This document shows positions 1 to 64,000 of a stretch of 64,000 bases of DNA, in pieces. Positions within the stretch are counted from its first letter, which is position 1, and each line of letters begins with the position of its first letter. The translations under genes and the position numbers were made by a program. The DNA is taken from assembly GCF_900157305.1 (NCBI RefSeq), contig NZ_LS974202.1:1922001-1986000 (forward strand). Reading direction: 5' to 3'. Source of the DNA: Mesotoga infera (GTDB lineage Bacteria; Thermotogota; Thermotogae; Petrotogales; Kosmotogaceae). The notes below the pieces were generated by a model that was not told the DNA's origin, did not search any database, and was given only the letters and a program-made list of their open reading frames with translations.

Positions 1-158
1 CGTTGAAGACTCTATGCAGTAAGGATTGTGCGGGTCTGTGTCCGGCCTGTGGAACCAATCTGAACGAGAATCCCGATCACAAGTGCCAGGATCGGGTGAT
101 TGTTGATGACAGCTGGCACAAAGCGATCTCAGAATTGAAAACCAAATTGAAGAATTAA
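1..158 (+). CDS. DUF177 (YceD family) protein, C-terminal end
   Basis: This is the last 51 codons of a gene cut by the window edge, read in the frame starting at base 3 and ending at TAA 156-158. The tail carries the cysteine pairs typical of the DUF177 C-terminus (LCPACGTNLNENPDHKCQ). The family sits directly upstream of rpmF in most bacteria and is linked to 23S rRNA accumulation in E. coli. The same order is seen here, with rpmF starting 17 bases later, so the two are probably co-transcribed. The start and N-terminal half lie outside the window. Confidence 0.85.
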   Translation, partial: LKTLCSKDCAGLCPACGTNLNENPDHKCQDRVIVDDSWHKAISELKTKLKN

Positions 159-175
159 ATACAGGAGGGATTGAA

Positions 176-358
176 GTGGCCGTTCCAAAGCAAAAACGAA
201 GTAGAAGCAGGACACATCTCAAAAGAGCGAAGACGTACAGGGCGATCACGGTCTCCGTTTCTACGTGTCCTAACTGCGGAGAACCGAAGCAACCCCACAG
301 AGTTTGTCTGCACTGTGGTCATTACGGAGGAAGACAGATTCTTGAGATTGGTGAATAA
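176..358 (+). CDS. rpmF: 50S ribosomal protein L32
   Basis: A 60-residue protein with the L32 signature: an N-terminal basic stretch (MAVPKQKRSRSRTHLKRA) and two CxxC pairs (CPNCGEP, CLHCGHYGG) that bind zinc in the cysteine-containing form of L32. The GTG start at 176 is supported by a strong ribosome binding site, AGGAGGGA at 163-170, and by the conserved N-terminus. It lies between the DUF177 gene and plsX, the usual neighbourhood, and plsX starts 3 bases after its stop, so the three genes form one transcription unit. Confidence 0.97.
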   Translation: MAVPKQKRSRSRTHLKRAKTYRAITVSVSTCPNCGEPKQPHRVCLHCGHYGGRQILEIGE

Positions 359-361
359 TCC

Positions 362-1357
362 ATGCCTGGCGTGAGGATCGCGCTCGATTCTGCTGGAGGA
401 GACAAAGCGCCGAAAGTGAATCTTGAAGGCGCTCTTATGGCTCTGAAGGAGTTTCCAGACCTTGAAATACTTCTGGTCGGCAGGCAAGAGGAACTTTCCC
501 CCGGTTTGAAAGGATATCCGGAGGCTTCAAGAATAAGAATAATCGATGCAAGAGAGGTCTTTCCAATGTCTGAAAAGCCCTCTCTTTTGTTGAGAAAGAA
601 AGAGACTTCCCTGTATATAACGGCTCTTCAGGTAAAGGAGGGCACTGCAGATGCTATGGTATCGGCCGGAAACACAGGCGGTGTCCTTGTCGCGTCGCTT
701 TTCGTTATCGGAAGGATCAAGGGTGTCGAAAGAGGCGCGATCGCCGTCAAAATACCTTCGAAAAACGGTTATACGATCCTCATAGATGCCGGTGCGAACG
801 CCGAAGTCAGGGCCGAACACCTGAGGGATTTCGGACTTATGGGTTACGAGTACGCCAGATTCCTGGGAAGAGAGCCGATCAAAGTGGGGCTCCTCAACGT
901 CGGCGAGGAGGAAGAGAAGGGCACCGATCTGACCAAAACGGCCTTTAATTACTTGAAGTCGGAACTGGGAGACAGTTTTGTAGGAAACGTCGAGGGAAGA
1001 GATATAAACTTCGGCGAAGTCGACGTTATAGTCAGTGGAGGGTTCGAAGGCAACGTAGCTCTGAAGGCCATCGAAGGGGCCGGAAAACTCATCTCTCAAA
1101 GGCTAAGAGAAGAGATAAAAAAGAGTGGAATTGCAGGTCTCATTGGCGCTTTATTGCTGAAAAAGGCCCTAGGGAGGCTCAGAGACTCCATGAATCCCAG
1201 CCAGTACGGCGGGGCCTTTATACTGGGAGTCAGTGGAGTGGTCTCCAAAGCTCACGGAAATTCCGACTCTCTCGCCATAAAAAACGCCATTAGAGTTGCG
1301 TACGAAGGTGTCAAAAGGGAGCTTGTTGAGAAACTTGGAAAGAGATTCGGGGGGTAA
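362..1357 (+). CDS. plsX: Phosphate acyltransferase PlsX
   Basis: A 331-residue PlsX, which converts acyl-ACP and phosphate to acyl-phosphate for the first acylation of glycerol-3-phosphate in membrane lipid synthesis. It is a peripheral membrane enzyme. The N-terminal IALDSAGGDKAP, the SAGNTGG loop near residue 100 and the INFGEVDVIVSGGFEGN region are family hallmarks, and the length is normal. The ATG at 362 follows the rpmF stop by 3 bases. The order DUF177-rpmF-plsX is conserved in many bacteria. The usual fab genes do not follow; glmS comes next, linking lipid and cell-wall precursor genes. Confidence 0.96.
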   Translation: MPGVRIALDSAGGDKAPKVNLEGALMALKEFPDLEILLVGRQEELSPGLKGYPEASRIRIIDAREVFPMSEKPSLLLRKKETSLYITALQVKEGTADAMVSAGNTGGVLVASLFVIGRIKGVERGAIAVKIPSKNGYTILIDAGANAEVRAEHLRDFGLMGYEYARFLGREPIKVGLLNVGEEEEKGTDLTKTAFNYLKSELGDSFVGNVEGRDINFGEVDVIVSGGFEGNVALKAIEGAGKLISQRLREEIKKSGIAGLIGALLLKKALGRLRDSMNPSQYGGAFILGVSGVVSKAHGNSDSLAIKNAIRVAYEGVKRELVEKLGKRFGG

Positions 1358-1362
1358 GTGAT

Positions 1363-3186
1363 TTGTGTGGAATAGTTGGAATGGTGGGTGGCGACTTAAC
1401 GATCAAGAAACTCGTTGATGCGCTAAGGAAGCTGGAGTACCGGGGTTACGACTCGGCCGGCATAGCCTTCAGAACAAACGAAGGCCTGAGAGTGGAAAAG
1501 TCTGCCGGTAAGATAGATGTTCTCGAGTCTCATCTGGGAAATATGATGAGCACCGGTGTACTTCAGGGCATGGCCCATACCAGGTGGGCAACGCACGGAG
1601 AACCTTCGGATTTCAACGCCCATCCACACACTGACTGTACAGGAAAGATCGCCGTCGTTCACAACGGCATAATCGAGAACTTCGATGAGCTGAGAACGGC
1701 CCTGGAAAGCAACGGTCATATATTCAAATCCTCTACGGACACCGAAGTTATAGCCCATCTCATCGAGGACCATTACAGGGGAGACCTGATCACCGCCTTG
1801 AGACACACGCTGGTTGACCTTGAAGGCGCGTACGCGATAGGTGTGATGCATCAGGACCATCCCGATATAATAGTCGCGGCAAGAAAGGGCAGCCCCCTTG
1901 TCATAGGCGCCACGCAGGGCGGGGGATTCATGGCTTCGGATGTCACTCCTTTGCTCAAGTATCTGAGAGATGTACATTTCATGGAAGACGGGGAGCTGGC
2001 CGTAATAAAAACGGGAAACGTGCAGATCTTGAAACTGGATGGCACACCCAAAGTCAAAGCCCCTACGAGGATCACCTGGAGCGAGGACGCAGCAGAAAAG
2101 GGTGGATATCCTCACTTCATGTTGAAAGAGATATACGAAGAGCCCCAGACACTAAGAAATGCTATCACTGGAAGAATAAAGAGCAAACTGCCCCATTTCA
2201 GAGAGCTCGAAAAGATGGGCGAGGATTTAACGAAAATTAAAGGGATAACCGTGCTGGCCTGCGGAACCAGCTACCATGCCGGGCTTGTTTTCCAGCGTTT
2301 CGTTCAGGATTACGCCGGCATAAGAGCCGAGATAGACGTAGCTTCGGAGTTCAGGTACAGAAACTTGCCGCTCGGCGAAGGAGATGTCGTGATCGCCATA
2401 TCGCAGTCGGGGGAGACTGCCGACACACTCGAGGGCATAAGAAAGGCCAGACAATCCGGAGCAAAGGTTGTTTCGCTCACCAACGTCGTCGGATCCACTA
2501 TATCCAGAGAAAGCGATGCGGTCATATACATAAACGCCGGTCCGGAGATCGGCGTCGCTGCCACGAAAACTTACGTCGCTCAGCTGGCGGTGCTCTTGTT
2601 ATTGGGCGCGTCGCTGGCGCTCAACAAAAGAAATCCAGAGGTCATATCACAACTGGTGAACGAAATAGAAGGCTTGCCCACGGTATTCGAAAGCGTTCTG
2701 GCCTCGGCCGACGAGCAATGCCAGAGACTGGCGAGAGAATACTACCAATTCAGGCACTTCATGTACATAGGAAGGGGTTACAGTTACCCTTCGGCACTCG
2801 AAGGGGCTCTCAAGCTAAAGGAAATCAGTTATATCCATGCCAGCGGATATCAGGCCGGAGAGCTGAAGCACGGACCCATAGCCTTGTTGGATAGAGATTT
2901 TCCCGTCTTCGCGATAATCCCCGAAGATGAACTCAAGGCCAAGATGCTCTCCAACATAATGGAGACCAGGGCCAGGGATGCCAAGGTAGTCGCAATCTGT
3001 AGCGAAAGCGACAGAGAGGTCTCGAGGGCTGTGAACAGCAGAATAGAAGTTCCGAAGGTTTCAGCGCCCCTCTATCCGCTGGTGATGTCACCGTACCTCC
3101 AGCTCTTTGCCTACCATGTTGCCGTAGCGAGAGGGTACGATCCCGACAGACCGAGGAATCTGGCTAAAAGCGTCACTGTAGAATGA
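1363..3186 (+). CDS. glmS: Glutamine-fructose-6-phosphate aminotransferase
   Basis: A 607-residue GlmS that makes glucosamine-6-phosphate from fructose-6-phosphate and glutamine, the first step to UDP-GlcNAc. The start is TTG at 1363, chosen because the next codon is the catalytic Cys of the N-terminal amidohydrolase (CGIVGMVGG), which must become residue 1 after Met removal. Two SIS domains follow (CGTSYHAG near residue 300, SQSGETADT near 345, GRGYSYPSALEGALKLKEIS near 465), and the protein ends in the typical [13 protein letters not shown]. It starts 5 bases after plsX, so there is no room for a glmS ribozyme leader. Confidence 0.97.
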   Translation: MCGIVGMVGGDLTIKKLVDALRKLEYRGYDSAGIAFRTNEGLRVEKSAGKIDVLESHLGNMMSTGVLQGMAHTRWATHGEPSDFNAHPHTDCTGKIAVVHNGIIENFDELRTALESNGHIFKSSTDTEVIAHLIEDHYRGDLITALRHTLVDLEGAYAIGVMHQDHPDIIVAARKGSPLVIGATQGGGFMASDVTPLLKYLRDVHFMEDGELAVIKTGNVQILKLDGTPKVKAPTRITWSEDAAEKGGYPHFMLKEIYEEPQTLRNAITGRIKSKLPHFRELEKMGEDLTKIKGITVLACGTSYHAGLVFQRFVQDYAGIRAEIDVASEFRYRNLPLGEGDVVIAISQSGETADTLEGIRKARQSGAKVVSLTNVVGSTISRESDAVIYINAGPEIGVAATKTYVAQLAVLLLLGASLALNKRNPEVISQLVNEIEGLPTVFESVLASADEQCQRLAREYYQFRHFMYIGRGYSYPSALEGALKLKEISYIHASGYQAGELKHGPIALLDRDFPVFAIIPEDELKAKMLSNIMETRARDAKVVAICSESDREVSRAVNSRIEVPKVSAPLYPLVMSPYLQLFAYHVAVARGYDPDRPRNLAKSVTVE

Positions 3187-3587
3187 GCGGCGAACCGACA
3201 AAAATGGGAGAGTTTGATTTGGACGATATAGTAAAAGAAATCACAGAAATTCTTGACAAAAAACTGGGAGAAGAGATAGTAATACTAGATGTCTCGAAAG
3301 TCTCCAATCTTTCCGACTACTTCGTAGTCGCTACGGCCAACTCGGATCCTCACATGGAGGCTCTCAGGGAGGCCGTTCTAGAATATCTGGAAAAGGCAAG
3401 TATCCCGATAGTGTACTACGATAAAGGCAGAGGCTACGACTGGATGGTCGTTGACGGAGGATACTTCATAGTGCACATCTTCAGCAAAAAGGGAAGGGAA
3501 TTCTATTCCCTCGAAGATCTCTGGTTGAATGCGAAGAGATACACATACAGAGAACTCGTCAAAGACGAGAAAAACACACGGCAATAA
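3183..3587 (+). CDS. rsfS: Ribosomal silencing factor RsfS
   Basis: A 134-residue RsfS/Iojap-family protein, which binds L14 on the large subunit and blocks subunit joining when nutrients are low. Family features are the core [22 protein letters not shown] and the C-terminal [30 protein letters not shown]. The ATG at 3183 overlaps the glmS stop by four bases (ATGA), which implies translational coupling. A second in-frame ATG at 3204 (MGEFD) is a possible alternative start. It lies just upstream of rpsB, so the cluster mixes cell-wall precursor and ribosome genes. Confidence 0.92.
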
Positions 3588-3635
3588 GCGCTTGGATCCC
3601 GGTGCCTCGAAAGGGGTCGATCCATGGCACGCGCC
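3588..3635 (+). promoter_or_regulatory. Possible structured leader upstream of rpsB
   Basis: The rsfS-rpsB gap contains nested complementary segments: GCGC 3588-3591 with GCGC 3631-3634, and GGATC 3594-3598 with GATCC 3619-3623. No T tract follows, so it does not look like a terminator. Autoregulatory leaders before rpsB are known in other bacteria, but whether this is one is a guess. Confidence 0.25.
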
Positions 3636-3663
3636 GGAGGCAAACCAAATCGGAGGTGTTTAC

Positions 3664-4449
3664 GTGGCAGTAGTATCTATGAAACAACTTCTTGAAGCCG
3701 GTGTCCACTTCGGTCACAGGACGAGAAGATGGAATCCGAAAATGAAACCCTACATCTACGGTGAGAGAAAGGGAATCTACATCGTGGATCTTCAAAAGAC
3801 TCTCAAGCTTATCGAAGAGGCCTACGAACACGTGAGAAACCGTGCCCAGGAGGGCGCAACGTTTCTCTTCGTCGGAACCAAGAGACAGGCCCAGCAAATA
3901 GTCGAGGAGGAAGCCAAGAGGAGCGGTTCTTTCTATGTCAACAACCGCTGGCTAGGTGGTTTGCTGACCAACTTCAGCACCATTAAAAGACGAATAGAAG
4001 CACTGAAGAACTTCGAAGAAATGGAGACTAGCGGAAAGCTTGCGGCCCTGCCAAAGAAAGAGCAGAGCATGATAAACAAGAGACTGGAAAAGCTAAGAAA
4101 GAACCTTAACGGCGTAAAAGAGATGCAAAAGCTTCCCGACGTGATTTTTATAGTCGATCCCAAACAGGAAGAGATAGCAGTCGCCGAGGCAAACAAACTC
4201 GGAATAAAAGTGGTCGGGATAGCCGATACCAATTGCGATCCCGATGTAATAGATTTCATTATTCCCGGCAACGACGACGCGATAAGGGCGATCCAGCTGA
4301 TAGTACACACGATGGCCGATGCCATTCTCGAAGGTAGAGAAGGACTTGACGCATCGGTGCTAGCGGCTAAGTCAAGCGAGGCCACGACCGTTGAAGAGCC
4401 TGAGGAACTCCCCGACATAGATGATATTGAAGAAGAAACTGAAGAATAA
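3664..4449 (+). CDS. rpsB: 30S ribosomal protein S2
   Basis: A 261-residue S2. I place the start at GTG 3664, which gives [20 protein letters not shown], because CGGAGGTG at 3651-3658 is a good ribosome binding site and the conserved S2 N-terminus begins there. An upstream in-frame extension to 3529 overlaps rsfS and lacks family similarity. Conserved segments include [43 protein letters not shown] and the [11 protein letters not shown] nucleotide-like loop. The C-terminal tail is acidic. In most bacteria tsf follows rpsB; here tsf is over 52 kb away at 56731. Confidence 0.96.
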
Positions 4450-4470
4450 AGCACTGACAGGGATAAAAAA

Positions 4471-4496
4471 CGGCAACCTCAAAGGTTGCCGTTTTT
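4471..4496. terminator. Bidirectional intrinsic terminator between rpsB and 4499 gene
   Basis: A perfect 9-bp stem, CGGCAACCT (4471-4479) and AGGTTGCCG (4483-4491), has a 3-base loop. It is followed by TTTTT on the plus strand and preceded by AAAAAA, which reads as T's on the minus strand. It can end both rpsB and the convergent thiol-redox gene. Confidence 0.92.
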
Positions 4497-4498
4497 AT

Positions 4499-5662
4499 TT
4501 ATTTGATTACATTAAATGTTCTGAACGTTATGTTGAGCATTATAATAAAAAACACGGTGAACAGGGCACCCATGATCAGTTTGATCTTTGCGGCCGCGTT
4601 CGTAGATGTCATGTACTCCTGGATCTTTTTCGTCGAAGAACTGAAATACGCGATAAGCGTTATGGCGATTACAGGCACGGTGAAGCCGAGATTGTAGATC
4701 ACCAGGAAACCGAGCGCATCGGCCGATACCCCTGCACTGTTGATTACATAGACTATTGTCGGGAGATAGACCTGCCCGGTACACATGAACTCAACGAAGG
4801 ATACGAGAACACCCGTTACGAGTGAAGCGATCCAGATGGTTTTCGCCCTGGCATTTTTGCGTATTATGTCGTGGGTCTTTTTCTTCAAACCTGCCGAGAG
4901 TTCGAGAACGGCCTTTTTTCCTTTGTAGTGCATCCTGTAAAAATCCAGGATAGATAGAACGGCAAGAATGCCTGTGAAAATGGCCATCGCCGGGTAAAAC
5001 ACTAGCTGAAAGATCTTCGAGATACTCTCGAGATAGCCAACCGCACCCAGGAGACCCGTACCCATCGCCAGATATGCGCCGAAGATGCCAATAGCGAAGA
5101 ATAGACCGGCAATGAGTATTTCGTTCCTGCCTCTGCCAACGTAATAGAGGTACGAAACCAGGAATATCAGCACCACGAAAGCGCAGGGATTTATCCCGTC
5201 GATAAGGCCGGCACTGAGAACCACCATGACGCTGAACTGCTCATATCTGTCTTTCAATCTCTGGCTCACGTCTTCTTCGAGCCCTTCGATCTCCTTCAGT
5301 TTCGCCTCTCTCTCCTCCTGCGAGTAATTTTGCATACTCGTCAGTATCTCGTCGGGGTTCATGTTCGCTGGATAGAAGGCGTCTTTGCCTATAAAAATCA
5401 GAGGATACAGATCGTATTGGTTCTCAGGAATATCGTACACTCTGGCGTATTTAAGCTTCAACTCCTGGTTCTTCGCCTCGGTGAGCATGAATTTGTTCAG
5501 CACGACATCGTCGTCGATTTCGTACTTCAAACTTTCGAGCAACATCTCGGCCTCGAAGCACTCCTGACAGGTGGCTACACCGAAGAAATCTATAACTACT
5601 GAAGCAAAAAAAGTCGAGACTGCAAAGAGAAATGAGAAAGAAATCAGAAGGTATTTTTTCAT
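4499..5662 (-). CDS. Thioredoxin-like domain fused to DsbD/CcdA-type membrane protein
   Basis: A 387-residue inner-membrane protein. Residues 1-20 look like a signal sequence or membrane anchor. An N-terminal thioredoxin-like part carries CxxC at residues 32-35 (TCQECFEAEML). From about residue 143 there are six or more hydrophobic segments with a conserved GLIDGINPCAF (Cys about 160) and EFMCTGQVYLP (Cys about 294), the two transmembrane redox cysteines of the DsbD/CcdA family. The family passes electrons from cytoplasmic thioredoxin to outside disulfides. Fusing the receiving thioredoxin domain at the N-terminus is notable. It stands alone, transcribed towards rpsB. The cysteine-rich exported proteins nearby are plausible clients, but that link is inference. 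Confidence 0.85.
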   Translation of the reverse strand: MKKYLLISFSFLFAVSTFFASVVIDFFGVATCQECFEAEMLLESLKYEIDDDVVLNKFMLTEAKNQELKLKYARVYDIPENQYDLYPLIFIGKDAFYPANMNPDEILTSMQNYSQEEREAKLKEIEGLEEDVSQRLKDRYEQFSVMVVLSAGLIDGINPCAFVVLIFLVSYLYYVGRGRNEILIAGLFFAIGIFGAYLAMGTGLLGAVGYLESISKIFQLVFYPAMAIFTGILAVLSILDFYRMHYKGKKAVLELSAGLKKKTHDIIRKNARAKTIWIASLVTGVLVSFVEFMCTGQVYLPTIVYVINSAGVSADALGFLVIYNLGFTVPVIAITLIAYFSSSTKKIQEYMTSTNAAAKIKLIMGALFTVFFIIMLNITFRTFNVIK

Positions 5663-5712
5663 CCAGCCACCCCGTTATTCATACAAAGTTTGTCAAGTAA
5701 AGATTGCTAATA

Positions 5713-5718
5713 ATTATA
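5713..5718 (-). promoter_or_regulatory. Extended -10 box for the thiol-redox gene
   Basis: On the minus strand the sequence reads TGGTATAAT, an extended -10 with the TG dinucleotide, about 50 bases before the ATG at 5662. No convincing -35 is present. Confidence 0.45.
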
Positions 5719-5751
5719 CCACCAAATCCGCTTTAGTTACTCAACCTCGAT

Positions 5752-5814
5752 ATGCATCACAAAAAATCTACTTGAAAAGGGTAACGATGCATCAAAAATG
5801 AAACTACTCGAAAG
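5752..5814. repeat. Left end of the IS: two tandem terminal repeats
   Basis: Outer copy 5752-5780 starts ATGCATCACAAAAAATCTAC; inner copy 5787-5814 starts ATGCATCAAAAATGAAACTA. Both continue with a CT-AC-T-GAAAAG-like tail. They match, inverted, the two copies at the right end. Confidence 0.75.
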
Positions 5815-5850
5815 GTAAGGGTAAAGGGGATAATCTTCGCGAATGACAAG

Positions 5851-7086
5851 TTGAAAGAGGTTGACACGAAGATGAAGAGAATAGACATGACTGGACTGAT
5901 CGAGAAATACTCAAAGAAGTACAGAAAGTCTGGAAAGAAGGAGAAGAGTAGAATTCTTAACGAGTTTACTGAGGTAACTGAGTACAACCGGAGCTATGCA
6001 TCATTAATACTTAGGAGGGGTTATTCTAAGAAGAACAAGAGAAGCAAATTCACAAAGAGGCGCGGGAGAAAGAAGAAATATGATTTGGAAGTATTGAGAA
6101 AACTTGTTGAGATATGGGAGATCCTGGACTTTCCTTGCGGCAAGAGATTCAAAGCGATTATTGAAGAGGTGATAGACAATCTGAACAAGAATGGTCATTT
6201 GTCTTTGAGGGAAGAAGTTAAGCAGAAGCTTTTGGAAATAAGTTCCTCCACAATGGATAGACTTCTTCGAAGTGAAAGGAAGAAGATGGAACTGAAGGGT
6301 AGGTCACATACAAAACCCGGTACTCTCTTGAAGAAACACATAAGGATAAAGACTCATCACGAATGGGATGACACAAAACCAGGTTTTGTTGAGGTGGATC
6401 TTGTCGGTCACGAAGGAGGTAATAGTTCGGGAGAATTCTGTTATAGCCTGAATATGGTGGATGTTGCCAGTGGTTGGAGTGTCGTTGCACCAATAAGGAA
6501 CAAAGCTCAAAGATGGACCCTCGAAGCTATAATCGCATTGAGAGCTTTACTTCCTTTCCCTCTTTTGGGAATTCATTCCGACAATGGTTCGGAGTTTATT
6601 AATGCTCATTTGTATAAGTATTGCTTGGATGAAAGATTGGTCTTTACCAGAACCCGGAGTTACAACAAGAACGATAATCCCCATGTGGAACAGAAGAATT
6701 GGTCTTTGGTCAGAAGGGCCGTTGGCTATTACAGATACGACACTTTGGAGGAACTGACTATCTTGAAGGAGCTATATGCAAGCTTGAATCTCTACAACAA
6801 CCATTTCCAGCCTACTCATAAGATGATCCAAAAGACCAGAGATGGTACAAGAATAGTGAAAAAATACGACAAGTTCGCTACTCCCTACGAAAGAGTTCTT
6901 AACTCTCCCTGGATTGACTCCACAAAAAAAGATGAGCTTCGCAAGGTTCACGAAGCCCTAGATTTATATATACTCAAGAGTAATATAGCACATTTTCAAG
7001 AATCACTGGTTGATATACAGATAATGAAGTCTAAATCTAACTCAAAGGGAGGTGTTCTCAATCTCCTTCTATTCGATTTTGAATAG
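5851..7086 (+). CDS. IS transposase with integrase-type DDE catalytic core
   Basis: A 411-residue transposase. The N-terminal 150 residues are basic and likely hold helix-turn-helix DNA-binding segments. The catalytic core has the retroviral-integrase pattern: Asp183 in FVEVDLVGH, Asp244 in IHSDNGSEF and Glu280 in NPHVEQKN, spaced DD(35)E. The C-terminal half resembles transposases often annotated as integrase catalytic region proteins; I cannot fix the IS family with certainty. The ATG at 5851 is uncertain, since MKR a few codons downstream (5875) could also serve. The gene fills the element and ends just before the right terminal repeats. Confidence 0.88.
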   Translation: MKEVDTKMKRIDMTGLIEKYSKKYRKSGKKEKSRILNEFTEVTEYNRSYASLILRRGYSKKNKRSKFTKRRGRKKKYDLEVLRKLVEIWEILDFPCGKRFKAIIEEVIDNLNKNGHLSLREEVKQKLLEISSSTMDRLLRSERKKMELKGRSHTKPGTLLKKHIRIKTHHEWDDTKPGFVEVDLVGHEGGNSSGEFCYSLNMVDVASGWSVVAPIRNKAQRWTLEAIIALRALLPFPLLGIHSDNGSEFINAHLYKYCLDERLVFTRTRSYNKNDNPHVEQKNWSLVRRAVGYYRYDTLEELTILKELYASLNLYNNHFQPTHKMIQKTRDGTRIVKKYDKFATPYERVLNSPWIDSTKKDELRKVHEALDLYILKSNIAHFQESLVDIQIMKSKSNSKGGVLNLLLFDFE

Positions 7087-7138
7087 ATTCTATTTTGATG
7101 CATTAACTCTCTCTTGAGTAGATTTAATTTTGATGCAT
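7081..7138. repeat. Right end of the IS: two tandem terminal repeats
   Basis: The inner copy 7081-7103 and outer copy 7111-7138 read inward from the minus strand as ATGCATCAAAATAGAATCTA and ATGCATCAAAATTAAATCTA. They are inverted relative to the left-end copies. The inner copy overlaps the transposase stop codon. Confidence 0.75.
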
Positions 7139-7462
7139 TACGAACCTAATGCATATTGACTTTACAGAAAGAAGGAAATAGAACACTGTCTGAAAAAGGC
7201 ATGAAATCATCGTATATTCGTGGAGGTCAAACCATACGAAAGGATTATTTTATGCCCACCACGAATATCACAGATTACTTCGGATGTCGTCGGTTGGTTC
7301 GCTTCTTCCGTATAGAGCAGAGATAGAGCAGAGAAGGTTTGTTGAAGGGTATTCCTGTTCTCTCTTCCTGTCCGCTCACAAGGACACCAGCGGACTGGTC
7401 ACCTTCTGTTCTTCTTCTCAGTCCTCCATCTCGAGATTGTTGAGCTCTCAGTTCATTTCCAG

Positions 7463-7570
7463 TGATTAGGATAAGGCATGAATTCATAGAGAAGGGCAAA
7501 CCGCAACAGAATGGATTCAGCGAGTCATTTAATGCCAGATTCGAAGATGAATGCCTTAGAATGCTCGATC
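7463..7570 (+). pseudogene. Remnant of an IS3-family transposase (OrfB C-terminal part)
   Basis: The reading frame encodes a short stretch around FIEKGKPQQNGFSESFNARF followed by EDECL, the region around the last catalytic Glu of IS3-family OrfB transposases. Nothing upstream or downstream continues the homology in any frame, so this is a fragment of a lost element. Confidence 0.7.
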
Positions 7571-7637
7571 TCAACCTCATTCGAGCATCGCTTATGAAAC
7601 GCCGATCAGACTCCGTATTCTCAGTTACTGATTCGCA

Positions 7638-7664
7638 AGTGATGATTCACAGTGAATCATCACT
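7638..7664. repeat. Perfect 12-bp palindrome
   Basis: AGTGATGATTCA (7638-7649) pairs with TGAATCATCACT (7653-7664) around a 3-base centre. No T tract follows, so it is not a standard terminator. It may be debris of a mobile element or a protein-binding site. Confidence 0.5.
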
Positions 7665-7952
7665 ATTGAAAAGCTCTTTATTCAACACTTTCTCTTTATA
7701 CTTGTCTCACTTTTGGGGGCATATCAGATATCTTTCTGTATTATCTCAACAGATGGTCCATAGAGTCCTATTTCAAGACTGCTAAACAACACTTCTTACA
7801 AGAATTTTCGTTAAACTCAATCTTCAGATATAGCGGTCTTTGAGTGGATATTAGTTTGGTATTTGAAAAGCTACAGTGTATAATATCTTTCAAGATGAGT
7901 ACTGCATTCTGGATTGAGAGTTTTTATCCTTAGACAATATAGAGGATTTTAT

Positions 7953-7980
7953 TTGACATGGATTCTGTAAACGTGATAAA
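7953..7980 (+). promoter_or_regulatory. Candidate promoter for the 8101 lipoprotein gene
   Basis: A perfect -35 box TTGACA at 7953-7958 is followed after 16 bases by GATAAA at 7975-7980, a weaker -10. It would leave a leader of about 115 bases before the GTG at 8101. Confidence 0.45.
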
Positions 7981-8100
7981 ATCAGAATGGTGCTTGTGTG
8001 CGTTTGTGGTGCATAGTTCAAAATGTTCAAACGATATCATTGATGTTGTTCGTGGAAATATAAACCGTGACAAACAAACGCTTCTTAGGGGGTGTTCAAG

Positions 8101-10350
8101 GTGGCAAGACGGTCTCGTGTTCTCCTGATTCTTATTCTGTTTATTGGCCTTGCTTTTCTCCTGACTGGATGTCTAAAAAAGATTGACGTAACTCTTACTG
8201 TGGCTATCCAGGGCTTAGGAGAAACTGATCCTGATGTAGGTGCCCACGTTTTCAAGTATGGGGCTATTGTGACACTTACAGCGACGCCAGCAGAAGGCTA
8301 TGATTTCGAGAAATGGGAAATTGAGGGTCTGGGAAGCTTTAACGAAAGCGTTAAAGAAATCAAGTTGAAAGATTCCATATTGGCGACTGCTTTTTTTGCT
8401 AAGAAATCTTTCAATATAGAAGCTTCGGTTGACCCTGAAAATGGTGGCATTGTAACAGGTACCGGTTCATATCTTTTTGGTGATACAGCTTCACTAACAG
8501 CAGTAGCTGCTGAGGGATTCAAGTTCGTTGAGTGGACTGAGAATGGAGCCCCAATTGGTTCAGACAATCCGCTCGAGTTTGTTGTCAACGCTAACAGGGC
8601 TTTCGTAGCGCACTTCCGCCAGGAGTACACTGTCACTGTTAGTGTCACACCTGAAGAAGGCGGAACAGCTACTGGCGGCGGCGTGTACGCTTATGGAACT
8701 GAAGCCACGGTAGTGGCTACTCCCGCAGATTGCTACGACTTCGAAGGCTGGTTCGTGGACGATACTCTCGTCAGCGAAGATGCAGAGTACACCTTCACAG
8801 TCACAGAAGATGTCGACCTGGTAGCGGTCTTCACGCTTAAGACGTTCGAAGTCACCGTTACTGCCGAGCCCGATGAGGGTGGAGTGGTTGATGGAGGCGG
8901 CACTTACGACTGCGGAGAAGAAGCTACCGTAACAGCTGTAGCAGATGAGTGCTACGACTTCAACGGCTGGTTCGTGGGTGAAACTCTCGTCAGCGAAGAT
9001 GCAGAGTACACCTTCACAGTCACAGAAGATGTTGACCTGGTAGCGGTCTTCACGCTTAAGACGTTCGGGGTCACCGTCACTGCCGAGCCCGATGAGGGCG
9101 GAGTGGTTGATGGAGGCGGCACTTACGACTGCGGAGAAGAAGTGACAGTAACAGCTGTAGCAGATGAGTGCTACGACTTCGAAGGCTGGTTCGTGGGTGA
9201 AACTCTCGTCAGCGAAGACGCAGAATATACATTCACTGCTGAGGCCGATGTTGATCTGGTAGCGATTTTCACCATCAAGACCTACGTAGTTACTTCAACA
9301 GCCGGAGAAAACGGAGCAGTCGATCCAGAAGGCGAAACGGTAGTCGATTGTGGAGATGATCTTCTGTTCACTTTCACTCCCGATGAGGGTTACGGTGTTG
9401 ACCAGGTAACGGTCGATGGGGCTCCCGTCGATGTAGTCGGTTATCCAGATATAACCGATAAGACCTACAATCTTGAAGATATACGTGACAATCATGCCAT
9501 AGACGCTACTTTCAAGCAGGTCTTCTTTGTAACCGATTTTGATTTCCAGGCTCAGAGTCCGCTGGGAAATAGATACGACGCACATATCGAAGTCGATCCG
9601 GAAGTCACTCTACTGAAGTTCTCCTATCCTGACGACGATACTGAGCTTCCTGTTCCCGAAGCGCCAGTAGTCGGTGGAGTAGCCAATATCGTCAATTTCT
9701 TCACACTTGACGATGCGGATTTCCTTTTGATAAGAGCCTTCACGGCCGATGGTAATCTTCTGGCAGAGATAGTGGTGGAGCTGGATTATAGCGAAGCCTT
9801 CCTGAAGGTTGCGACATTTACTCCAAAGAGAGAATGGTCTTTGCCTTCCGCAGTTATTTATGATGTTCATATCGAAGTCTCAGACAATATCGATAGAGTA
9901 GAGTTCTCCTACCCCGACAATCCAGAGGCCGAACCGATACCTGCAATGGCCGTTCCAGTCGGTGGAGTAATAGACATAGAGATGAACTCCGTAGATTTCG
10001 ATGCCGAAGAAATAACCGTTATGGCATACAGCGGTGCCGAGCTGCTGGTTTCAAAGAACTTCGATCTCCTGAAAGTTATAGAGGCAACCTGTGAGTTTGT
10101 CGCTGATTATCCGATCCTGGGTATTTCCGAGTACAAATTCACCGTGGTTGTTAATTCGCCATTCTGTGCTTCCATCGAGTTCGTCGCGGATGGAGAAATA
10201 CAGGTTATTGAAGGTAATCCCTTTGCAGTTCCGGGTCTTGGCACTTATGAGTTCCGTGTCTTTGTAGCTTCGGTATTGAACAGAGTTGACGTCATGGCTA
10301 AAGACGGTGCGGACGATAAAATAGCTGAGAGAAACATTGATCTTCCTTAG
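8101..10350 (+). CDS. Lipoprotein with InlB-type repeats and three C-terminal beta modules
   Basis: A 749-residue predicted lipoprotein. I choose GTG 8101, because the AGGGGG at 8087-8092 is well spaced for it and overlaps the alternative GTG at 8092. A hydrophobic signal ends in the lipobox LLTGC. Residues about 30-475 are six divergent InlB B-type repeats (pattern V-A-P-GG-V-G-G-Y-G-V-A-A--G--F-GW); the middle three are nearly identical 73-residue units. Residues about 476-749 are three copies of a roughly 90-residue module (for example VEFSYPDNPEAEPIP) that recurs in other genes of the island. Function unknown; a surface-exposed adhesive or structural role is plausible. It is the first gene of the island. 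Confidence 0.85.
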   Translation: MARRSRVLLILILFIGLAFLLTGCLKKIDVTLTVAIQGLGETDPDVGAHVFKYGAIVTLTATPAEGYDFEKWEIEGLGSFNESVKEIKLKDSILATAFFAKKSFNIEASVDPENGGIVTGTGSYLFGDTASLTAVAAEGFKFVEWTENGAPIGSDNPLEFVVNANRAFVAHFRQEYTVTVSVTPEEGGTATGGGVYAYGTEATVVATPADCYDFEGWFVDDTLVSEDAEYTFTVTEDVDLVAVFTLKTFEVTVTAEPDEGGVVDGGGTYDCGEEATVTAVADECYDFNGWFVGETLVSEDAEYTFTVTEDVDLVAVFTLKTFGVTVTAEPDEGGVVDGGGTYDCGEEVTVTAVADECYDFEGWFVGETLVSEDAEYTFTAEADVDLVAIFTIKTYVVTSTAGENGAVDPEGETVVDCGDDLLFTFTPDEGYGVDQVTVDGAPVDVVGYPDITDKTYNLEDIRDNHAIDATFKQVFFVTDFDFQAQSPLGNRYDAHIEVDPEVTLLKFSYPDDDTELPVPEAPVVGGVANIVNFFTLDDADFLLIRAFTADGNLLAEIVVELDYSEAFLKVATFTPKREWSLPSAVIYDVHIEVSDNIDRVEFSYPDNPEAEPIPAMAVPVGGVIDIEMNSVDFDAEEITVMAYSGAELLVSKNFDLLKVIEATCEFVADYPILGISEYKFTVVVNSPFCASIEFVADGEIQVIEGNPFAVPGLGTYEFRVFVASVLNRVDVMAKDGADDKIAERNIDLP
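8620..9258 (+). repeat. Tandem 219-bp coding repeats
   Basis: Three in-frame units of about 219 bases (73 codons) lie head to tail. For example GTAGCGGTCTTCACGCTTAA occurs at 8821 and again at 9040. The second and third units are the most alike. Such repeats allow copy-number change by slippage or recombination. Confidence 0.85.
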
Positions 10351-10462
10351 TATCAGTTTGTTATTGGTTCCAGAGAGTACTAAGTAGTGTTTATGGAATA
10401 CAGGTTTTGCAAGTTAGTCTTTGTTATGATTGAGTTGAACCTAAAAAGGAGGTTGAGTTTGC

Positions 10463-11365
10463 ATGCTTAAACGCAAGGGTTTCTACGGTCTCGTACTGGC
10501 AATAGTCGTACTAACGCTTTTCTTGCCTGCATGTTTCAAACTTGGCGGAGAACCCTCAATTGATGCCGAATTCACTCTGACCCGTGAGATTTCACTCATG
10601 GGAATCAGCGAGTTTGCTTTCAGCGTCGATGTGAAGGGAGTAAAGGACGCGGCGGTTGTCGAGTTCGACAACGGTATGCCTTCCGTGGCGCTGAGTGGAG
10701 GCAAGGCCGAATCGAGATTCTTCGCGAACATTGGGACAGGCGAAGTGACACTCTCAGTTAGAGACTCCAGGGGTGTGGAGCTTCTAAAGAAGACAGTTGC
10801 ACTTGAAGAAACAAAGTCAACATTCGACATGGCAGCAGTGGAAGACAAGACAGGAATCTACGTACTCATAGACGACGAGCTTATCTTCTACTCTCTCGAA
10901 TGCCTAGAGAACATGACATTTGCAGAGAAGGTCGAGCTGCTCATTAACGTAATACTTGTGAACGATTCTTATGTTGTAATTCAGTCGGGAGAAGATGCGT
11001 GGATCTGGGACTTCGCAACATATCCAAACAACCCGAAGTATGACCTGACACAGGATACGCTTGACACACTCGGACTCCCGAACTACGCGCTTGCAATCTG
11101 TGAAGGCGGATTCTTCAACATACTCAACGGGAAGTCGCTGTATATCCTTGACCTGACGGTAGTTGGAGACGGGGAAGTAACAGTCGATCCTGAAGAGCTG
11201 CTGTATGAAGAGGGAACGGAAGTCTCGCTGACGGCGCTGGCGGGAACCGGCTGGTACTTTGGTGGCTGGACGGGAGACCTGGAAAGCTCCGACCCAGAAG
11301 AGACGATCGTGATGGATGAAGACAAAGCGATTACGGCAAACTTTGTCGAGGAATTCTCTCCATAC
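10463..11365 (+). repeat. Inverted repeat arm A (shared lipoprotein 5' region)
   Basis: The first 300 codons of this gene match, in inverted orientation, the first 300 codons of the convergent gene starting at 21493. By eye the copies are roughly 85-90 percent alike, with long identical runs such as around 10517-10556. Confidence 0.85.
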
Positions 11366-14300
11366 ATTGTTGATTACAGCTACGAACCCGATCCGGTGTG
11401 TGAAGGCACAGACTTCGAAATAACGGTAGAAGTGCAGAACGCAGAAGTAGTGGAGATAACATTTGAAGGCGAAACAGTGGTAGCCGAAAAGAACGGCGAC
11501 ATCTACACGGCGTCGTTCACAGCTCCGATGGTATCACTGAACACCTTCAAGCCGCTGGCGATAAAGGCAACAAACGTTACGAAATCAGTGACAAAGGACT
11601 ACGCAGAAGGTATATATGTACTCAACAGTGAAGGAGCAATCGAAATTCTTGACTTCTGGTACGAAGAATTCGATTGCGACGCCACTGGCACATATCTGTA
11701 CGTAAAGACTTGCTGCAATCCGGACCCTGTATATTTCGACATACTTGTAGAAGGTCCATTCGAAACAGAGCCGGAGTTTGTGAGCAAGGAACTCGTACCG
11801 GGAGAATGCGAATATCTGATCACCTTCTGGTGGGAATTCGGAACGGTAGCCTGCGCCGATGCGACATTGACGGCGGTAGTAAAAGACTACTGTGGGAACA
11901 CTGACGAATGGCCACTTGTGATAGAAGATATAAACGGACTCACAAATGACGATGTAATCTTCATAGGATTCGATCCAGAAGAAGTGCCGTGCGATGCTAC
12001 GACACTGACCTTCCCGGTGAAGATCAACTACTTCGACATACTTAACGTAACGAAGGTAGAGCTGTATGCCTGCTGGGGAACTGTAGAAGATAGATTCGCG
12101 AAAGAAGCCGAACTACTCACCACGGGCGAAGCCACAGTAACATACAACTTCCCGGGTTATGACTGTGAAGAGATGTGCGTAACGGTCAAAGTATGGGCGG
12201 AAGATTGTGGAGAATGCGAACTCTTCTACGAACTGTGCTACACGTTCGACATTGACAACGTTCCTCCGGAGGAAGACCTTGACGTGAAACACGTAGATGT
12301 TGAATGCAACACAGTGTCCACTGAAGTGAACTGGGACTTTTACGACAACTGCTTCTATGGAACAACAATAGCCGTAACCCACGGAAGCCTCTTCCACTAT
12401 GAAGAAATTGGAGAAGACATTTGGGATTGGGTTAACAAGGGACAGTTCGTCGAGGGACTGGGTTACGAAGACGATGGCAACTGGGAATGGAGATTCCCCA
12501 ATACCGAATGTGAAGACATCACAATAACGATAACCGGAGAAGACGACTGCGGGAACACAACGACCTGGACAGAGACCTTCTTTGTGGACAACGTGGCTCC
12601 TGTGGTTGAATTCGATCTTGGAGAAGATATCTGCAGCCCAACAGCGACTTCGCTGGTATTCAGCTGGACGATATCCGATTGCCAGGATGCAACATTCACC
12701 GGAATCCAAGCCATCTTCAACTGCGGCTTTGATGACGCCTTCGCCGAAGCCGTCCATTATGGTCCGAAGGTTGATTACGAACTCAGTGAAGACGGGCTTA
12801 GCGGTATGGCCACACTGACCTGGGACCCCGTTGACTGCTGCGAACTTGAAGTGACAGTCTATGCGACCGACGCTTGCGGGAACGAAGGATACCACACCGA
12901 TTCCATATCAGTGGACAACCTGGCGCCGGTAATAAAATACTTTAACGTAGTGGACGAAGAAGAATGCGTAACTGGCAGATCAGTCAATATCAACTATGAA
13001 GTTGAAGAGAACTGCCTCGATTACGTGATGATAAACGTATCCAAGGGCTGTCTCGACGAGGGACTTGATTGCTTCACGTGGATATGCGAAAGCGACTGCT
13101 GGTCCGGAGAAGTACTGTGGAAACTGCCGGAGATAGACTGTGAAGTACTCACGTACACGATAACCGCAGTTGACTATTGCGGACACACAACGACGAAAGA
13201 AGCTACGCTTCTTGTTGACAACATGGCGCCTTCGATAGAGCTGGACATACTCGAACCGGATCACTGCGCTACATTCACGACATTCAACTGGGACGTAACA
13301 GACAACTGCATCGAAAAAGTAAGCCTCGCGGTTAACTATGGAACGCTAGACGCGACGCCTTTGGTTTACACGCAGGTATTGGATGGAAATGGCGGCATAC
13401 TCGTTGGTCCTACTGGAAATGCGACATGGACATTCGAGAATCTCGATTGTGGGGATATAACGCTCACAATAACCGCTATCGACAGCTGTGGAAACGAGAC
13501 GGTAGCGACGGCGACCTACAACATAGACAACGTAAAGCCCGAGATCCTATCCTGGGAATTCGACATGGAACCGGTGCCGGATCCGGAGGAATTATGCGAC
13601 GTCGTGTACAACTCGCCGACCACACTTCTCACATGGGAAGCAACCGACAACTGTCCAGAAGGCTTCGTGATAGAAGTGACAGCCGGATATATTGAACACT
13701 GGGAAGACGTAGACCCCGATCCGAATGTAACCAACATGCAGTGGGTACCTTACGGACAGAAGCCCAATGCTCCATGGAAGAACGATGAGGATGGCCAGGG
13801 TAATTCTAACTGGAGATGGAACATATCCGGACTTGACTGCCAGATGGCGGAAATAACCTTCACGGCATGGGATGCCTGTGGAAAGACATCCGACGGGACA
13901 GAGATCAAGGTAGACACACTGGCCCCGGACATTTCACTTGAAGTCGAACCATATGAGCAATGTGAAGCCGAATGTGTAACGCTCACCTGGGAGATCACAA
14001 GCGAAGACTGTTTGGTATGCAACGATAACTGTATTGAATGGTGGGTAGGAACGATAGAAGCGAATATCGGAACTATCGACGGACAAGCGAAGAAGCAAAT
14101 CTCCGTACCTTGCAATAGTTCGCTGCCCATAAGCGGCACAGTAACATGGTGCTTTGGAGAAATCGATTGCGAAACAACACTGGTGGCCACGTTCACGGCC
14201 TGGGACGCAGCCGGCAACGAGGTTGAAGCAGCAGTCGTAATAGGTAACATAGACACAAAACCACCGGTGATAAGCTACTTCTCGTTTGGAGATGTGAAAT

Positions 14301-14623
14301 ACGATGGAAACGAAGATCCTTACCTGGAATTGAGCTGGGAAGCGACGGATAACTGCTTCAACATAGCATCTGTCTGGGTAAGCCAGGGAAGTCTGGAAGC
14401 CACGGTCACTGAGTCTGAAACTGATTCGTTTGACTTTGATCTTCAGGCCGGAGACTTCTTCGTGCCGGACGAGTTCACAGACCAGTACATAAGTAAAAAG
14501 TGGAAGAACACGCTTTACTGGTTCCTGGACGACGAAGCTACTGGAACAGCCTGGCTTGCAGTTCAGGATGTATGCTGCAACGAGGCTACCGCGACGACAG
14601 TGTACTACCCACAACCACAATAA
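10463..14623 (+). CDS. Large lipoprotein with cysteine-rich Ig-like repeats
   Basis: A 1386-residue predicted lipoprotein starting at ATG 10463 after AAAGGAGG. The lipobox is LPAC. Residues about 30-120 are the 90-residue module also found in neighbouring lipoproteins; about 226-299 is one InlB-type repeat. From about residue 390 to the end there are repeated domains of about 100-130 residues, each closing with a (V/I)D(N/T)xxP linker (codons near 12256, 12589, 12915, 13216, 13525, 13915 and 14251). Most have four cysteines at similar places, including a DxCGN motif before the last strand. The cysteines probably form disulfides outside the cell. The first 300 codons are repeated in inverted orientation at the start of the 21493 gene. 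Function unknown; structural or adhesive surface role inferred. Confidence 0.85.
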   Translation: MLKRKGFYGLVLAIVVLTLFLPACFKLGGEPSIDAEFTLTREISLMGISEFAFSVDVKGVKDAAVVEFDNGMPSVALSGGKAESRFFANIGTGEVTLSVRDSRGVELLKKTVALEETKSTFDMAAVEDKTGIYVLIDDELIFYSLECLENMTFAEKVELLINVILVNDSYVVIQSGEDAWIWDFATYPNNPKYDLTQDTLDTLGLPNYALAICEGGFFNILNGKSLYILDLTVVGDGEVTVDPEELLYEEGTEVSLTALAGTGWYFGGWTGDLESSDPEETIVMDEDKAITANFVEEFSPYIVDYSYEPDPVCEGTDFEITVEVQNAEVVEITFEGETVVAEKNGDIYTASFTAPMVSLNTFKPLAIKATNVTKSVTKDYAEGIYVLNSEGAIEILDFWYEEFDCDATGTYLYVKTCCNPDPVYFDILVEGPFETEPEFVSKELVPGECEYLITFWWEFGTVACADATLTAVVKDYCGNTDEWPLVIEDINGLTNDDVIFIGFDPEEVPCDATTLTFPVKINYFDILNVTKVELYACWGTVEDRFAKEAELLTTGEATVTYNFPGYDCEEMCVTVKVWAEDCGECELFYELCYTFDIDNVPPEEDLDVKHVDVECNTVSTEVNWDFYDNCFYGTTIAVTHGSLFHYEEIGEDIWDWVNKGQFVEGLGYEDDGNWEWRFPNTECEDITITITGEDDCGNTTTWTETFFVDNVAPVVEFDLGEDICSPTATSLVFSWTISDCQDATFTGIQAIFNCGFDDAFAEAVHYGPKVDYELSEDGLSGMATLTWDPVDCCELEVTVYATDACGNEGYHTDSISVDNLAPVIKYFNVVDEEECVTGRSVNINYEVEENCLDYVMINVSKGCLDEGLDCFTWICESDCWSGEVLWKLPEIDCEVLTYTITAVDYCGHTTTKEATLLVDNMAPSIELDILEPDHCATFTTFNWDVTDNCIEKVSLAVNYGTLDATPLVYTQVLDGNGGILVGPTGNATWTFENLDCGDITLTITAIDSCGNETVATATYNIDNVKPEILSWEFDMEPVPDPEELCDVVYNSPTTLLTWEATDNCPEGFVIEVTAGYIEHWEDVDPDPNVTNMQWVPYGQKPNAPWKNDEDGQGNSNWRWNISGLDCQMAEITFTAWDACGKTSDGTEIKVDTLAPDISLEVEPYEQCEAECVTLTWEITSEDCLVCNDNCIEWWVGTIEANIGTIDGQAKKQISVPCNSSLPISGTVTWCFGEIDCETTLVATFTAWDAAGNEVEAAVVIGNIDTKPPVISYFSFGDVKYDGNEDPYLELSWEATDNCFNIASVWVSQGSLEATVTESETDSFDFDLQAGDFFVPDEFTDQYISKKWKNTLYWFLDDEATGTAWLAVQDVCCNEATATTVYYPQPQ

Positions 14624-14633
14624 TTATTAGCTT

Positions 14634-14660
14634 ACAGCGGGGAGAAATCCCCGCTGTTTC
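14634..14660 (+). terminator. Intrinsic terminator after the 10463 gene
   Basis: A perfect 10-bp stem, ACAGCGGGGA (14634-14643) and TCCCCGCTGT (14648-14657), with a GAAA tetraloop, followed by a T-rich stretch. An identical hairpin occurs at 16665-16688. Confidence 0.9.
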
Positions 14661-14773
14661 TTTCTTCTATTACCAATCTCCGTAACTCCATATGAACAAC
14701 CTTTTTGCTGCCATGGTAGAATACTGTATAGAGAGCTGCGAAAGTATCCTTTGCTAGAAAGGGGTAGATTCAT

Positions 14774-16486
14774 ATGAAAAGAGCTATCCGAATTTTCCTG
14801 GCATTTTCCCTTCTCATGATGCTGGTTCAGGGTTGTGTGCTCAAAGTGGTAAAACTGAATATCCAAACAGACTCTCTTCAGATAGCTGTCGGAGAATCTA
14901 TTCTTATTGCTTATACAGTCGATCCTGCAGATTCAAAAGTTTCTTTTTCAACTAATAACGATTCTATCGCGACTGTCTCTTCGGAGGGATTAGTCACCGC
15001 TGTTGCACAGGGCACAACCTCTATCACAGTCGAGGCTACCAGAGACGGGTTCAAGAAGGCTCGAGGAACAGTAAATGTTACCGTGCTTCCAGCACCGTTG
15101 TATGTCATAACCTTCAATGTTCATGATATTCAGGGTGCGGTTCAGGGAGCCTCAATAGTTTTTAACTCCCAAGCAAAGATGACAGATGCTGACGGTAAGG
15201 CAGTATTTTCGGATGTTCCACCGGGAAACAAGACATATACCGTAAGCAAAGAGGGATACCATGACATCACCGGAGATATCAACGTGGATAGCAACAAACA
15301 GGTAGATATCACTCTTTCCAAGAAAAGCTACCTGCTTACTACTAATACAATCGGTCAGGGCACTATCGTGAAAAGCCCGGACAAAACGTCTTATCTGCAC
15401 GGTGAAGTCGTTCAGCTCACCGCTGTTCCCGATGATGGCTGGAGCTTCACCGGCTGGAACGGAGCGATTGTTGGTAATGCCAATCCCGTCAATATTACGA
15501 TGAATTCAGATCGTTCAGTAACTGCCATTTTCTCAATCATGAAGCTTACAGTCACGGCTTCTTCTAATCCCGCAGCTGGTGGATCAGTTAAAGGAACAGG
15601 AGTGTTCGACTATGGAGAAGTAGTAACCCTTATTGCTACACCAAATGAGGGCTATGAATTTGTCAACTGGACGGAGGATGGAGCTCAGGTTAGTCTGGAT
15701 CCAGAATACTCTTTCATTTTAACCACTGATCGATCCCTTGTGGCAAACTTTGCAGTGAAAACCTATGAGTTGGGAGTAAATGTTCTGGGTAACGGAAGCG
15801 TACAAAAGAGCCCAGATCTTGATAAGTATCTGCATGGAGAAATAGTGGAATTAGCAGCTGAACCTGCACAAGGATGGAGCTTCGATAGTTGGAGTGGAGA
15901 TCTTGAAGGGTCTCAGAATCCCGCAAGCATTACAATGAATGCTAACAAAGAAGTGACAGCCACGTTCAGAGCCAATCAGTACACAGTAAACGTTTTTTCG
16001 AGTCCTGAAGAAGGCGGATTAGTGACTGGCGGTGGCTCTTTCACATTCGGAGAGGAGATAGTTGTCACAGCGCTGGCCAACGACTGTTATATGTTTATCG
16101 GATGGTATGAAGATGGGCTTCTTGTGAGCGAAGAAAACGAATTCTGCTTCGTCGTGGAGAGAGATATAGAACTCGAAGCCAGATTTGTGAATGCAGTTAA
16201 ATCGAAAGAGTTCAAATTCATTCTCGAGAATCTATTTCTGGGTCGTAAATATGAGGTCACTATGAAACTGGATTTGAGAATAACAAAAGTCAGGTTTATA
16301 TATCCTAATATTGATCCGGATATTCAGACTCCTATACCCGGAGAGGTGGTACCTGACGGGAATGGAGATGTTTACATCAATTCTTTCTGGACCAATACAG
16401 AGGCCGAATCCATACTGATTCTTTGCTATTCAGGTGATAAGCTTGTTTCGCAATGTGTGGAATCTCTTTTAAAAGACCTGAAATGA
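14774..16486 (+). CDS. Lipoprotein with Big2, carboxypeptidase-regulatory-like and InlB-type repeats
   Basis: A 570-residue predicted lipoprotein starting at ATG 14774 after AAAGGGG. The lipobox is VQGC. Domains in order: a Big2-like domain (residues about 28-108, with the SIATVSSEGLVTAVAQGTT core), a carboxypeptidase-regulatory-like domain (about 112-188, VQGASIVF and TDADGKAVF), four InlB-type repeats (about 190-475), and one C-terminal copy of the island's 90-residue module (about 476-570, with VRFIYPNIDPD). The layout closely follows the 39523 gene and the middle of the 21493 gene, so these are paralogues. Function unknown; surface location inferred from the lipobox. Confidence 0.85.
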   Translation: MKRAIRIFLAFSLLMMLVQGCVLKVVKLNIQTDSLQIAVGESILIAYTVDPADSKVSFSTNNDSIATVSSEGLVTAVAQGTTSITVEATRDGFKKARGTVNVTVLPAPLYVITFNVHDIQGAVQGASIVFNSQAKMTDADGKAVFSDVPPGNKTYTVSKEGYHDITGDINVDSNKQVDITLSKKSYLLTTNTIGQGTIVKSPDKTSYLHGEVVQLTAVPDDGWSFTGWNGAIVGNANPVNITMNSDRSVTAIFSIMKLTVTASSNPAAGGSVKGTGVFDYGEVVTLIATPNEGYEFVNWTEDGAQVSLDPEYSFILTTDRSLVANFAVKTYELGVNVLGNGSVQKSPDLDKYLHGEIVELAAEPAQGWSFDSWSGDLEGSQNPASITMNANKEVTATFRANQYTVNVFSSPEEGGLVTGGGSFTFGEEIVVTALANDCYMFIGWYEDGLLVSEENEFCFVVERDIELEARFVNAVKSKEFKFILENLFLGRKYEVTMKLDLRITKVRFIYPNIDPDIQTPIPGEVVPDGNGDVYINSFWTNTEAESILILCYSGDKLVSQCVESLLKDLK

Positions 16487-16598
16487 TCAGAGATGTGCCC
16501 TTTTGTGGCCAAAGAACATGTTGAATTCCGCGAGTCGTTTCCGTTCGGCTGAATTTGTGCGGTGATCAGTAAGCATATATTTTTCAATTGGGTGTACT

Positions 16599-16650
16599 GT
16601 AAATGCGATATGGACGAGAATCTTGATAGTGACGGCGACCTACAACACTC
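16599..16650 (+). pseudogene. Remnant of a 10463-type gene tail
   Basis: The stretch from 16601 (AAATGCGATATGGAC, then GAGAATCTTGAT) resembles 13416-13450 of the Ig-repeat gene with a 4-base deletion. GACGGCGACCTACAAC at 16631-16646 matches 13506-13521 exactly. An identical copy of that gene's terminator follows directly. It appears to be the deleted tail of a second copy. Confidence 0.6.
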
Positions 16651-16664
16651 TAAGGTTGCAACTT

Positions 16665-16692
16665 ACAGCGGGGAGAAATCCCCGCTGTTTTT
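16665..16692 (+). terminator. Duplicate intrinsic terminator
   Basis: The hairpin ACAGCGGGGA (16665-16674), GAAA loop, TCCCCGCTGT (16679-16688), then TTTT, is identical to the one at 14634. It probably ends transcripts of the 14774 gene, whose stop is about 180 bases upstream. Confidence 0.85.
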
Positions 16693-16723
16693 CATCTGAG
16701 AAAAGAGTTTGAAAGAAAAGCTA

Positions 16724-19700
16724 TTACTGACTGCTCATATTGTCATCGTAGCCAACGATTGTGTTCGCATGGTTCGTGTTAGGATTGGTGTAATTGTTTG
16801 AATTCCAGACATCGTTTGCTGTAAGATAGTCATACTTGTAAGCATCGACGGAAATGGAAACTAGATATCCGGCATTTATGTAGGCTTTTAGTGTCTGAAT
16901 GTCCTGATCGTTTTCCACTCTCAGGACACTCATTACATTAGTATGGCTCCTGTACCTCGGGGCTTCTCTCCACGCAGACTCCGAAGGCCAAGTCTTGCTG
17001 TCGTTAGGATTATAGGGCATCTCTTTCCAGCTGCTCACGCCTGTATTAGATATAAGCTTCATCGCATCCTGGTATGCGGAACCTGCAGATGCGCTTCCGT
17101 TGTTTATCTGGTGATAGATGAAATCTGGACTGAGTATCCTGTCCTGGTAGGACACGGTGGGCGCTCCGTAGTATCCTCCCACCCATTGAGCACCGCTTAG
17201 GTCCCAGTTCCTGTCACAGGCTTCATAAAAAGTGGCCGTGTAATACCCTACTGAGAAGGCTACACATGAACCTTCACTTCCCTGATTACCTATCGGTGGA
17301 AAGTGGATCGAACTTGAATGGTCCAGAGAAACAGGTAGCGTCTCCTGCAGATCAAAAGGCTTCATCTCATACCAGCTGTTTGCTATCTCTTCCCACTCTT
17401 CAACCGAGGGCGGTCTCAGACCAGTGCCGTAACCGTTTATTATCTCGTTGTAGTCTCTTCCCTCTTCATACACACCCATCGTTTCTTTCATTCCTTCGAG
17501 TAGTCTCTTTGAAAGACCTCCAGCGTTTGAAGAGAGATCATAGTTCGAAATGGCCGAAACTGTGACACCCGGAATCTGTACATTCACATAAGAGTTGTTG
17601 ACGGTGTTCTTTGGTGTCTGTGTGGATATGAAGACATTTGAAGGAATTCCCGATGGATAGTTGTCGTATATCTCTACCGAGAAGAACTCGATAGTGCCTG
17701 TGCTGCCTGTCTTCGTATCATATACTTTCAGATACAAAGTCTCGTTGTTGAATGGAAGGAGTTCGGTTATGTCCAGAACCATTTTGTTGTCTGGATAAGG
17801 ATATGGACCGCTACATTGATAATAGTCATCGAACCTCTTCTCTCTTGAAGGAGAAGAGGGGTTTCCTACGCCTACATATACGAAGCAATCATTCCTGACG
17901 GAATGTGATATCTTGAAAACGGCTATCGCTCTGGGTTCATAGTTATCTTTCGGATCAACTGCAAAGCACAGAACCTTATTCTGTTTCATGGCTTCATAGG
18001 TTATATACAGAAAACCGTCAGGGACGTTTTCCCATCCACCTATTCCCCAGGAGTTAGCAACTTTAAACCCTCCCACCTCTTGCTGAATTGAGAAGTTCGC
18101 AACTAGCGTTCTGTTCTTTGTAGCCGTAAATGAATAACTGGCGTTAGTACTTACCTGTGCTCCATTCTCTGTCCAGTTGACGAACCTGTATCCCTCTTTG
18201 GGGGTGGCTGAAAGATTGACAGTATCTCCATGGGTGTAGACCCCTCCACCGGCAGCAGTTCCTCCGGCTGCAGGATTGGCCGAAACGGCTATTGTATAGG
18301 TCTTCTTTGTCAGGATAATATCTACCGTCTTGTCTCCATCGACATTGACGTTATCAGTCACGTTGTTGTATCCCGTCTTGCTTATCGTGTATGATCTTGT
18401 TCCTGACTGAACGTTTGTGAAGACGGCCTTTCCCTGCGCGTCGGTGCTCTTGTTCTCACCGTTGAAGGCGACGTTAGCGCCCTGAACTTTTCCCTGGTTA
18501 TCGCTTACATTGAAAGTTACCGTATATACTCTGACGAAATCGGCAGTCACCGTTTTGTTTCCGTTCATAGTCAGATTGGCCGGGTTTGCAGAGCCGCTCA
18601 AATCTCCGCTCCAGGTGTCGAAAGCCCAGCCGGCAGAAGGATTGGCTGTGAGCTGAACGACTTCACCATGAGTATATGTTGCTTTGTCTGGATTCTTCGT
18701 GACAGTCCCCTGACCAATTACGTTTGTCGTTAGGCTATAGGTCTTGAGTTTGAATGTGACGGAGATAGTATGACTGGCAGTCACGTTGTTGAATGTGTAG
18801 CTGGATACGGCTCCAATGGAAACTCCGTCTACCTTCACATCTTCTATGTCATATCCGGTGTCCGGAGTTATCGTGAATGACTGATTAGAGCCGTGGGTAA
18901 CGTTCACACTCCCCGCGGGATTTATGCTTCCTCCCGTGCCCGCCGTTGCGGTGATCGTGTAGGTCTTAAGTCTGAAGTTGGCCACGAGTGTCCTGTTCGC
19001 GGTCGCCGTGAACGAGTAAGCGGCATTCGCGCTCACCTGCACTGCGTTCTCCGTCCAGTTGACAAATTCATAGCCTTCGCTTGGAGTGGCCACAAGGTTT
19101 ACAGTATCTCCGTGAGTGTAGTTTCCTCCGCCGCTCACACTTCCTCCGGCAGGAGGATTTGCCGACGCGGCTATCGTGTACTTCTTTATTGTGAAGGTCG
19201 CCGTTACTGTCTTATTTGAGTCCATTGTTATGTTTGCCGGATTGGCAGTACCACTAAGGTCTCCGCTCCAGCCGGTGAAGTTCCAGCCCGTTGATGGAAT
19301 CGCCGTCAGCTGAACTATCTCGCCGTGAGCGTAAGTCGATTTGTCGGGATTTTTCGAGACCGAACCCTGCCCGACCGCGTTAGTCGAAAGCGTGTAAGTC
19401 TTTTTAGCTAGAGAGACATTCACGCTCTTGTCTGAATCTACATTAACACTTCCGGTAGAGTTCTCGTATCCGATCTTGCTTACCGTGTATGCCCTGTTCC
19501 CGACCGGAACTTCCGAAAAGACGGCCCGGCCCTGGGAATCTGTCTGTTGAGACTCTCCATTGAAACTCACATTTGCTCCCTGAAGCGGAACAGAGTCATC
19601 GCTGACACTGAATGCAATTTCAAATTCTGCGAGATTTTCCTTCGAAAGAACCGCTTCACATTGCGAGACAACCTCATCCCCTACATAACAGACGATAATC

Positions 19701-21493
19701 ACGGCCTGTGCATCTCTGTTAGTCCAGAAGGCCGAAAGATCCACAACTCCATTTCCGTCAGGAATTGCTTCTTCAGGAATCGGGGTTTGAATCTCTGGAT
19801 CGATATCTGGATATATGAATCTCACTTTTATGATCGCCGGGTCTAGCTCAAGCCTTACTTCATACTTACAACCGAAAAATGCGCTCTCCAGAACGAATCT
19901 GAAATCCTTAGACAATACAGATGCCACGAATTTGGCCTCAATCACTCTATCATTAAAGACGTCGAATCTGTACTCCCGGTCTTCACTGACAAGCTGGCCA
20001 TTTTCGTACCAGCCGGAGAACATATAGCATTCACTTGCCTCAGCGATTAGTAGGGCTTCTTCACCGTAGGCATATGTACCACCACCGGAGACAGCACCTC
20101 CATCTTCTGGACTGGCATATACCTCAACAGAATACCGGTGTTCCAAAAAGTGTGCGGTTACACTCTTATCACCGTCCATTGTAATGGACGTTGGATTCAG
20201 AGAGCCTTCCAGATCTCCGGTCCAACCATTGAAGTTCCATCCACTGGCCGGTATAGCCGTCAGCTCGACAATCTCCCCATGGTTGTACCTTTCCTTTTCA
20301 ATCGACCTCGAGATCGAGCCATCTCCGGAAACCAGAGTTGTCAGTTCATAGGTTTTCCCAACCAATACTATGTCAACGGTTTTGTCGGAATCTACGATCA
20401 CGTTTCCTGCCAGGTCTTCGTATCCCAACTTGGTTATCGTGTAATCCTTGTTTCCTGGAGTTATTTCGTAGAATTCCACTTTCCCTTGAGCATCAGTCTC
20501 TCTTTCTTCTCCGGCAAAACTAACAAGTGCTCCCTCTACTGCTCCTTCAAAATCGCTCACAAAGAAAGTAACCGTATATCTCTCGAGCTTGAAACTGGCC
20601 GTAATTGACTTATCGCTATCCATAGTGATTACGATCTCTGTGTCCGATCCGGTGGCATCGCCTGTCCACTGCTCGAATAACCAGCCCTCAGCCGGTTCTG
20701 CCGTAAGGGAGACTTCCGTCCCTTCTTCATATATACTCTCTTCAGGAGCAACAACTACCGAACCATTTCCTTCAGTTGAAACCACGAGCTCATAAAGGAA
20801 CCTACCATTAAGTATGTTGAAAAGACTAACTTCACAGATGGCAAGCGCGTAGTTTGGAAGTCCGAGTGTGTCAAGCGTATCCTGTGTCAGGTCATACTTA
20901 GGATTTGCAGGATATGTTTCAAAGTCCCAGATCCAGGCTCCAAAAGGCTGTGTGTCTATGATCACATAAGAATCATTGACGGAGAGTACTTTAATAAGCA
21001 GTTCGACCTTCTCTTCAAATGTCATGTTCTCAAGGCATTCAAGAGAGTAGAAGATAAGCTCGTCGTCTATGAGTACATAGACTCCAGTCCTGTCTTCCAC
21101 TGCTGCAATGTCGAATGTTGACTTAGTCTCAGGAAGAGCAACCGTCTTCTTTAGAAGCTCCACACCCCTGGAGTCTCTAACTGAGAGTGTCACTTGCTCT
21201 GTCCCGGTATTCGCGAAGAATCTCGATTCGGCCTTGCCTCCACTCAGTGCTATTGAAGGCATCCCGTTGTCGAAATCGACAACTGCCGCATCCTTTAATC
21301 CCTTCACATCGACGCTGAAAGCAAATTCGCTGATTCCCATGAGTGAAATCTCACGGGTCAGAGTGAATTCAGTATCGATCGAGGGTTCTCCGCCAAGTTT
21401 GAAACATGCAGGCAAGAAAAGTGTTAGTATGACTATTGCCAGTACTCCATTAAACAGAATCCGAAGTGTTGAGTCTCCTCTTCCATTTCTCAT
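16724..21493 (-). CDS. Giant lipoprotein with InlB-type repeats and circularly permuted papain-family (C1) peptidase
   Basis: A 1589-residue predicted lipoprotein (lipobox LPAC). The N-terminal 300 residues match the 10463 protein. Then come alternating carboxypeptidase-regulatory-like domains and InlB-type repeats, plus one copy of the 90-residue module (19640-19925), up to about residue 1134. The C-terminal part is a C1 peptidase in permuted order. The segment FKVANSWGIGGW, with the catalytic Asn at 1147, comes first. It is followed by a beta domain and a propeptide-like stretch. Then come IGNQGSEGSCVAFS, with the oxyanion Gln at 1404 and nucleophile Cys at 1410, and NHANTIVGYDD, with His at 1575. 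The protein stops 8 residues after that block. Normal order is Cys-His-Asn. All catalytic residues are kept, so activity is possible if the halves fold together. An assembly or rearrangement artefact is the main alternative. Confidence 0.85.
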   Translation of the reverse strand: MRNGRGDSTLRILFNGVLAIVILTLFLPACFKLGGEPSIDTEFTLTREISLMGISEFAFSVDVKGLKDAAVVDFDNGMPSIALSGGKAESRFFANTGTEQVTLSVRDSRGVELLKKTVALPETKSTFDIAAVEDRTGVYVLIDDELIFYSLECLENMTFEEKVELLIKVLSVNDSYVIIDTQPFGAWIWDFETYPANPKYDLTQDTLDTLGLPNYALAICEVSLFNILNGRFLYELVVSTEGNGSVVVAPEESIYEEGTEVSLTAEPAEGWLFEQWTGDATGSDTEIVITMDSDKSITASFKLERYTVTFFVSDFEGAVEGALVSFAGEERETDAQGKVEFYEITPGNKDYTITKLGYEDLAGNVIVDSDKTVDIVLVGKTYELTTLVSGDGSISRSIEKERYNHGEIVELTAIPASGWNFNGWTGDLEGSLNPTSITMDGDKSVTAHFLEHRYSVEVYASPEDGGAVSGGGTYAYGEEALLIAEASECYMFSGWYENGQLVSEDREYRFDVFNDRVIEAKFVASVLSKDFRFVLESAFFGCKYEVRLELDPAIIKVRFIYPDIDPEIQTPIPEEAIPDGNGVVDLSAFWTNRDAQAVIIVCYVGDEVVSQCEAVLSKENLAEFEIAFSVSDDSVPLQGANVSFNGESQQTDSQGRAVFSEVPVGNRAYTVSKIGYENSTGSVNVDSDKSVNVSLAKKTYTLSTNAVGQGSVSKNPDKSTYAHGEIVQLTAIPSTGWNFTGWSGDLSGTANPANITMDSNKTVTATFTIKKYTIAASANPPAGGSVSGGGNYTHGDTVNLVATPSEGYEFVNWTENAVQVSANAAYSFTATANRTLVANFRLKTYTITATAGTGGSINPAGSVNVTHGSNQSFTITPDTGYDIEDVKVDGVSIGAVSSYTFNNVTASHTISVTFKLKTYSLTTNVIGQGTVTKNPDKATYTHGEVVQLTANPSAGWAFDTWSGDLSGSANPANLTMNGNKTVTADFVRVYTVTFNVSDNQGKVQGANVAFNGENKSTDAQGKAVFTNVQSGTRSYTISKTGYNNVTDNVNVDGDKTVDIILTKKTYTIAVSANPAAGGTAAGGGVYTHGDTVNLSATPKEGYRFVNWTENGAQVSTNASYSFTATKNRTLVANFSIQQEVGGFKVANSWGIGGWENVPDGFLYITYEAMKQNKVLCFAVDPKDNYEPRAIAVFKISHSVRNDCFVYVGVGNPSSPSREKRFDDYYQCSGPYPYPDNKMVLDITELLPFNNETLYLKVYDTKTGSTGTIEFFSVEIYDNYPSGIPSNVFISTQTPKNTVNNSYVNVQIPGVTVSAISNYDLSSNAGGLSKRLLEGMKETMGVYEEGRDYNEIINGYGTGLRPPSVEEWEEIANSWYEMKPFDLQETLPVSLDHSSSIHFPPIGNQGSEGSCVAFSVGYYTATFYEACDRNWDLSGAQWVGGYYGAPTVSYQDRILSPDFIYHQINNGSASAGSAYQDAMKLISNTGVSSWKEMPYNPNDSKTWPSESAWREAPRYRSHTNVMSVLRVENDQDIQTLKAYINAGYLVSISVDAYKYDYLTANDVWNSNNYTNPNTNHANTIVGYDDNMSSQ
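18092..19024 (-). repeat. 933-bp direct repeat, copy 1
   Basis: Read line by line, this stretch is identical to 36533-37465, an offset of exactly 18441. Similarity continues with mismatches to about 19200. It covers InlB-type and carboxypeptidase-regulatory-like domains of the permuted-peptidase gene. Confidence 0.9.
20600..21493 (-). repeat. Inverted repeat arm B (shared lipoprotein 5' region)
   Basis: Coding start of the 21493 gene, matching 10463-11365 in inverted orientation. The two genes point at each other, so the arms flank both gene bodies. Confidence 0.85.
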
Positions 21494-21555
21494 ATAATCA
21501 AGCCCCCATAGGTATTTAGTCCAAAGATTGAACCGATTAAAATAGTTGATAATTT

Positions 21556-21561
21556 ATTATA
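21556..21561 (-). promoter_or_regulatory. -10 box candidate for the 21493 gene
   Basis: On the minus strand TATAAT lies about 63 bases before the ATG. No good -35 is visible. A GGGGG ribosome binding site sits just before the start. Confidence 0.35.
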
Positions 21562-21703
21562 TCAAAGTCTTTCATGATTTTAGAAGAGACCGATCCAATA
21601 CCCTTCTAACAAAAACGAATGTACTGAGATACTTTCATAAAACACATGATAGCGAGAGTTGTTTCCAGTTGAATGTAGAGCCTTTCAAGTCAACGCTGCG
21701 TGT

Positions 21704-21709
21704 TATAAT
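21704..21709 (+). promoter_or_regulatory. Extended -10 box for the beta-helix lipoprotein gene
   Basis: TGTTATAAT at 21701-21709 is an extended -10 with the TG dinucleotide. It lies 24 bases before the GGAGGT ribosome binding site of the gene starting at 21745. Confidence 0.5.
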
Positions 21710-21744
21710 TGTTCGATCTCTCATTCATGATTGGAGGTATTTTA

Positions 21745-23235
21745 ATGCGCAAGAAGCATGCGTTTCCTATATTCGTTGCCCTTTTAGTGTTGCTCATTAG
21801 TGCATGCAGTTCACCCAAACCACCCAAATTCGAGATTCCCGATCAAAGAATTGAAGAAGGCTCCGTTCTACGGCTTTTGTTAACGGATTTTGCCGAGGTC
21901 TCAACTAACGAAAAACTTTCTTTCGAGCTGAAAGAAGGAAAAGGAAAAATAGAGGGAAACAATTACCTGTATTCAGCTTCATTCGAAGATTCAGGTACAA
22001 GCAAGGTAATTATAATTGCAAAGACTGACAAAGGCAAGGAAACAGAGGCGGCTTTTAATCTTATCATAGAAGACAAGAACCGTAGTCCGATAATCTCAAT
22101 TGATAATCTTGAATTATCTCGCGAAGGCGAACTCACTCTGGACCTGAAAAAGATGGCAAGTGATCCAGATGGTGATTCACTTTCATTCTTCCTAAGTTCG
22201 GGAAAAGGAACTATAGAAAGTTATAAGCTCAAGGTTGTCGGGAAAGATCTCGACTATGGAGAGAATAAGTTTTCTGTACAAGTTATTGATACAAAAGGCG
22301 CAACAGCACTTACGAATTTTTCAATCGTCGTTCCTTTACCATCTGTAGTGGATTCCGGGAATACATTGTATGCCGGACTAGGCGGAGATTACGAAACCAT
22401 ACAGCAAGCAGTTAGCGCTGCAAAGACCGGTGATACGGTATTTATCCTTCCTGGCAATTATACTGAGAATATAAGTATTTCAAAAAGCATACATATTGTA
22501 GGATCTTCTAGAGACGAAGTTGTTATTAGCGCAAGTAATGAGTCATCGGCAATTATTTACGTTCGTAATGGTAATGGTGTCAAGATATCTGGACTGACAT
22601 TGAAAACTCTGGGACCGGCAATCCAGTTTTCGAGGTCATCTGGTGAAATCAATGACTGCATTATCAAAGGTGGTAGATTCGGAGTGTCTTTTAGCGGTTC
22701 TTCCGGTACTTATATAACTGTTACCAATTGTACTTTCTCCGCTCTAGAAAGCGAGTACAATCCCGAAAAGCTGGGAGAACGTTTGACAGGGCTTTACGCT
22801 TATGGTACTGGAAAAGTAGAAGTTGCCAACTCGGTTTTTGTACGAAACGGCACTGGCCTATATCTTTCAAATGAGATCACCTTCAAAGTTTTGAATTCAA
22901 CCTTCGATCAGAATACGATAGGCATTTCGATAACAGGAACGGCTAACGGACTAATTCGAGACAATCTAATTATGAGAAACATGGACAATGGAATACTTCT
23001 GAGAAGCACCTCTACCGTAGAGTTCGAAAACAACCGATTCTTGGACAATATTCGTCACGGTTTCGATCTCTATCTCAAAAGTTGTACCGATTGCGGTTGT
23101 GGCGGTACTGTCTTCAATGGGACTGTTCTGGGCTCTGGAAACGTATTTGATGACGAGAAAGCGATTTGCCCCAGAGACTTCAGTTGGCCCGAAGGCTTCT
23201 ATAAGGTGGATGAGCAGATCTCAAAAACCAACTAG
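21745..23235 (+). CDS. Lipoprotein with right-handed beta-helix domain
   Basis: A 496-residue predicted lipoprotein. The ATG at 21745 is chosen over an upstream in-frame start because GGAGGT at 21733-21738 precedes it and the signal sequence begins there. The lipobox is ISAC. Residues about 25-115 and 116-205 are cadherin/Ig-like, with a DPDGDSLSF motif. Residues about 215-470 are a right-handed parallel beta-helix of the NosD/PbH1 type: YETIQQAVSAAKTGDTVFI is the usual entry, followed by repeated N-x-(F/I)-x-x-N turns. Such domains bind or cut polysaccharides; no catalytic residues can be assigned. A cysteine cluster (SCTDCGCGG) lies near the end. Confidence 0.87.
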   Translation: MRKKHAFPIFVALLVLLISACSSPKPPKFEIPDQRIEEGSVLRLLLTDFAEVSTNEKLSFELKEGKGKIEGNNYLYSASFEDSGTSKVIIIAKTDKGKETEAAFNLIIEDKNRSPIISIDNLELSREGELTLDLKKMASDPDGDSLSFFLSSGKGTIESYKLKVVGKDLDYGENKFSVQVIDTKGATALTNFSIVVPLPSVVDSGNTLYAGLGGDYETIQQAVSAAKTGDTVFILPGNYTENISISKSIHIVGSSRDEVVISASNESSAIIYVRNGNGVKISGLTLKTLGPAIQFSRSSGEINDCIIKGGRFGVSFSGSSGTYITVTNCTFSALESEYNPEKLGERLTGLYAYGTGKVEVANSVFVRNGTGLYLSNEITFKVLNSTFDQNTIGISITGTANGLIRDNLIMRNMDNGILLRSTSTVEFENNRFLDNIRHGFDLYLKSCTDCGCGGTVFNGTVLGSGNVFDDEKAICPRDFSWPEGFYKVDEQISKTN

Positions 23236-23259
23236 ACCACTCAGAAGAATAAACATGCA

Positions 23260-23295
23260 GAACCGGCCTGATTTATGGGCCGGTTCTTCTATGTT
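23260..23295 (+). terminator. Terminator after the beta-helix gene
   Basis: GAACCGGCC (23260-23268) and GGCCGGTTC (23278-23286) form a 9-bp stem with a 9-base loop, followed by TTCTATGTTTCTT. The T tract is interrupted, so strength is uncertain. Confidence 0.7.
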
Positions 23296-23761
23296 TCTTA
23301 GCATTTCTACAAAGAAAGATACAGAAAAAAGAGCAATTTCGTGTTTCTAGATAACGAGTGGCTAGTTCACCAATCAAGCGTTCTTGCTTGCGAAAAGCCC
23401 TTCATTGCAAACGACAGTACAATAAACCAGTATTGATTACAGCAAACGTATGTATCAATCGATTAAGTATAACGAACATTTTATGACTGCTTTTGGCAGT
23501 CATCACCCTTTAGGTCTTTTCTACTATTTTAACATAGACAGATTGTCGATTCTCTACTGTTATTAGTATCTATATTCCAATTCTAAAGTAAGCGCCATCG
23601 AACCATGAATCCATAGAATGCACCCGCTGTCAAATTAATGTAATAATTATAACATCTATATTTTACTAATTTCTCTTTATCATTCGTATGATTTTGAGCT
23701 CGTTTGGAGTAGAATATGTTAAAGGTTACTCGTTATTGAACTGGGAAGTGAGGTAAGAAGA
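23296..23761. other. Intergenic region without recognisable gene
   Basis: About 465 AT-rich bases. The only structure seen is a short hairpin near 23484-23505 (TGACTGC and GCAGTCA). No protein similarity is evident in any frame. Confidence 0.6.
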
Positions 23762-24616
23762 ATGTCGAAGATTGGGTTAGTTCTGACTATAGCGATTCTG
23801 ATATTCACAGCGAGCGGTTGCCTGCTTACACCTCGATTGACTGGCGAACCTGCAGAAAACGTTATCTCTCTTGAGCCCCAGATTCTACCACCGGACGCTT
23901 TTGGTGTCCGAAGAACAGAGATTGTTGTCGCAGGAGCGAGTGTTGGAACCTTCTCTTTTTGGATTGAAAACGATTCACTTATCCTCAGTTTTGAGGGTCT
24001 TGATGGATGGATGTTCAGCAGAATCGCTTTCGAGACTAAAGAAACAATTGATGAATTCAAGCTTGACGATAGCGGTATATTGGATATTGCATCCTTTTCT
24101 ACAAATGTGCACTTTGACAATGTTGTCAATTTTGCTTCCTATGAAGTTGATCTAGATTTTCTCGATGATTTTACAACGAGTTTCTTCACCGCAATTTATC
24201 TAGAAATGAGAAACGCCGACGACATTGAGATCTCGACTATTCCAACAGCCTATCTTGGTACGATATATAGAGACTCAGGCCAGATTGATCTGAATTCAAT
24301 ACTTACCGGCGAACTTCGCGTCGAACGCCGAAACGGTTTGGCTTACTGTGATCTATCTCTTATAAATGAGGGTAATACTGAAGCTTTGTTTATTACTGTG
24401 GAACTTCTCTTTGAGATCGAAGAAGAAGGAACATGGCTCGAGTTTGAGAGAGTGAAATTGGTTTCCTTTGGAGATGAATTTAGTTTAGCTTCGGGCGCTT
24501 CAACTAAACTGAGTGCTGAAATCCCTGAAAAAGGCAATATAAGAGTTACAGCAGACATTAGCTCGATAAACAGCGATAGCGTTCGACTGGTTTACATATA
24601 TGAAGGTGATTTCTAA
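23762..24616 (+). CDS. Lipoprotein of unknown function
   Basis: A 284-residue predicted lipoprotein with lipobox TASGC after a clear signal sequence. The start ATG follows GTGAGG at 23749. I do not recognise the domain. Residues about 50-160, around the stretch RRTEIVVAGASVGTFSFWIE, align with the N-terminal 170 residues of the next gene (SYEIVVKGELLATVHAWIED), so the two are paralogous at this end. The second half looks like a beta-sandwich (LINEGNTEALFITVELLF), similar to domains often found between repeats. It may be co-expressed with the larger gene downstream, 180 bases away. Confidence 0.75.
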   Translation: MSKIGLVLTIAILIFTASGCLLTPRLTGEPAENVISLEPQILPPDAFGVRRTEIVVAGASVGTFSFWIENDSLILSFEGLDGWMFSRIAFETKETIDEFKLDDSGILDIASFSTNVHFDNVVNFASYEVDLDFLDDFTTSFFTAIYLEMRNADDIEISTIPTAYLGTIYRDSGQIDLNSILTGELRVERRNGLAYCDLSLINEGNTEALFITVELLFEIEEEGTWLEFERVKLVSFGDEFSLASGASTKLSAEIPEKGNIRVTADISSINSDSVRLVYIYEGDF

Positions 24617-24796
24617 GCATACGTTTGTATTTGATTTATGGTATGATAATTAAAGAAACTTCATTGTTCTTCTTCTTATGATTACTTCGGCACTTTATTA
24701 TTTCTTTTTGAGAGATTTCGGGGTGGCCTGGCATATAGTTGCATATCAATCGACTGGATAAGGTTATTTTACACCCATTGAGGTGGAGGTGGAGTT

Positions 24797-27700
24797 ATGA
24801 AAAGAAGTTTGATTATTGTAGTAGCGATTCTTATACTCTTAGTTCTGGCAGGTTGTATAAGACCGCAAGAACAGGAAGAGTTGATAATTGAAGAGTTTCC
24901 GGAAAACGAGATACAGTTCGAACTTGGTTCGATAAGCGGGCTTAGGTCTTCTTACGAAATAGTCGTCAAGGGTGAGTTATTAGCAACCGTACATGCATGG
25001 ATTGAGGATGATGCGACTTTGTTCTTAAGATTTGAAGCTTCTGATGGTTGGCTTCTTCTTGAAAGCCGTGCAGCAACCTCAACAACACTAACTGGGATGC
25101 CTAAGAACGAAGATGGCAAGACAGACCCGTCATTGTTCTCTGGAGAAGTTCATATTACTCCTCTTAAAGAATACACACTGTCTCTTCCTCTTGGAAAGCT
25201 ATCAGATGGTCAAAAAGTATATTTCGGTACTTACAGCGAGTTTCGAAAAGTTGGCACGAGAACCAGAGTTAAATATGGTGTTTGTATCAATTCATTCATA
25301 TATCACGACGATACTCCGGTGATAGATAAGAAACCAAAGCTCGAGGGTGATATAGATGATCCGCTTGTCAGAGGTTTTACCTATGACTGGGAAATCGAAA
25401 AGAGTGTCGATCCCGAATCTGTGGAGTTGAAACTCGGAGAATCGGCGGCTTTAAGCTATACTATCAATGCGACCAGAACTCCGGCAGATGGATCTTTTTC
25501 GCTTTCCGGGGCAGTTAATCTCAACAGCACCGGCGAACTGCCGGCTTCAAACATTTCAATAACTGTGATACTTCAGTATCTTCTTGGAGATGTATATACA
25601 GATCTGGAAGGTTTCACCGCGATAAATGTCGATACTTCGGCGACTCCCACTTTGAACCCGGGAGAATCCAGTTCATATAAGTATGATTTCACCTTCGATC
25701 CAAAGGAAGGCGTTGATGAGTACAGAATTCGGGCTTCGATTACAGCGGACGATCTCTTCCCCTTCACTCTGAATGCTACCTTCACATTGAGCGGACTTGC
25801 AGAGTCCACGGACGCCACCGCAACGATAGCTGACCAGTTGAGGGATATTGAAAGCGAAATACCCGGTGGGTTTAGTGCAGCATATGTACCACCGACAACG
25901 GGAAGCTGGGTATTGGAGAAATTGGGAGATGGAATTCAGACCTTCTCGCTAGTCTATGAGGTTCTCCTCACTAACGAAAAGATAGAAGATCCACAACAGG
26001 ATTTCTACATACTCGATAACACGGCAACACTGACCGAATATGACAGCAAGACCGAGCACTCAGACGATGCGCGTGTAATAATAACAGTTCCGCAGCCTTT
26101 CATAGATAATCCGGATCTAAAGATAGAGAACGAGCACGAAATGGAATGGGATCAGGAGAAGGCATACAGCTGGGAGATAGAGAAGAGCGCTACACCCGAG
26201 AGTATAGAGCTGGAAGAAGGGGAAGACGGCACATTCACATACACCCTTCTGGCGACCAGGACAGTTGAGGAAACGAACATAGCGACACTGACCGGTCTTG
26301 CCACAGTTACGAACACGGGTAATGTCGATCTCACGAACATAGCTGTAGAGATAATCCTGGAAGACGCAGACGGAGTGGAGATAGACAAATACACCACCAC
26401 GATAGCCGCACTTGCAGTCGGAGCGCAAGAAGGTTTACCGTACTCCTTCACATTCGACCCGACAGGCTACACGGCGCCGTTCAAGGTAATAGCGAAGGCG
26501 ACGGCGGGAACTGCTTCGGACGAAGTCCAGACCGAGCAGCTCCTTCCGACTCCTAACTTGACGGAGATAGATGAAGACGCGTACGTAGAGGACACCTTCG
26601 ATCCGTTCAGCGTGACCGGAATAGCGATAGAAGGAAACATCGATCGTGACTGGCTCAACATAATAGAAGGCTCAGACTGGAATTCACTAACCAGCAGTTG
26701 GAGTGTGAGCTACACAGTTGTAGCGACCAACACCGGAGCCGCTCCTGGAGAATACCCGCTTGACAACACGGTCGTAATCTACGGTGAAGATACTGAAGAT
26801 GAATACGACCGTGACGATGAAGAAGTAAAGATAATAGTTCCCGAAGACAGCGATCTAAAGATAGAGAACGAACACGATATGGAATGGGATCAGGAGAAGG
26901 CATACAGCTGGGAGATAGAGAAGAGCGCTACACCCGAGAGTATAGAGCTGGAAGAAGGGGAAGACGGCACATTCACATACACCCTTCTGGCGACCAGGAC
27001 AGTTGAGGAAACGAACATAGCGACACTGACCGGTCTTGCCACAGTTACGAACACGGGTAACGTCGATCTCACGAACATAGCTGTAGAGATAATCCTGGAA
27101 GACGCAGACGGAGTGGAGATAGACAAATACACCACCACGATAGCCGCACTTGCAGTCGGAGCGCAAGAAGGTTTACCGTACTCCTTCACATTCGACCCGA
27201 CAGTCTACACGGCGCCGTTCAAGGTAATAGCGAAGGCGACGGCGGGAACTGCTTCGGACGAAGTCCAGACCGAGCAGCTCCTTCCGACTCCTAACGTGAC
27301 GGAGATAGATAAAGACGCATACGTAGAGGACACCTTCGATCCGTTCAGCGTGACCGGAATAGCGATAGAAGGAAACATCGATCGTGACTGGCTCAACATA
27401 ATAGAAGGCTCAGACTGGAATTCACTAACCAGCAGCTGGAGTGTAAGCTACACAGTTGTGGCGACCAACACCGGAGCCGCTCCTGGAGAATACCAGCTTC
27501 ACAACACGGTCGTAATCTACGGTGAAGATACCCGTTTAGAACATGATCGTGACGATGAAAAAGTAAAGATTCTTGTTTCAAAGATAGAACCCGGCGATTT
27601 CAGAACCCAGACGATGGGTGGATGGGGAACAGCTGCTTCTGGTAACAATCCTGGAACTTACAGGGATGCAAACTTCGCCTCTGCGTTCCCGAACGGTCTG

Positions 27701-28108
27701 TTGGTTGGAAGCTTGAGTGGTTATAGTGCTCTTTTTGATAGTTCACTGGCCATACAGAATTTCTTGCCCGCTGGTGGTCCTTCAGGATCTTTCAACAAAA
27801 GCTATACGAATCCCACTTCGACAAACGCCGGAACACTTGCGGGACAGGCAGTGGCTCTAACGTTAAGTATTGGATTTGATCTTCATGATCCTGATTTCGG
27901 GGCCAGTTCTTACAATCTAAAAGACTTACTTGTGGTTTCCGGTGATTTCTTAGGCTGGACAGTTGAAGAAGTACTGGCTGAGGCCAATCGTTTTCTTGCC
28001 GGCCTGGGAAGCGCTTACTCAGCTACTCAGTTGAACGAAGTACTCAATTCTATAAACGAGAACTTCGTAGATGGAAATACCAACAAAGGGTTCTTGAGAT
28101 TACCCTGA
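24797..28108 (+). CDS. Large repeat lipoprotein with conserved C-terminal GGWG domain
   Basis: A 1103-residue predicted lipoprotein (lipobox LAGC) with a strong GGTGGAGGTGGAG ribosome binding region. Residues 1-175 match the preceding gene's product. From about residue 195 there are three beta-sandwich units beginning (E)WEIEKS-P(E)S(V/I)EL; the second and third are nearly identical 246-residue repeats. Residues about 935-1103 form a distinct domain (RTQTMGGWGTAASGNNPGTY, then FDLHDPDFG, then SINENFVDG). From memory, this domain occurs in surface proteins of several phyla; I cannot name it. The composition is very acidic. Function unknown; a surface or adhesive role is inferred. Confidence 0.85.
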   Translation: MKRSLIIVVAILILLVLAGCIRPQEQEELIIEEFPENEIQFELGSISGLRSSYEIVVKGELLATVHAWIEDDATLFLRFEASDGWLLLESRAATSTTLTGMPKNEDGKTDPSLFSGEVHITPLKEYTLSLPLGKLSDGQKVYFGTYSEFRKVGTRTRVKYGVCINSFIYHDDTPVIDKKPKLEGDIDDPLVRGFTYDWEIEKSVDPESVELKLGESAALSYTINATRTPADGSFSLSGAVNLNSTGELPASNISITVILQYLLGDVYTDLEGFTAINVDTSATPTLNPGESSSYKYDFTFDPKEGVDEYRIRASITADDLFPFTLNATFTLSGLAESTDATATIADQLRDIESEIPGGFSAAYVPPTTGSWVLEKLGDGIQTFSLVYEVLLTNEKIEDPQQDFYILDNTATLTEYDSKTEHSDDARVIITVPQPFIDNPDLKIENEHEMEWDQEKAYSWEIEKSATPESIELEEGEDGTFTYTLLATRTVEETNIATLTGLATVTNTGNVDLTNIAVEIILEDADGVEIDKYTTTIAALAVGAQEGLPYSFTFDPTGYTAPFKVIAKATAGTASDEVQTEQLLPTPNLTEIDEDAYVEDTFDPFSVTGIAIEGNIDRDWLNIIEGSDWNSLTSSWSVSYTVVATNTGAAPGEYPLDNTVVIYGEDTEDEYDRDDEEVKIIVPEDSDLKIENEHDMEWDQEKAYSWEIEKSATPESIELEEGEDGTFTYTLLATRTVEETNIATLTGLATVTNTGNVDLTNIAVEIILEDADGVEIDKYTTTIAALAVGAQEGLPYSFTFDPTVYTAPFKVIAKATAGTASDEVQTEQLLPTPNVTEIDKDAYVEDTFDPFSVTGIAIEGNIDRDWLNIIEGSDWNSLTSSWSVSYTVVATNTGAAPGEYQLHNTVVIYGEDTRLEHDRDDEKVKILVSKIEPGDFRTQTMGGWGTAASGNNPGTYRDANFASAFPNGLLVGSLSGYSALFDSSLAIQNFLPAGGPSGSFNKSYTNPTSTNAGTLAGQAVALTLSIGFDLHDPDFGASSYNLKDLLVVSGDFLGWTVEEVLAEANRFLAGLGSAYSATQLNEVLNSINENFVDGNTNKGFLRLP
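26114..27589 (+). repeat. Two tandem 738-bp coding repeats
   Basis: Copy 1 spans 26114-26851 and copy 2 spans 26852-27589. They are almost identical base for base until the last 60 bases. The unit is 246 codons, so copy-number changes would keep the frame. Confidence 0.93.
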
Positions 28109-28123
28109 GATCTTTTATTTTAG

Positions 28124-28153
28124 AACAGGGCGTGCTTCGCGCCCTGTTTCTTT
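28124..28153. terminator. Bidirectional terminator between convergent lipoprotein genes
   Basis: AACAGGGCG (28124-28132) and CGCCCTGTT (28140-28148) form a 9-bp stem. TTTCTTTT follows on the plus strand, and TCTAAAATAAAAG follows on the minus strand. It separates genes ending at 28108 and 28163. Confidence 0.85.
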
Positions 28154-28162
28154 TAGAGAACA

Positions 28163-31100
28163 TCACTTGCATATTCCGACATACTGTATGGAACTTCCCG
28201 AATTACCCGGATCCGTAAAACTCGGGTTTATTGTCTTGAATATTGCGCTTCCGCCCCTCAGATTCTTCGCACCGCCGGTGTAGTATGAGACCGTTATGCC
28301 GTCGAAACTGCTATCGCCTCTGAAACCATACAATCCCGTCGGTTTCTTGAGGAGAAGCGCGATCCTAAACGCTGTCATGAGATCTCCAAATCCGACATTG
28401 ACCCCTCTCTTTGCCAGCGTCGCCGTCACTGCCCTCTGATCATTACAACTATCCAGAAGAATATCTCTGAATATAGCGGGATCTCCTCCACCCTGTGTTC
28501 TGACATACTGCAAGAAAAGGTATGAGAGCGAGTAATTAGCAAGCACATCGCCGTTGTCATTCCAGTAAAGCAGAGACTGTCCGTTCTTTATGCTGGTGGC
28601 GTAATTGTAGTAGCTGATCCTGCTTGTCAGAGTCCCCTTGTAGATATGTTCGGCAGACATCGACAAACCTTCATTTAACCACTTCGGCATTGAACTACCC
28701 TTCTCCACAAAGTAGTTTCTGTTAAAGTTGACCATGTGCTGGAACTCGTGAACCAGAGTGCTGTAAGCTCTTGAAACATCTACCGGGTTCGATGCCGGGT
28801 AGCGCATCGTCGGATAGGTGTCTATATAGAAGATCTCCATCTTGTTTGAAGTACTGGTATTGAAGAGATCTCCAGAGCTGAAATAACCGCCCACATAAGC
28901 TCCAGTGTTGTCGAAATCGTCCTGAATATCGAAACAGAGGATCGCAACTCTTCCGTCTCCGTTTACATCTGATGGAGTGTAGAAGTATTCAGTAGCCAGA
29001 GGATAGATGACGTTATCGAACTCCTGACCAAGCTGCGTCGCCTTGGAAACAGTTATTTCCGAAGGATTCTCGACCCATATTTCGCAGGTCTCTCCAATAT
29101 ACTGAAGAGTCGCGGTTATCTGGTAATTCAAATTCGTTCTGAAATTGTTAACGTGGAAGGATCTCGTGCTGCCTACGGCTGCGAGTTCGAAGCCTGCCTC
29201 AACTAGATCCGGTCGCATCTTCATCGACAGATCGATGTCATCGGGGAGAGGTATCTCGGGATTTATAGCATACGCTTCAATCGGTAAATTTTTAGGAAGA
29301 ACATCCCCTGATGGAAGATAATCGGAACTGAGCGTTCCAGTGTACTCTGTAGTGTTTGCGCTCTCTGATTCATTGCTTACTAGAAGGACATTACCCGTGT
29401 AAACCGGCCCGTTCATGTCTATACCGTCTTCGGGTGGTATTTCGGCGGCTTCTGTTCTGAACTTCCAGACATCTCCCTGGGTAGTTGCTCCCTTAGCGTC
29501 TGTCGCTACTATCTTCCAGTAGTAATCCTTTCCATTCTGAAGATTGCCGGGGTTGTAAGATTTCGTTGTTATTCCCGAGGCCACCTTCGATGGATTCGAG
29601 CTCTCGCCGAAGTAGACATCGTATTTCAGAGAGTCTCCATCGGGGTCGCTGCAATTCCATGAGAGAGTTATTGAAGCAGCGATATCACTGCTGTTATTTG
29701 CGGGATTGGGGCTTGAAGGCTTCGCGGGTGGCTGATTGCTCTTTGTGGTGAAGTTCCAGAGATCTCCTGCCGTTTCGAGGCCCTTCGCATCTCTGGCGAC
29801 AACTTTCCAGTAATACTTCGTGCTTTCAGCGAGATTCGAAGCCGTGTAGCTTCTTGCCGTCTGTCCAGCCGAAACTCTCGCAGGGTTTGTCGTGGTACCG
29901 AAGTAGATGTCATATACAAGTGCGTCGCCGTCGGGATCAGAACAGTTCCATGAAAGTGTTATAGATGTTCCGACACCCGTAGCACCGCTCGATGGGGCTG
30001 GATTTGAAGGCTTCAGAGGAGCGTTATTGGAAGACTCAACAGTTATGCTGAAAGTATCGGTCGCTTCTCCGCCCCTGCCGTCGCTCGCTCTAACGGTCAC
30101 CGAATAGGTTCCTGCAGTGTTCGCATTGTAGCTGAACTGGTTTCCGCTTATCGTTCCAACTCCAGATACTTTGGAGAATACAATAGGATCACCATCTGAG
30201 TCTGAGACGAAGTTTCTCAGGTCCAGAACCAGATTCGTTCCAGTGCACACTGTCTGATCCGGGATCTCCAGAGTGGGGATCGCGTTGTATCTGGCGATAA
30301 CTTTCTTCGGACTGTCAAGATTTATCTGAAGCGGGTTATCATTTAGTGTCTCTCCGTTCACCGTCCAGTTGAGGAAGGAGTAGCCTTCGACCTGCGGAGC
30401 GGTGAGCGTTAGGCTGCTGCCCTTCTCGTACCAACCGCTTCCGGGAATAGAGACTACCGATGAGCTCACGCTTACGAGATACTCACTCTTCATCTGGGCT
30501 GTATAGGAGACAGAAGAAGAGAGAACGAGATTCCTGGTTGTCGAAGTGTTTCCGTCATTCCACTTCAAGAAAGTGTATCTGCTGTCTATACCGTCTATTC
30601 TATCCGATTCGTCTCTCTCCTGGAGAGCGGTTATTCCGAAACTGTGCGAAGAACCTTCCCAATCTTCTATCATTGCCGGTGCCTTCTTCTTTGCTCCATC
30701 TATAAGGATTTCGAGCCCGGCAGGATAGGTACTCACTGTCAGATTGTACTTTCCAAGTTGCCCGTAGATGGCTTCGACTTTCGAAGGTTCGCTTACCGTT
30801 ATACAGAGTTCTTGATTCTCGACTATCTCTCCGTTCACCGTCCAGTTGAGGAAGGAGTAGCCTTCGACCTGCGGAGCGGTGAGCGTTAGGCTGCTGCCCT
30901 TCTCGTACCAACCGCTTCCGGGAATAGAGACTACCGATGAGCTCACGCTTACGAGATACTCACTCTTCATCTGGGCTGTCAACGATACGTTTTCGGTTAC
31001 GGTTATCGTTCTCGCCTTCGCAGTGCTTTCGTCGCTCCACTTGGTGAAACTGTACCTTGTGTCTATTCCTTCTACATTACCGCTCTCGTCTCTCTCCTGT

Positions 31101-33247
31101 GGCGTTACTATCTCAAGTGATACCGTGTCTCCATGATTGACTACCACACTTGCCGGAGCTACCTTCTTGACTCCGTTCACTTTCACTTCCAGCCCCGAAG
31201 GCTCAGTGTTTACATTCACGCTGTATCCCTTGAGCGTATATACGGCGACTATCTTTTTTGGTGAATCATGAGTTATCTCTACGCTTCTTCCATCTATCCT
31301 GATCCCGTTTACTTCCCAGTGCGAAAAGTCGTATCCGATTGAATCAGGTGATACATAAGAAAAAAGAGAGTCCTTTACTTCCCAGCCCGCGCCATCTATG
31401 CTGGCAACTCCTTCGGGCAGTGTCGAGGTCTCGACTAGATATCGTGTCTCCGTCTGGACTGTGTAGCTCTTATCCGAATCGAGGAGCACCGTTCTTGGAT
31501 TTGAAGTATTGGAATCGTTCCATGACTTGAAAGTATATCTTGTGTCTACACCGGATACGAAAGAGCTTTCGTCTCTCTCCTGAGCTTTGAACTCTATCGT
31601 ATGGGAAGTTCCCTCTCTTGCCTGAATGCTCGAAGGTGATGTGTACTCAAGTGAGTCTATGATTATCTTCAAACCTTCGGGTTCGCTTCCAACCGAAAGA
31701 GTCCTGAAAGGTATTTCGCTGTAAACGGCTTCGATCTTTGTGGGTTTGTCGACCGTAATCACCAGGGGGTTGTCGTTTATCGCCTCTCCGTTGACGTTCC
31801 AGCCGTTGAAGGTGTAGTTCTCGACCTGCGGGGCGGTGAGTGTGAGGCTGCTGCCCTTCTCGTACCAACCGCTTCCGGGAATAGAGACTACCGATGAGCT
31901 CACGCTTACGAGATACTCACTCTTCATCTGGGCTGTCAACGATACGTTTTCGGTTACGGTTATCGTTCTCGCCTTCGCAGTGCTTTCGTCGCTCCACTTG
32001 GTGAAACTGTACCTTGTGTCTATTCCTTCTACATTACCGCTCTCGTCTCTCTCCTGTGGCGTTACTATCTCAAGTGATACCGTGTCTCCATGATTGACTA
32101 CCACACTTGCCGGAGCTACCTTCTTGACTCCGTTCACTTTCACTTCCAGCCCCGAAGGCTCAGTGTTTACATTCACGCTGTATCCCTTGAGCGTATATAC
32201 GGCGACTATCTTTTTTGGTGAATCATGAGTTATCTCTACGCTTCTTCCATCTATCCTGATCCCGTTTACTTCCCAGTGCGAAAAGTCGTATCCGATTGAA
32301 TCAGGTGATACATAAGAAAAAAGAGAGTCCTTTACTTCCCAGCCCGCGCCATCTATGCTGGCAACTCCTTCGGGCAGTGTCGAGGTCTCGACTAGATATC
32401 GTGTCTCCGTCTGGACTGTGTAGCTCTTATCCGAATCGAGGAGCACCGTTCTTGGATTTGAAGTATTGGAATCGTTCCATGACTTGAAAGTATATCTTGT
32501 GTCTACACCGGATACGAAAGAGCTTTCGTCTCTCTCCTGAGCTTTGAACTCTATCGTATGGGAAGTTCCCTCTCTTGCCTGAATGCTCGAAGGTGATGTG
32601 TACTCAAGTGAGTCTATGATTATCTTCAGTCCTTCGGGTTCGCTTCCAACCGAAAGAGTCCTGAAAGGTATTTCACTGTAAACGGCTTCGATCTTTGTGG
32701 GTTTGTCGACCGTAATCACCAGGGGGTTGTCGTTTATCGCCTCTCCGTTGACGTTCCAGCCGTTGAAGGTGTAGTTCTCGACCTGCGGGGCGGTGAGTGT
32801 GAGGCTGCTGCCCTTCTCGTACCAACCGCTTCCGGGAATCTCAATGAGTTTCTTAGGATCTGTGCTTACAGTAACCTTGAACTTTGTCAAAGTCTTTGCT
32901 TCAAGTTTCTTGTTGGAATCAACTGTTATTACTCTGGGATTGTCTTGTGATCCATCGCTCCAAACGTCAAAAACGTGAATCTCGTTAAGCTCTTCAGAAG
33001 GCTCTTCGTCCACGACTCTAACTACGACTCGCTCCTCAGGCTTCAAGCTAATGCTGAACGGAGTCAGACGAATATCCGAAGGCTCGAATTCAGTCTGCTC
33101 TATCTCATCCAGAAGAACGATCCCAATAGTATCGGGGTCGGAAATCACTTCCAGAGTGAAGAGTTTTACTCTCGGTACGCAACTGCTCATAAGTACTATG
33201 AAAACTACGAAAATTGATATCAGTATGCCTTTCATGTTTATCCTCAT
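28163..33247 (-). CDS. Giant lipoprotein with InlB-like repeats, FnIII domains and M30-type metallopeptidase
   Basis: A 1694-residue predicted lipoprotein starting at ATG 33247 after GGGGGA (lipobox MSSC). Residues about 100-990 are long InlB-like repeats containing GWYEKGSSLTLTAPQVE. One 319-residue block is duplicated almost exactly. Residues about 990-1070 are cadherin-like (ISGNQFSYNANTAGTYS), and about 1075-1265 are two fibronectin III domains. The C-terminal part carries HEFQH (His1500, Glu1501, His1504) and WLNEGLS (Glu1526), the zinc and catalytic residues of M30/hyicolysin-type metallopeptidases. It is likely an exported protease held on the cell surface. The start codon could also be the ATG four codons later. 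Confidence 0.88.
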   Translation of the reverse strand: MRINMKGILISIFVVFIVLMSSCVPRVKLFTLEVISDPDTIGIVLLDEIEQTEFEPSDIRLTPFSISLKPEERVVVRVVDEEPSEELNEIHVFDVWSDGSQDNPRVITVDSNKKLEAKTLTKFKVTVSTDPKKLIEIPGSGWYEKGSSLTLTAPQVENYTFNGWNVNGEAINDNPLVITVDKPTKIEAVYSEIPFRTLSVGSEPEGLKIIIDSLEYTSPSSIQAREGTSHTIEFKAQERDESSFVSGVDTRYTFKSWNDSNTSNPRTVLLDSDKSYTVQTETRYLVETSTLPEGVASIDGAGWEVKDSLFSYVSPDSIGYDFSHWEVNGIRIDGRSVEITHDSPKKIVAVYTLKGYSVNVNTEPSGLEVKVNGVKKVAPASVVVNHGDTVSLEIVTPQERDESGNVEGIDTRYSFTKWSDESTAKARTITVTENVSLTAQMKSEYLVSVSSSVVSIPGSGWYEKGSSLTLTAPQVENYTFNGWNVNGEAINDNPLVITVDKPTKIEAVYSEIPFRTLSVGSEPEGLKIIIDSLEYTSPSSIQAREGTSHTIEFKAQERDESSFVSGVDTRYTFKSWNDSNTSNPRTVLLDSDKSYTVQTETRYLVETSTLPEGVASIDGAGWEVKDSLFSYVSPDSIGYDFSHWEVNGIRIDGRSVEITHDSPKKIVAVYTLKGYSVNVNTEPSGLEVKVNGVKKVAPASVVVNHGDTVSLEIVTPQERDESGNVEGIDTRYSFTKWSDESTAKARTITVTENVSLTAQMKSEYLVSVSSSVVSIPGSGWYEKGSSLTLTAPQVEGYSFLNWTVNGEIVENQELCITVSEPSKVEAIYGQLGKYNLTVSTYPAGLEILIDGAKKKAPAMIEDWEGSSHSFGITALQERDESDRIDGIDSRYTFLKWNDGNTSTTRNLVLSSSVSYTAQMKSEYLVSVSSSVVSIPGSGWYEKGSSLTLTAPQVEGYSFLNWTVNGETLNDNPLQINLDSPKKVIARYNAIPTLEIPDQTVCTGTNLVLDLRNFVSDSDGDPIVFSKVSGVGTISGNQFSYNANTAGTYSVTVRASDGRGGEATDTFSITVESSNNAPLKPSNPAPSSGATGVGTSITLSWNCSDPDGDALVYDIYFGTTTNPARVSAGQTARSYTASNLAESTKYYWKVVARDAKGLETAGDLWNFTTKSNQPPAKPSSPNPANNSSDIAASITLSWNCSDPDGDSLKYDVYFGESSNPSKVASGITTKSYNPGNLQNGKDYYWKIVATDAKGATTQGDVWKFRTEAAEIPPEDGIDMNGPVYTGNVLLVSNESESANTTEYTGTLSSDYLPSGDVLPKNLPIEAYAINPEIPLPDDIDLSMKMRPDLVEAGFELAAVGSTRSFHVNNFRTNLNYQITATLQYIGETCEIWVENPSEITVSKATQLGQEFDNVIYPLATEYFYTPSDVNGDGRVAILCFDIQDDFDNTGAYVGGYFSSGDLFNTSTSNKMEIFYIDTYPTMRYPASNPVDVSRAYSTLVHEFQHMVNFNRNYFVEKGSSMPKWLNEGLSMSAEHIYKGTLTSRISYYNYATSIKNGQSLLYWNDNGDVLANYSLSYLFLQYVRTQGGGDPAIFRDILLDSCNDQRAVTATLAKRGVNVGFGDLMTAFRIALLLKKPTGLYGFRGDSSFDGITVSYYTGGAKNLRGGSAIFKTINPSFTDPGNSGSSIQYVGICK
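30888..32801 (-). repeat. Two tandem 957-bp coding repeats
   Basis: Units at 30888-31844 and 31845-32801 are nearly identical (offset 957, 319 codons). A partial copy continues to about 32838, and the segment around 30408-30500 is another partial copy. All lie in frame in the metallopeptidase gene. Confidence 0.92.
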
Positions 33248-33734
33248 AAGTATTCCCCCATAATCAGGAATGCAACTCCATAATTATTATATACGATACA
33301 ATCAAATTTTATACATATTCGATAGATACATAAGTATCAATCATATGACCTAATTTATATATCTCTCTGTATGTCATTTCGGAAATCATTGTCTGTCATA
33401 TATACCTTATTATGGGAAAGGTGGAAGTATTGCTTTATCTTGCAAGCGAACGGATGACTTTTTTTATCGATACATAATCTGGCATTGTTATGAGTATATA
33501 CCATTAATTTACAAAGAAAAAACATTGAAAAACGGTCATGGATTTCTGGATTATTGAGCATTTAGCGAAAGAATAGTGCGAATTATCAGTTTTCTACCGA
33601 CGACGGAAGTTATCACTTTGCGGCTGAAAAAGCGTAGAGGAAAGATAGAGCATTTGAAAGAGAAAGAATCTACGGAATTCTCTAGATCTCTCTTTCAGGT
33701 AATAACATTATTGATTGCTAAATTGATATTGATT
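33248..33734. other. AT-rich intergenic region upstream of the metallopeptidase gene
   Basis: Nearly 490 bases with no credible gene. It should hold the promoter of the 33247 gene; minus-strand TATAAT-like sequence lies near 33285-33292, but I cannot find a matching -35. No terminator for the upstream operon is evident. Confidence 0.55.
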
Positions 33735-34196
33735 CTATTTCTTCAGGGTTCCCTTCCATTCACCGATCTCTCTTGCGAGGCTATCGAGGTAGATTTTCCC
33801 ATCGTTGACAAATGTTCCGGTCGCTGTGATGGTCACAATGCCCGTGAGGATGACATCTCTTAAATCCCCAACTACTGGCGGGTATCGTACCTGCATAGTT
33901 ACCGTGAGAAAATTATCGGGTTTGTCGGTTACCGTGCCTTCGACATCGACTTTTATCAGTTCGAGTCCGGGAGGCATCGTACTTCCCCAGCCCTTTATGG
34001 TATTTCCGTCCTGATAAGTAATCTTCATTGTGCCGGTACCCTTGATTGTGGTGTTGTCATGTTTCACTTCGCCTTCGAGTTGCCAGGTACCAAGAACGGC
34101 AGGAGCGTTTTTTGGGTCGAAGTGTCTCTTCCAGAAGCATCCTCCGAGTGTTAGTGTCAAGAGAACAACGAAAAGAACTATGATTCGAGTCTTCAT
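33735..34196 (-). CDS. Small lipoprotein sharing a C-terminal domain with its neighbour
   Basis: A 153-residue predicted lipoprotein. ATG 34196 is preferred over an upstream in-frame start because AGGAGGGA lies just before it and the signal sequence (MKTRIIVLFVVLLTLTLGGC) begins there. The mature part begins LGTWQLEGEVKH and ends REIGEWKGTLKK. The same frame elements (YLGTWNFTGTID and RKIGEWTAHK) bracket the last 135 residues of the upstream dockerin protein, so the two share a probable lipocalin-like beta domain. It is the last gene of a four-gene operon, 22 bases after the previous stop. Function unknown. Confidence 0.8.
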   Translation of the reverse strand: MKTRIIVLFVVLLTLTLGGCFWKRHFDPKNAPAVLGTWQLEGEVKHDNTTIKGTGTMKITYQDGNTIKGWGSTMPPGLELIKVDVEGTVTDKPDNFLTVTMQVRYPPVVGDLRDVILTGIVTITATGTFVNDGKIYLDSLAREIGEWKGTLKK

Positions 34197-34218
34197 CTTC
34201 TCCCTCCTGTTTTTCGTT

Positions 34219-35286
34219 TTATTTGTGGGCCGTCCATTCACCTATTTTTCTTACCGGATTGATAAGGAATATGCCGTAGCCTTCACCTGTACCTGATGAT
34301 TCGGGGAAGATAGCGTTGCCTTCTACACGGAGTTTACCTTTCATCAGTATATCGTACTTAGTACCATTTACGGGATTTGCCATAGACCCGGTGATTGTCA
34401 TCTCAGTGGAGATAAACACGATATCCACCGAATCAATCTCAATACTGAATTCTTCGAATTTGACGTTCCCGTCTTCATCTGTGTAGGTTGAGCTGGCGGT
34501 GATCTCTACCGGACCGGACATCTCCCAGTTCTGCTGGTTAATTTCTAGCGTTCCTGTTCCTGTCGCCTTAACATATCCATATGTCGAGCTTTCATAGTCT
34601 ATGGTTCCCGTGAAATTCCAGGTCCCGAGATAAGGATTTGCGAAGCCGTAGTTGTTGGCGAAGACCGCAAAATCCGCAAGGGTTATCGATCCGTCAGGAG
34701 CTCCGGGAACTGAAAAGATTTTCTGCCAGATTCCCGAGTACTGTTTCTCAGATGCACCAACATCGAATTTCTCATCGTACTCTTGCGAACCTTCCGAGAA
34801 ACCGTACGCGGGAGCGAATGAAGCAAAATCGGACAGTGTTATGTAGCCGTCTCCGTTATAATCGCCGATCAGTTCTGGATCCACGCTGTTCTGCTTCCAG
34901 TAAGAGTTGGAGATACGATTCAAAACGATTGTGTCACACTTCGAGATAGCCATGCCGGCCGCGTGTTCCGAAGAGATCAGAAGTACTGGCCTGGAGAAAT
35001 CAACATTCCTGAAGCCGGAAATGGCTACGGTCAGATCCGAATGGTTGCTGCGTGTTATTATCAAGACTCCCTGAAGAGGAGATAGATCTTCAATTTTGAG
35101 ACCTTCCCCAACCAGAGTTATCTCTATTGCATCTATTCCTTCTCTTACATAAAGCTCGGCTCCGTCTGGAAGTCTCTGGAGTATATACCGGCCGCTTTGA
35201 TCGAACCTCGGAAAGTGTCCGACACATGAAGCCATAAGCATTGTGACAACAATAGATATAAACACGATGTATGTCATTCTTTTCAT
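34219..35286 (-). CDS. Lipoprotein with dockerin-like Ca-binding repeats
   Basis: A 355-residue predicted lipoprotein (lipobox MASC) with ATG 35286 after AGGGGGGTC. Residues about 30-130 are a beta-rich region ending in LLISSE that might be a divergent cohesin-like domain. Residues about 140-222 hold two dockerin type I repeats. The first, GDYNGDGYITLSDF, has all acidic and Asn residues of the calcium loop; the second, GAPDGSITLADF, lacks the first two ligands. The rest shares a domain with the downstream small lipoprotein. It lies between cohesin-like genes in one operon (11 bases after the previous stop). Dockerins bind cohesins, so its partners may be the operon's own products. Confidence 0.83.
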   Translation of the reverse strand: MKRMTYIVFISIVVTMLMASCVGHFPRFDQSGRYILQRLPDGAELYVREGIDAIEITLVGEGLKIEDLSPLQGVLIITRSNHSDLTVAISGFRNVDFSRPVLLISSEHAAGMAISKCDTIVLNRISNSYWKQNSVDPELIGDYNGDGYITLSDFASFAPAYGFSEGSQEYDEKFDVGASEKQYSGIWQKIFSVPGAPDGSITLADFAVFANNYGFANPYLGTWNFTGTIDYESSTYGYVKATGTGTLEINQQNWEMSGPVEITASSTYTDEDGNVKFEEFSIEIDSVDIVFISTEMTITGSMANPVNGTKYDILMKGKLRVEGNAIFPESSGTGEGYGIFLINPVRKIGEWTAHK

Positions 35287-35297
35287 CTCAGACCCCC

Positions 35298-36080
35298 CTA
35301 CTGGATTGTGATTATCCCGGTATCAGACAGATCGAGTCCACTGATCTCGGGAATCACACCGGTACTGAATTTAACATTTCCTTCGCTAACATATTCCGAG
35401 AAGAGTATCTCCGTATTGCCGGCTTTGTCGAGTACATTGACAAATACTCTCAGCAGCTCCGTATTCTGAACATCGAGATCTTTCAGTCCGGCCACGGCCA
35501 CGTGAATAACACTTTCGGAAGGCTGCTTGATTATCATAAGTCCACCGACAAGGGACTGGACTATACCGGGACATGTAAGATACTCCGTATCGAACTCCAG
35601 TACAACTTCAAAGGCATTTATCTCACCGAGGTTATTGGCTTTCACAACAAAGCTTCCAAGACTGTTCCTGTTCAGAGTGGTATCGATTATTTCGAAGGAG
35701 GGCCCTGCAACAACTATGGTGGAAGCCGCGCTCTTCACAGGGTCGCCGGCCTTTCCCTTTATATCTACCGGTATAACTTCGAAATACATGAATTTACCGA
35801 CATCTTGCGAAGTGAGCAAATACTCGTGTTTAGTGGCTGAGGGAATCGACTCAAGACCAGTGCCGTCGGCTTTGTCTGAACGATACCATTTGTACTCGGA
35901 TGCTCCTTCAGGCTCCTGCTCGGGATCCAGAAAAGTGTATTCTCCCTTTACTTTCTGCCCTGTAACTGTATCTCCCGTGATCCTTACATCTGAAGCACTG
36001 GGCTTTTTGTTTATCGGTGGACAGGCCGTAAGTGCAATCAGCAAGATCAACATAACGGTGATATAGGCTAATTTTCTCAA
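35298..36080 (-). CDS. Lipoprotein with Ig-like and cohesin-like domains
   Basis: A 260-residue predicted lipoprotein (lipobox LTAC). The start is TTG 36080, preceded by GGGGTGAT; no ATG fits the signal sequence. Residues about 28-125 are an Ig-like domain with the EYKWYRSD and DVGKFMYFEVIP strands. Residues about 128-260 look like a cohesin: INAFEVVLEFDTEYL, a central HVAVAGL strand and the closing SGLDLSDTGIITI. Cohesins bind dockerins, and the next gene encodes one. It starts 14 bases after the stop of the larger cohesin-like gene. The cohesin call rests on pattern recognition and needs a profile search. Confidence 0.78.
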   Translation of the reverse strand: MRKLAYITVMLILLIALTACPPINKKPSASDVRITGDTVTGQKVKGEYTFLDPEQEPEGASEYKWYRSDKADGTGLESIPSATKHEYLLTSQDVGKFMYFEVIPVDIKGKAGDPVKSAASTIVVAGPSFEIIDTTLNRNSLGSFVVKANNLGEINAFEVVLEFDTEYLTCPGIVQSLVGGLMIIKQPSESVIHVAVAGLKDLDVQNTELLRVFVNVLDKAGNTEILFSEYVSEGNVKFSTGVIPEISGLDLSDTGIITIQ

Positions 36081-36094
36081 TCAGATCACCCCAT

Positions 36095-39000
36095 TCAGTT
36101 TATGGTTATCGTGCCTGGAATCAGCGTAATATTCGGACTCCTTATTTCCTGAGGCGGCTGGCTGTCATCGGCTACCGCAGTTTCTACTGGAGAATCATTA
36201 TATACATAGCTAGTAAAACCGATGGTTGTACTTCCAGATGAGATCTCGGATACTACAATCGTTGCTATCTTGGTTCTTCCCGCGAGGTTCACGGGTTGAC
36301 CTCCTGCAATGAAATGGATTATTCCGTCGGTGTTTCTTATCATGTTCGCAAGCGGCCATCCAAGGCCGGCATCGTTAGACATGGCTAACACAGACAGCTT
36401 TGTTGTATCAAAGCTCAAAACGTATTCAATCGCTGTGACACCAAATTCGAAGTCTTCGGCGTATATGTCTATCTGCCCAAAACCATCCATCGTGGTGTTG
36501 TTTATCTGGATCGTTCCTTTACTTATAGTAGTGAAGTTCGCAACTAGCGTTCTGTTCTTTGTAGCCGTAAATGAATAACTGGCGTTAGTACTTACCTGTG
36601 CTCCATTCTCTGTCCAGTTGACGAACCTGTATCCCTCTTTGGGGGTGGCTGAAAGATTGACAGTATCTCCATGGGTGTAGACCCCTCCACCGGCAGCAGT
36701 TCCTCCGGCTGCAGGATTGGCCGAAACGGCTATTGTATAGGTCTTCTTTGTCAGGATAATATCTACCGTCTTGTCTCCATCGACATTGACGTTATCAGTC
36801 ACGTTGTTGTATCCCGTCTTGCTTATCGTGTATGATCTTGTTCCTGACTGAACGTTTGTGAAGACGGCCTTTCCCTGCGCGTCGGTGCTCTTGTTCTCAC
36901 CGTTGAAGGCGACGTTAGCGCCCTGAACTTTTCCCTGGTTATCGCTTACATTGAAAGTTACCGTATATACTCTGACGAAATCGGCAGTCACCGTTTTGTT
37001 TCCGTTCATAGTCAGATTGGCCGGGTTTGCAGAGCCGCTCAAATCTCCGCTCCAGGTGTCGAAAGCCCAGCCGGCAGAAGGATTGGCTGTGAGCTGAACG
37101 ACTTCACCATGAGTATATGTTGCTTTGTCTGGATTCTTCGTGACAGTCCCCTGACCAATTACGTTTGTCGTTAGGCTATAGGTCTTGAGTTTGAATGTGA
37201 CGGAGATAGTATGACTGGCAGTCACGTTGTTGAATGTGTAGCTGGATACGGCTCCAATGGAAACTCCGTCTACCTTCACATCTTCTATGTCATATCCGGT
37301 GTCCGGAGTTATCGTGAATGACTGATTAGAGCCGTGGGTAACGTTCACACTCCCCGCGGGATTTATGCTTCCTCCCGTGCCCGCCGTTGCGGTGATCGTG
37401 TAGGTCTTAAGTCTGAAGTTGGCCACGAGTGTCCTGTTCGCGGTCGCCGTGAACGAGTAAGCGGCGTTCGTGCTCACCTGCACCCCATTCTCTGTCCAGT
37501 TGACAAATTCATAGCCTTCGTTTGCAGCGGCCACAAGGTTTACAGTATCTCCGTGAGTGTAGTTTCCTCCGCCGCTTACACTTCCTCCGGCAGGAGGATT
37601 TGCCGAAACGACTATTGTATAACTCTTAAGTTGGAATGTAGCGTGAATGGTGTGGTTAGTCGTGACGTTTGTGAAGTTGTATGTGGAAACGGCCCCAATA
37701 GAGACTCCATCTACCTTTACGTCTTCTATCTCGTATCCGGTATTCGGGGTTATGTTGAACAATCTGTTCGATCCATGTTCTACCTGCACACTCCCCGCGG
37801 GATTTATATTGCCTCCCGCGCCCGCCGTCGCGGTGATCGTGTAGGTCTTCTTTGTGAGTATCACGTTTACTGTCTCATCGCCGTCGACATTGACGTTGCC
37901 AGTCGCGTTGTTGTATCCTGTCTTGCTCACTGTATATGCTCTGTTACCAGCCAGAACTCCTGTAAACACTGCCTTCCCCTGCACGTCTGTGGCCTTTGTC
38001 TCTCCGTAGAATGTAACACTCGCGCCCTGAACTGCTCCCTGATTATCGCTCACGTTGAAGGTCACTGTATATGTTGGAGGGGGCAGAAGTGAGAAGCTGG
38101 CGTGGATCGTGTGATCAGCAGCGACTCCGGTGAAAGTATACGATGTTCTCGGTCCAACAGACTCCCCATCGACCAGTACGTCTTCAACGTTGTAGCCCTC
38201 ACCGGGAGTTATGGCAAACTCCTGATCATCTCCATGATTTACGGAGACATCGCCCGAAGGATTTATACTACCTCCAGCTCCCGCCGTCGCGGTAATTGTG
38301 TAGGTCTTAAGTCTGAAGTTGGCCACGAGCGTTCTGTTCGCAGTCGCCATGAACGAGTAAGCGGCGTTCGTGCTCACCTGCACCCCATTCTCTGTCCAGT
38401 TGACAAATTCATAGCCTTCGTTTGCAGCGGCCACAAGGTCCACAGTGTCTCCGTGGTCGTAGCTCCCGGCTCCAGTTATTGTTCCACCGGCCGGAGGATT
38501 AGCCGATGCGGCTATCGTGTACTTCTTTATTGTGAAGGTCGCTGTTACTGTCTTATTTGAATCCATTGCTATGTTTGCCGGATTTGCAGTACCACTAAGG
38601 TCTCCGCTCCAGCCAACGAAGCTCCAGCCCTCATCAGGGGTAGCGGTAAGCTCTACTTCCTCTCCATGATCATACGTAGGTTTGCTCGGGTTCTTCGTTA
38701 CAGTTCCCTGGCCTACAGTGTTTGTCGTAAGTGTATAGGTCTTGAGCCTGAAAGCCGCGTGAATTGTATGATCCGATGTGACTTTGGTGTAAGTGTAATT
38801 GTCAACCGGTCCAATTGTGACTCCGTCAGAAATTACATCTTCTATAGTGTAACTATCGTCTGGAAGTATGCTGAAAGTGATACTGTCTCCATAACTGACT
38901 TCCACTTCTCCGGAAGGGCCTATGCTCCCACCCGCTCCGGCGGTAGCGGCGATGGTGTATGTCTTCTTCGTGAGGGTGATATCGACGTTCTCGTCACCAT

Positions 39001-39523
39001 CGACGTTGATGTTTCCGCTGGCGTTGTTGTAACCCTCTTTGCTCACAGTATATGCTTTACTGCCCGCGAGAACCTCGGTGAAGACGGCCTTCCCCTGGGC
39101 GTCGGTGCTCTTGTTCTCTCCGTTGAAGGCGACGTTGGCTCCCTGTACGGCTCCCTGGTTATCGCTCACGCTGAAAGTTACCGTGTATGTCGATGGTGCG
39201 AGCACTGTGACGCTAACGGTTTTGGTGACAGTCTTGTATTTGTCTTTGGAAGCTTCTATCTCGATCTCCGTCTCACCGGCGGAGATTCCTGTAACCGTTC
39301 CGGAATCGGAGACGGTGGCAATCGATGTATTTTTCGACGTGAATTTCAACGTTGTATCGATGGGCTTCACGGTTAACTGGATCGTCTTGGACTCACCTAT
39401 GGATAGGGAGATATTTTTCGTTACGATATCCAGCTTGATCACCCTAAAAAGGAAACAACCTTGCGTCGTTATGATGGCGAGAAAAACCAGGCTCAGTAGC
39501 AAAACAAATAAGATCTTCTTCAC
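36095..39523 (-). CDS. Large lipoprotein: Big2, InlB-type repeats and C-terminal cohesin-like domain
   Basis: A 1142-residue predicted lipoprotein (lipobox TTQGC) with GTG start at 39523 after AAGGAG. Domains: Big2-like (residues about 28-108), carboxypeptidase-regulatory-like (about 110-190), then many InlB-type repeats with two more regulatory-like domains, and a C-terminal cohesin-like domain (about 998-1142) with YAEDFEFGVTAIEYVLSFD and the closing NITLIPGTITIN. The segment 36533-37465 is identical to part of the permuted-peptidase gene. First gene of the four-gene cohesin/dockerin operon. It probably displays its cohesin-like domain far from the membrane on a long repeat stalk; this is inference. 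Confidence 0.83.
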   Translation of the reverse strand: MKKILFVLLLSLVFLAIITTQGCFLFRVIKLDIVTKNISLSIGESKTIQLTVKPIDTTLKFTSKNTSIATVSDSGTVTGISAGETEIEIEASKDKYKTVTKTVSVTVLAPSTYTVTFSVSDNQGAVQGANVAFNGENKSTDAQGKAVFTEVLAGSKAYTVSKEGYNNASGNINVDGDENVDITLTKKTYTIAATAGAGGSIGPSGEVEVSYGDSITFSILPDDSYTIEDVISDGVTIGPVDNYTYTKVTSDHTIHAAFRLKTYTLTTNTVGQGTVTKNPSKPTYDHGEEVELTATPDEGWSFVGWSGDLSGTANPANIAMDSNKTVTATFTIKKYTIAASANPPAGGTITGAGSYDHGDTVDLVAAANEGYEFVNWTENGVQVSTNAAYSFMATANRTLVANFRLKTYTITATAGAGGSINPSGDVSVNHGDDQEFAITPGEGYNVEDVLVDGESVGPRTSYTFTGVAADHTIHASFSLLPPPTYTVTFNVSDNQGAVQGASVTFYGETKATDVQGKAVFTGVLAGNRAYTVSKTGYNNATGNVNVDGDETVNVILTKKTYTITATAGAGGNINPAGSVQVEHGSNRLFNITPNTGYEIEDVKVDGVSIGAVSTYNFTNVTTNHTIHATFQLKSYTIVVSANPPAGGSVSGGGNYTHGDTVNLVAAANEGYEFVNWTENGVQVSTNAAYSFTATANRTLVANFRLKTYTITATAGTGGSINPAGSVNVTHGSNQSFTITPDTGYDIEDVKVDGVSIGAVSSYTFNNVTASHTISVTFKLKTYSLTTNVIGQGTVTKNPDKATYTHGEVVQLTANPSAGWAFDTWSGDLSGSANPANLTMNGNKTVTADFVRVYTVTFNVSDNQGKVQGANVAFNGENKSTDAQGKAVFTNVQSGTRSYTISKTGYNNVTDNVNVDGDKTVDIILTKKTYTIAVSANPAAGGTAAGGGVYTHGDTVNLSATPKEGYRFVNWTENGAQVSTNASYSFTATKNRTLVANFTTISKGTIQINNTTMDGFGQIDIYAEDFEFGVTAIEYVLSFDTTKLSVLAMSNDAGLGWPLANMIRNTDGIIHFIAGGQPVNLAGRTKIATIVVSEISSGSTTIGFTSYVYNDSPVETAVADDSQPPQEIRSPNITLIPGTITIN
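36533..37465 (-). repeat. 933-bp direct repeat, copy 2
   Basis: Identical to 18092-19024 as read by eye. The upstream edge falls exactly where the repeat region ends and the gene-specific C-terminal domain begins. Confidence 0.9.
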
Positions 39524-39638
39524 AGTAATCTACTCCTTGAAGAAAGAGATTGAGATTCGGATTATCTATTGTTCGTAATTTTACCATAAAGTAATCTTAT
39601 ACTATCCTACTACCCTACAAATTTACAATTGGCTACTG

Positions 39639-40433
39639 TCAGAAAGCAGTCGATTTTGTGATTTCAGCCGTGCTTATTGCGTCCTTAATCATTTCAACGT
39701 GAACTCCCCAACCAGCGTTCAGAAACTGGTTTTCCTCTACTTCTCTACCCTCTTTTCTTGCCTTCGGACTGAATCCTAGTGGCAGATGAACGGTACGACT
39801 CTGAACGGCCCAGACCCGACCTGTTACATCCAGTATAGGACCGCCACTTTGTCCAAGGAGTCCGGGAGATGAAGTCTCTATGAACTTGGCAATTTTATTT
39901 GCTCCTTTAAAGGCCAGCGCGGATACTGACCTCGTATATATACCCTCAATTGGATAGAGAGATGGAAGGCTCTTCGAGTCCATAAGAAAACGTGACTGCT
40001 TGTCGTCGAAAGTCGCTTTGATTCTGGAGAATGGATAGCCAACACGACAGAGACTGGTACCTACTCTCATATCTTCGACCTTGACGAATTCCGGATACTC
40101 CTTTACCTCTGAGGCTTCGAATGGCTCAAGTCTTCCGACAACAAGATCGTATTCCGGGAACGGTCTTATATCCTTGAGAGTTATCCCATCTTTCCCCCAC
40201 CAGAATGAGTGGTTAGTTATTCTTTTAGCTTCGGGAGTTTCGTTTGGATTTGCCTGCTGTTTTTTGAAGAGAAAGTAGGACTGCCACAGATGGGCAACTG
40301 TAATCATCCAGCCTCTACTGTTCAAAATAACGAACGTTCCACAGGTTGCGCTGACTTTTCCATCGCCTCTTCGGTTCAGTACTACTACTGGACGTGTGAA
40401 GAAACTGGCTGTTTCGTATGCTCTTGCAAACAT
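39639..40433 (-). CDS. Trypsin-like serine protease without signal peptide
   Basis: A 264-residue protein with a chymotrypsin/DegP-like layout. The likely triad is His48 (MITVAHLW), Asp96 ([10 protein letters not shown]) and Ser196 ([10 protein letters not shown]). The GQSGGP motif and downstream VWAVQSR strand are typical. The ATG at 40433 follows GGAGGTGAAAC. There is no signal sequence, membrane segment or PDZ domain, so it appears cytoplasmic, unlike DegP. An unusual insertion lies between His and Asp (residues about 55-90). It stands alone between the lipoprotein island and miaB, and its substrate cannot be guessed. Confidence 0.82.
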
Positions 40434-40594
40434 GTTTCACCTCCGGGTTTTATAGTAATCGGCAGTTATTAGACTACTCGCTGTTGAAGATACTCTGGAA
40501 CTCCACAGTTGAATGGTAACATAATGCAGTTTCCTGAACTCGGTCAATGATGTAGAATTTACCTGAGTATGAATATCGGTTTAGAGGTGGTTTT

Positions 40595-41905
40595 TTGAAA
40601 GTAGCGTTCAGAACCTTCGGGTGTCAGATGAACATAAGCGATACGGAAGCGATGATGGGAATTCTCCGTCGTGCAGGACACGAGATTATCGAAAGTGAAG
40701 AAGTCGCCGATGCGGTGATAGTCAACACATGTGCGGTGCGGGAGAAATCGGAAGACAAATTGTACGGAAAACTCGGTCAGCTCAAAGCTCTCAAGAAGAG
40801 AAACGATAGACTCATTGTGGGTGTTTGTGGCTGTGTCGCCGAAAAGAATTCGACCGAGCTTCTGACGCACAGGGAGGTCGACTTCGTTTTCGGGACAAGG
40901 GCGATTTCGCGAATAGACAAGTTGCTGTCCAGGGCCGCCGGTGGAGAACGTCTCATAGAGATGGGCGATTATATTGACGAGCTAGATGCGAATTGCCCAA
41001 GAGTACGTACCAGCAAACACCACGCGTGGGTCACAATCATATATGGTTGCGACAAATTTTGCTCCTATTGTATAGTCCCTTATACCAGGGGGAGAGAAAA
41101 GAGCCGGAAGATGGCTGACATCCTGAACGAGGTCAAACAGCTGGCCGATAGTGGCTACAGGGAGATAACCTTCCTCGGTCAGAACGTTGACTCCTACGGG
41201 AAGGATCTCATGGATGGGTCTTCGCTCGCGGCTCTGTTGAGAGAGACTTTGAAGGTAGAAGTAATAGAGAGAATCTGGTTTCTCACATCTTATCCTAGAG
41301 ATTTCAGCGACGAGTTGATAGATGTGATAGCCTCTTGTGAGAGAATTTCTCGCTCGATTCATCTGCCGGTTCAATCGGGGAGCAATAGGATACTGAAGGC
41401 GATGAACAGGGGCTATACAAGGGAGTATTTTCTGGATCTTATCAGACGCGTCAGGGATAGGGTTCCCGATTCATCTCTGAGCACGGATGTTATAGTTGGT
41501 TTCCCGGGCGAAACTGAGGCCGATTACGAGGATACGGTCTCGTTGATAAACGAGGTCAGGTTCGAGAGGGTAAACCTGGCCATGTACTCTCCAAGAGAGG
41601 GGACACTTTCAGCCAGAAAACTTCCTGACGATATTCCCCAGGAGGTAAAAATCAGAAGGCTTAACGATCTATTGGCGCTGCAGAAACGTATAAACAGGCA
41701 GGAAAATGAGAAGTACCTCAATATGGTGATAGATGTCATAGGTGAGGGAAAGATAAAGGGGAACGGGAAGATCTACGGCCGGACGATGAACAATAAGATA
41801 GTGATATACCATGCCGATGTTAGCATGATAGGAACTCCCGTGAAAATAAAGGTTGATAGCGTATCCGCCGGACCGTTGTACGGAGAGATAGTTGGAGTTT
41901 TATAA
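40595..41905 (+). CDS. miaB: tRNA-2-methylthio-N6-isopentenyladenosine synthase MiaB
   Basis: A 436-residue radical-SAM methylthiotransferase that modifies A37 of tRNAs reading codons starting with U. The N-terminal domain has three Cys for one [4Fe-4S] cluster (FGCQMN, VNTCAVR, GVCGC). The radical-SAM CxxxCxxC motif is GCDKFCSYCIVPYTRG, followed by FLGQNVDSYG and the C-terminal TRAM domain. The start is TTG 40595 with AGAGGTGG at 40583-40590; no ATG lies near. MiaB is chosen over MtaB and RimO from the CDKFCSYCIVPYTRG and QNVDSYG pattern. Confidence 0.95.
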   Translation: MKVAFRTFGCQMNISDTEAMMGILRRAGHEIIESEEVADAVIVNTCAVREKSEDKLYGKLGQLKALKKRNDRLIVGVCGCVAEKNSTELLTHREVDFVFGTRAISRIDKLLSRAAGGERLIEMGDYIDELDANCPRVRTSKHHAWVTIIYGCDKFCSYCIVPYTRGREKSRKMADILNEVKQLADSGYREITFLGQNVDSYGKDLMDGSSLAALLRETLKVEVIERIWFLTSYPRDFSDELIDVIASCERISRSIHLPVQSGSNRILKAMNRGYTREYFLDLIRRVRDRVPDSSLSTDVIVGFPGETEADYEDTVSLINEVRFERVNLAMYSPREGTLSARKLPDDIPQEVKIRRLNDLLALQKRINRQENEKYLNMVIDVIGEGKIKGNGKIYGRTMNNKIVIYHADVSMIGTPVKIKVDSVSAGPLYGEIVGVL

Positions 41906-42056
41906 GAGGTATGAGAGAAGGGGTAAGAGGTAAGAAAAGCAAGACCTTTCTGCTCTTCCAACCTCTCACCTCTCACCTCTAGCCTCAGGTTCCCCAAGGA
42001 CGGATTCACGCTCCCCAGGGACGTCTCTTAATGATCTTTCAACTGGAGGAAAATGA
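41906..42056 (+). repeat. Intergenic sequence with inverted AGAGGT/ACCTCT repeats
   Basis: The miaB-tmcAL gap starts with AGAGGTATGAGAG and GTAAGAGGT-like units, and about 50 bases on has the complementary series ACCTCTCACCTCTCACCTCT (41961-41980). It could fold into a long imperfect hairpin. It may be a small mobile or REP-like element. Confidence 0.45.
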
Positions 42057-43340
42057 ATGAAGGTTCTCGGTCTCGTGGTTGAGTACAATCCATTTCATAA
42101 TGGCCATCTCTTTCACCTCCGGCAATCGAAGGAGCTGGTGAAACCGGATTATACCGTTGCGATCATGAGCGGTAACTTCGTTCAGCGCGGCGAACCGGCG
42201 GTTATCGAGAAGTTTTCCCGTGCAAGGGTGGCGTTAAAACTGGGAGTGGATCTAGTTCTGGAATTGCCAGTGGTTTACGCGCTTCAAGATGCCGGCGGTT
42301 TTGCGACCGGTTCGATTCGCTCTCTTGACCACGCCGGCGTGACCGATGTGGTATTTGGTAGCGAGACCGGAGATCTCTCTCTCATGAGCGAAGTCTCGAA
42401 AATCCTGATAGAAGAACCCGACGAGTACCGCAGAAGTTTGCGCTTTCATCTGAAGGAAGGCCACTCTTTTCCGAATGCCCGTAAATACGCAATCAGGGAT
42501 TTTATTGGCAGAAGAGACAGCGACCTGTCTTTCAGGATAGAGGAGATAGGCTCTTCAAATAATATTCTTGGAGTCGAGTACATAAGAGCGATGAAGGAGA
42601 TAGGGAGTAAGATAAGACCCCACGCGATAAAAAGGACGGGCGCCGCCTATACTGACGAGAACCACAAAGGCGAATTCTCTTCGGCGACGGCAATTAGAAG
42701 GCTTCTTTCAAAAGGCGACCTAGAATCGGTGAAGGAGGCAGTTCCACAGGAGTCGTTTGACGCGATACTTGGCGAGATAAGGACCGGTAAGGGTCCCGTC
42801 TTTCGTGAGGATACGGAGAGCTTCTTCATACCATACCTGCGGCTTTTATCGCGAAGCGATTATGGGCGATACTACGGTTTCGTGGAAGGTCTTGATGCCA
42901 GATTCAGAGAGTGTTCTATGAGTTCCGACATGACGGCCTTCACCAACTGTGTCAAGACTAAAAGGTTCACGCTTTCAAGGATCAGGAGGTTGATGTATTA
43001 TCCGGCCTTCGGATTCACCGGAGATTTGATCGAAAAGAGCAACGATCTTGGACCGCAGTACCTACGTGTTCTTGCTTTCAACGAAAAGGGAAGAGAGTAC
43101 CTGTCAAGCGTAAAAAAGATGGTGAGCATTCCCATTATCACGACGGCATCGCTGTGGAGAAAAGTGGTGGATCAGGCGCTCAAGAGGAAAATGGAAATAG
43201 ATGTGAAGCTACTAGAAGAACAGCTGGAGAGAGATTTTAAGGCCAGTGATTTTTACTCCTCTCTGTACAGGTCTCCGGAATGGCGCTCGAGAGGTTCCGA
43301 GATGCTTTCGCAGGTTATATACGAGAAGGGTCACTTCTGA
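42057..43340 (+). CDS. tmcAL: tRNA(Met) cytidine acetate ligase TmcAL
   Basis: A 427-residue protein of the TmcAL family (older name YlbM/DUF795), which activates acetate with ATP and acetylates C34 of elongator tRNA-Met. It belongs to the nucleotidyltransferase superfamily. The N-terminus VVEYNPFHNGHLFHL has the HxGH motif, and MSGNFVQRGEPAVIEKFSRA is highly conserved. The ATG at 42057 follows GGAGGAAAATGA. Its stop overlaps the priA start by one base, so these are coupled. Together with miaB upstream it makes a small tRNA-modification neighbourhood. Confidence 0.93.
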   Translation: MKVLGLVVEYNPFHNGHLFHLRQSKELVKPDYTVAIMSGNFVQRGEPAVIEKFSRARVALKLGVDLVLELPVVYALQDAGGFATGSIRSLDHAGVTDVVFGSETGDLSLMSEVSKILIEEPDEYRRSLRFHLKEGHSFPNARKYAIRDFIGRRDSDLSFRIEEIGSSNNILGVEYIRAMKEIGSKIRPHAIKRTGAAYTDENHKGEFSSATAIRRLLSKGDLESVKEAVPQESFDAILGEIRTGKGPVFREDTESFFIPYLRLLSRSDYGRYYGFVEGLDARFRECSMSSDMTAFTNCVKTKRFTLSRIRRLMYYPAFGFTGDLIEKSNDLGPQYLRVLAFNEKGREYLSSVKKMVSIPIITTASLWRKVVDQALKRKMEIDVKLLEEQLERDFKASDFYSSLYRSPEWRSRGSEMLSQVIYEKGHF

Positions 43341-45619
43341 TGTTAGTTCAAGTTGCGATATCCAATTCTCCCCTCTTCGAGACCTATACATACAACAGCG
43401 ATTTACCCCTCTCGCCTGGGGAAAGGGTGGAGGTCAACTTCGCCGGCAGGAACACTATAGGTTACGTCGTTTCTCTTGAAGAGAAGAAAGGGCCTTATAA
43501 AATAAAGAACATCACGAAGAAGATAGATCTCGAACCATTTCTGGGTGTATCCGATCTGGAGCTTGCCATGTACACCTCGAAAGAGTTCGTTGCGCCACCG
43601 GGAAAGGTCTTCGACCTCTTCTTCCCGCCGGGAAAACTGCTTCAGGTAAGTGATTACGTGGTGGCCATATCCGGTGATGTCGGTCTCGAATTGCCGATGA
43701 GCAAAGACAGCTTCCTGAAAAAGTTTGGAAGCGAAAAACTCCGGGAGCTTCTGGGGTCAAGAGACGTGAAGATAATGCACAGTTTCGATCGAAAGGTCTC
43801 GGGCAAGCGGAGGATCAAAAAAGTCTCTTTGAACAGAAGGTTGATAGATCTGCGCGAAGAGCTCAATCCAGTCTGGCAGTCGATAGTCGATTATCTTCTT
43901 TCCGTCAGTTCTGAAGAGATCTCCGTTCTCGAGAAAAAACTCGGACTGAACAGTCGCAGCCCGATCGAGACGCTCGTCAGAAAGGGAGTTCTCTCGGTGG
44001 AGGAGGTAGAGGAAGACGACTCTCAATGGGTTATCCCATCGGTAATCGATCTCACTCAAGATCAGAAAAAGGTCTCCAGAGCACTGCTCAATAAGAAAAA
44101 CGGGGTATCGCTTCTTTACGGCCTTACCGGTACGGGAAAGACCGAGGTGTACTTCAATATCATGGAATACTGGCTGAACAGGGGAAAGCAGGTTCTCTTA
44201 ATGGTTCCGGAAGTCTCGCTGACCCCTCAGCTTCTGGCGCGTGTCAGGGGCGCTTTCCCAGGCAGAGTCATCAGGCAGTACCACAGTTACATGACTGCCG
44301 GACAGAGGCAGAGGATTTGGCTCGACGCCACCGAAGGAAATGTGGACATACTGGTCGGGACAAGGAGTTCGCTGTGGGTTCCCATGAAAAAAACCGGCCT
44401 GATAATAATCGACGAAGAACACGACGCCAGTTTTTATCAGCAGAGCGTGCCTTTTTACGATGGTGTAGAAGTGGCGATGAAGAAAGGGAAGTTACTCGAT
44501 ATCCCGGTTATTCTAGGTTCGGCGACGCCCAGAGTTACACACTTCTACGCTGCGAGCACTGGCAGAATGGATCTTTTGGAGCTCCGCAACAGACCGGTTG
44601 GAAGCTTCCCTGCGATCGAGATCATCGATATGAAAGAAGAGAAAAATCCTATCATAAGCGCAAGGGCGCTCAAAGAGATAGAATATACCCTTTCGCAGGG
44701 CAAACAGGTCTTCGTTTTCGTTCACAGAAAAGGATTCTCCAATTACGTGGTCTGCCATGCATGCGGTCAAACCGTCACCTGTCCTCATTGTTCCGTCTCT
44801 CTGACTTATCACAAGATAGACAATGCCCTGAAGTGTCACTACTGCGGATACAGACAACACGTGCCGAGATCCTGTCCGTCCTGTGGATCAATGACGCTTT
44901 CGGCGCGGGGGTTCGGCACGGAGAGGGTAGAAAACGATCTTCAAAAGTTCTTTCCGTCAGCCAGCATAATGCGCATGGATCGCGAAACCATCGATAATCC
45001 ATTCGCCTACGAAAAGGCGCTGCAGGAGATCTCTAAAAAAAAGAGCCAGATAATAGTGGGAACTAAAATGATCACGAAAGGGCTCGATTTTCCCGACGTA
45101 GAGATGGTTCTGGTGATCGATGCCGACCGCCTTATGAGCTTTCCCAGCTACGACAGTCCTGAAACCGCCTTTCAGTACATAGCACAGGTCAGCGGTCGCT
45201 CCGGTAGGGCCGGTAAGGGAAGGGCCTTCATTCAGAGTTTCAATCCCGGCAACAGGGTTATAAGCAAAGCCTTCGAGAGGGATTACGACAGTTTCTTCCA
45301 ACAGGAGCTGGATCTCAGGAAAGAACTTCGCTATCCGCCTTTCGTAAAGATCGTGGAGATCGTATGCATCGGAGATTCCGAAGAAGAAAGCCTTGATCTT
45401 GGTAAAAAAGTAGTGGCCGAGCTGGAAAAATCGAAAGACGCCTATCTTGAACTCTTCGGCCCCATAGTCCCGCTTCTCTCGAAGATCAAGAGTTCTTATA
45501 GGACGAAGATCGTCCTGAAACTGGAAAACGATAGTCCGCTAGATTTCCTTCAACCCGTGATAAAAAAGCATTCCACCGGACTCCAGACAATAGTGAATGG
45601 AATCGGCGGAATGCTTTGA
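43340..45619 (+). CDS. priA: Primosomal protein N' (replication restart helicase PriA)
   Basis: A 759-residue superfamily-2 helicase that reloads the replisome at stalled forks. The start is ATG 43340, overlapping the tmcAL stop as TGATG; a longer in-frame reading lies within tmcAL and is rejected. Motifs: Walker A LTGTGKTEVYF (about 262), DEEH box IIDEEHD (about 357), the zinc-binding cysteines from CHACGQTVTCPHC to CPSCG (about 471-517) and helicase motif VSGRSGRAGKG. The N-terminal DNA-binding domain is present. Length is normal for PriA. Confidence 0.95.
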   Translation: MLVQVAISNSPLFETYTYNSDLPLSPGERVEVNFAGRNTIGYVVSLEEKKGPYKIKNITKKIDLEPFLGVSDLELAMYTSKEFVAPPGKVFDLFFPPGKLLQVSDYVVAISGDVGLELPMSKDSFLKKFGSEKLRELLGSRDVKIMHSFDRKVSGKRRIKKVSLNRRLIDLREELNPVWQSIVDYLLSVSSEEISVLEKKLGLNSRSPIETLVRKGVLSVEEVEEDDSQWVIPSVIDLTQDQKKVSRALLNKKNGVSLLYGLTGTGKTEVYFNIMEYWLNRGKQVLLMVPEVSLTPQLLARVRGAFPGRVIRQYHSYMTAGQRQRIWLDATEGNVDILVGTRSSLWVPMKKTGLIIIDEEHDASFYQQSVPFYDGVEVAMKKGKLLDIPVILGSATPRVTHFYAASTGRMDLLELRNRPVGSFPAIEIIDMKEEKNPIISARALKEIEYTLSQGKQVFVFVHRKGFSNYVVCHACGQTVTCPHCSVSLTYHKIDNALKCHYCGYRQHVPRSCPSCGSMTLSARGFGTERVENDLQKFFPSASIMRMDRETIDNPFAYEKALQEISKKKSQIIVGTKMITKGLDFPDVEMVLVIDADRLMSFPSYDSPETAFQYIAQVSGRSGRAGKGRAFIQSFNPGNRVISKAFERDYDSFFQQELDLRKELRYPPFVKIVEIVCIGDSEEESLDLGKKVVAELEKSKDAYLELFGPIVPLLSKIKSSYRTKIVLKLENDSPLDFLQPVIKKHSTGLQTIVNGIGGML

Positions 45620-45645
45620 AAGATCTATTCTATCGTACCGGTTTA

Positions 45646-46839
45646 CTACCTTTTCAGCTGTCCAGGGAAGAAGCAAGAGACGAAATGCCCACCTCCAACA
45701 TCCTGCAACTGGGGTTCCTCTCTGGAACAGACTTCTTTGGCTATTGGACAGCGTGGATGGAACCTGCAACCGGAAGGCGGATTGATCGGACTGGGAACGT
45801 CGCCCTGGAGTATGATCCTTTGCTTTTTCTTCTCCGGATTGGCCTCTGGAATGGCCGACATCAGCGAGACGGTATAAGGATGGAGAGGATCGTCAAAGAG
45901 TTTTTTCTTGTCGGAAAGTTCGGCGACCTTTCCCAGGTACATTACGGCCACCCTCTTGCTGATATGTTTCACAACGCCCAGATCGTGAGCGATGAAGAGA
46001 TAGGTCAGGCCGAATTCTTTCTGAAGATCGTTCAGCAAATTGAGAATCTGGGCCTGAATAGAGACGTCAAGGGCCGAGACGGCCTCGTCGCAGACTATGA
46101 GTTTTGGATTGAGAATCAAAGCCCTGGCGACTCCTATACGCTGTCTCTGCCCTCCGCTGAATTCGTGTGGGAATCTGGACATATGATCCTTTGATAGACC
46201 GACTTTTGTCATAATATCGGCAACTTTATCTAGAACGTCGCTCCCGGTGGCCAACCCGTGGATCCTGGCTCCCTCTCCGATGATGTTCTTGATCCGCATT
46301 CTGGGATTAAGGGAAGAAAAAGGGTCCTGGAAGATGATCTGGGCGTTTCTTCTGAAAGCCTTTCTCTTCTCTTCACGGTTCGAAAGCATGCTTCTCATGA
46401 AGGCGTTCCGGTCTTCGTTGAACTCCTTGAAGTATCTTTCGGCTATCTTTCTATCGAAATCGTTTTGAAACGACTGAATTGCGGCTTCGGACGATCCGCC
46501 CTTGCCTTTCAACTCGACGAATCGGTCGATGTATGTGTCTCTTATATATTTTTTGGCCTTCAGCGTGGGCATGAAATAGTAGGTAGTGTCTTCCCCTTCC
46601 ATGATTATTCTGCCTGAAGTCGGCTCATAAAGCCTCAAAACCGACATACCGGCCGTAGTCTTGCCGCAACCGGATTCTCCAACGAGTCCTAGAGTCTCTT
46701 TCTCGTACACGTCGAAACTGATATTGTCAACGGCTTTGACTTGGGCAACTACCCTTCTGAAAACGCCGGCCCTTACCGGGAAGTGTTTCACCAGCCGATC
46801 GGCCCTTAAAAGTAGTTTGCTATCGGGTATTTTGCTCAT
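45646..46839 (-). CDS. oppF: Oligopeptide-type ABC transporter ATP-binding protein (OppF-like)
   Basis: A 397-residue ATPase, last gene of the transporter operon. Walker A GESGCGKTT, Q-loop IIFQDPFSSLNPRM, signature SGGQRQRIGVARAL, Walker B LIVCDEAVSALD, and the C-terminal oligopeptide/dipeptide domain with a cysteine motif (GCRFHPRCPIAKEVC) are present. About 70 extra residues sit between the Walker A region and the Q-loop (for example YIDRFVELKGKGG), compared with the usual short link. The ATG overlaps the stop of oppD by 4 bases. Substrate cannot be set from the ATPase; oligosaccharides are possible, since some Thermotogae 'opp' systems carry sugars. Confidence 0.92.
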   Translation of the reverse strand: MSKIPDSKLLLRADRLVKHFPVRAGVFRRVVAQVKAVDNISFDVYEKETLGLVGESGCGKTTAGMSVLRLYEPTSGRIIMEGEDTTYYFMPTLKAKKYIRDTYIDRFVELKGKGGSSEAAIQSFQNDFDRKIAERYFKEFNEDRNAFMRSMLSNREEKRKAFRRNAQIIFQDPFSSLNPRMRIKNIIGEGARIHGLATGSDVLDKVADIMTKVGLSKDHMSRFPHEFSGGQRQRIGVARALILNPKLIVCDEAVSALDVSIQAQILNLLNDLQKEFGLTYLFIAHDLGVVKHISKRVAVMYLGKVAELSDKKKLFDDPLHPYTVSLMSAIPEANPEKKKQRIILQGDVPSPINPPSGCRFHPRCPIAKEVCSREEPQLQDVGGGHFVSCFFPGQLKR

Positions 46840-47852
46840 GCCCCCTCACCTGCCCTCGATACTTTGATCATTTCGACGAGTTTATCCACGTACCAGCAGG
46901 CCGATGTGTGATTCTCATCTACCTCTACCAGGGGTGGCTCTTCTTTTCTGCATTTGTCGGTCGCCAGTGGACATCTGGTGTTGAACCTGCATCCATCCGG
47001 GAAATCCAGAGGATCGGGGACGACACCGGGTATGTTGTAGAGAACCTCTCTATCCTCGTCGAGTTTGGGAATCGCGTTCATTAAACCCCAGGTGTAGGGA
47101 TGCCTTGGTTTCTTGAAGAGCGTGTGGACTTCGGCGTATTCCACCACTTTTCCGGCGTACATCACTACAACTCTCTGGGCCATCTCCGCTATCACTCCAA
47201 GATCATGCGTGATCATCACCAAAGCCATGCCATACTGTTCTTGAAGCGACTTCATTAGTTCGAGGATCTGTGCCTGAATGGTCACATCCAGAGCTGTGGT
47301 GGGCTCATCCGCGAACAGGAGTTTCGGATTACAGGAAAGCGCCATGGCTATCATGGCTCTCTGTCTCATTCCTCCGGAAAGTTCGTGAGGGTATTCGTCA
47401 ACCCTTTTCTCCGGTTCGGGAATACCGACTTTGCGTAGCATATCTATCGCCATTTTTCTGGCCTGTTCCTTGTTGACATCCTGGTGAAGGAGAATAGCCT
47501 CCATTATCTGAAAGCCAATCGTGAAGACCGGGTTGAGAGCAGTCATGGGTTCTTGGAAGATCATGGCCATGTCGTTCCCCCTTATCTTCATCATCTGCGA
47601 CTCTGGAATGGCCATTACGTTTTTGCCTTCGAAAATGATCTCCCCACCGGCGATTTCGCCCTTTTCGTCAAGAAGCCTCATTACCGAAAGGGAAGTCACA
47701 CTCTTTCCGCAACCGGATTCACCGACTATCCCGAGCGTCTCGCCTGCGTAAACATCGAAAGTCACACCGTCCACCGCTTTTACTATCCCGTCTTCTGTAT
47801 GAAAATAGGTTCTTAGATCTTTCACCTGTAAAAGTGCGTTTTTGCTATCCAC
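46836..47852 (-). CDS. oppD: Oligopeptide-type ABC transporter ATP-binding protein (OppD-like)
   Basis: A 338-residue ATPase with GESGCGKSVTSLS, FQEPMTALNPVF, LSGGMRQRAMIAMAL and LLFADEPTTALD, and the family's C-terminal cysteine stretch (GCRFNTRCPLATDKC). It pairs with OppF in the membrane complex. GTG 47852 follows GAGGAGGATTTTGAC and is the best start. Spacing to oppC upstream is 13 bases and it overlaps oppF downstream, so it is translated as part of the operon. Confidence 0.94.
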   Translation of the reverse strand: MDSKNALLQVKDLRTYFHTEDGIVKAVDGVTFDVYAGETLGIVGESGCGKSVTSLSVMRLLDEKGEIAGGEIIFEGKNVMAIPESQMMKIRGNDMAMIFQEPMTALNPVFTIGFQIMEAILLHQDVNKEQARKMAIDMLRKVGIPEPEKRVDEYPHELSGGMRQRAMIAMALSCNPKLLFADEPTTALDVTIQAQILELMKSLQEQYGMALVMITHDLGVIAEMAQRVVVMYAGKVVEYAEVHTLFKKPRHPYTWGLMNAIPKLDEDREVLYNIPGVVPDPLDFPDGCRFNTRCPLATDKCRKEEPPLVEVDENHTSACWYVDKLVEMIKVSRAGEGA

Positions 47853-47865
47853 GTCAAAATCCTCC

Positions 47866-48747
47866 TCAGCTTCTCATTCTCGGGTCGAAGATGTCTCTGA
47901 GGGCATCACCCACGAGGTTCCAGGCGAGAACGAAAAGGACCATTGCTGTACCCGGGAAAACTATTGCGAACCAGGACTCGTTGAGCATGGTCATCCAGTT
48001 ACGCGAGTAAGAGAGTATAGTTCCCCAATCGGCGTATCCCGGTTCGGCGCCAACTCCGAGGAAGCTCAATCCCGCCGCGGTTATTACATATGATCCTATT
48101 CTCATTGACATCTGTACTACAACCGGGAAGATAGTGTTCGGAAGAATATGCTTCATGATAATCTTCCAGTCCTTCTGTCCCAGTGCTTTTGCGGCCAGGA
48201 CGTACTGCTCTTCCCTTGCCTGGAGTATGTTTCCTCTAATCAGCCTGGCGGTGCTCATCCAGCCGAATATGATTAGGGCTATTATCACTTTGTCCAGCCC
48301 TTTTCCGAGAATGGTGGTCATCACCATCGCCGCGACAAGGAAGGGGATCGAAAGGAAGATATCAACTATTCTCATCAGTATTTCATCGACCCACCCTCCG
48401 AAATACGCGGAGATAGATCCGATCGCAACACCGATCAATGCAGAGAAACCGGTTATGATTAAACCCAGCCTGAAGGCCGTTCTGGTTCCCCAGACCACGC
48501 CATAGAAGATGTCCCTTCCACCAATCACGCCGAACGGATGTTCAGAAGTTGGCGCTATGGGTTTTGAAGACCACGAAACTCTCGGGATCTGATAATTGTT
48601 TCCCATCTCGTTGACGCCGGCTATCTGAGGAGCAAAGACCGCGACGATTATGAAGAAGATCAAGAGACAGGTACCCAGGACTGCGGTACCGTTTTTCCAG
48701 TACTTCTTCATTATCTTCCGAAATTCGCTTTTTCTTTTGACTGCCAT
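47866..48747 (-). CDS. oppC: Oligopeptide-type ABC transporter permease (OppC-like)
   Basis: A 293-residue inner-membrane permease with about six transmembrane segments. The coupling loop that contacts the ATPase is QYVLAAKALGQKDWKIIMKH. The N-terminal cytoplasmic stretch before the first membrane helix is typical of OppC/DppC. Conserved C-terminal GYADWGTILS and LGVGAEPG regions are present. It lies 13 bases after oppB and 13 bases before oppD. Confidence 0.93.
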   Translation of the reverse strand: MAVKRKSEFRKIMKKYWKNGTAVLGTCLLIFFIIVAVFAPQIAGVNEMGNNYQIPRVSWSSKPIAPTSEHPFGVIGGRDIFYGVVWGTRTAFRLGLIITGFSALIGVAIGSISAYFGGWVDEILMRIVDIFLSIPFLVAAMVMTTILGKGLDKVIIALIIFGWMSTARLIRGNILQAREEQYVLAAKALGQKDWKIIMKHILPNTIFPVVVQMSMRIGSYVITAAGLSFLGVGAEPGYADWGTILSYSRNWMTMLNESWFAIVFPGTAMVLFVLAWNLVGDALRDIFDPRMRS

Positions 48748-48760
48748 CTACTTTGCCTCC

Positions 48761-49795
48761 TCACTCAAGCCTTATTCGCGGGTCAACGAGAGCGTATGAC
48801 ACATCAACTACCAGATTGCCTACCACCATAATGAAGGAGAAGAAAAGCGCTCCGCCGATTATCGACCAGTAGTCCAGAAGGGTCGCTGCGTCGGCCAGAA
48901 ACCTTCCCATGCCGACCCTGCTGAAGATAGTTTCAACAAAGACGGTTCCACCAAGCAATCCGATGACTGAGCCACCTGCAACGGTGAGAACGGGAATCAT
49001 CGCGTTCTTTTTGGCATGTTTCTGGATTACAATATTCTCCGGCACACCCTTTGCCCTAGCGGTTCTTATGTAATCTTTCCTGAGAACTTCGAGCATGCTT
49101 GAACGCGTTATTCTGAGGAGGTAAGCCCACCAGAGGTAAGCCAGGGTCATAACCGGTAGAATCAGATGTCTCAGTGCATCCACAAAGATATCCAACCTTC
49201 CATTCAGCAAGGCATCTATCGTTGGCATGGAAGTTATTTTATTCCACTCAGCACTGCGCATTATAAGGTCGAACTGTGTATTGACCATTCCGGGTGGGAA
49301 CCAGCCCAGCAACGAATAGAATACCAGGAGCAACAAAAGACCGAAGACGAAGTCTGGCAGCGACCACCCTACTAGAGCGAACACTCTTATAAATTGGTCT
49401 ATGAATTTATTCTGATGAACCGCCGAAACAACCCCAAGCCATATCGCCACCAGAATAACTGGAATTATCGCGTATATGGTTAGTTCTAGAGTATAAGGAA
49501 AACGTTCTAGCATGGCCGGTAGTACCCCCTTCTTTCCCACCATCGAGTACCCGAAATCACCCTGGAGAATGTTTCCCAGCCATTTTAGGTACTGTACCGG
49601 CATAGGTTCATCCAATCCGTATTTTTTGATCAATCTTTCCGCTGCATCTGGGGTTTTGAGAGCTTCGGGGCTTTTTATATATGAAGCCAGAAGTCTGTCC
49701 GGTCCGAGGGCCCAGATCATCGAAAAAATAATTAAAGTAACGCCGATCAGTATGAGCGGCATCAAAAGAAGCCTTCTGATTATGTAAGCTGTCAC
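48761..49795 (-). CDS. oppB: Oligopeptide-type ABC transporter permease (OppB-like)
   Basis: A 344-residue permease with the characteristic OppB N-terminus (MTAYIIRRLLLMPLILIGVT), a large extracytoplasmic loop and the coupling loop DYIRTARAKGVPENIVIQKH. The start is GTG 49795, preceded by AGGGGTGAT. A terminator stands between it and the binding-protein gene upstream, so it depends on read-through or its own weak promoter. Confidence 0.93.
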   Translation of the reverse strand: MTAYIIRRLLLMPLILIGVTLIIFSMIWALGPDRLLASYIKSPEALKTPDAAERLIKKYGLDEPMPVQYLKWLGNILQGDFGYSMVGKKGVLPAMLERFPYTLELTIYAIIPVILVAIWLGVVSAVHQNKFIDQFIRVFALVGWSLPDFVFGLLLLLVFYSLLGWFPPGMVNTQFDLIMRSAEWNKITSMPTIDALLNGRLDIFVDALRHLILPVMTLAYLWWAYLLRITRSSMLEVLRKDYIRTARAKGVPENIVIQKHAKKNAMIPVLTVAGGSVIGLLGGTVFVETIFSRVGMGRFLADAATLLDYWSIIGGALFFSFIMVVGNLVVDVSYALVDPRIRLE

Positions 49796-49866
49796 CTGAG
49801 TATCACCCCTTTACACAAAATAAACAGATAATAAGACTATTATAGTGCATTTTTTTGATCAAAAAA

Positions 49867-49895
49867 AGAGCCGGGTTAGAAGAACACCCGGCTCT
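49867..49895 (-). terminator. Intrinsic terminator between oppA-like gene and oppB
   Basis: AGAGCCGGGT and ACCCGGCTCT form a 10-bp stem with a 9-base loop, followed on the minus strand by TTTTTTT (49860-49866). Partial termination here would yield more binding protein than permease, a common scheme in ABC operons. Confidence 0.9.
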
Positions 49896-49911
49896 AGCTT
49901 ATCAAGCCTTT

Positions 49912-51758
49912 CTATTCGCTCTTGGAAAGGTGGTAGTAGTAGTAACCGGATCTTGCGGTTTGCGGATACCAGCCATCTACCTTAGGAGATTCAACATGGA
50001 GTCCCACAGGCATGTATAGAGGAACACCGAGAGCATATTCTATGGCCTTCTCCTGAACGGATCTGTAAAGCTTCACTCTTTCTGCAGGATCGGTCGCCTT
50101 TATAGCGGCAATGATTTCATCGTCAACGTTCTCTTTTGCCCAATCTCTGAACAGCTTTCCCTGTCTTCCTGCATAGGTTCCAAAGCTAGCGTAGTAAGTG
50201 GATATGAAGTTGTGTGGGTCCGGATAGTCGGCTACCCAGCCTATTATGAACATCGGAAGGAATCCGTTGTTCTGTGCCGAGAGGTACGTCGGCCACTGAA
50301 CACCGAGCGGCTCAACCTTGAATTTCGGGTTGATAGAACTCACGAAGTAGGAGAGCATTTCGGCGATAGTCTGTCTTGAATTGTTACCGGTGTTGTAAAG
50401 TATCTGGAGTTTGAAACCCTTGTTCCAGACTTCTCCACCCCAGGCCTGCTTGAATTCGGCAGCCGCCTTGGCCAGGTTGAATTCGGGCAGCGGCAGGGTT
50501 TCGTCGAAGCCGAGGTAACCTTCTGGAAGATCTGTCGGGACGAGCTTACCGAGACCATTTATAACTTCATCGATGAATGTGATGCCATCGTAGCAGTAAG
50601 CGAAAGCCTTTCTAACATGGATATCGGAGAAGAATTCTCTGGGGATGCCATTTCCATCGAGCTTTCCACTTCCAAGATATTCACTACCTTCTGCGATGAG
50701 CCAGTTGAAGTGGAGAGAGGTTATAGAGGAAACTGGATAACCGGTCGTAACTTCTGCCTTACCCTGTGCCTGCAGCGCAAGAGCCTGATCGAGATAGACC
50801 GGATCAAAGTAAGCGATATCGGCATCGCCTGCTTCGAATATGGACTTTCTAGTCGAAAATTCATCAACACCCCAAATTACGATGTTCTTTATGGCCGCTG
50901 GACCTGCCCAGTAATCGTCGAATCTCTCGAGAACGACCTTCTGCTGTGCCCTGTCCCACTCTACCAGCTTATATGGTCCGGAACCGCCATCGAAGTCGTG
51001 GAACGCGTATTCATCAGCTTCCAGGTCGTGCCACTTCCACCAACCGTCTGCCTTTCCATCCCAGTCACCGCGTTCCATGGCAAGCTTGGAATCGACTATC
51101 GCTCCCCAGGAACCGAAATGACACACTATGTTCAGGAAGGCACCGAAAGGCCCGTCGAGAGTGAAGACGACAGTGTTGTCAACCACTTCGATTCTCGGAT
51201 CAATGACCTCTTCGTAGAAGGAGATAAGCTTGGCTTTAGCTTCCTCGGAGGTTGGGTTTCTGTCTGCGTTCACCGCATCGGAATATGCCATTCCCGCATA
51301 ATCGGCAAACCAGTCTTCGACAGTGTAGAAGGCCGAGCTTGTCAGAGCTTCGATTATCCATCCCCAGTGTGCCTTGCCGGCGGGATCGCCAAGTATGTAC
51401 CTCTCGAAGGAGTACTCTACATCTGCCGGGGTAAGTATGTTCCCACTGTGGAACTTGACGCCCTCTCTTATGGGGAATATGTACTTCAGAGCGCCATCTT
51501 CTTCAACCACAAGACCGTTATCGAAGCTCGGAACTTCCGTGGAAATCATGGGCAGGAATTCCGAAACTGACTGCCCTTTGTACTGAATCAGATTATCGTA
51601 GAGGTTTCTATGACCTCTCCACTGGCAGTATCGTAGGAGTGCATTCCATCGAGTGTCTCCGGCTCACCGATGGTCAAATTCACAAGCGTGTTTGGGTCAC
51701 TTGCAAACGCAAAGAGCGATACTAACAGAGCAAGTGTTACCAGTAGAATTTTCTTCAC
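49912..51758 (-). pseudogene. oppA: Oligopeptide-type substrate-binding protein, frameshifted
   Basis: A solute-binding protein gene of the OppA family (SBP_bac_5). The true start is GTG 51758 after AAAGGGGG. It opens with a signal sequence (VKKILLVTLALLVSLFAFAS) and the mature start DPNTLVNLTIGEPETLDG. At 51605-51607 a run of three T's (three A's on the coding strand) replaces the four needed. The reading runs into a stop after GEVIETSTII, while the +1 frame continues seamlessly as NLYDNLIQYKGQSVSEFLP and on through the remaining 545 codons. One added base restores a 615-residue protein. So this is either a recent mutation or a sequencing error. The downstream part is otherwise intact. Confidence 0.88.
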
Positions 51759-51801
51759 TAGTGTTGCCCCCTTTCAAATAGAGATGAGTGTGTGCAGAAC
51801 A

Positions 51802-51830
51802 ATTATAATCTATCGAGCTTCGAAATTCAA
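51802..51830 (-). promoter_or_regulatory. Promoter of the transporter operon
   Basis: On the minus strand TTGAAT (51825-51830), a 17-base spacer and TATAAT (51802-51807) make a near-consensus sigma-70-type promoter, 44 bases before the GTG of the binding-protein gene. Confidence 0.8.
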
Positions 51831-51882
51831 AACTGCGTTAACCATTGTGTTGTATTTGGGGTTTTCAAGCCTCATATACGTA

Positions 51883-51912
51883 TTGACAATTGTATGGTTA
51901 CAATGGTAGAAT
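51883..51912 (+). promoter_or_regulatory. Promoter of tRNA-Val
   Basis: TTGACA (51883-51888), an 18-base spacer and TAGAAT (51907-51912), ending 11 bases before the tRNA. Confidence 0.8.
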
Positions 51913-51923
51913 CTCTCCTGTCC

Positions 51924-51998
51924 GGGTGCGTAGCTCAGTGGAAGAGCGCTTCCTTGACGAGGAAGAGGCCGTAGGTTCAATCCCTACCGCACCCACCA
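51924..51998 (+). tRNA. tRNA-Val (anticodon GAC)
   Basis: A 75-base cloverleaf with acceptor pairs GGGTGCG/CGCACCC, D stem GCTC/GAGC, anticodon stem CTTCC/GGAAG around TTGACGA (anticodon GAC), T stem GTAGG/CCTAC with TTCAATC loop, discriminator A and an encoded CCA (51996-51998). Confidence 0.97.
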
Positions 51999-52000
51999 GC

Positions 52001-52028
52001 GGGGAGAGTTTTCTCCCCTATATTTTTT
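52001..52028 (+). terminator. Terminator of tRNA-Val
   Basis: GGGGAGA (52001-52007), GTTT loop, TCTCCCC (52012-52018), then TATATTTTTT. It overlaps the stop codon of the convergent phosphorylase gene, whose strand has no T tract here. Confidence 0.85.
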
Positions 52029-52866
52029 CCAGAGTCTTCAATATCAATTTACTCATGTCTCTTCCGGCCTTTTTTGCCATTTCAAGAACCTCTTCGGCCG
52101 TTATTGGCTTCAGATCGTCGGGTACGGCGCGATCGGATATTGCCGCAAAACCTATAACTTTTATACCGGCGTGGCGGGCCACGATGACCTCGGGAACCGT
52201 CGACATTCCGACGGAATCGGCGCCGAACCTCCTCATCATTCTCAGCTCGGCTGGAGTTTCGAAATTCGGTCCGGCTACACCGATATAAACTCCTTCGTAA
52301 ACACCGATACCGAGCTCTTTAGAAGCGACTTTCGCCTTTTCGAGGAGTTCCAGATCGAAAGGTTCGCTCATATCAGGAAACCTCGGTCCCCATTCATCTA
52401 CGTTTGGTCCTATGAGCGGATTGTCGCCCATGAAATTGATTATGTCGCGGACAAGCATCACCCTTCCCACTTCGAAGTCGGGATTTAATCCTCCTGAAGC
52501 GTTGGTGATAATGAGAACCTCCACACCGAGTTCCTGCATTACGCGGATGGGGAAAGTTATGGTTCTCATGGAGTATCCTTCATAGTAATGAAAACGCCCG
52601 TTCATAAGCATCACTTCGTGGTGAAGTACTCTTCCAAAGGTCAGTTCACCTTTATGACCGGGAGCCGTAGAAACCGGAAAACCCGGCAAATCCTCGTAGG
52701 GTATGGAGATGGAGTTTTCGAGACTTCTGGAGATGTCTCCAAGTCCGCTCCCCAGTATTATGGCGACCTTCGGCTTAGCGGGTACCTCTTTCTGAATGAA
52801 ATGGGCAGCTTTTTTGACGTTTTCCACGTAAGTTTTAAGTTCTTCTTGGAGATCAGAAATACTCAT
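52018..52866 (-). CDS. punA: Purine nucleoside phosphorylase (trimeric class)
   Basis: A 282-residue enzyme that splits purine nucleosides with phosphate to free base and ribose-1-phosphate. Motifs: ILGSGLGD near the N-terminus, PGFPVSTAPGHKG phosphate site, NGRFHYYEGYSM, NASGGLNPDF and GPNFETPAE, all typical of the trimeric PNP/MTAP family. The MSTVPEVIVARH stretch and DSVGMST favour PNP over MTAP. The ATG at 52866 is preceded by GAGGGAGGG. It is transcribed from a promoter overlapping that of proS. Confidence 0.93.
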   Translation of the reverse strand: MSISDLQEELKTYVENVKKAAHFIQKEVPAKPKVAIILGSGLGDISRSLENSISIPYEDLPGFPVSTAPGHKGELTFGRVLHHEVMLMNGRFHYYEGYSMRTITFPIRVMQELGVEVLIITNASGGLNPDFEVGRVMLVRDIINFMGDNPLIGPNVDEWGPRFPDMSEPFDLELLEKAKVASKELGIGVYEGVYIGVAGPNFETPAELRMMRRFGADSVGMSTVPEVIVARHAGIKVIGFAAISDRAVPDDLKPITAEEVLEMAKKAGRDMSKLILKTLEKI

Positions 52867-52895
52867 GCCGGCCCTCCCTCTAAAATCGATATTCT

Positions 52896-52904
52896 ATTAT
52901 AGCA
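52896..52904 (-). promoter_or_regulatory. Extended -10 of the phosphorylase promoter
   Basis: Minus strand TGCTATAAT; the -10 hexamer is 52896-52901, about 30 bases before the ATG at 52866. No good -35. Confidence 0.55.
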
Positions 52905-52910
52905 AAACGA

Positions 52911-52939
52911 CGGACAGCGTGCTGGAACTGTGCTATAAT
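52911..52939 (+). promoter_or_regulatory. Promoter of the proS operon
   Basis: CGGACA (52911-52916), a 17-base spacer and TATAAT (52934-52939) with the extended TGC before it. It is back-to-back with the phosphorylase promoter. Confidence 0.7.
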
Positions 52940-52986
52940 CACACCGAATTAGTCCCATTTAGTTTTTCATTGAGAGGAGAGTTACG

Positions 52987-54735
52987 ATGAGGTTCTCACA
53001 GCTTTACGCTCCGACCCTTAAGGAAGCTCCATCCGATGCAGATCTTGTTAGTATCAAATTATTGATAAGAGGCGGGTTCGTAAGAAAGGTTGCAGCGGGA
53101 GTCTATACATATCTACCGCTTGGCTTTAGGGTCTTGAAAAAGATTGAAGAGATTGTTCGCCAGGAAATGAACGCTATCGGTTCGCAGGAGATATTGATGC
53201 CCATCATACAGCCAGCGGAGCTCTGGCACGAGACGGGACGCTGGGACGACTACGGTCCGGAGATGATGAAGTTGCAGGACCGACACGAGAGGTTCTTCAC
53301 GCTCGGTCCGACTCATGAAGAGATAATCACTCACATTCTCCGCAATGAGCTCAAATCATACAAGCAATTACCGGTTTCTCTCTACCAAATTGCCATGAAA
53401 TACCGGGACGAGATAAGACCCAGATTCGGCCTAATGAGGTCGCGCGAGTTTCTCATGAAGGACGCCTACAGCTTTCACGACAGTTGGGAATCTCTCGATG
53501 AGGCCTACAAAAAATTCTACTCTGCATACAGCAAGATCCTCGAAAGGCTCGGACTGGACTATTTAGTGGTGGAAGCCGATTCTGGAGCTATCGGCGGCAA
53601 CGAATCCCATGAATTCAACGTTCTGGCCAAGTACGGTGAATCCACGCTTCTGTACTGCGATTGCGGTTACGCCGCTTCGGACGAAAAGGCCGAATATCTT
53701 TTCAAACCGATCGTGCAGAATCGTTTGCCTGCGGAGCTGGAGCTGGTTTCTACGCCTCAATCTCGAACTGTTGAAGAAGTGACTGCCTTTCTCGGTGTAA
53801 GTTCCAGGGAAATTATAAAGTCTCTTATATACAGCGGAAGAAACGGGTACGTGATGGTTTTAATCAGAGGAGACGAAGAACTCAACGAATCGAAGTTGAA
53901 AGCATCGATGAACGACCAGACTCTCACGATGGCGACTCCCCAACAGGTTTTCGAGCTTCTTAAAGTTCCTGTCGGCTTTGTAGGACCGGTCGGTCTGCCC
54001 AACGGTATAGAAATCGTGGCCGATCTGTCGATAAAGGGTTTGAAAAACGCAGTGGGTGGAGCTTTGAAAGAAGGATTCCATTATCGTGGTATTTTGCCGG
54101 AACGCGATTTCAAGATCGGGAAATGGCTGGACCTCAAGATGGTGAAGACCGGCGATGCCTGCCCTAAATGCGGAAAATCTCTGAAATCGGCCAAGGGTAT
54201 CGAAGTCGGTCACATATTCAAGCTGGGAACTAAGTATTCGGACAAGATGGAGGGATCGGTCACCGATGCTCAAGGGAATGCAATTTCATATGTGATGGGT
54301 TGTTACGGCTGGGGCGTGTCGAGAACCATAGGGGCGATCGTGGAGCAGTTGCACGATAAAGACGGGATGATCTGGCCTCTGGAGGCCGCGCCTTTCGATA
54401 TCATCGTTACGGCGGTAAACACCAAAGACGAGGAGATAATGAAAAGATCGGTCGAAATATATGAGTTGCTTAAGAAATGGGGTTACGATGTGCTTCTCGA
54501 CGATCGAGAAACCTCACCGGGAATGAAATTCAAAGATGCGGACCTCATAGGAATACCGGTACGTGTAACCCTGGGCAAAAAACTCGCCGAAGGTATAGTA
54601 GAAATCAAGTCCAGGACTGAAGAAAAACCGGTCATGGTGAGCGTTAATGATGGTTACGGTCCGATCGTTGAAGAGGTGGAAAGGCTTTTCGCGAGATACA
54701 ACCCGAAGAGCGTATTGAAACCGGAGGATGAATGA
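52987..54735 (+). CDS. proS: Prolyl-tRNA synthetase
   Basis: A 582-residue bacterial-type ProRS that charges tRNA-Pro. Class II motifs are FTLGPTHEEIIT, YRDEIRPRFGLMRSREFLMKD and YGWGVSRTIGAIVEQ. The insert between motifs 2 and 3 (about residues 225-400) is the editing domain that clears Ala-tRNA-Pro. The anticodon-binding domain is at the C-terminus. Length is normal. The ATG at 52987 follows GAGAGGAGAG. Its stop overlaps the ftsY start. Confidence 0.97.
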   Translation: MRFSQLYAPTLKEAPSDADLVSIKLLIRGGFVRKVAAGVYTYLPLGFRVLKKIEEIVRQEMNAIGSQEILMPIIQPAELWHETGRWDDYGPEMMKLQDRHERFFTLGPTHEEIITHILRNELKSYKQLPVSLYQIAMKYRDEIRPRFGLMRSREFLMKDAYSFHDSWESLDEAYKKFYSAYSKILERLGLDYLVVEADSGAIGGNESHEFNVLAKYGESTLLYCDCGYAASDEKAEYLFKPIVQNRLPAELELVSTPQSRTVEEVTAFLGVSSREIIKSLIYSGRNGYVMVLIRGDEELNESKLKASMNDQTLTMATPQQVFELLKVPVGFVGPVGLPNGIEIVADLSIKGLKNAVGGALKEGFHYRGILPERDFKIGKWLDLKMVKTGDACPKCGKSLKSAKGIEVGHIFKLGTKYSDKMEGSVTDAQGNAISYVMGCYGWGVSRTIGAIVEQLHDKDGMIWPLEAAPFDIIVTAVNTKDEEIMKRSVEIYELLKKWGYDVLLDDRETSPGMKFKDADLIGIPVRVTLGKKLAEGIVEIKSRTEEKPVMVSVNDGYGPIVEEVERLFARYNPKSVLKPEDE

Positions 54736-55646
54736 TGGGAATCTTTTCCAGAATAAAGGAAGGGCTGAAAAAGACCCGAGACGGTTTCTTCAAAAACGTC
54801 AAAAAACTTCTTTCCTTCGACAGGCTAGACGAGAATACGCTCGAAGAGATCGAGGAGTTGCTGATACTCTCCGATATGGGCTCTGAGACTTCTCAAGAGG
54901 TAATATCGGCCCTGAGAGAGAGAACGCATAAAGGCAGAAATCCGACGGAAGTCCTAAAAGACGTGCTTACGGAGATTCTCGATATCCCTTACGAGCAGAA
55001 AACCGGGAAGCCTTATGTCATATCGGTTGTGGGCGTGAACGGAACGGGAAAGACCACCACGATTGGAAAACTGTCGGGACTCTATTCTCAACAGGGAAAG
55101 AGAGTTGTGCTAGCGGCCTGCGATACTTTCAGAGCCGCGGCGGTTGAGCAACTTCGAGTATGGAGCGACAGATCGGGAGTAGATTTCATAAGCCAGGGTC
55201 AGGGCGCTGACTCCGCGGCAGTCGCTTTCGACGCTATAAACCACGCAGTAAGCAAAGGGAAAGACGTTGTTATAATTGATACGGCCGGGAGACTTCATAC
55301 CAAAAGCAACCTGATGGAAGAGTTGAAGAAGGTCCACAGGGTTATCGGGAAAGCGGTTCAGGGAGCTCCACACGAAGTTCTACTTGTAATAGACGCTACG
55401 ACGGGTCAAAACGGTCTTATTCAAGCAGCTAAGTTCAAGGAAGCGGTGAATGTCACGGGTATAGTACTCACGAAACTGGACGGAACGGCAAAGGGTGGCA
55501 TAATATTTGCCATCGTGAAGGAACTGGGAATACCGGTTAAATATATAGGTGTTGGCGAGAAGATAGACGATCTCAAGCCCTTCAAGCCGTCAGAGTTCGT
55601 GGAAGCTCTCCTTTCAAACGATGAGGAGAGTTCTGAGGAGGTATAG
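54732..55646 (+). CDS. ftsY: Signal recognition particle receptor FtsY
   Basis: A 304-residue SRP GTPase that docks SRP-ribosome complexes at the membrane. NG-domain motifs: VGVNGTGKTTTIGKLS (G1), DTFRAAAVEQL, DTAGRLHTK (G3), TKLDGTAKGG (G4) and GVGEKIDDLKPF. The acidic N-terminal A domain is absent, as in other Thermotogae-type short FtsY. Two adjacent ATGs (54732, 54735) fit; the first overlaps the proS stop. It matters for the many exported lipoproteins encoded upstream. Confidence 0.96.
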   Translation: MMGIFSRIKEGLKKTRDGFFKNVKKLLSFDRLDENTLEEIEELLILSDMGSETSQEVISALRERTHKGRNPTEVLKDVLTEILDIPYEQKTGKPYVISVVGVNGTGKTTTIGKLSGLYSQQGKRVVLAACDTFRAAAVEQLRVWSDRSGVDFISQGQGADSAAVAFDAINHAVSKGKDVVIIDTAGRLHTKSNLMEELKKVHRVIGKAVQGAPHEVLLVIDATTGQNGLIQAAKFKEAVNVTGIVLTKLDGTAKGGIIFAIVKELGIPVKYIGVGEKIDDLKPFKPSEFVEALLSNDEESSEEV

Positions 55647-55649
55647 AGT

Positions 55650-56111
55650 ATGGGTTTCACTCTCAAAAGTAGTTATGCACTGAGAGCTCTTTACAAGATG
55701 GCCAGATCGGCACGTAACGGAAAAGATAAAATGTCTCTGGTTGAGATTGTGAGCGACAACGAGATTCCGAGAGACTTTCTCGAAAAGATTTTTGGAGAAC
55801 TCAGGCAAGCGGAGATAATTAAAGCTGTCAGGGGCAGGTACGGTGGTTATTCCCTTGCGAAACCGGCGGACAAGATATTGATCAGGGATATAATCTTGAA
55901 ACTAGATAGGCCCATGAACTCCTACGTATGCCTTCAGAAGGATGGAAAATGTGTCGAGGATCCGGACTGTACGGTTAAATACGTCTGGTTCAGGTTATAT
56001 AACGCCATGATGCGTGAGATCGGTTCAATGACGCTTGAAGATCTCCTTAAATACGGAGACAGGATACTGAACAACCCGCCGGACAAGCTCGAGATCGAGG
56101 AACATATCTAG
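55650..56111 (+). CDS. Rrf2-family transcriptional regulator
   Basis: A 153-residue Rrf2-type regulator: a winged helix at the N-terminus (MGFTLKSSYALRALYKMA, then GRYGGYSLAKPADKI) and three cysteines near residues 94, 101 and 107 (VCLQKDGKCVEDPDC). In IscR and related regulators such cysteines bind a [2Fe-2S] or [4Fe-4S] cluster that senses iron-sulfur or redox state. No isc or suf gene is adjacent; it lies in the proS-ftsY run, 3 bases after ftsY, so its targets are unknown. Confidence 0.88.
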   Translation: MGFTLKSSYALRALYKMARSARNGKDKMSLVEIVSDNEIPRDFLEKIFGELRQAEIIKAVRGRYGGYSLAKPADKILIRDIILKLDRPMNSYVCLQKDGKCVEDPDCTVKYVWFRLYNAMMREIGSMTLEDLLKYGDRILNNPPDKLEIEEHI

Positions 56112-56174
56112 TGATTTTTTAAAAGGAGGATGACGCTTTGCCCTTGAAGAGAAGTGGGCGAAGCGCTGATTTTC

Positions 56175-56651
56175 ATGAAGGCTGTATATCCTGGTTCTTT
56201 TGATCCAATAACTTATGGACACATCGATCTGATCGAGAGGTCGAGCAAGATCTTTGATGAAGTGATTGTGTTGGTGATGGAAAACTTCAACAAGAAACAT
56301 TTTTTTGCACACGAGGAAAGAATGCGGATGGTCAGACTCGCGGTTTCTCACATACATAACGTGACCATTACCACTCACAGCGGTCTTCTAGTAGACTTTG
56401 CCAGAGATAACGATGTAAATGTTGTGATTCGAGGACTCAGAGCGGTCTCGGACTTCGAGATGGAACTTCAAATGGCCCATGCAAACAAGTCAATGTTGTC
56501 TGATCTCGAGACGTTGTTTCTGATGACGGAGACCTCAAACTCTTTCATCTCTTCGTCGATGGTCAGGGAGATCGCATCTTTCGGCGGTGACATCTCGAAA
56601 TGGGTCCCACCTTGCGTAAAAGATGAGTTCAAAAGAAAACTGGGTAAATGA
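56175..56651 (+). CDS. coaD: Phosphopantetheine adenylyltransferase
   Basis: A 158-residue CoaD, catalysing the fourth step of coenzyme A synthesis. [21 protein letters not shown] has the TxGH site, and [19 protein letters not shown] and [16 protein letters not shown] are conserved. The ATG at 56175 matches the usual N-terminus, although its ribosome binding site is weak. The strong AAAAGGAGG at 56121-56129 instead precedes a 5-codon reading frame (56130-56147, MTLCP). An in-frame GTG at 56154 would add 7 residues. Confidence 0.93.
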
Positions 56652-56688
56652 CTTTACATCTTAGAAAATAAACCGCGTTCAACTGAGT

Positions 56689-56694
56689 TATAAT
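56689..56694 (+). promoter_or_regulatory. -10 box candidate for tsf
   Basis: TATAAT about 37 bases before the tsf ATG. No convincing -35 at the right distance. Confidence 0.35.
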
Positions 56695-56730
56695 CTTCGA
56701 TGGAATTTTAATTAAGGAGGACACACAATA

Positions 56731-57336
56731 ATGGCTGAAATTACCAGTGATATGGTAAAGCAACTCCGCGACGCGACCCAGGCCGGCATGATGGATTGTA
56801 AGAAGGCTCTTGTAGAAACCAATGGCGATTTCGAGCTCGCAAAGGATTACCTTCGTAAGAAGGGGATTCTGAAGGCCGACAAGGTCTCAGGCAGAGAAAC
56901 CGGAGAGGGAATAATATACTCTTACATTCATCACAACAACAAGCTCGGCGTGCTTCTAGAACTGGACTGCGTCACAGATTTCGTCGCGAGAACCGACGAA
57001 TTCAAAGAACTCGCTCACAAAATCTCGCTGCAGCTGGCAGCAATGGGAGCACGGTTTGTCTCCAGAGATCTAGTTCCTCAGGAAAAGATAGAGAAGGAAA
57101 AGGAGATCTACGCCGCACAGGCAAAAGAGAGTGGTAAACCGGCCCACATAATTGAGAAGATAGTAGAAAGCAAGCTCGAAAGCTTCTACAAGGAGAACTG
57201 CCTGCTAGAGCAGGAATACGTTTTCGAGAGCGGCAAAACTATAAATGATCTTATCGTCGAACTGATCTCTAAAACGGGCGAGAACATCAAAGTGAAGAAA
57301 TTCGTTCGCTGGCAGGTAGGCGAATCCGAAAGTTGA
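56731..57336 (+). CDS. tsf: Elongation factor Ts (short form)
   Basis: A 201-residue EF-Ts, the exchange factor that reloads EF-Tu with GTP. The N-terminal UBA-like domain with [20 protein letters not shown] and the core [20 protein letters not shown] are clear. It is about 80 residues shorter than E. coli EF-Ts and resembles the short form of Thermus. The ATG follows AAGGAGG. It is separated from rpsB, its usual neighbour, and is followed by a terminator and pyrH. Confidence 0.96.
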
Positions 57337-57342
57337 GTTTTA

Positions 57343-57368
57343 AAGGTGAGCGGTGCTCACCTTTTTTA
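57343..57368 (+). terminator. Terminator or attenuator between tsf and pyrH
   Basis: AAGGTGAGC (57343-57351) and GCTCACCTT (57355-57363) pair fully around GGT, followed by more T's. It lies 18 bases before the pyrH start. Confidence 0.88.
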
Positions 57369-57385
57369 TATCTCTGGAGGTGGAT

Positions 57386-58087
57386 ATGTATAAAAGAGTT
57401 CTTCTAAAACTCAGCGGGGAAGTTTTGAGTGGCGAAGGCGGAAGGGGATTCGATGAAGCGTCCGTAGATTATCTACTCGAAGAGATTCTTCCGGTAATTC
57501 GTACTGGTACACAGCTGGCGATAGTTATAGGTGCCGGAAACATTGTGAGAGGCAGGGAGCTGAGAAATTTGAGAAATTCGAGGGCCGACGAGCTCGGAAT
57601 GCTCGGAACCGTTATGAACGCGGTTTACCTAAAAGAAGTTCTCAGCGGTGCAGGGGTAAAGGCCGTCGCCGTTTCATCGATCGTCAAGTTGCCTTCTTTA
57701 GACGATCACAAGTACGATCGCATCGAGAAATCGCTGGAAAGCGGAGAGGTCGTTGTATTCGGCGGAGGTACTTATCTCCCTTTTTTCACGACTGACACAG
57801 CGGCCGCCGTCAGAGCGATCGAAATAGGTTCGGACGTTATCATAAAAGGTACTAAAGTCGATGGCGTTTACGATAAAGATCCGAAGAAAAACGACGATGC
57901 TGCAAAGATAGACAGGATAACCTTCGCCAGCGCCATCGAGAATAATATCGAAGTTATGGACCGTGAAGCCTTTTCTATCTGTCAGAGATACGCTGTACCG
58001 GTAATAGTTATAGATTTCTTCAAGAAGGGAAATCTTTTGAATGCTATAATGGGCGAGAAGATAGGCACACTTGTAATTCCCGATTGA
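57386..58087 (+). CDS. pyrH: Uridylate kinase (UMP kinase)
   Basis: A 233-residue bacterial UMP kinase of the amino-acid kinase fold, making UDP from UMP. ATG 57386 is chosen for CTGGAGGTGG just upstream and for the conserved start [47 protein letters not shown] and [13 protein letters not shown] are family motifs. An in-frame start at 57353 lies in the terminator and is rejected. eno follows 13 bases after its stop. Confidence 0.96.
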
Positions 58088-58100
58088 TGGAGGTGATGAA

Positions 58101-59384
58101 ATGTACGCACAGATAGTTGACTTGGTTGCTCGTGAGGTTCTTGATTCGAGGGGAACACCTACGGTTGAGGCCGAAGTCTGGCTGGACGATGGCGGTCATG
58201 GAAGGGCCATAGTACCTTCTGGGGCTTCTACGGGAAAGTTTGAAGCACTGGAACTTCGTGATGGAGATAAGAAGAGATTTCTTGGAAAAGGTACTCTAAA
58301 GGCTGTGGAGAATATAAATGAAGTGATCGCTCCCGAAATTGTCGGTCTGAACGCTTTCGATCAGACCGCGATCGACGATGCCCTGTTGAAGCTTGATGGT
58401 ACCAAAAACAAAGACAAGCTCGGTGCGAACGCGATACTGGCAGTATCGATGGCGGTTGCAAGAGCCGCAGCCGACAGCATAGACACCCCACTCTACAAGT
58501 ATCTTGGAGGAACCAACGCAAAGGTCCTCCCGGTTCCCTTCATGAACATAGTGAACGGCGGAAAACACGCTGACAACAACCTGGATATCCAGGAGTTCAT
58601 GATAGTTCCGGCCGGATTCAAGCATTTCAGAGATGCTTTGAGGGCTGGAGTCGAAGTCTTCCATCACCTTAAAAAACTCCTGAAAGAAGGCGGACACGTT
58701 ACCGCGGTCGGCGACGAGGGCGGTTTCGCTCCCAGTTTCGAGAGCAGCGAAGAAGCAATCAAGTATATAATCAACGCCATAGAGTCGGCCGGCTACAAGC
58801 CCGGTGAAGAGATCTTTATAGCCCTGGACTGTGCGGCCAATGAATTCCTCAACGAAGAGAAGGGTCTGTACACTATAGATGGCAAGGATCTCACTCCCGA
58901 CCAGCTTATAGATTACTACATTGATCTGACCGAGAGATACCCGATAATCTCCATAGAGGATCCCTTCAACGAAGAGGATTGGGAAGCTTTCTCTAGGCTT
59001 TCGGAAAGGGTTGGAGGCAAAGTCCAGATCGTCGGCGACGACCTTTACGTGACTAACATCGAGAGGCTGAGAAAGGGAGTTGAAGAGAGGGCTTCTAACT
59101 CTATTCTAATAAAGCTGAACCAGATCGGTTCGGTCACTGAGACTCTCGATACCATAGAGTACGCCCAGAAGCGCGGTATGACCTGCGTGATCTCCCACAG
59201 ATCCGGCGAAACCGAAGACACATTCATAGCCCATCTCGCCGTGGCTACTAACTCAGGGATGATCAAGACCGGTTCGGCATCAAGAACCGATAGGATCGCC
59301 AAGTACAACGAACTTCTGAGAATAGAAGAAGAACTTGGCGAACAGGCCGAGTTCAGAGGACTTGCTTCTTTCTACAATCTATGA
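58101..59384 (+). CDS. eno: Enolase
   Basis: A 427-residue enolase converting 2-phosphoglycerate to phosphoenolpyruvate. N-terminal [19 protein letters not shown], flexible loop [44 protein letters not shown] and VGDDLYVTN contain the Mg and catalytic residues. [15 protein letters not shown] is the substrate loop. ATG 58101 follows GGAGGTGATGAA. A terminator follows. Confidence 0.97.
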
Positions 59385-59396
59385 GTTTTTTAGGAT

Positions 59397-59425
59397 GCGG
59401 GAATCCTCCGATTCCCGCGCCTTTT
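59397..59425 (+). terminator. Terminator after eno
   Basis: GCGGGAAT (59397-59404) and ATTCCCGC (59411-59418) form an 8-bp stem followed by GCCTTTT. It lies just before the serine dehydratase genes. Confidence 0.8.
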
Positions 59426-59444
59426 GTACGGAGGCAAAAAAGAG

Positions 59445-60110
59445 ATGTTGCTGGATATAATAGGACCGGTTATAGTAGGACCTTCAAGTTCCCATACGGC
59501 CGGCATGGCAAGGCTGGGAAGAGCCTTCAGGTCGCTTTTTAACGGAAAGCCCGATGAAGTAAAATTTCTTCTCAACTCCCCACTTTTTGCAACCCACAGG
59601 GGCCACGGAACGGACAGGGCACTGGTTGGAGGAGTGCTAGGCATGAAAGAATCCGATCCCTCTCTCAAACAGGCTCTGGAGATGGCCGTGCAGAGCGGGA
59701 TGTCTTTCTGTTTCGAGGAGAGCGATATGCCTGAAGCTCACCCGAACACGGTCAAAATAACCGGACAGGACTCCGATAGATTTCTCAGTATCACGGGAGC
59801 TTCCGTTGGCGGTGGAGAAATAAGGATAACCTCGATAGACGATTTCGAAACCAGCGTGAGCGGCAAATATCCCTCGCTTATACTGTTGAATGCCGATGTT
59901 CCCGGTGCTCTAGCTCAGATAGTGCGACTGGTGTCGGCGAGCGACATCAATATAAGCAATCTGTTGCTGTCCAGAGTGGATCCATACAGACGCGAGGCGC
60001 TATGTGTAATTGAGCTAGACGACGAACCTGATCAAGATCTGATTGTGGAGATAAAAAAACTGAAGGTAGTGAGAAGAGTCTCTTACCTTGAGAAGCTGGA
60101 TGTAGTATGA
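59445..60110 (+). CDS. sdaAB: L-serine dehydratase, beta subunit
   Basis: A 221-residue beta subunit of the iron-sulfur L-serine dehydratase. It has the IGPVIVGPSSSHTAGMARLG signature and a C-terminal ACT domain (NADVPGALAQIVRLVSASDI) that may bind serine. ATG 59445 is chosen for GGAGG at 59430-59434; a longer in-frame reading from 59424 would cover that site. The stop overlaps sdaAA, so the subunits are made together. The enzyme turns serine into pyruvate and ammonia. Confidence 0.94.
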   Translation: MLLDIIGPVIVGPSSSHTAGMARLGRAFRSLFNGKPDEVKFLLNSPLFATHRGHGTDRALVGGVLGMKESDPSLKQALEMAVQSGMSFCFEESDMPEAHPNTVKITGQDSDRFLSITGASVGGGEIRITSIDDFETSVSGKYPSLILLNADVPGALAQIVRLVSASDINISNLLLSRVDPYRREALCVIELDDEPDQDLIVEIKKLKVVRRVSYLEKLDVV

Positions 60111-60982
60111 TGACTTTCGAAGAGCTTGTAAATACATCCAAAGCCTCTAAAACCCCACTCCATGAAGTGATTTCCGAGTGGTACATGATGAACACCGGAG
60201 ACGATCCAAAAAACGCTTTGAAGACATCGCTGAGACTGGTAGAGGAGATGTTCAACTCCTTCGAAACGAGAAAATCCAACCCTTCGAAATCTCTAACCGG
60301 GTGGGTCGGAGAGAACGACCAAAAGGTCAGGAACTCCAGACCTTTTTTACTGAGCCAGATCGTTCATTCGGGTATAGAAGTAGCCTTATCTATGGCCGAG
60401 CACAATGCGAGCATGGGAAAAATCGTGGCCTGCCCGACGGCCGGCGCATGTGGAGTCGTTCCGGGAGCGTTGATCTCCATGCACAAGAACCTCGGAAAGA
60501 GCATGGAAGAGCTATCTCATTCTTTGCTGGTGGCCGGTGCGGTTGGGGAAAGAATAAGGAGAAAAGCCTCGATTTCCGGCGCGGTGTCGGGTTGTCAGGC
60601 CGAAATTGGAACGGCGACCGCCATGGCTTCGGCCGCAATAGTGTACGCGGTGAACCCGGAAAATTACGACGCCCTGGTTTCGGCACCGGCTCTGGCATTG
60701 AAATCGTTGCTCGGACTGGTGTGTGATCCGGTTGGCGGCTTTGTCGAAATCCCCTGCGTCAAGAGAAACGCTTTCGGAGTATCTACGGCCTTCACGGCGG
60801 CCGAACTCGCTTTGGCCGGCGTAGAATCGGTCATACCGTTTGAAGAAGTGGCCGAATCTCTAGGCAGGGTGGGAAGGAGACTTCCCGAGGAGCTCAAAGA
60901 GACGGGCAAAGGCGGTATAGCGGTCACTAAAACGGCACGGGATATGCTTACAAAGTTCCTGGGTGTTGACAGAAGAAGATAA
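60107..60982 (+). CDS. sdaAA: L-serine dehydratase, alpha subunit
   Basis: A 291-residue alpha subunit carrying the cysteines for the [4Fe-4S] cluster: CPTAGACG (about residue 109), SGCQAEIGTATAM (about 163) and CDPVGGFVEIPC (about 206-217). The iron-sulfur type replaces pyridoxal phosphate and is common in anaerobes. It begins at ATG 60107, overlapping the beta subunit by 4 bases. Together they suggest serine or peptide catabolism. Confidence 0.95.
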   Translation: MMTFEELVNTSKASKTPLHEVISEWYMMNTGDDPKNALKTSLRLVEEMFNSFETRKSNPSKSLTGWVGENDQKVRNSRPFLLSQIVHSGIEVALSMAEHNASMGKIVACPTAGACGVVPGALISMHKNLGKSMEELSHSLLVAGAVGERIRRKASISGAVSGCQAEIGTATAMASAAIVYAVNPENYDALVSAPALALKSLLGLVCDPVGGFVEIPCVKRNAFGVSTAFTAAELALAGVESVIPFEEVAESLGRVGRRLPEELKETGKGGIAVTKTARDMLTKFLGVDRRR

Positions 60983-61063
60983 TCGTTTTAGAATTGCCTT
61001 GCCCTATTCCCGGTTCGAGGCATAGCCCTTTCCTGGATAGAGGACTCATTAAGGAGGAGAGAT

Positions 61064-61324
61064 ATGGAAATCAACAAGCAGGAACTTGTCAAGGAGTTTC
61101 AAATCCACGACAAAGACTCCGGTTCCACAGAAGTTCAGATAGCTATTTTGACTGCCAGGATAAGACATCTCACCGAGCATCTCAGGAAACATCCCAAGGA
61201 CTTCCATACTAGAAGAGGATTACTCAAACTCGTCGGAAGAAGAAGAAAGATGCTCAGATATATAAAGGCCAAGAAACCCGAAGTCTATCTAGAGCTGATA
61301 AATAAGCTTGGATTGAGGGGTTGA
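61064..61324 (+). CDS. rpsO: 30S ribosomal protein S15
   Basis: An 86-residue S15 with [20 protein letters not shown] and the [20 protein letters not shown] core that binds 16S rRNA. ATG 61064 follows AAGGAGGAGAG. It is followed by a terminator and pnp, the widespread rpsO-pnp order. The 80-base leader might include an S15 autoregulatory structure; none is clear to me. Confidence 0.97.
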
Positions 61325-61344
61325 TAACACAACTAACTCGACAG

Positions 61345-61368
61345 GGAGCGGGTGACCGCTCCTTTTTT
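61345..61368 (+). terminator. Terminator after rpsO
   Basis: GGAGCGG (61345-61351), GTGA loop, CCGCTCC (61356-61362), then six T's. The end of the T tract overlaps the -35 of pnp. Confidence 0.9.
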
Positions 61369-61395
61369 GCGTGGATTTTATGCAACTGTTATAAT
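61367..61395 (+). promoter_or_regulatory. Promoter of pnp
   Basis: TTGCGT (61367-61372), a 17-base spacer and TATAAT (61390-61395) with an extended TGT. It overlaps the rpsO terminator. Confidence 0.75.
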
Positions 61396-61429
61396 TGAGT
61401 ATTTGAGAATAGAAAAAGAGGTGTTGTTA

Positions 61430-63613
61430 GTGAGCTACAAACAATGGGAGAGAGAGTTTTTTGGTCAGAAGCTGGTAATCGAAAACGGCAAGATGGCTAA
61501 ACAGGCCCACGGGGCCATTTTGCTCAGATACGCCGATTCGGTGCTGCTAACCACCGTTGACGGTAACGAAGAAACCATGCCCGGAACGGATTTTCTACCC
61601 CTTACTGTTGAGTATCAGGAGAAGTTTTACGCGGCTGGAAAGATTCCGGGAGGGTTTCTGAAAAGAGAGAACAGACCCAGCGACAACGCAGTTCTATCTG
61701 CGAGAATAATAGATAGACCTATCAGACCGCTGTTTCCAGAAGGTATGAGAAACGAGGTTCAGGTTATAGTCACAGTTCTTTCGGCAGACCCCGACAATCC
61801 ACCTGACATCTGGGGAATAATGGGAGCATCCCTTGCGCTTAACCTTTCGGAGATACCATTTGAAGGAGTCGTGGCCGGAGTTCAGGTTGGGTATGTCGAC
61901 GGGAGGTATGTAATATTCCCATCGGCCGAAGAATTGAAGCGATCGGAACTGGACATAGTTGTCGCAGGCACCAAACATGCCGTTACGATGGTCGAAGGTG
62001 AGGCGAAAGAAGTATCGGAAAAGACAATGATCGGCGCTCTGGAAGCCGCTCATGAGGCGATAAAATCTCTGGTAGCCTTCCAGGAGGAGATACTGGCTGA
62101 ATTTGAAATCAAAAAATGGGAACTTGAAATCCCGACGGCTCCGGAAGGTTTCCTCGAAGCCTTCGGAGAATTAGTAGATAGAGATAAACTGGCCGGCCTG
62201 ATGCTCACTCCCGGGAAACACGCCAAAGATGAAGCGTTGAAAGAATACAGGGACCAACTCATCGAGGACTTCATCCAAAAGGTCAACGATCGCTGGTCGG
62301 AAGAAGAGATAATGGAAAACGTCGGTTACCTGAAGGATTTCTATCACGACGTGGAGAAAGAAGTGATGAGAAGAAGGATCGTTCAGGACGATGTAAGAAT
62401 GGACGGTAGAAAGCACGACGAGATCAGACCTATCACGATAGAGCTGGATCTCCTCCCCAGAGCCCACGGTTCGGCCCTTTTTACCAGAGGCGAGACACAG
62501 AGCCTCGGCATAGTAACCCTTGGGGCAACAATGGACGAGCAAATAGTGGATACAATGTTCGAAGAGGGCTCGAAATCCTTCATGTTGCACTACAACTTTC
62601 CTCCATTCAGCACCGGAGAAGTGAAAAAGTTGAGAGGTCCTGGGAGGAGAGAGATAGGTCACGGCCATCTTGCCGAAAGATCTCTGAAAAATATAGTTCC
62701 CAAGGACGAAGATTTTCCTTACACTATCAGAGTCGTTTCGGAAATCCTCGAATCCAACGGATCATCTTCGATGGCAACAGTCTGTTCGGGATCTCTGGCG
62801 CTCATGGCTGCAGGAGTGCCGATGAAGAAACACGTTGCAGGCGTCGCCATGGGCATGATTCAGGAACCAGATAAAACGGTGGTTTTGACCGACATACTTG
62901 GAAACGAAGATCATATGGGTGACATGGATTTCAAAGTCACAGGTACCCGGGACGGTATTACGGCCTTTCAAATGGATGTAAAAGTATCGGGTGTTTCCGG
63001 AGAAATAATGATGCGGGCCCTTGAACAGGCGAAAGTTGCAAGACTGAAAATCCTCGACCTGATGTACCAGGCGATAGATACCCCGAGAACAACGGTGTCC
63101 GATTATGCACCGATCATCAAAACGATTGCACTTCCTTATGAAAAAATAGGCGAGATAATCGGCCCCGGTGGAAAGGTTATCAAGAAGCTCTCGAGCGATT
63201 ACGACTCGACGATTTTCATAGACGACGAGAAGTCGCTCGCGAAGATCGTGGGAAACGACCACGCTAAACTCGAGAGGCTTGAAAAAGTCATCGAGGCCAT
63301 AATTTCCGAGGCGAAGCCCGGTCAGATCTTCGAAGGAAAAATCACGCGAGAAGAGGCTTACGGATTCTTTGTGGAACTTGCGCCGGGTAAGACGGGACTC
63401 CTGCACGTATCGAAGATGGGTGAAAATTCGAAAGAATTCCTTAAATCGCACAAATTAGGAGACATAATAAAGGTAGAAGTCTCGGGCATCGATCAAATGG
63501 GTAAGATAAGCCTTAAACTCGAGGGCGTCGAGGTAACTGAGGAACAGAGAAGAGAGAGAAAACCCTATCCAAGAAACGAAAGTAGAAACAGAAACGAGCG
63601 AAATAGAAAGTAG
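61430..63613 (+). CDS. pnp: Polyribonucleotide nucleotidyltransferase
   Basis: A 727-residue PNPase, the phosphorolytic 3'-5' exonuclease of mRNA decay. GTG 61430 (VSYKQWEREFFGQKL) is preferred over an in-frame ATG at 61352 because AGAGGTG lies just before it and the upstream part covers the promoter and terminator. Two RNase PH domains contain PGTDFLPLTVEYQEKFYAAG and LPRAHGSALFTRGETQSL; the KH domain holds IGEIIGPGGKVIKKL and the S1 domain closes the protein with a basic tail. Confidence 0.96.
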   Translation: MSYKQWEREFFGQKLVIENGKMAKQAHGAILLRYADSVLLTTVDGNEETMPGTDFLPLTVEYQEKFYAAGKIPGGFLKRENRPSDNAVLSARIIDRPIRPLFPEGMRNEVQVIVTVLSADPDNPPDIWGIMGASLALNLSEIPFEGVVAGVQVGYVDGRYVIFPSAEELKRSELDIVVAGTKHAVTMVEGEAKEVSEKTMIGALEAAHEAIKSLVAFQEEILAEFEIKKWELEIPTAPEGFLEAFGELVDRDKLAGLMLTPGKHAKDEALKEYRDQLIEDFIQKVNDRWSEEEIMENVGYLKDFYHDVEKEVMRRRIVQDDVRMDGRKHDEIRPITIELDLLPRAHGSALFTRGETQSLGIVTLGATMDEQIVDTMFEEGSKSFMLHYNFPPFSTGEVKKLRGPGRREIGHGHLAERSLKNIVPKDEDFPYTIRVVSEILESNGSSSMATVCSGSLALMAAGVPMKKHVAGVAMGMIQEPDKTVVLTDILGNEDHMGDMDFKVTGTRDGITAFQMDVKVSGVSGEIMMRALEQAKVARLKILDLMYQAIDTPRTTVSDYAPIIKTIALPYEKIGEIIGPGGKVIKKLSSDYDSTIFIDDEKSLAKIVGNDHAKLERLEKVIEAIISEAKPGQIFEGKITREEAYGFFVELAPGKTGLLHVSKMGENSKEFLKSHKLGDIIKVEVSGIDQMGKISLKLEGVEVTEEQRRERKPYPRNESRNRNERNRK

Positions 63614-63623
63614 GTAAGCGACG

Positions 63624-64000
63624 TTGAGCATTCTTTATAATGAACTTTCAAATAATGCTACTCTTGTCGGCGAAAGAAAAGAGGAAACTAGGACGGTTTC
63701 TATGGCTTTCGCGGTAAAAGTAGGGTCCGCTGATGAGGATGATCCCATCAGCGGAGTTTCTCATTTCATAGAACACACTCTATTCAAGGGAACCAAAGAC
63801 AGAAACGCGTTCGAGATAAAAGAACCGATCGAGAGAATAGGCGGAAGTCTCAACGCATATACCGGCAGGATATCCACGGTTTACTACGCGAAAGTTCCGG
63901 ACACCTATTCGCACGAAGCGCTGGATATTCTTTTCGATCTGATATCTTCTCCACGTTTCGAAGAAAGTGCGATAGAGCTGGAACGCGGAGTCATACTCGA
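63624..64000 (+). CDS. M16-family zinc peptidase, N-terminal part
   Basis: The gene starts at TTG 63624, 10 bases after pnp, and runs off the window. The protein shows the inverted zinc motif HxxEH (GVSHFIEHTLFKGT) of insulinase/processing-peptidase family M16, followed by IERIGGSLNAYTGR. The order pnp then M16 is common in bacteria. Weak ribosome binding sequence TAGGTAAG precedes it. About 125 codons are visible, so the catalytic Glu further on cannot be checked. Confidence 0.88.
   Translation, partial: MSILYNELSNNATLVGERKEETRTVSMAFAVKVGSADEDDPISGVSHFIEHTLFKGTKDRNAFEIKEPIERIGGSLNAYTGRISTVYYAKVPDTYSHEALDILFDLISSPRFEESAIELERGVIL

Follow-up and report, generated by a model that had tools for sequence, protein, structure and literature searches.

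The presence of cohesin-like and dockerin-like modules within one operon of Mesotoga infera (Kosmotogaceae) raises the question of whether these modules are what they resemble and, if so, what they might join together in this organism. Cohesins and dockerins that lie outside cellulosomes have been described before (Peer et al., 2009, as cited in PMC9012536 and PMC6030884), with some genomes holding very few such modules. The operon comes from a 2.97-Mb single-contig genome (G000) and was analysed within a window of 64,000 nucleotides (G000:C1:1922001–1986000), in which its four genes run on the minus strand from 39523 to 33735 with intergenic gaps of 14, 11 and 22 nt (Table 1). The four open reading frames described in an earlier note on this DNA agree with the ORF list, and the spacings given there are correct provided that gene 4 starts at ATG 34196, a codon preceded by AGGAGG; the ORF list began upstream at GTG 34241, and it is the choice of the ATG that yields the 22-base gap. 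Scans of the operon for promoters and terminators performed no better than on shuffled sequence and the hairpin 3′ of gene 4 was unremarkable (z -1.2).

All four genes match the PROSITE lipobox pattern, with the cysteine at residue 23, 20, 21 and 20 in genes 1–4 respectively, and the pattern recurred in all 28 homologues checked. The four products are therefore predicted lipoproteins carrying a signal peptide with a lipobox, in keeping with the proposal that every member of the operon is lipid-anchored. A lipobox alone does not tell the inner from the outer membrane.

Table 1. Genes, modules and calcium loops of the operon, in window coordinates.
Feature	Coordinates	Strand	Basis
Gene 1, 1142-aa lipoprotein, stalk and terminal cohesin	36095..39523	-	ORF, Pfam, lipobox
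Cohesin module of gene 1, residues 1001-1142	36098..36523	-	family profile
Gene 2, 260-aa lipoprotein, AIR9-type Ig and cohesin	35298..36080	-	ORF, Pfam, lipobox
AIR9-type Ig domain of gene 2, residues 30-116	35733..35993	-	Pfam, structure match
Cohesin module of gene 2, residues 125-260	35301..35708	-	AlphaFold model vs solved cohesins
Gene 3, 355-aa lipoprotein: N-module, dockerin, C-terminal beta-rich domain	34219..35286	-	ORF, five-relative alignment, lipobox
Dockerin module of gene 3	34633..34890	-	family profile
EF-hand calcium loop 1, residues 142-153, DYNGDGYITLSD	34828..34863	-	sequence, alignment
Split calcium loop 2, residues 175-205, ~19-residue insertion	34672..34764	-	alignments
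C-terminal beta-rich domain of gene 3, presumed payload	34222..34635	-	distant similarity to gene 4
Gene 4, small lipoprotein	33735..34196	-	ATG 34196, lipobox, homologues in three same-genus operons

The earlier note held that two of the lipoproteins end in cohesin-like domains and proposed Pfam searches as a check. The sequences of genes 1 and 2 themselves gave no match to Pfam Cohesin (PF00963) at E<=1, and phmmer with gene 2 against the PDB returned nothing useful, but a family profile of 15 aligned modules from the genus and order, both window modules included, reached cohesins among solved structures (14 of the 16 PDB chains listed, best E 2.7e-4) with type II cohesins heading the matches. 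Relatives also matched PF00963 directly, ten of the 15 family members doing so with a best value of 5e-8 and one homologous stalk exceeding the curated cut-off (26.9 vs 24.1 bits). For gene 2, an AlphaFold prediction from five sequences (pLDDT 72) matched 2vo8 in Foldseek (E 5.2e-6), and structural alignment of residues 106-241 of the model gave Z scores against cohesins of up to 14.5 (VIA-align; 2.5 Å over 125 residues); cohesins filled the first 35 places of the list, among them the non-cellulosomal cohesin of Archaeoglobus fulgidus (2xdh, Z 14.3) and 2vo8 (Z 14.1). The assignment of gene 1 comes from homology to the shared family profile, the fold model having been made for gene 2, and its E value of 7.6e-38 in the profile search of its own genome is a self-match by construction since gene 1 itself contributed a row to that 15-row profile. 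Searches by profile and by structure, which could have placed these domains outside the cohesin fold, placed them within it, and the cohesin fold is as well established as a prediction allows.

The two predicted cohesins are carried in different ways. In gene 1 the cohesin ends a stalk in which Pfam identifies nine Flg_new_2 stretches of InlB type, three PEGA/CarboxypepD_reg stretches and one Big_2 domain, which bears out the description of a long InlB-repeat stalk with a single C-terminal cohesin-like domain. In gene 2 it follows an Ig domain (PF23197, E 1.8e-13) that structurally matches the Ig domain of SCAB1 (4dix, Z 10.5). TMEM132 likewise combines Ig-type with cohesin domains in a single protein attached to a membrane, although it is an animal family for which no dockerin partner is detectable in vertebrates (PMC6030884).

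Gene 3 had been described as containing dockerin repeats with a full calcium loop. This holds for loop 1 (DYNGDGYITLSD), in which every EF-hand ligand position is filled and D142, G145, D146, G147 and D153 are invariant among six full-length relatives, and it is predicted to carry calcium. It does not hold for a plain second repeat, as loop 2 is split by an insertion of ~19 residues between D175 and D198 (loop positions 1 and 5). Loop 2 nevertheless keeps D175, D198, I201, D205 and F206, of which the first four are invariant in the six-relative alignment, while the insertion, conserved in relatives and present also in a nine-row alignment, carries a conserved G-x-W-x-x-I-x-S motif. The split loop accounts for the low score of gene 3 against Pfam Dockerin_1, which at 13.3 bits for the whole protein and 16.8 for the excised module falls short of the 22.9 cut-off. 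Pfam and NCBIfam searches with the single sequences gave no clear call for either the cohesins or the dockerin, but a nine-member dockerin profile had a dockerin (2y3n_B, E 1.8e-5) as its best PDB match, followed by chains with type II X-module dockerins and with several other dockerins listed. Modelling of gene 3 on an alignment of three rows reached a pLDDT of 42, so that its dockerin helices are predicted at low confidence only. The sequence and the profile together support the presence of a divergent dockerin in gene 3. Classical dockerins have a near-twofold symmetry that allows two binding orientations; the insertion in loop 2 breaks this symmetry and would be expected to limit the gene 3 dockerin to one orientation.

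The domain preceding the dockerin, referred to as the N-module, was considered as a degenerate cohesin, a reading that was not supported (probability 5.5%, no PDB match). A scan of viral contigs for gene 3 found none. The C-terminal domain of gene 3 is distantly similar to gene 4, which in blastp matched a gene-3 homologue with E 6.7e-4. Neither the domain nor gene 4 comes near the cut-off of any Pfam family, and their one PDB match, to a large adhesin (7.5e-5), is not relied on. Gene 4 has neither a cohesin nor a dockerin, so that it is a member of the operon and not demonstrably part of a plug-and-socket arrangement; it may be a free form of the gene 3 C-terminal domain or a partner of that domain.

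When the 2.97-Mb genome was searched with both profiles, two cohesins and one clear dockerin were found, all within this operon, the next match to the dockerin profile after gene 3 having an E of 0.09. The search for further dockerin genes that had been called for therefore leaves gene 3 as the only clear one in the genome. Pfam finds no glycosidase and no carbohydrate-binding domain in the four operon proteins, in line with the earlier statement that no cellulase or carbohydrate-binding module is present, and the genome, with one dockerin and two single-cohesin proteins, has no multi-cohesin scaffoldin and no dockerin-bearing plant-cell-wall enzyme of the kind that defines a cellulosome. The interpretation as a non-cellulosomal assembly is supported because the sole clear dockerin sits on a protein without a glycosidase or carbohydrate-binding domain.

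The arrangement is conserved beyond M. infera. The four-gene order is kept in three further genomes of the same genus (G001, G004 and G009, with gene 1 present as two ORFs in G001) together with its flanks, which are a trypsin-like gene on the upstream side and an InlB-repeat peptidase on the downstream side. In G003 genes 1–3 follow one another in this order, the contig end cutting gene 1 short, and in G014 genes 2 and 3 lie at the edge of a contig, a partial further cohesin being found upstream. In genus g6 (e.g., G030, G023, G035 and G032) and in G011, a cohesin-ended stalk lipoprotein is followed by a lipoprotein in which N-module, cohesin, dockerin and payload succeed one another in a single chain; G026 shares this layout except that its in-chain cohesin falls below detection, and a second operon in G009 places two such chains in succession after a cohesin-ended stalk. 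The payloads vary, being a beta-rich domain in gene 3 and LVIVD repeats in G030. In a tree of the cohesins (midpoint root, not final) the gene 2 cohesin groups with same-genus stalk and stand-alone cohesins, apart from the in-chain cohesins, and its origin by splitting out of an ancestral cohesin–dockerin fusion is disfavoured.

Across the class (103 genomes) cohesins were detected in 23 genomes, dockerins in 35 and both in 21, a co-occurrence with a Fisher p of 1e-10 that ignores phylogeny. Dockerin-like matches occurred without a detectable cohesin in 14 of the 35 dockerin genomes, and both modules are absent from G005–G008 of the same genus. Physical linkage is close, with 47 of 51 cohesins lying within 5 kb of a same-strand dockerin that is downstream or fused in nearly all cases. 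Much of this linkage is the fusion of both modules in one chain; the separate-gene cases within the genus provide the independent evidence. That the likeness to cohesins and dockerins is superficial, arising from a common beta-sandwich and a chance EF-hand-like loop, would fit the missing Pfam Cohesin matches and sub-threshold Dockerin_1 score of the proteins themselves, but the family profiles, the fold matches and the co-occurrence across genomes run counter to it; the fold match and the co-occurrence weigh strongly against such an explanation, which is highly improbable. The observation of a lipoprotein operon with cohesin and dockerin modules is thus confirmed.

Computation has shown what the modules are, that the proteins have lipoboxes, that the operon is conserved and that the two modules co-occur and are physically linked; from this we infer that the cohesin and dockerin modules bind each other and that the complex they form would lie either in the periplasm or on the surface of the envelope. 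The reading considered likely from these sequence-based predictions is a non-cellulosomal cohesin–dockerin pair, both partners of which are lipoproteins, that would clip the gene 3 protein to a carrier. The cohesins at the free ends of gene 1, the long stalk, and gene 2, the short Ig-based carrier, would act as sockets and the one dockerin, lying between the other two domains of gene 3, as the plug, holding the C-terminal beta domain of gene 3 at the tip of either carrier. With one dockerin per gene 3 molecule, each molecule could occupy one carrier.

The internal position of the dockerin, between two domains of gene 3 and not at a terminus, allows a different interpretation in which the dockerin packs on its own N-module as a calcium-dependent stabiliser, while the cohesin-fold domains of genes 1 and 2 have no contact with it and serve as beta-sandwiches for general adhesion or spacing. 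The N-module always precedes the dockerin, either directly or with a cohesin between them, and the fused cohesin–dockerin chains of the relatives could equally pair within the chain. Within the genus, however, the cohesins are on separate genes that are kept beside the dockerin gene, cohesin and dockerin are jointly missing from the four same-genus genomes mentioned above, and the N-module, at a probability of 5.5% and with no PDB match, is not detectably a cohesin; intramolecular packing is accordingly judged unlikely.

Pairing between separate lipoproteins could also serve to bridge membranes, with a lipoprotein of the inner membrane and a partner in the outer toga joined by the cohesin–dockerin bond and so tying the toga to the cell. 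The lipoboxes on both partners, here and in all 28 homologues checked, and the long repeat stalk of gene 1, which could span a wide periplasm, are compatible with such a tether. The four signal peptides are nonetheless similar, with no sequence feature to sort them to different membranes, and in G014 it is a short carrier that adjoins the dockerin protein, and a tether has no need of a short stalk; this role is quite improbable. A broader and more speculative proposal, to which a small though not negligible chance is given, is a Thermotogota bond between two lipid-anchored proteins, made through a split-loop dockerin of one orientation, that ties the toga to the cell or builds a layered surface coat; the pair recurs either as separate genes or fused head to tail, the fused form being one that could chain.

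The proposed clip of gene 3 to a lipoprotein carrier can be set against known systems. It shares the cohesin fold, a single cohesin per protein and the lack of a cellulosome with the non-cellulosomal cohesins of A. fulgidus (2xdh) and of Clostridium perfringens glycosidases (2vo8, 2jh2 and 2w1n), but differs in having both partners as predicted lipoproteins, in the split second dockerin loop and in a stalk-plus-plug arrangement conserved across Thermotogota. With the clostridial cellulosome (scaffoldins, anchoring scaffoldins and type I and II cohesin–dockerin pairs) it has in common cohesin and dockerin modules and an envelope-attached socket, whereas M. infera has no multi-cohesin scaffoldin, no dockerin-bearing glycosidase and one clear dockerin. 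As in the XDoc dyads of CipA type (3kcp/2b59), the gene 3 dockerin is preceded by another beta-rich domain, although the N-module has no detectable kin among solved chains and the dockerin is internal rather than C-terminal. A literature search, with subscription journals mostly outside its coverage, found no paper linking Mesotoga with dockerins or describing this operon set; papers naming Thermotogae or Petrotoga together with both modules appear to be community or biomass-degradation studies. What appears to be new relative to the known class is the predicted double lipid anchoring together with the split dockerin loop.

Outside cellulosomes, the difficulty of matching partners is one reason why the roles of most cohesins and dockerins have yet to be settled. 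With two sockets and one clear plug in a single operon, three short protein fragments would suffice for a direct test of the pairing in M. infera. Should the modules bind, the operon would represent a device for assembling proteins in Thermotogota that bear a toga, and could supply new cohesin–dockerin pairs that may be stable to heat.

Dockerin-like matches were also seen at other loci. In genomes of family f10, proteins of about 900 aa carry such a match, placed at the C-terminus in the protein encoded at L075:3826-6534 (+), with a lipoprotein-like protein of 510 aa encoded immediately upstream, and searching these ~900-aa proteins with the cohesin family profile detected no cohesin. Proteins encoded in the Latescibacterota loci L067-L071 terminate in related dockerin-like repeats, and there the same profile found no cohesin partners within the locus stretches examined. 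Within the genus, G009 has a second, paralogous locus (L076:1228-11367, +) in which a stalk with a terminal cohesin is followed by two lipoproteins bearing both dockerins and in-chain cohesins.

Both genes flanking the operon in the window keep their place beside it in the same-genus genomes G001, G004 and G009. In G003, the gene in the slot downstream of the operon (L022:3493-6597, +) encodes a lipoprotein that has InlB repeats and a papain-like (Peptidase_C1) domain.

Genes flanking the lipoprotein operon in the window
Feature	Coordinates	Strand	Position
Trypsin-like (Trypsin_2) protein gene	39639-40433	-	directly upstream of operon
InlB-repeat lipoprotein-like gene, 1694 aa	28163-33247	-	adjoins operon, downstream side

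The product of the downstream gene combines InlB repeats and FN3 with a weak match to peptidase MA. Long, near-identical direct repeats within this gene, with 300-nt copies at 30350, 30827 and 31784 (spacing 477 and 957; identity to reference 78-95%), point to recent duplication inside the gene.

Follow-up and report, generated by a model that had tools for sequence, protein, structure and literature searches.

A one-base frame change in the binding-protein gene of an ABC-importer operon of Mesotoga infera

An importer operon with a divided binding-protein gene

The window analysed here, a stretch of 64,000 nucleotides of Mesotoga infera DNA, carries on its minus strand a five-gene ABC-importer operon composed of a binding protein (SBP), two permeases and two oligo_HPY ATPases. 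The SBP gene is followed by a permease with BPD_transp_1 and BPD_transp_1_N domains (48761–49795), a second permease with BPD_transp_1 and OppC_N (47866–48747) and two ATPases, both showing ABC_tran with oligo_HPY (46836–47852 and 45646–46839). All four genes were found intact and under constraint.

The SBP gene, by contrast with its relatives, is split between two frames. Its N-terminal piece (51609–51758, minus strand) starts at GTG 51758 behind a strong Shine-Dalgarno signal (duplex of −14.7 kcal/mol) and comprises codons 1–50, which by our reading would provide a putative export signal, KKILLVTLALLVSLFAFA. After codon 50 this frame meets three A's (51607–51605 on the minus strand, TTT on the plus strand) and terminates at a TGA after 56 residues in total. 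The remainder of the gene (49912–51606, minus strand), 564 codons and a stop with the SBP_bac_5 domain, lies in a shifted frame that is open from 51606 to 49915 and has its stop codon at 49912. Since the other two frames of the same strand contain 24 and 27 stops across this stretch, a 564-codon open frame cannot be due to chance. The original prediction had placed a one-base frameshift at the T run 51605–51607, downstream of an intact signal part and 50 intact codons, and had expected 615 residues if a fourth T were present. Its coordinates were right, the frame from GTG 51758 was indeed open to codon 50, and the length agreed with the arithmetic of the coordinates. In the deposited sequence, the putative export signal and the binding domain are in separate frames, and the gene yields a peptide of 56 residues instead of a binding protein that could be exported. 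A 317-codon open frame runs antisense to the gene on the plus strand (50617–51570) and is probably a shadow ORF.

The downstream piece matched Pfam PF00496 (SBP_bac_5) with 196.3 bits against a cut-off of 32.4. None of the NCBIfam equivalogs for Opp, Dpp and Nik proteins reached its cut-off (the best gave 61 bits against 393), and no substrate was therefore assigned. Relatives of solved structure were distant only, with a best E value of 7.3e-18. With the family-5 binding proteins of Opp/Dpp/Nik-type importers the locus shares the SBP_bac_5 domain and the company of two permeases and two oligo_HPY ATPases, but here the signal part lies in a different frame from the domain and no equivalog cut-off is reached. 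At an E value of 1e-60, 55 of the 61 genomes searched, the own genome counted, yielded a match. The own genome contains 14 further SBP_bac_5 matches.

The order priA, two ATPases, two permeases, SBP, PNP, proS was whole at six of seven loci, which come from seven of the nine other genomes of the genus; the seventh locus stops at a contig end. Among the five more distant loci that were looked at, none retained it in full. Upstream of the SBP gene, a promoter-like TTGAAT-17-TATAAT (51802–51830, minus strand) was recognised by consensus match only. It shares the intergenic stretch 51759–52017 with a tRNA-Val gene, which was present in nine of ten related loci scanned. This stretch and the one on the other flank of the SBP gene (49796–49911) are 97.7% and 97.4% identical to the nearest relative, UBA1373, and exceed in this the 15 compared genes (89.0–94.2%).

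The gene in related genomes

UBA1373 (L010, G003:C74, 23,685 bases) was aligned to positions 41559–60537 of the window and showed 91.3% DNA identity over 19 kb. At the frame-change site the window reads TTT and UBA1373 reads TTTT, so that the comparison with the orthologue, proposed at the outset as a check, returned the one additional base. This was the sole frame-changing indel inside a gene across the aligned 19 kb. Other indels within the 15 listed genes summed per gene to multiples of three or were situated upstream of likely starts. The latter applied to coaD, pyrH and sdaAB, whose likely true starts are our own reading. Towards one end of the alignment, four gaps at 41906–42015 fell between the ORFs 40595–41905 and 42057–43340; at the other end no gaps were found within 60107–60537 of the window. 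Beyond the alignment, positions 1–5599 were 87–92% identical to G003 (91% complete), and positions 5600–40000 gave only pieces at 66–78% identity and one of 58 bases at 90%, which possibly marks a variable or acquired region.

The SBP gene bears the marks of strong purifying selection. Against UBA1373, dN/dS was 0.058 for the downstream piece, within the range of eight other genes compared in the same way (0.005–0.094), and the first 50 codons were free of nonsynonymous changes. No second lesion was detected in the 564 downstream codons. When changes were polarised on five outgroups of the same genus, which was possible for 42 of about 140 differences, this branch had 8 nonsynonymous and 14 synonymous changes and the sister branch 6 and 14. 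A simple likelihood put the unconstrained share of the polarised branch at 0.02–0.03, with an upper bound of about 0.29–0.39 that varies with the transition weight. Selection of this strength implies that the lesion is either recent or an artefact.

In all 29 loci counted from other genomes (L027–L055, identity of the downstream piece 48–95%), a single open frame devoid of stops covers both pieces. The frame check as a whole spanned 55 loci (L010–L064), many of which represent the same place fetched twice. Within the genus, both pieces were matched in eight of nine other genomes, in G007 at 59% identity only; neither piece was matched in G008, which is 78% complete. Several apparent breaks were rejected as independent lesions. 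The short N-terminal frames of G029 (two) and of contig C38 of G055 reach contig ends, the match in G036 starts at base 9 of its contig, and in L025 (UBA9910) a stretch of N mimics a break. Two loci lacked an adjacent N-terminal match: L018 has 76 bases before the match and L026 is distant (about 31%). Eight more distant family-5 matches (in G040, G052, G055, G057 and G059) contain one stop inside the match and may run past the end of the gene. Among the genomes examined, the frame change is, as judged from their sequences, seen in this one only.

Error, mutation and less probable origins

To judge the soundness of the assembly, 342 ORFs of G001 were compared with a 400-kb sample of the chromosome; 163 of them had a good relative there (54,762 amino acids). 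The survey is blind near gene ends and for the 179 of 342 ORFs that had no good relative in the sample. Two of the 163 genes were flagged, the SBP gene and ORF 148 of G001, the latter being an over-extended ORF start and no frameshift. Since the SBP gene had been picked for being frame-shifted, the useful figure is that of the other 162 genes, among which, five stop-bearing rows aside, no other frame change was shown. The assembly is hence not generally error-ridden. Inner stops occurred in 19 rows of G000 matches. In 14 of these no stop lay beyond query residue 33, which looks like the result of over-extended starts; the remaining five had stops at residue 358 of 362, 69 of 305, 164, 178 and 201 of 205, 144 of 149 and 56 of 111, three of them in matches at about 53% identity. 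In the reverse comparison, G001 showed two apparent frame changes and 16 rows with stops.

Very probably, one base was lost very recently from a short A/T run close to the 5′ end of the SBP gene, be it in the DNA itself or in its assembled sequence, and the frame change is not programmed. We found no evidence against a one-base frameshift, and most likely it is an ordinary one that calls for no new mechanism. The four-A run would have originated in the ancestor shared with G003, and one A would have been lost later. The original prediction had left the choice between error and mutation open. This choice could be narrowed to a recent event in a single genome among those examined, with programming set aside. 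Error and young mutation are about equally likely.

The first of the two holds that the cell's gene is intact and that the deposited sequence lacks one base through a residual sequencing or assembly error, for which we see an even chance. The A would then have been lost in base calling or consensus building. A conserved gene, matched in nearly all genomes of the genus, strongly constrained and otherwise perfectly preserved, argues for such an artefact. PMC3711429 expects a frame transition that occurs in a single genome and has BLASTp validation to be a sequencing error and not a genuine indel, an expectation that concerns genomes available by 2013. The SBP gene resembles the single-genome frameshift genes described there in its occurrence in one genome, in its support by relatives and in a downstream piece without Shine-Dalgarno signal, and no feature that would distinguish it from them was found. 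The run is short, however, with only four bases in UBA1373, and the 162 genes just mentioned speak against error as well. So do the runs of at least four bases in UBA1373: out of 156 that were aligned identically or gapped, only three are gapped on the window's side; apart from the run in the SBP gene, these are found outside genes or ahead of a likely start. A single residual error is nevertheless compatible with an assembly that is not generally poor. Literature searches on the sequencing method of this genome gave nothing usable; the text found in PMC7074868 concerns Mesotoga infera genes, not sequencing.

A true loss-of-function mutation in the sequenced strain, recent and perhaps fixed in culture, has a chance somewhat below even. 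The A would have been lost through strand slippage, and the importer would be left without its receptor. The scarcity of further frame changes in that part of the assembly which was sampled is in line with this, and uptake needs could be met by the 14 further SBP_bac_5 proteins predicted in the genome. This branch has no clear surplus of amino-acid changes over its sister, and the operon is conserved at a conserved place; both speak against such a mutation. Given this conservation the mutation, if true, must be very young.

Programmed or phase-variable frameshifting, in which ribosome or polymerase slips and full-length protein is made from some of the mRNAs, is very improbable although a short A run sits exactly at the junction. 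By our reading, the zero frame at this site contains no slippery heptamer of the form X XXY YYZ. The four-A run, formed by the codon pair GAA-AAC, occurs at the site in UBA1373 alone; the other 28 of the 29 loci lack the run and all are in frame, so no conserved slippery site backs programming. Slippage during transcription usually needs more than three A's, which we likewise counted against it. Equally slight is the chance that the run, newly arisen in this species pair, serves as an on/off slippage switch for uptake that was caught in its off state.

It is just as doubtful that the 545-residue frame from ATG 51549 (51547–51549, minus strand) represents a real, functional protein without signal sequence: a mechanical caller lists this ORF, but the ATG has no Shine-Dalgarno signal (−3.5 kcal/mol, against a median of −4.1 for random 20-mers) and relatives hold the N-terminal piece and the stretch from 51549 in the same frame.

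Possible consequences for the strain

If the one-base loss is real, ribosomes starting at GTG 51758 would halt after 56 residues, no binding protein would be exported, and intact permeases and ATPases would be left without a receptor. As had been anticipated for an annotation starting at 51549, the export signal would be missing: automatic calling would give a binding protein of 545 residues without it, or else a pseudogene. The bearing of the finding is on the annotation and the nutrient-uptake models of this strain only.
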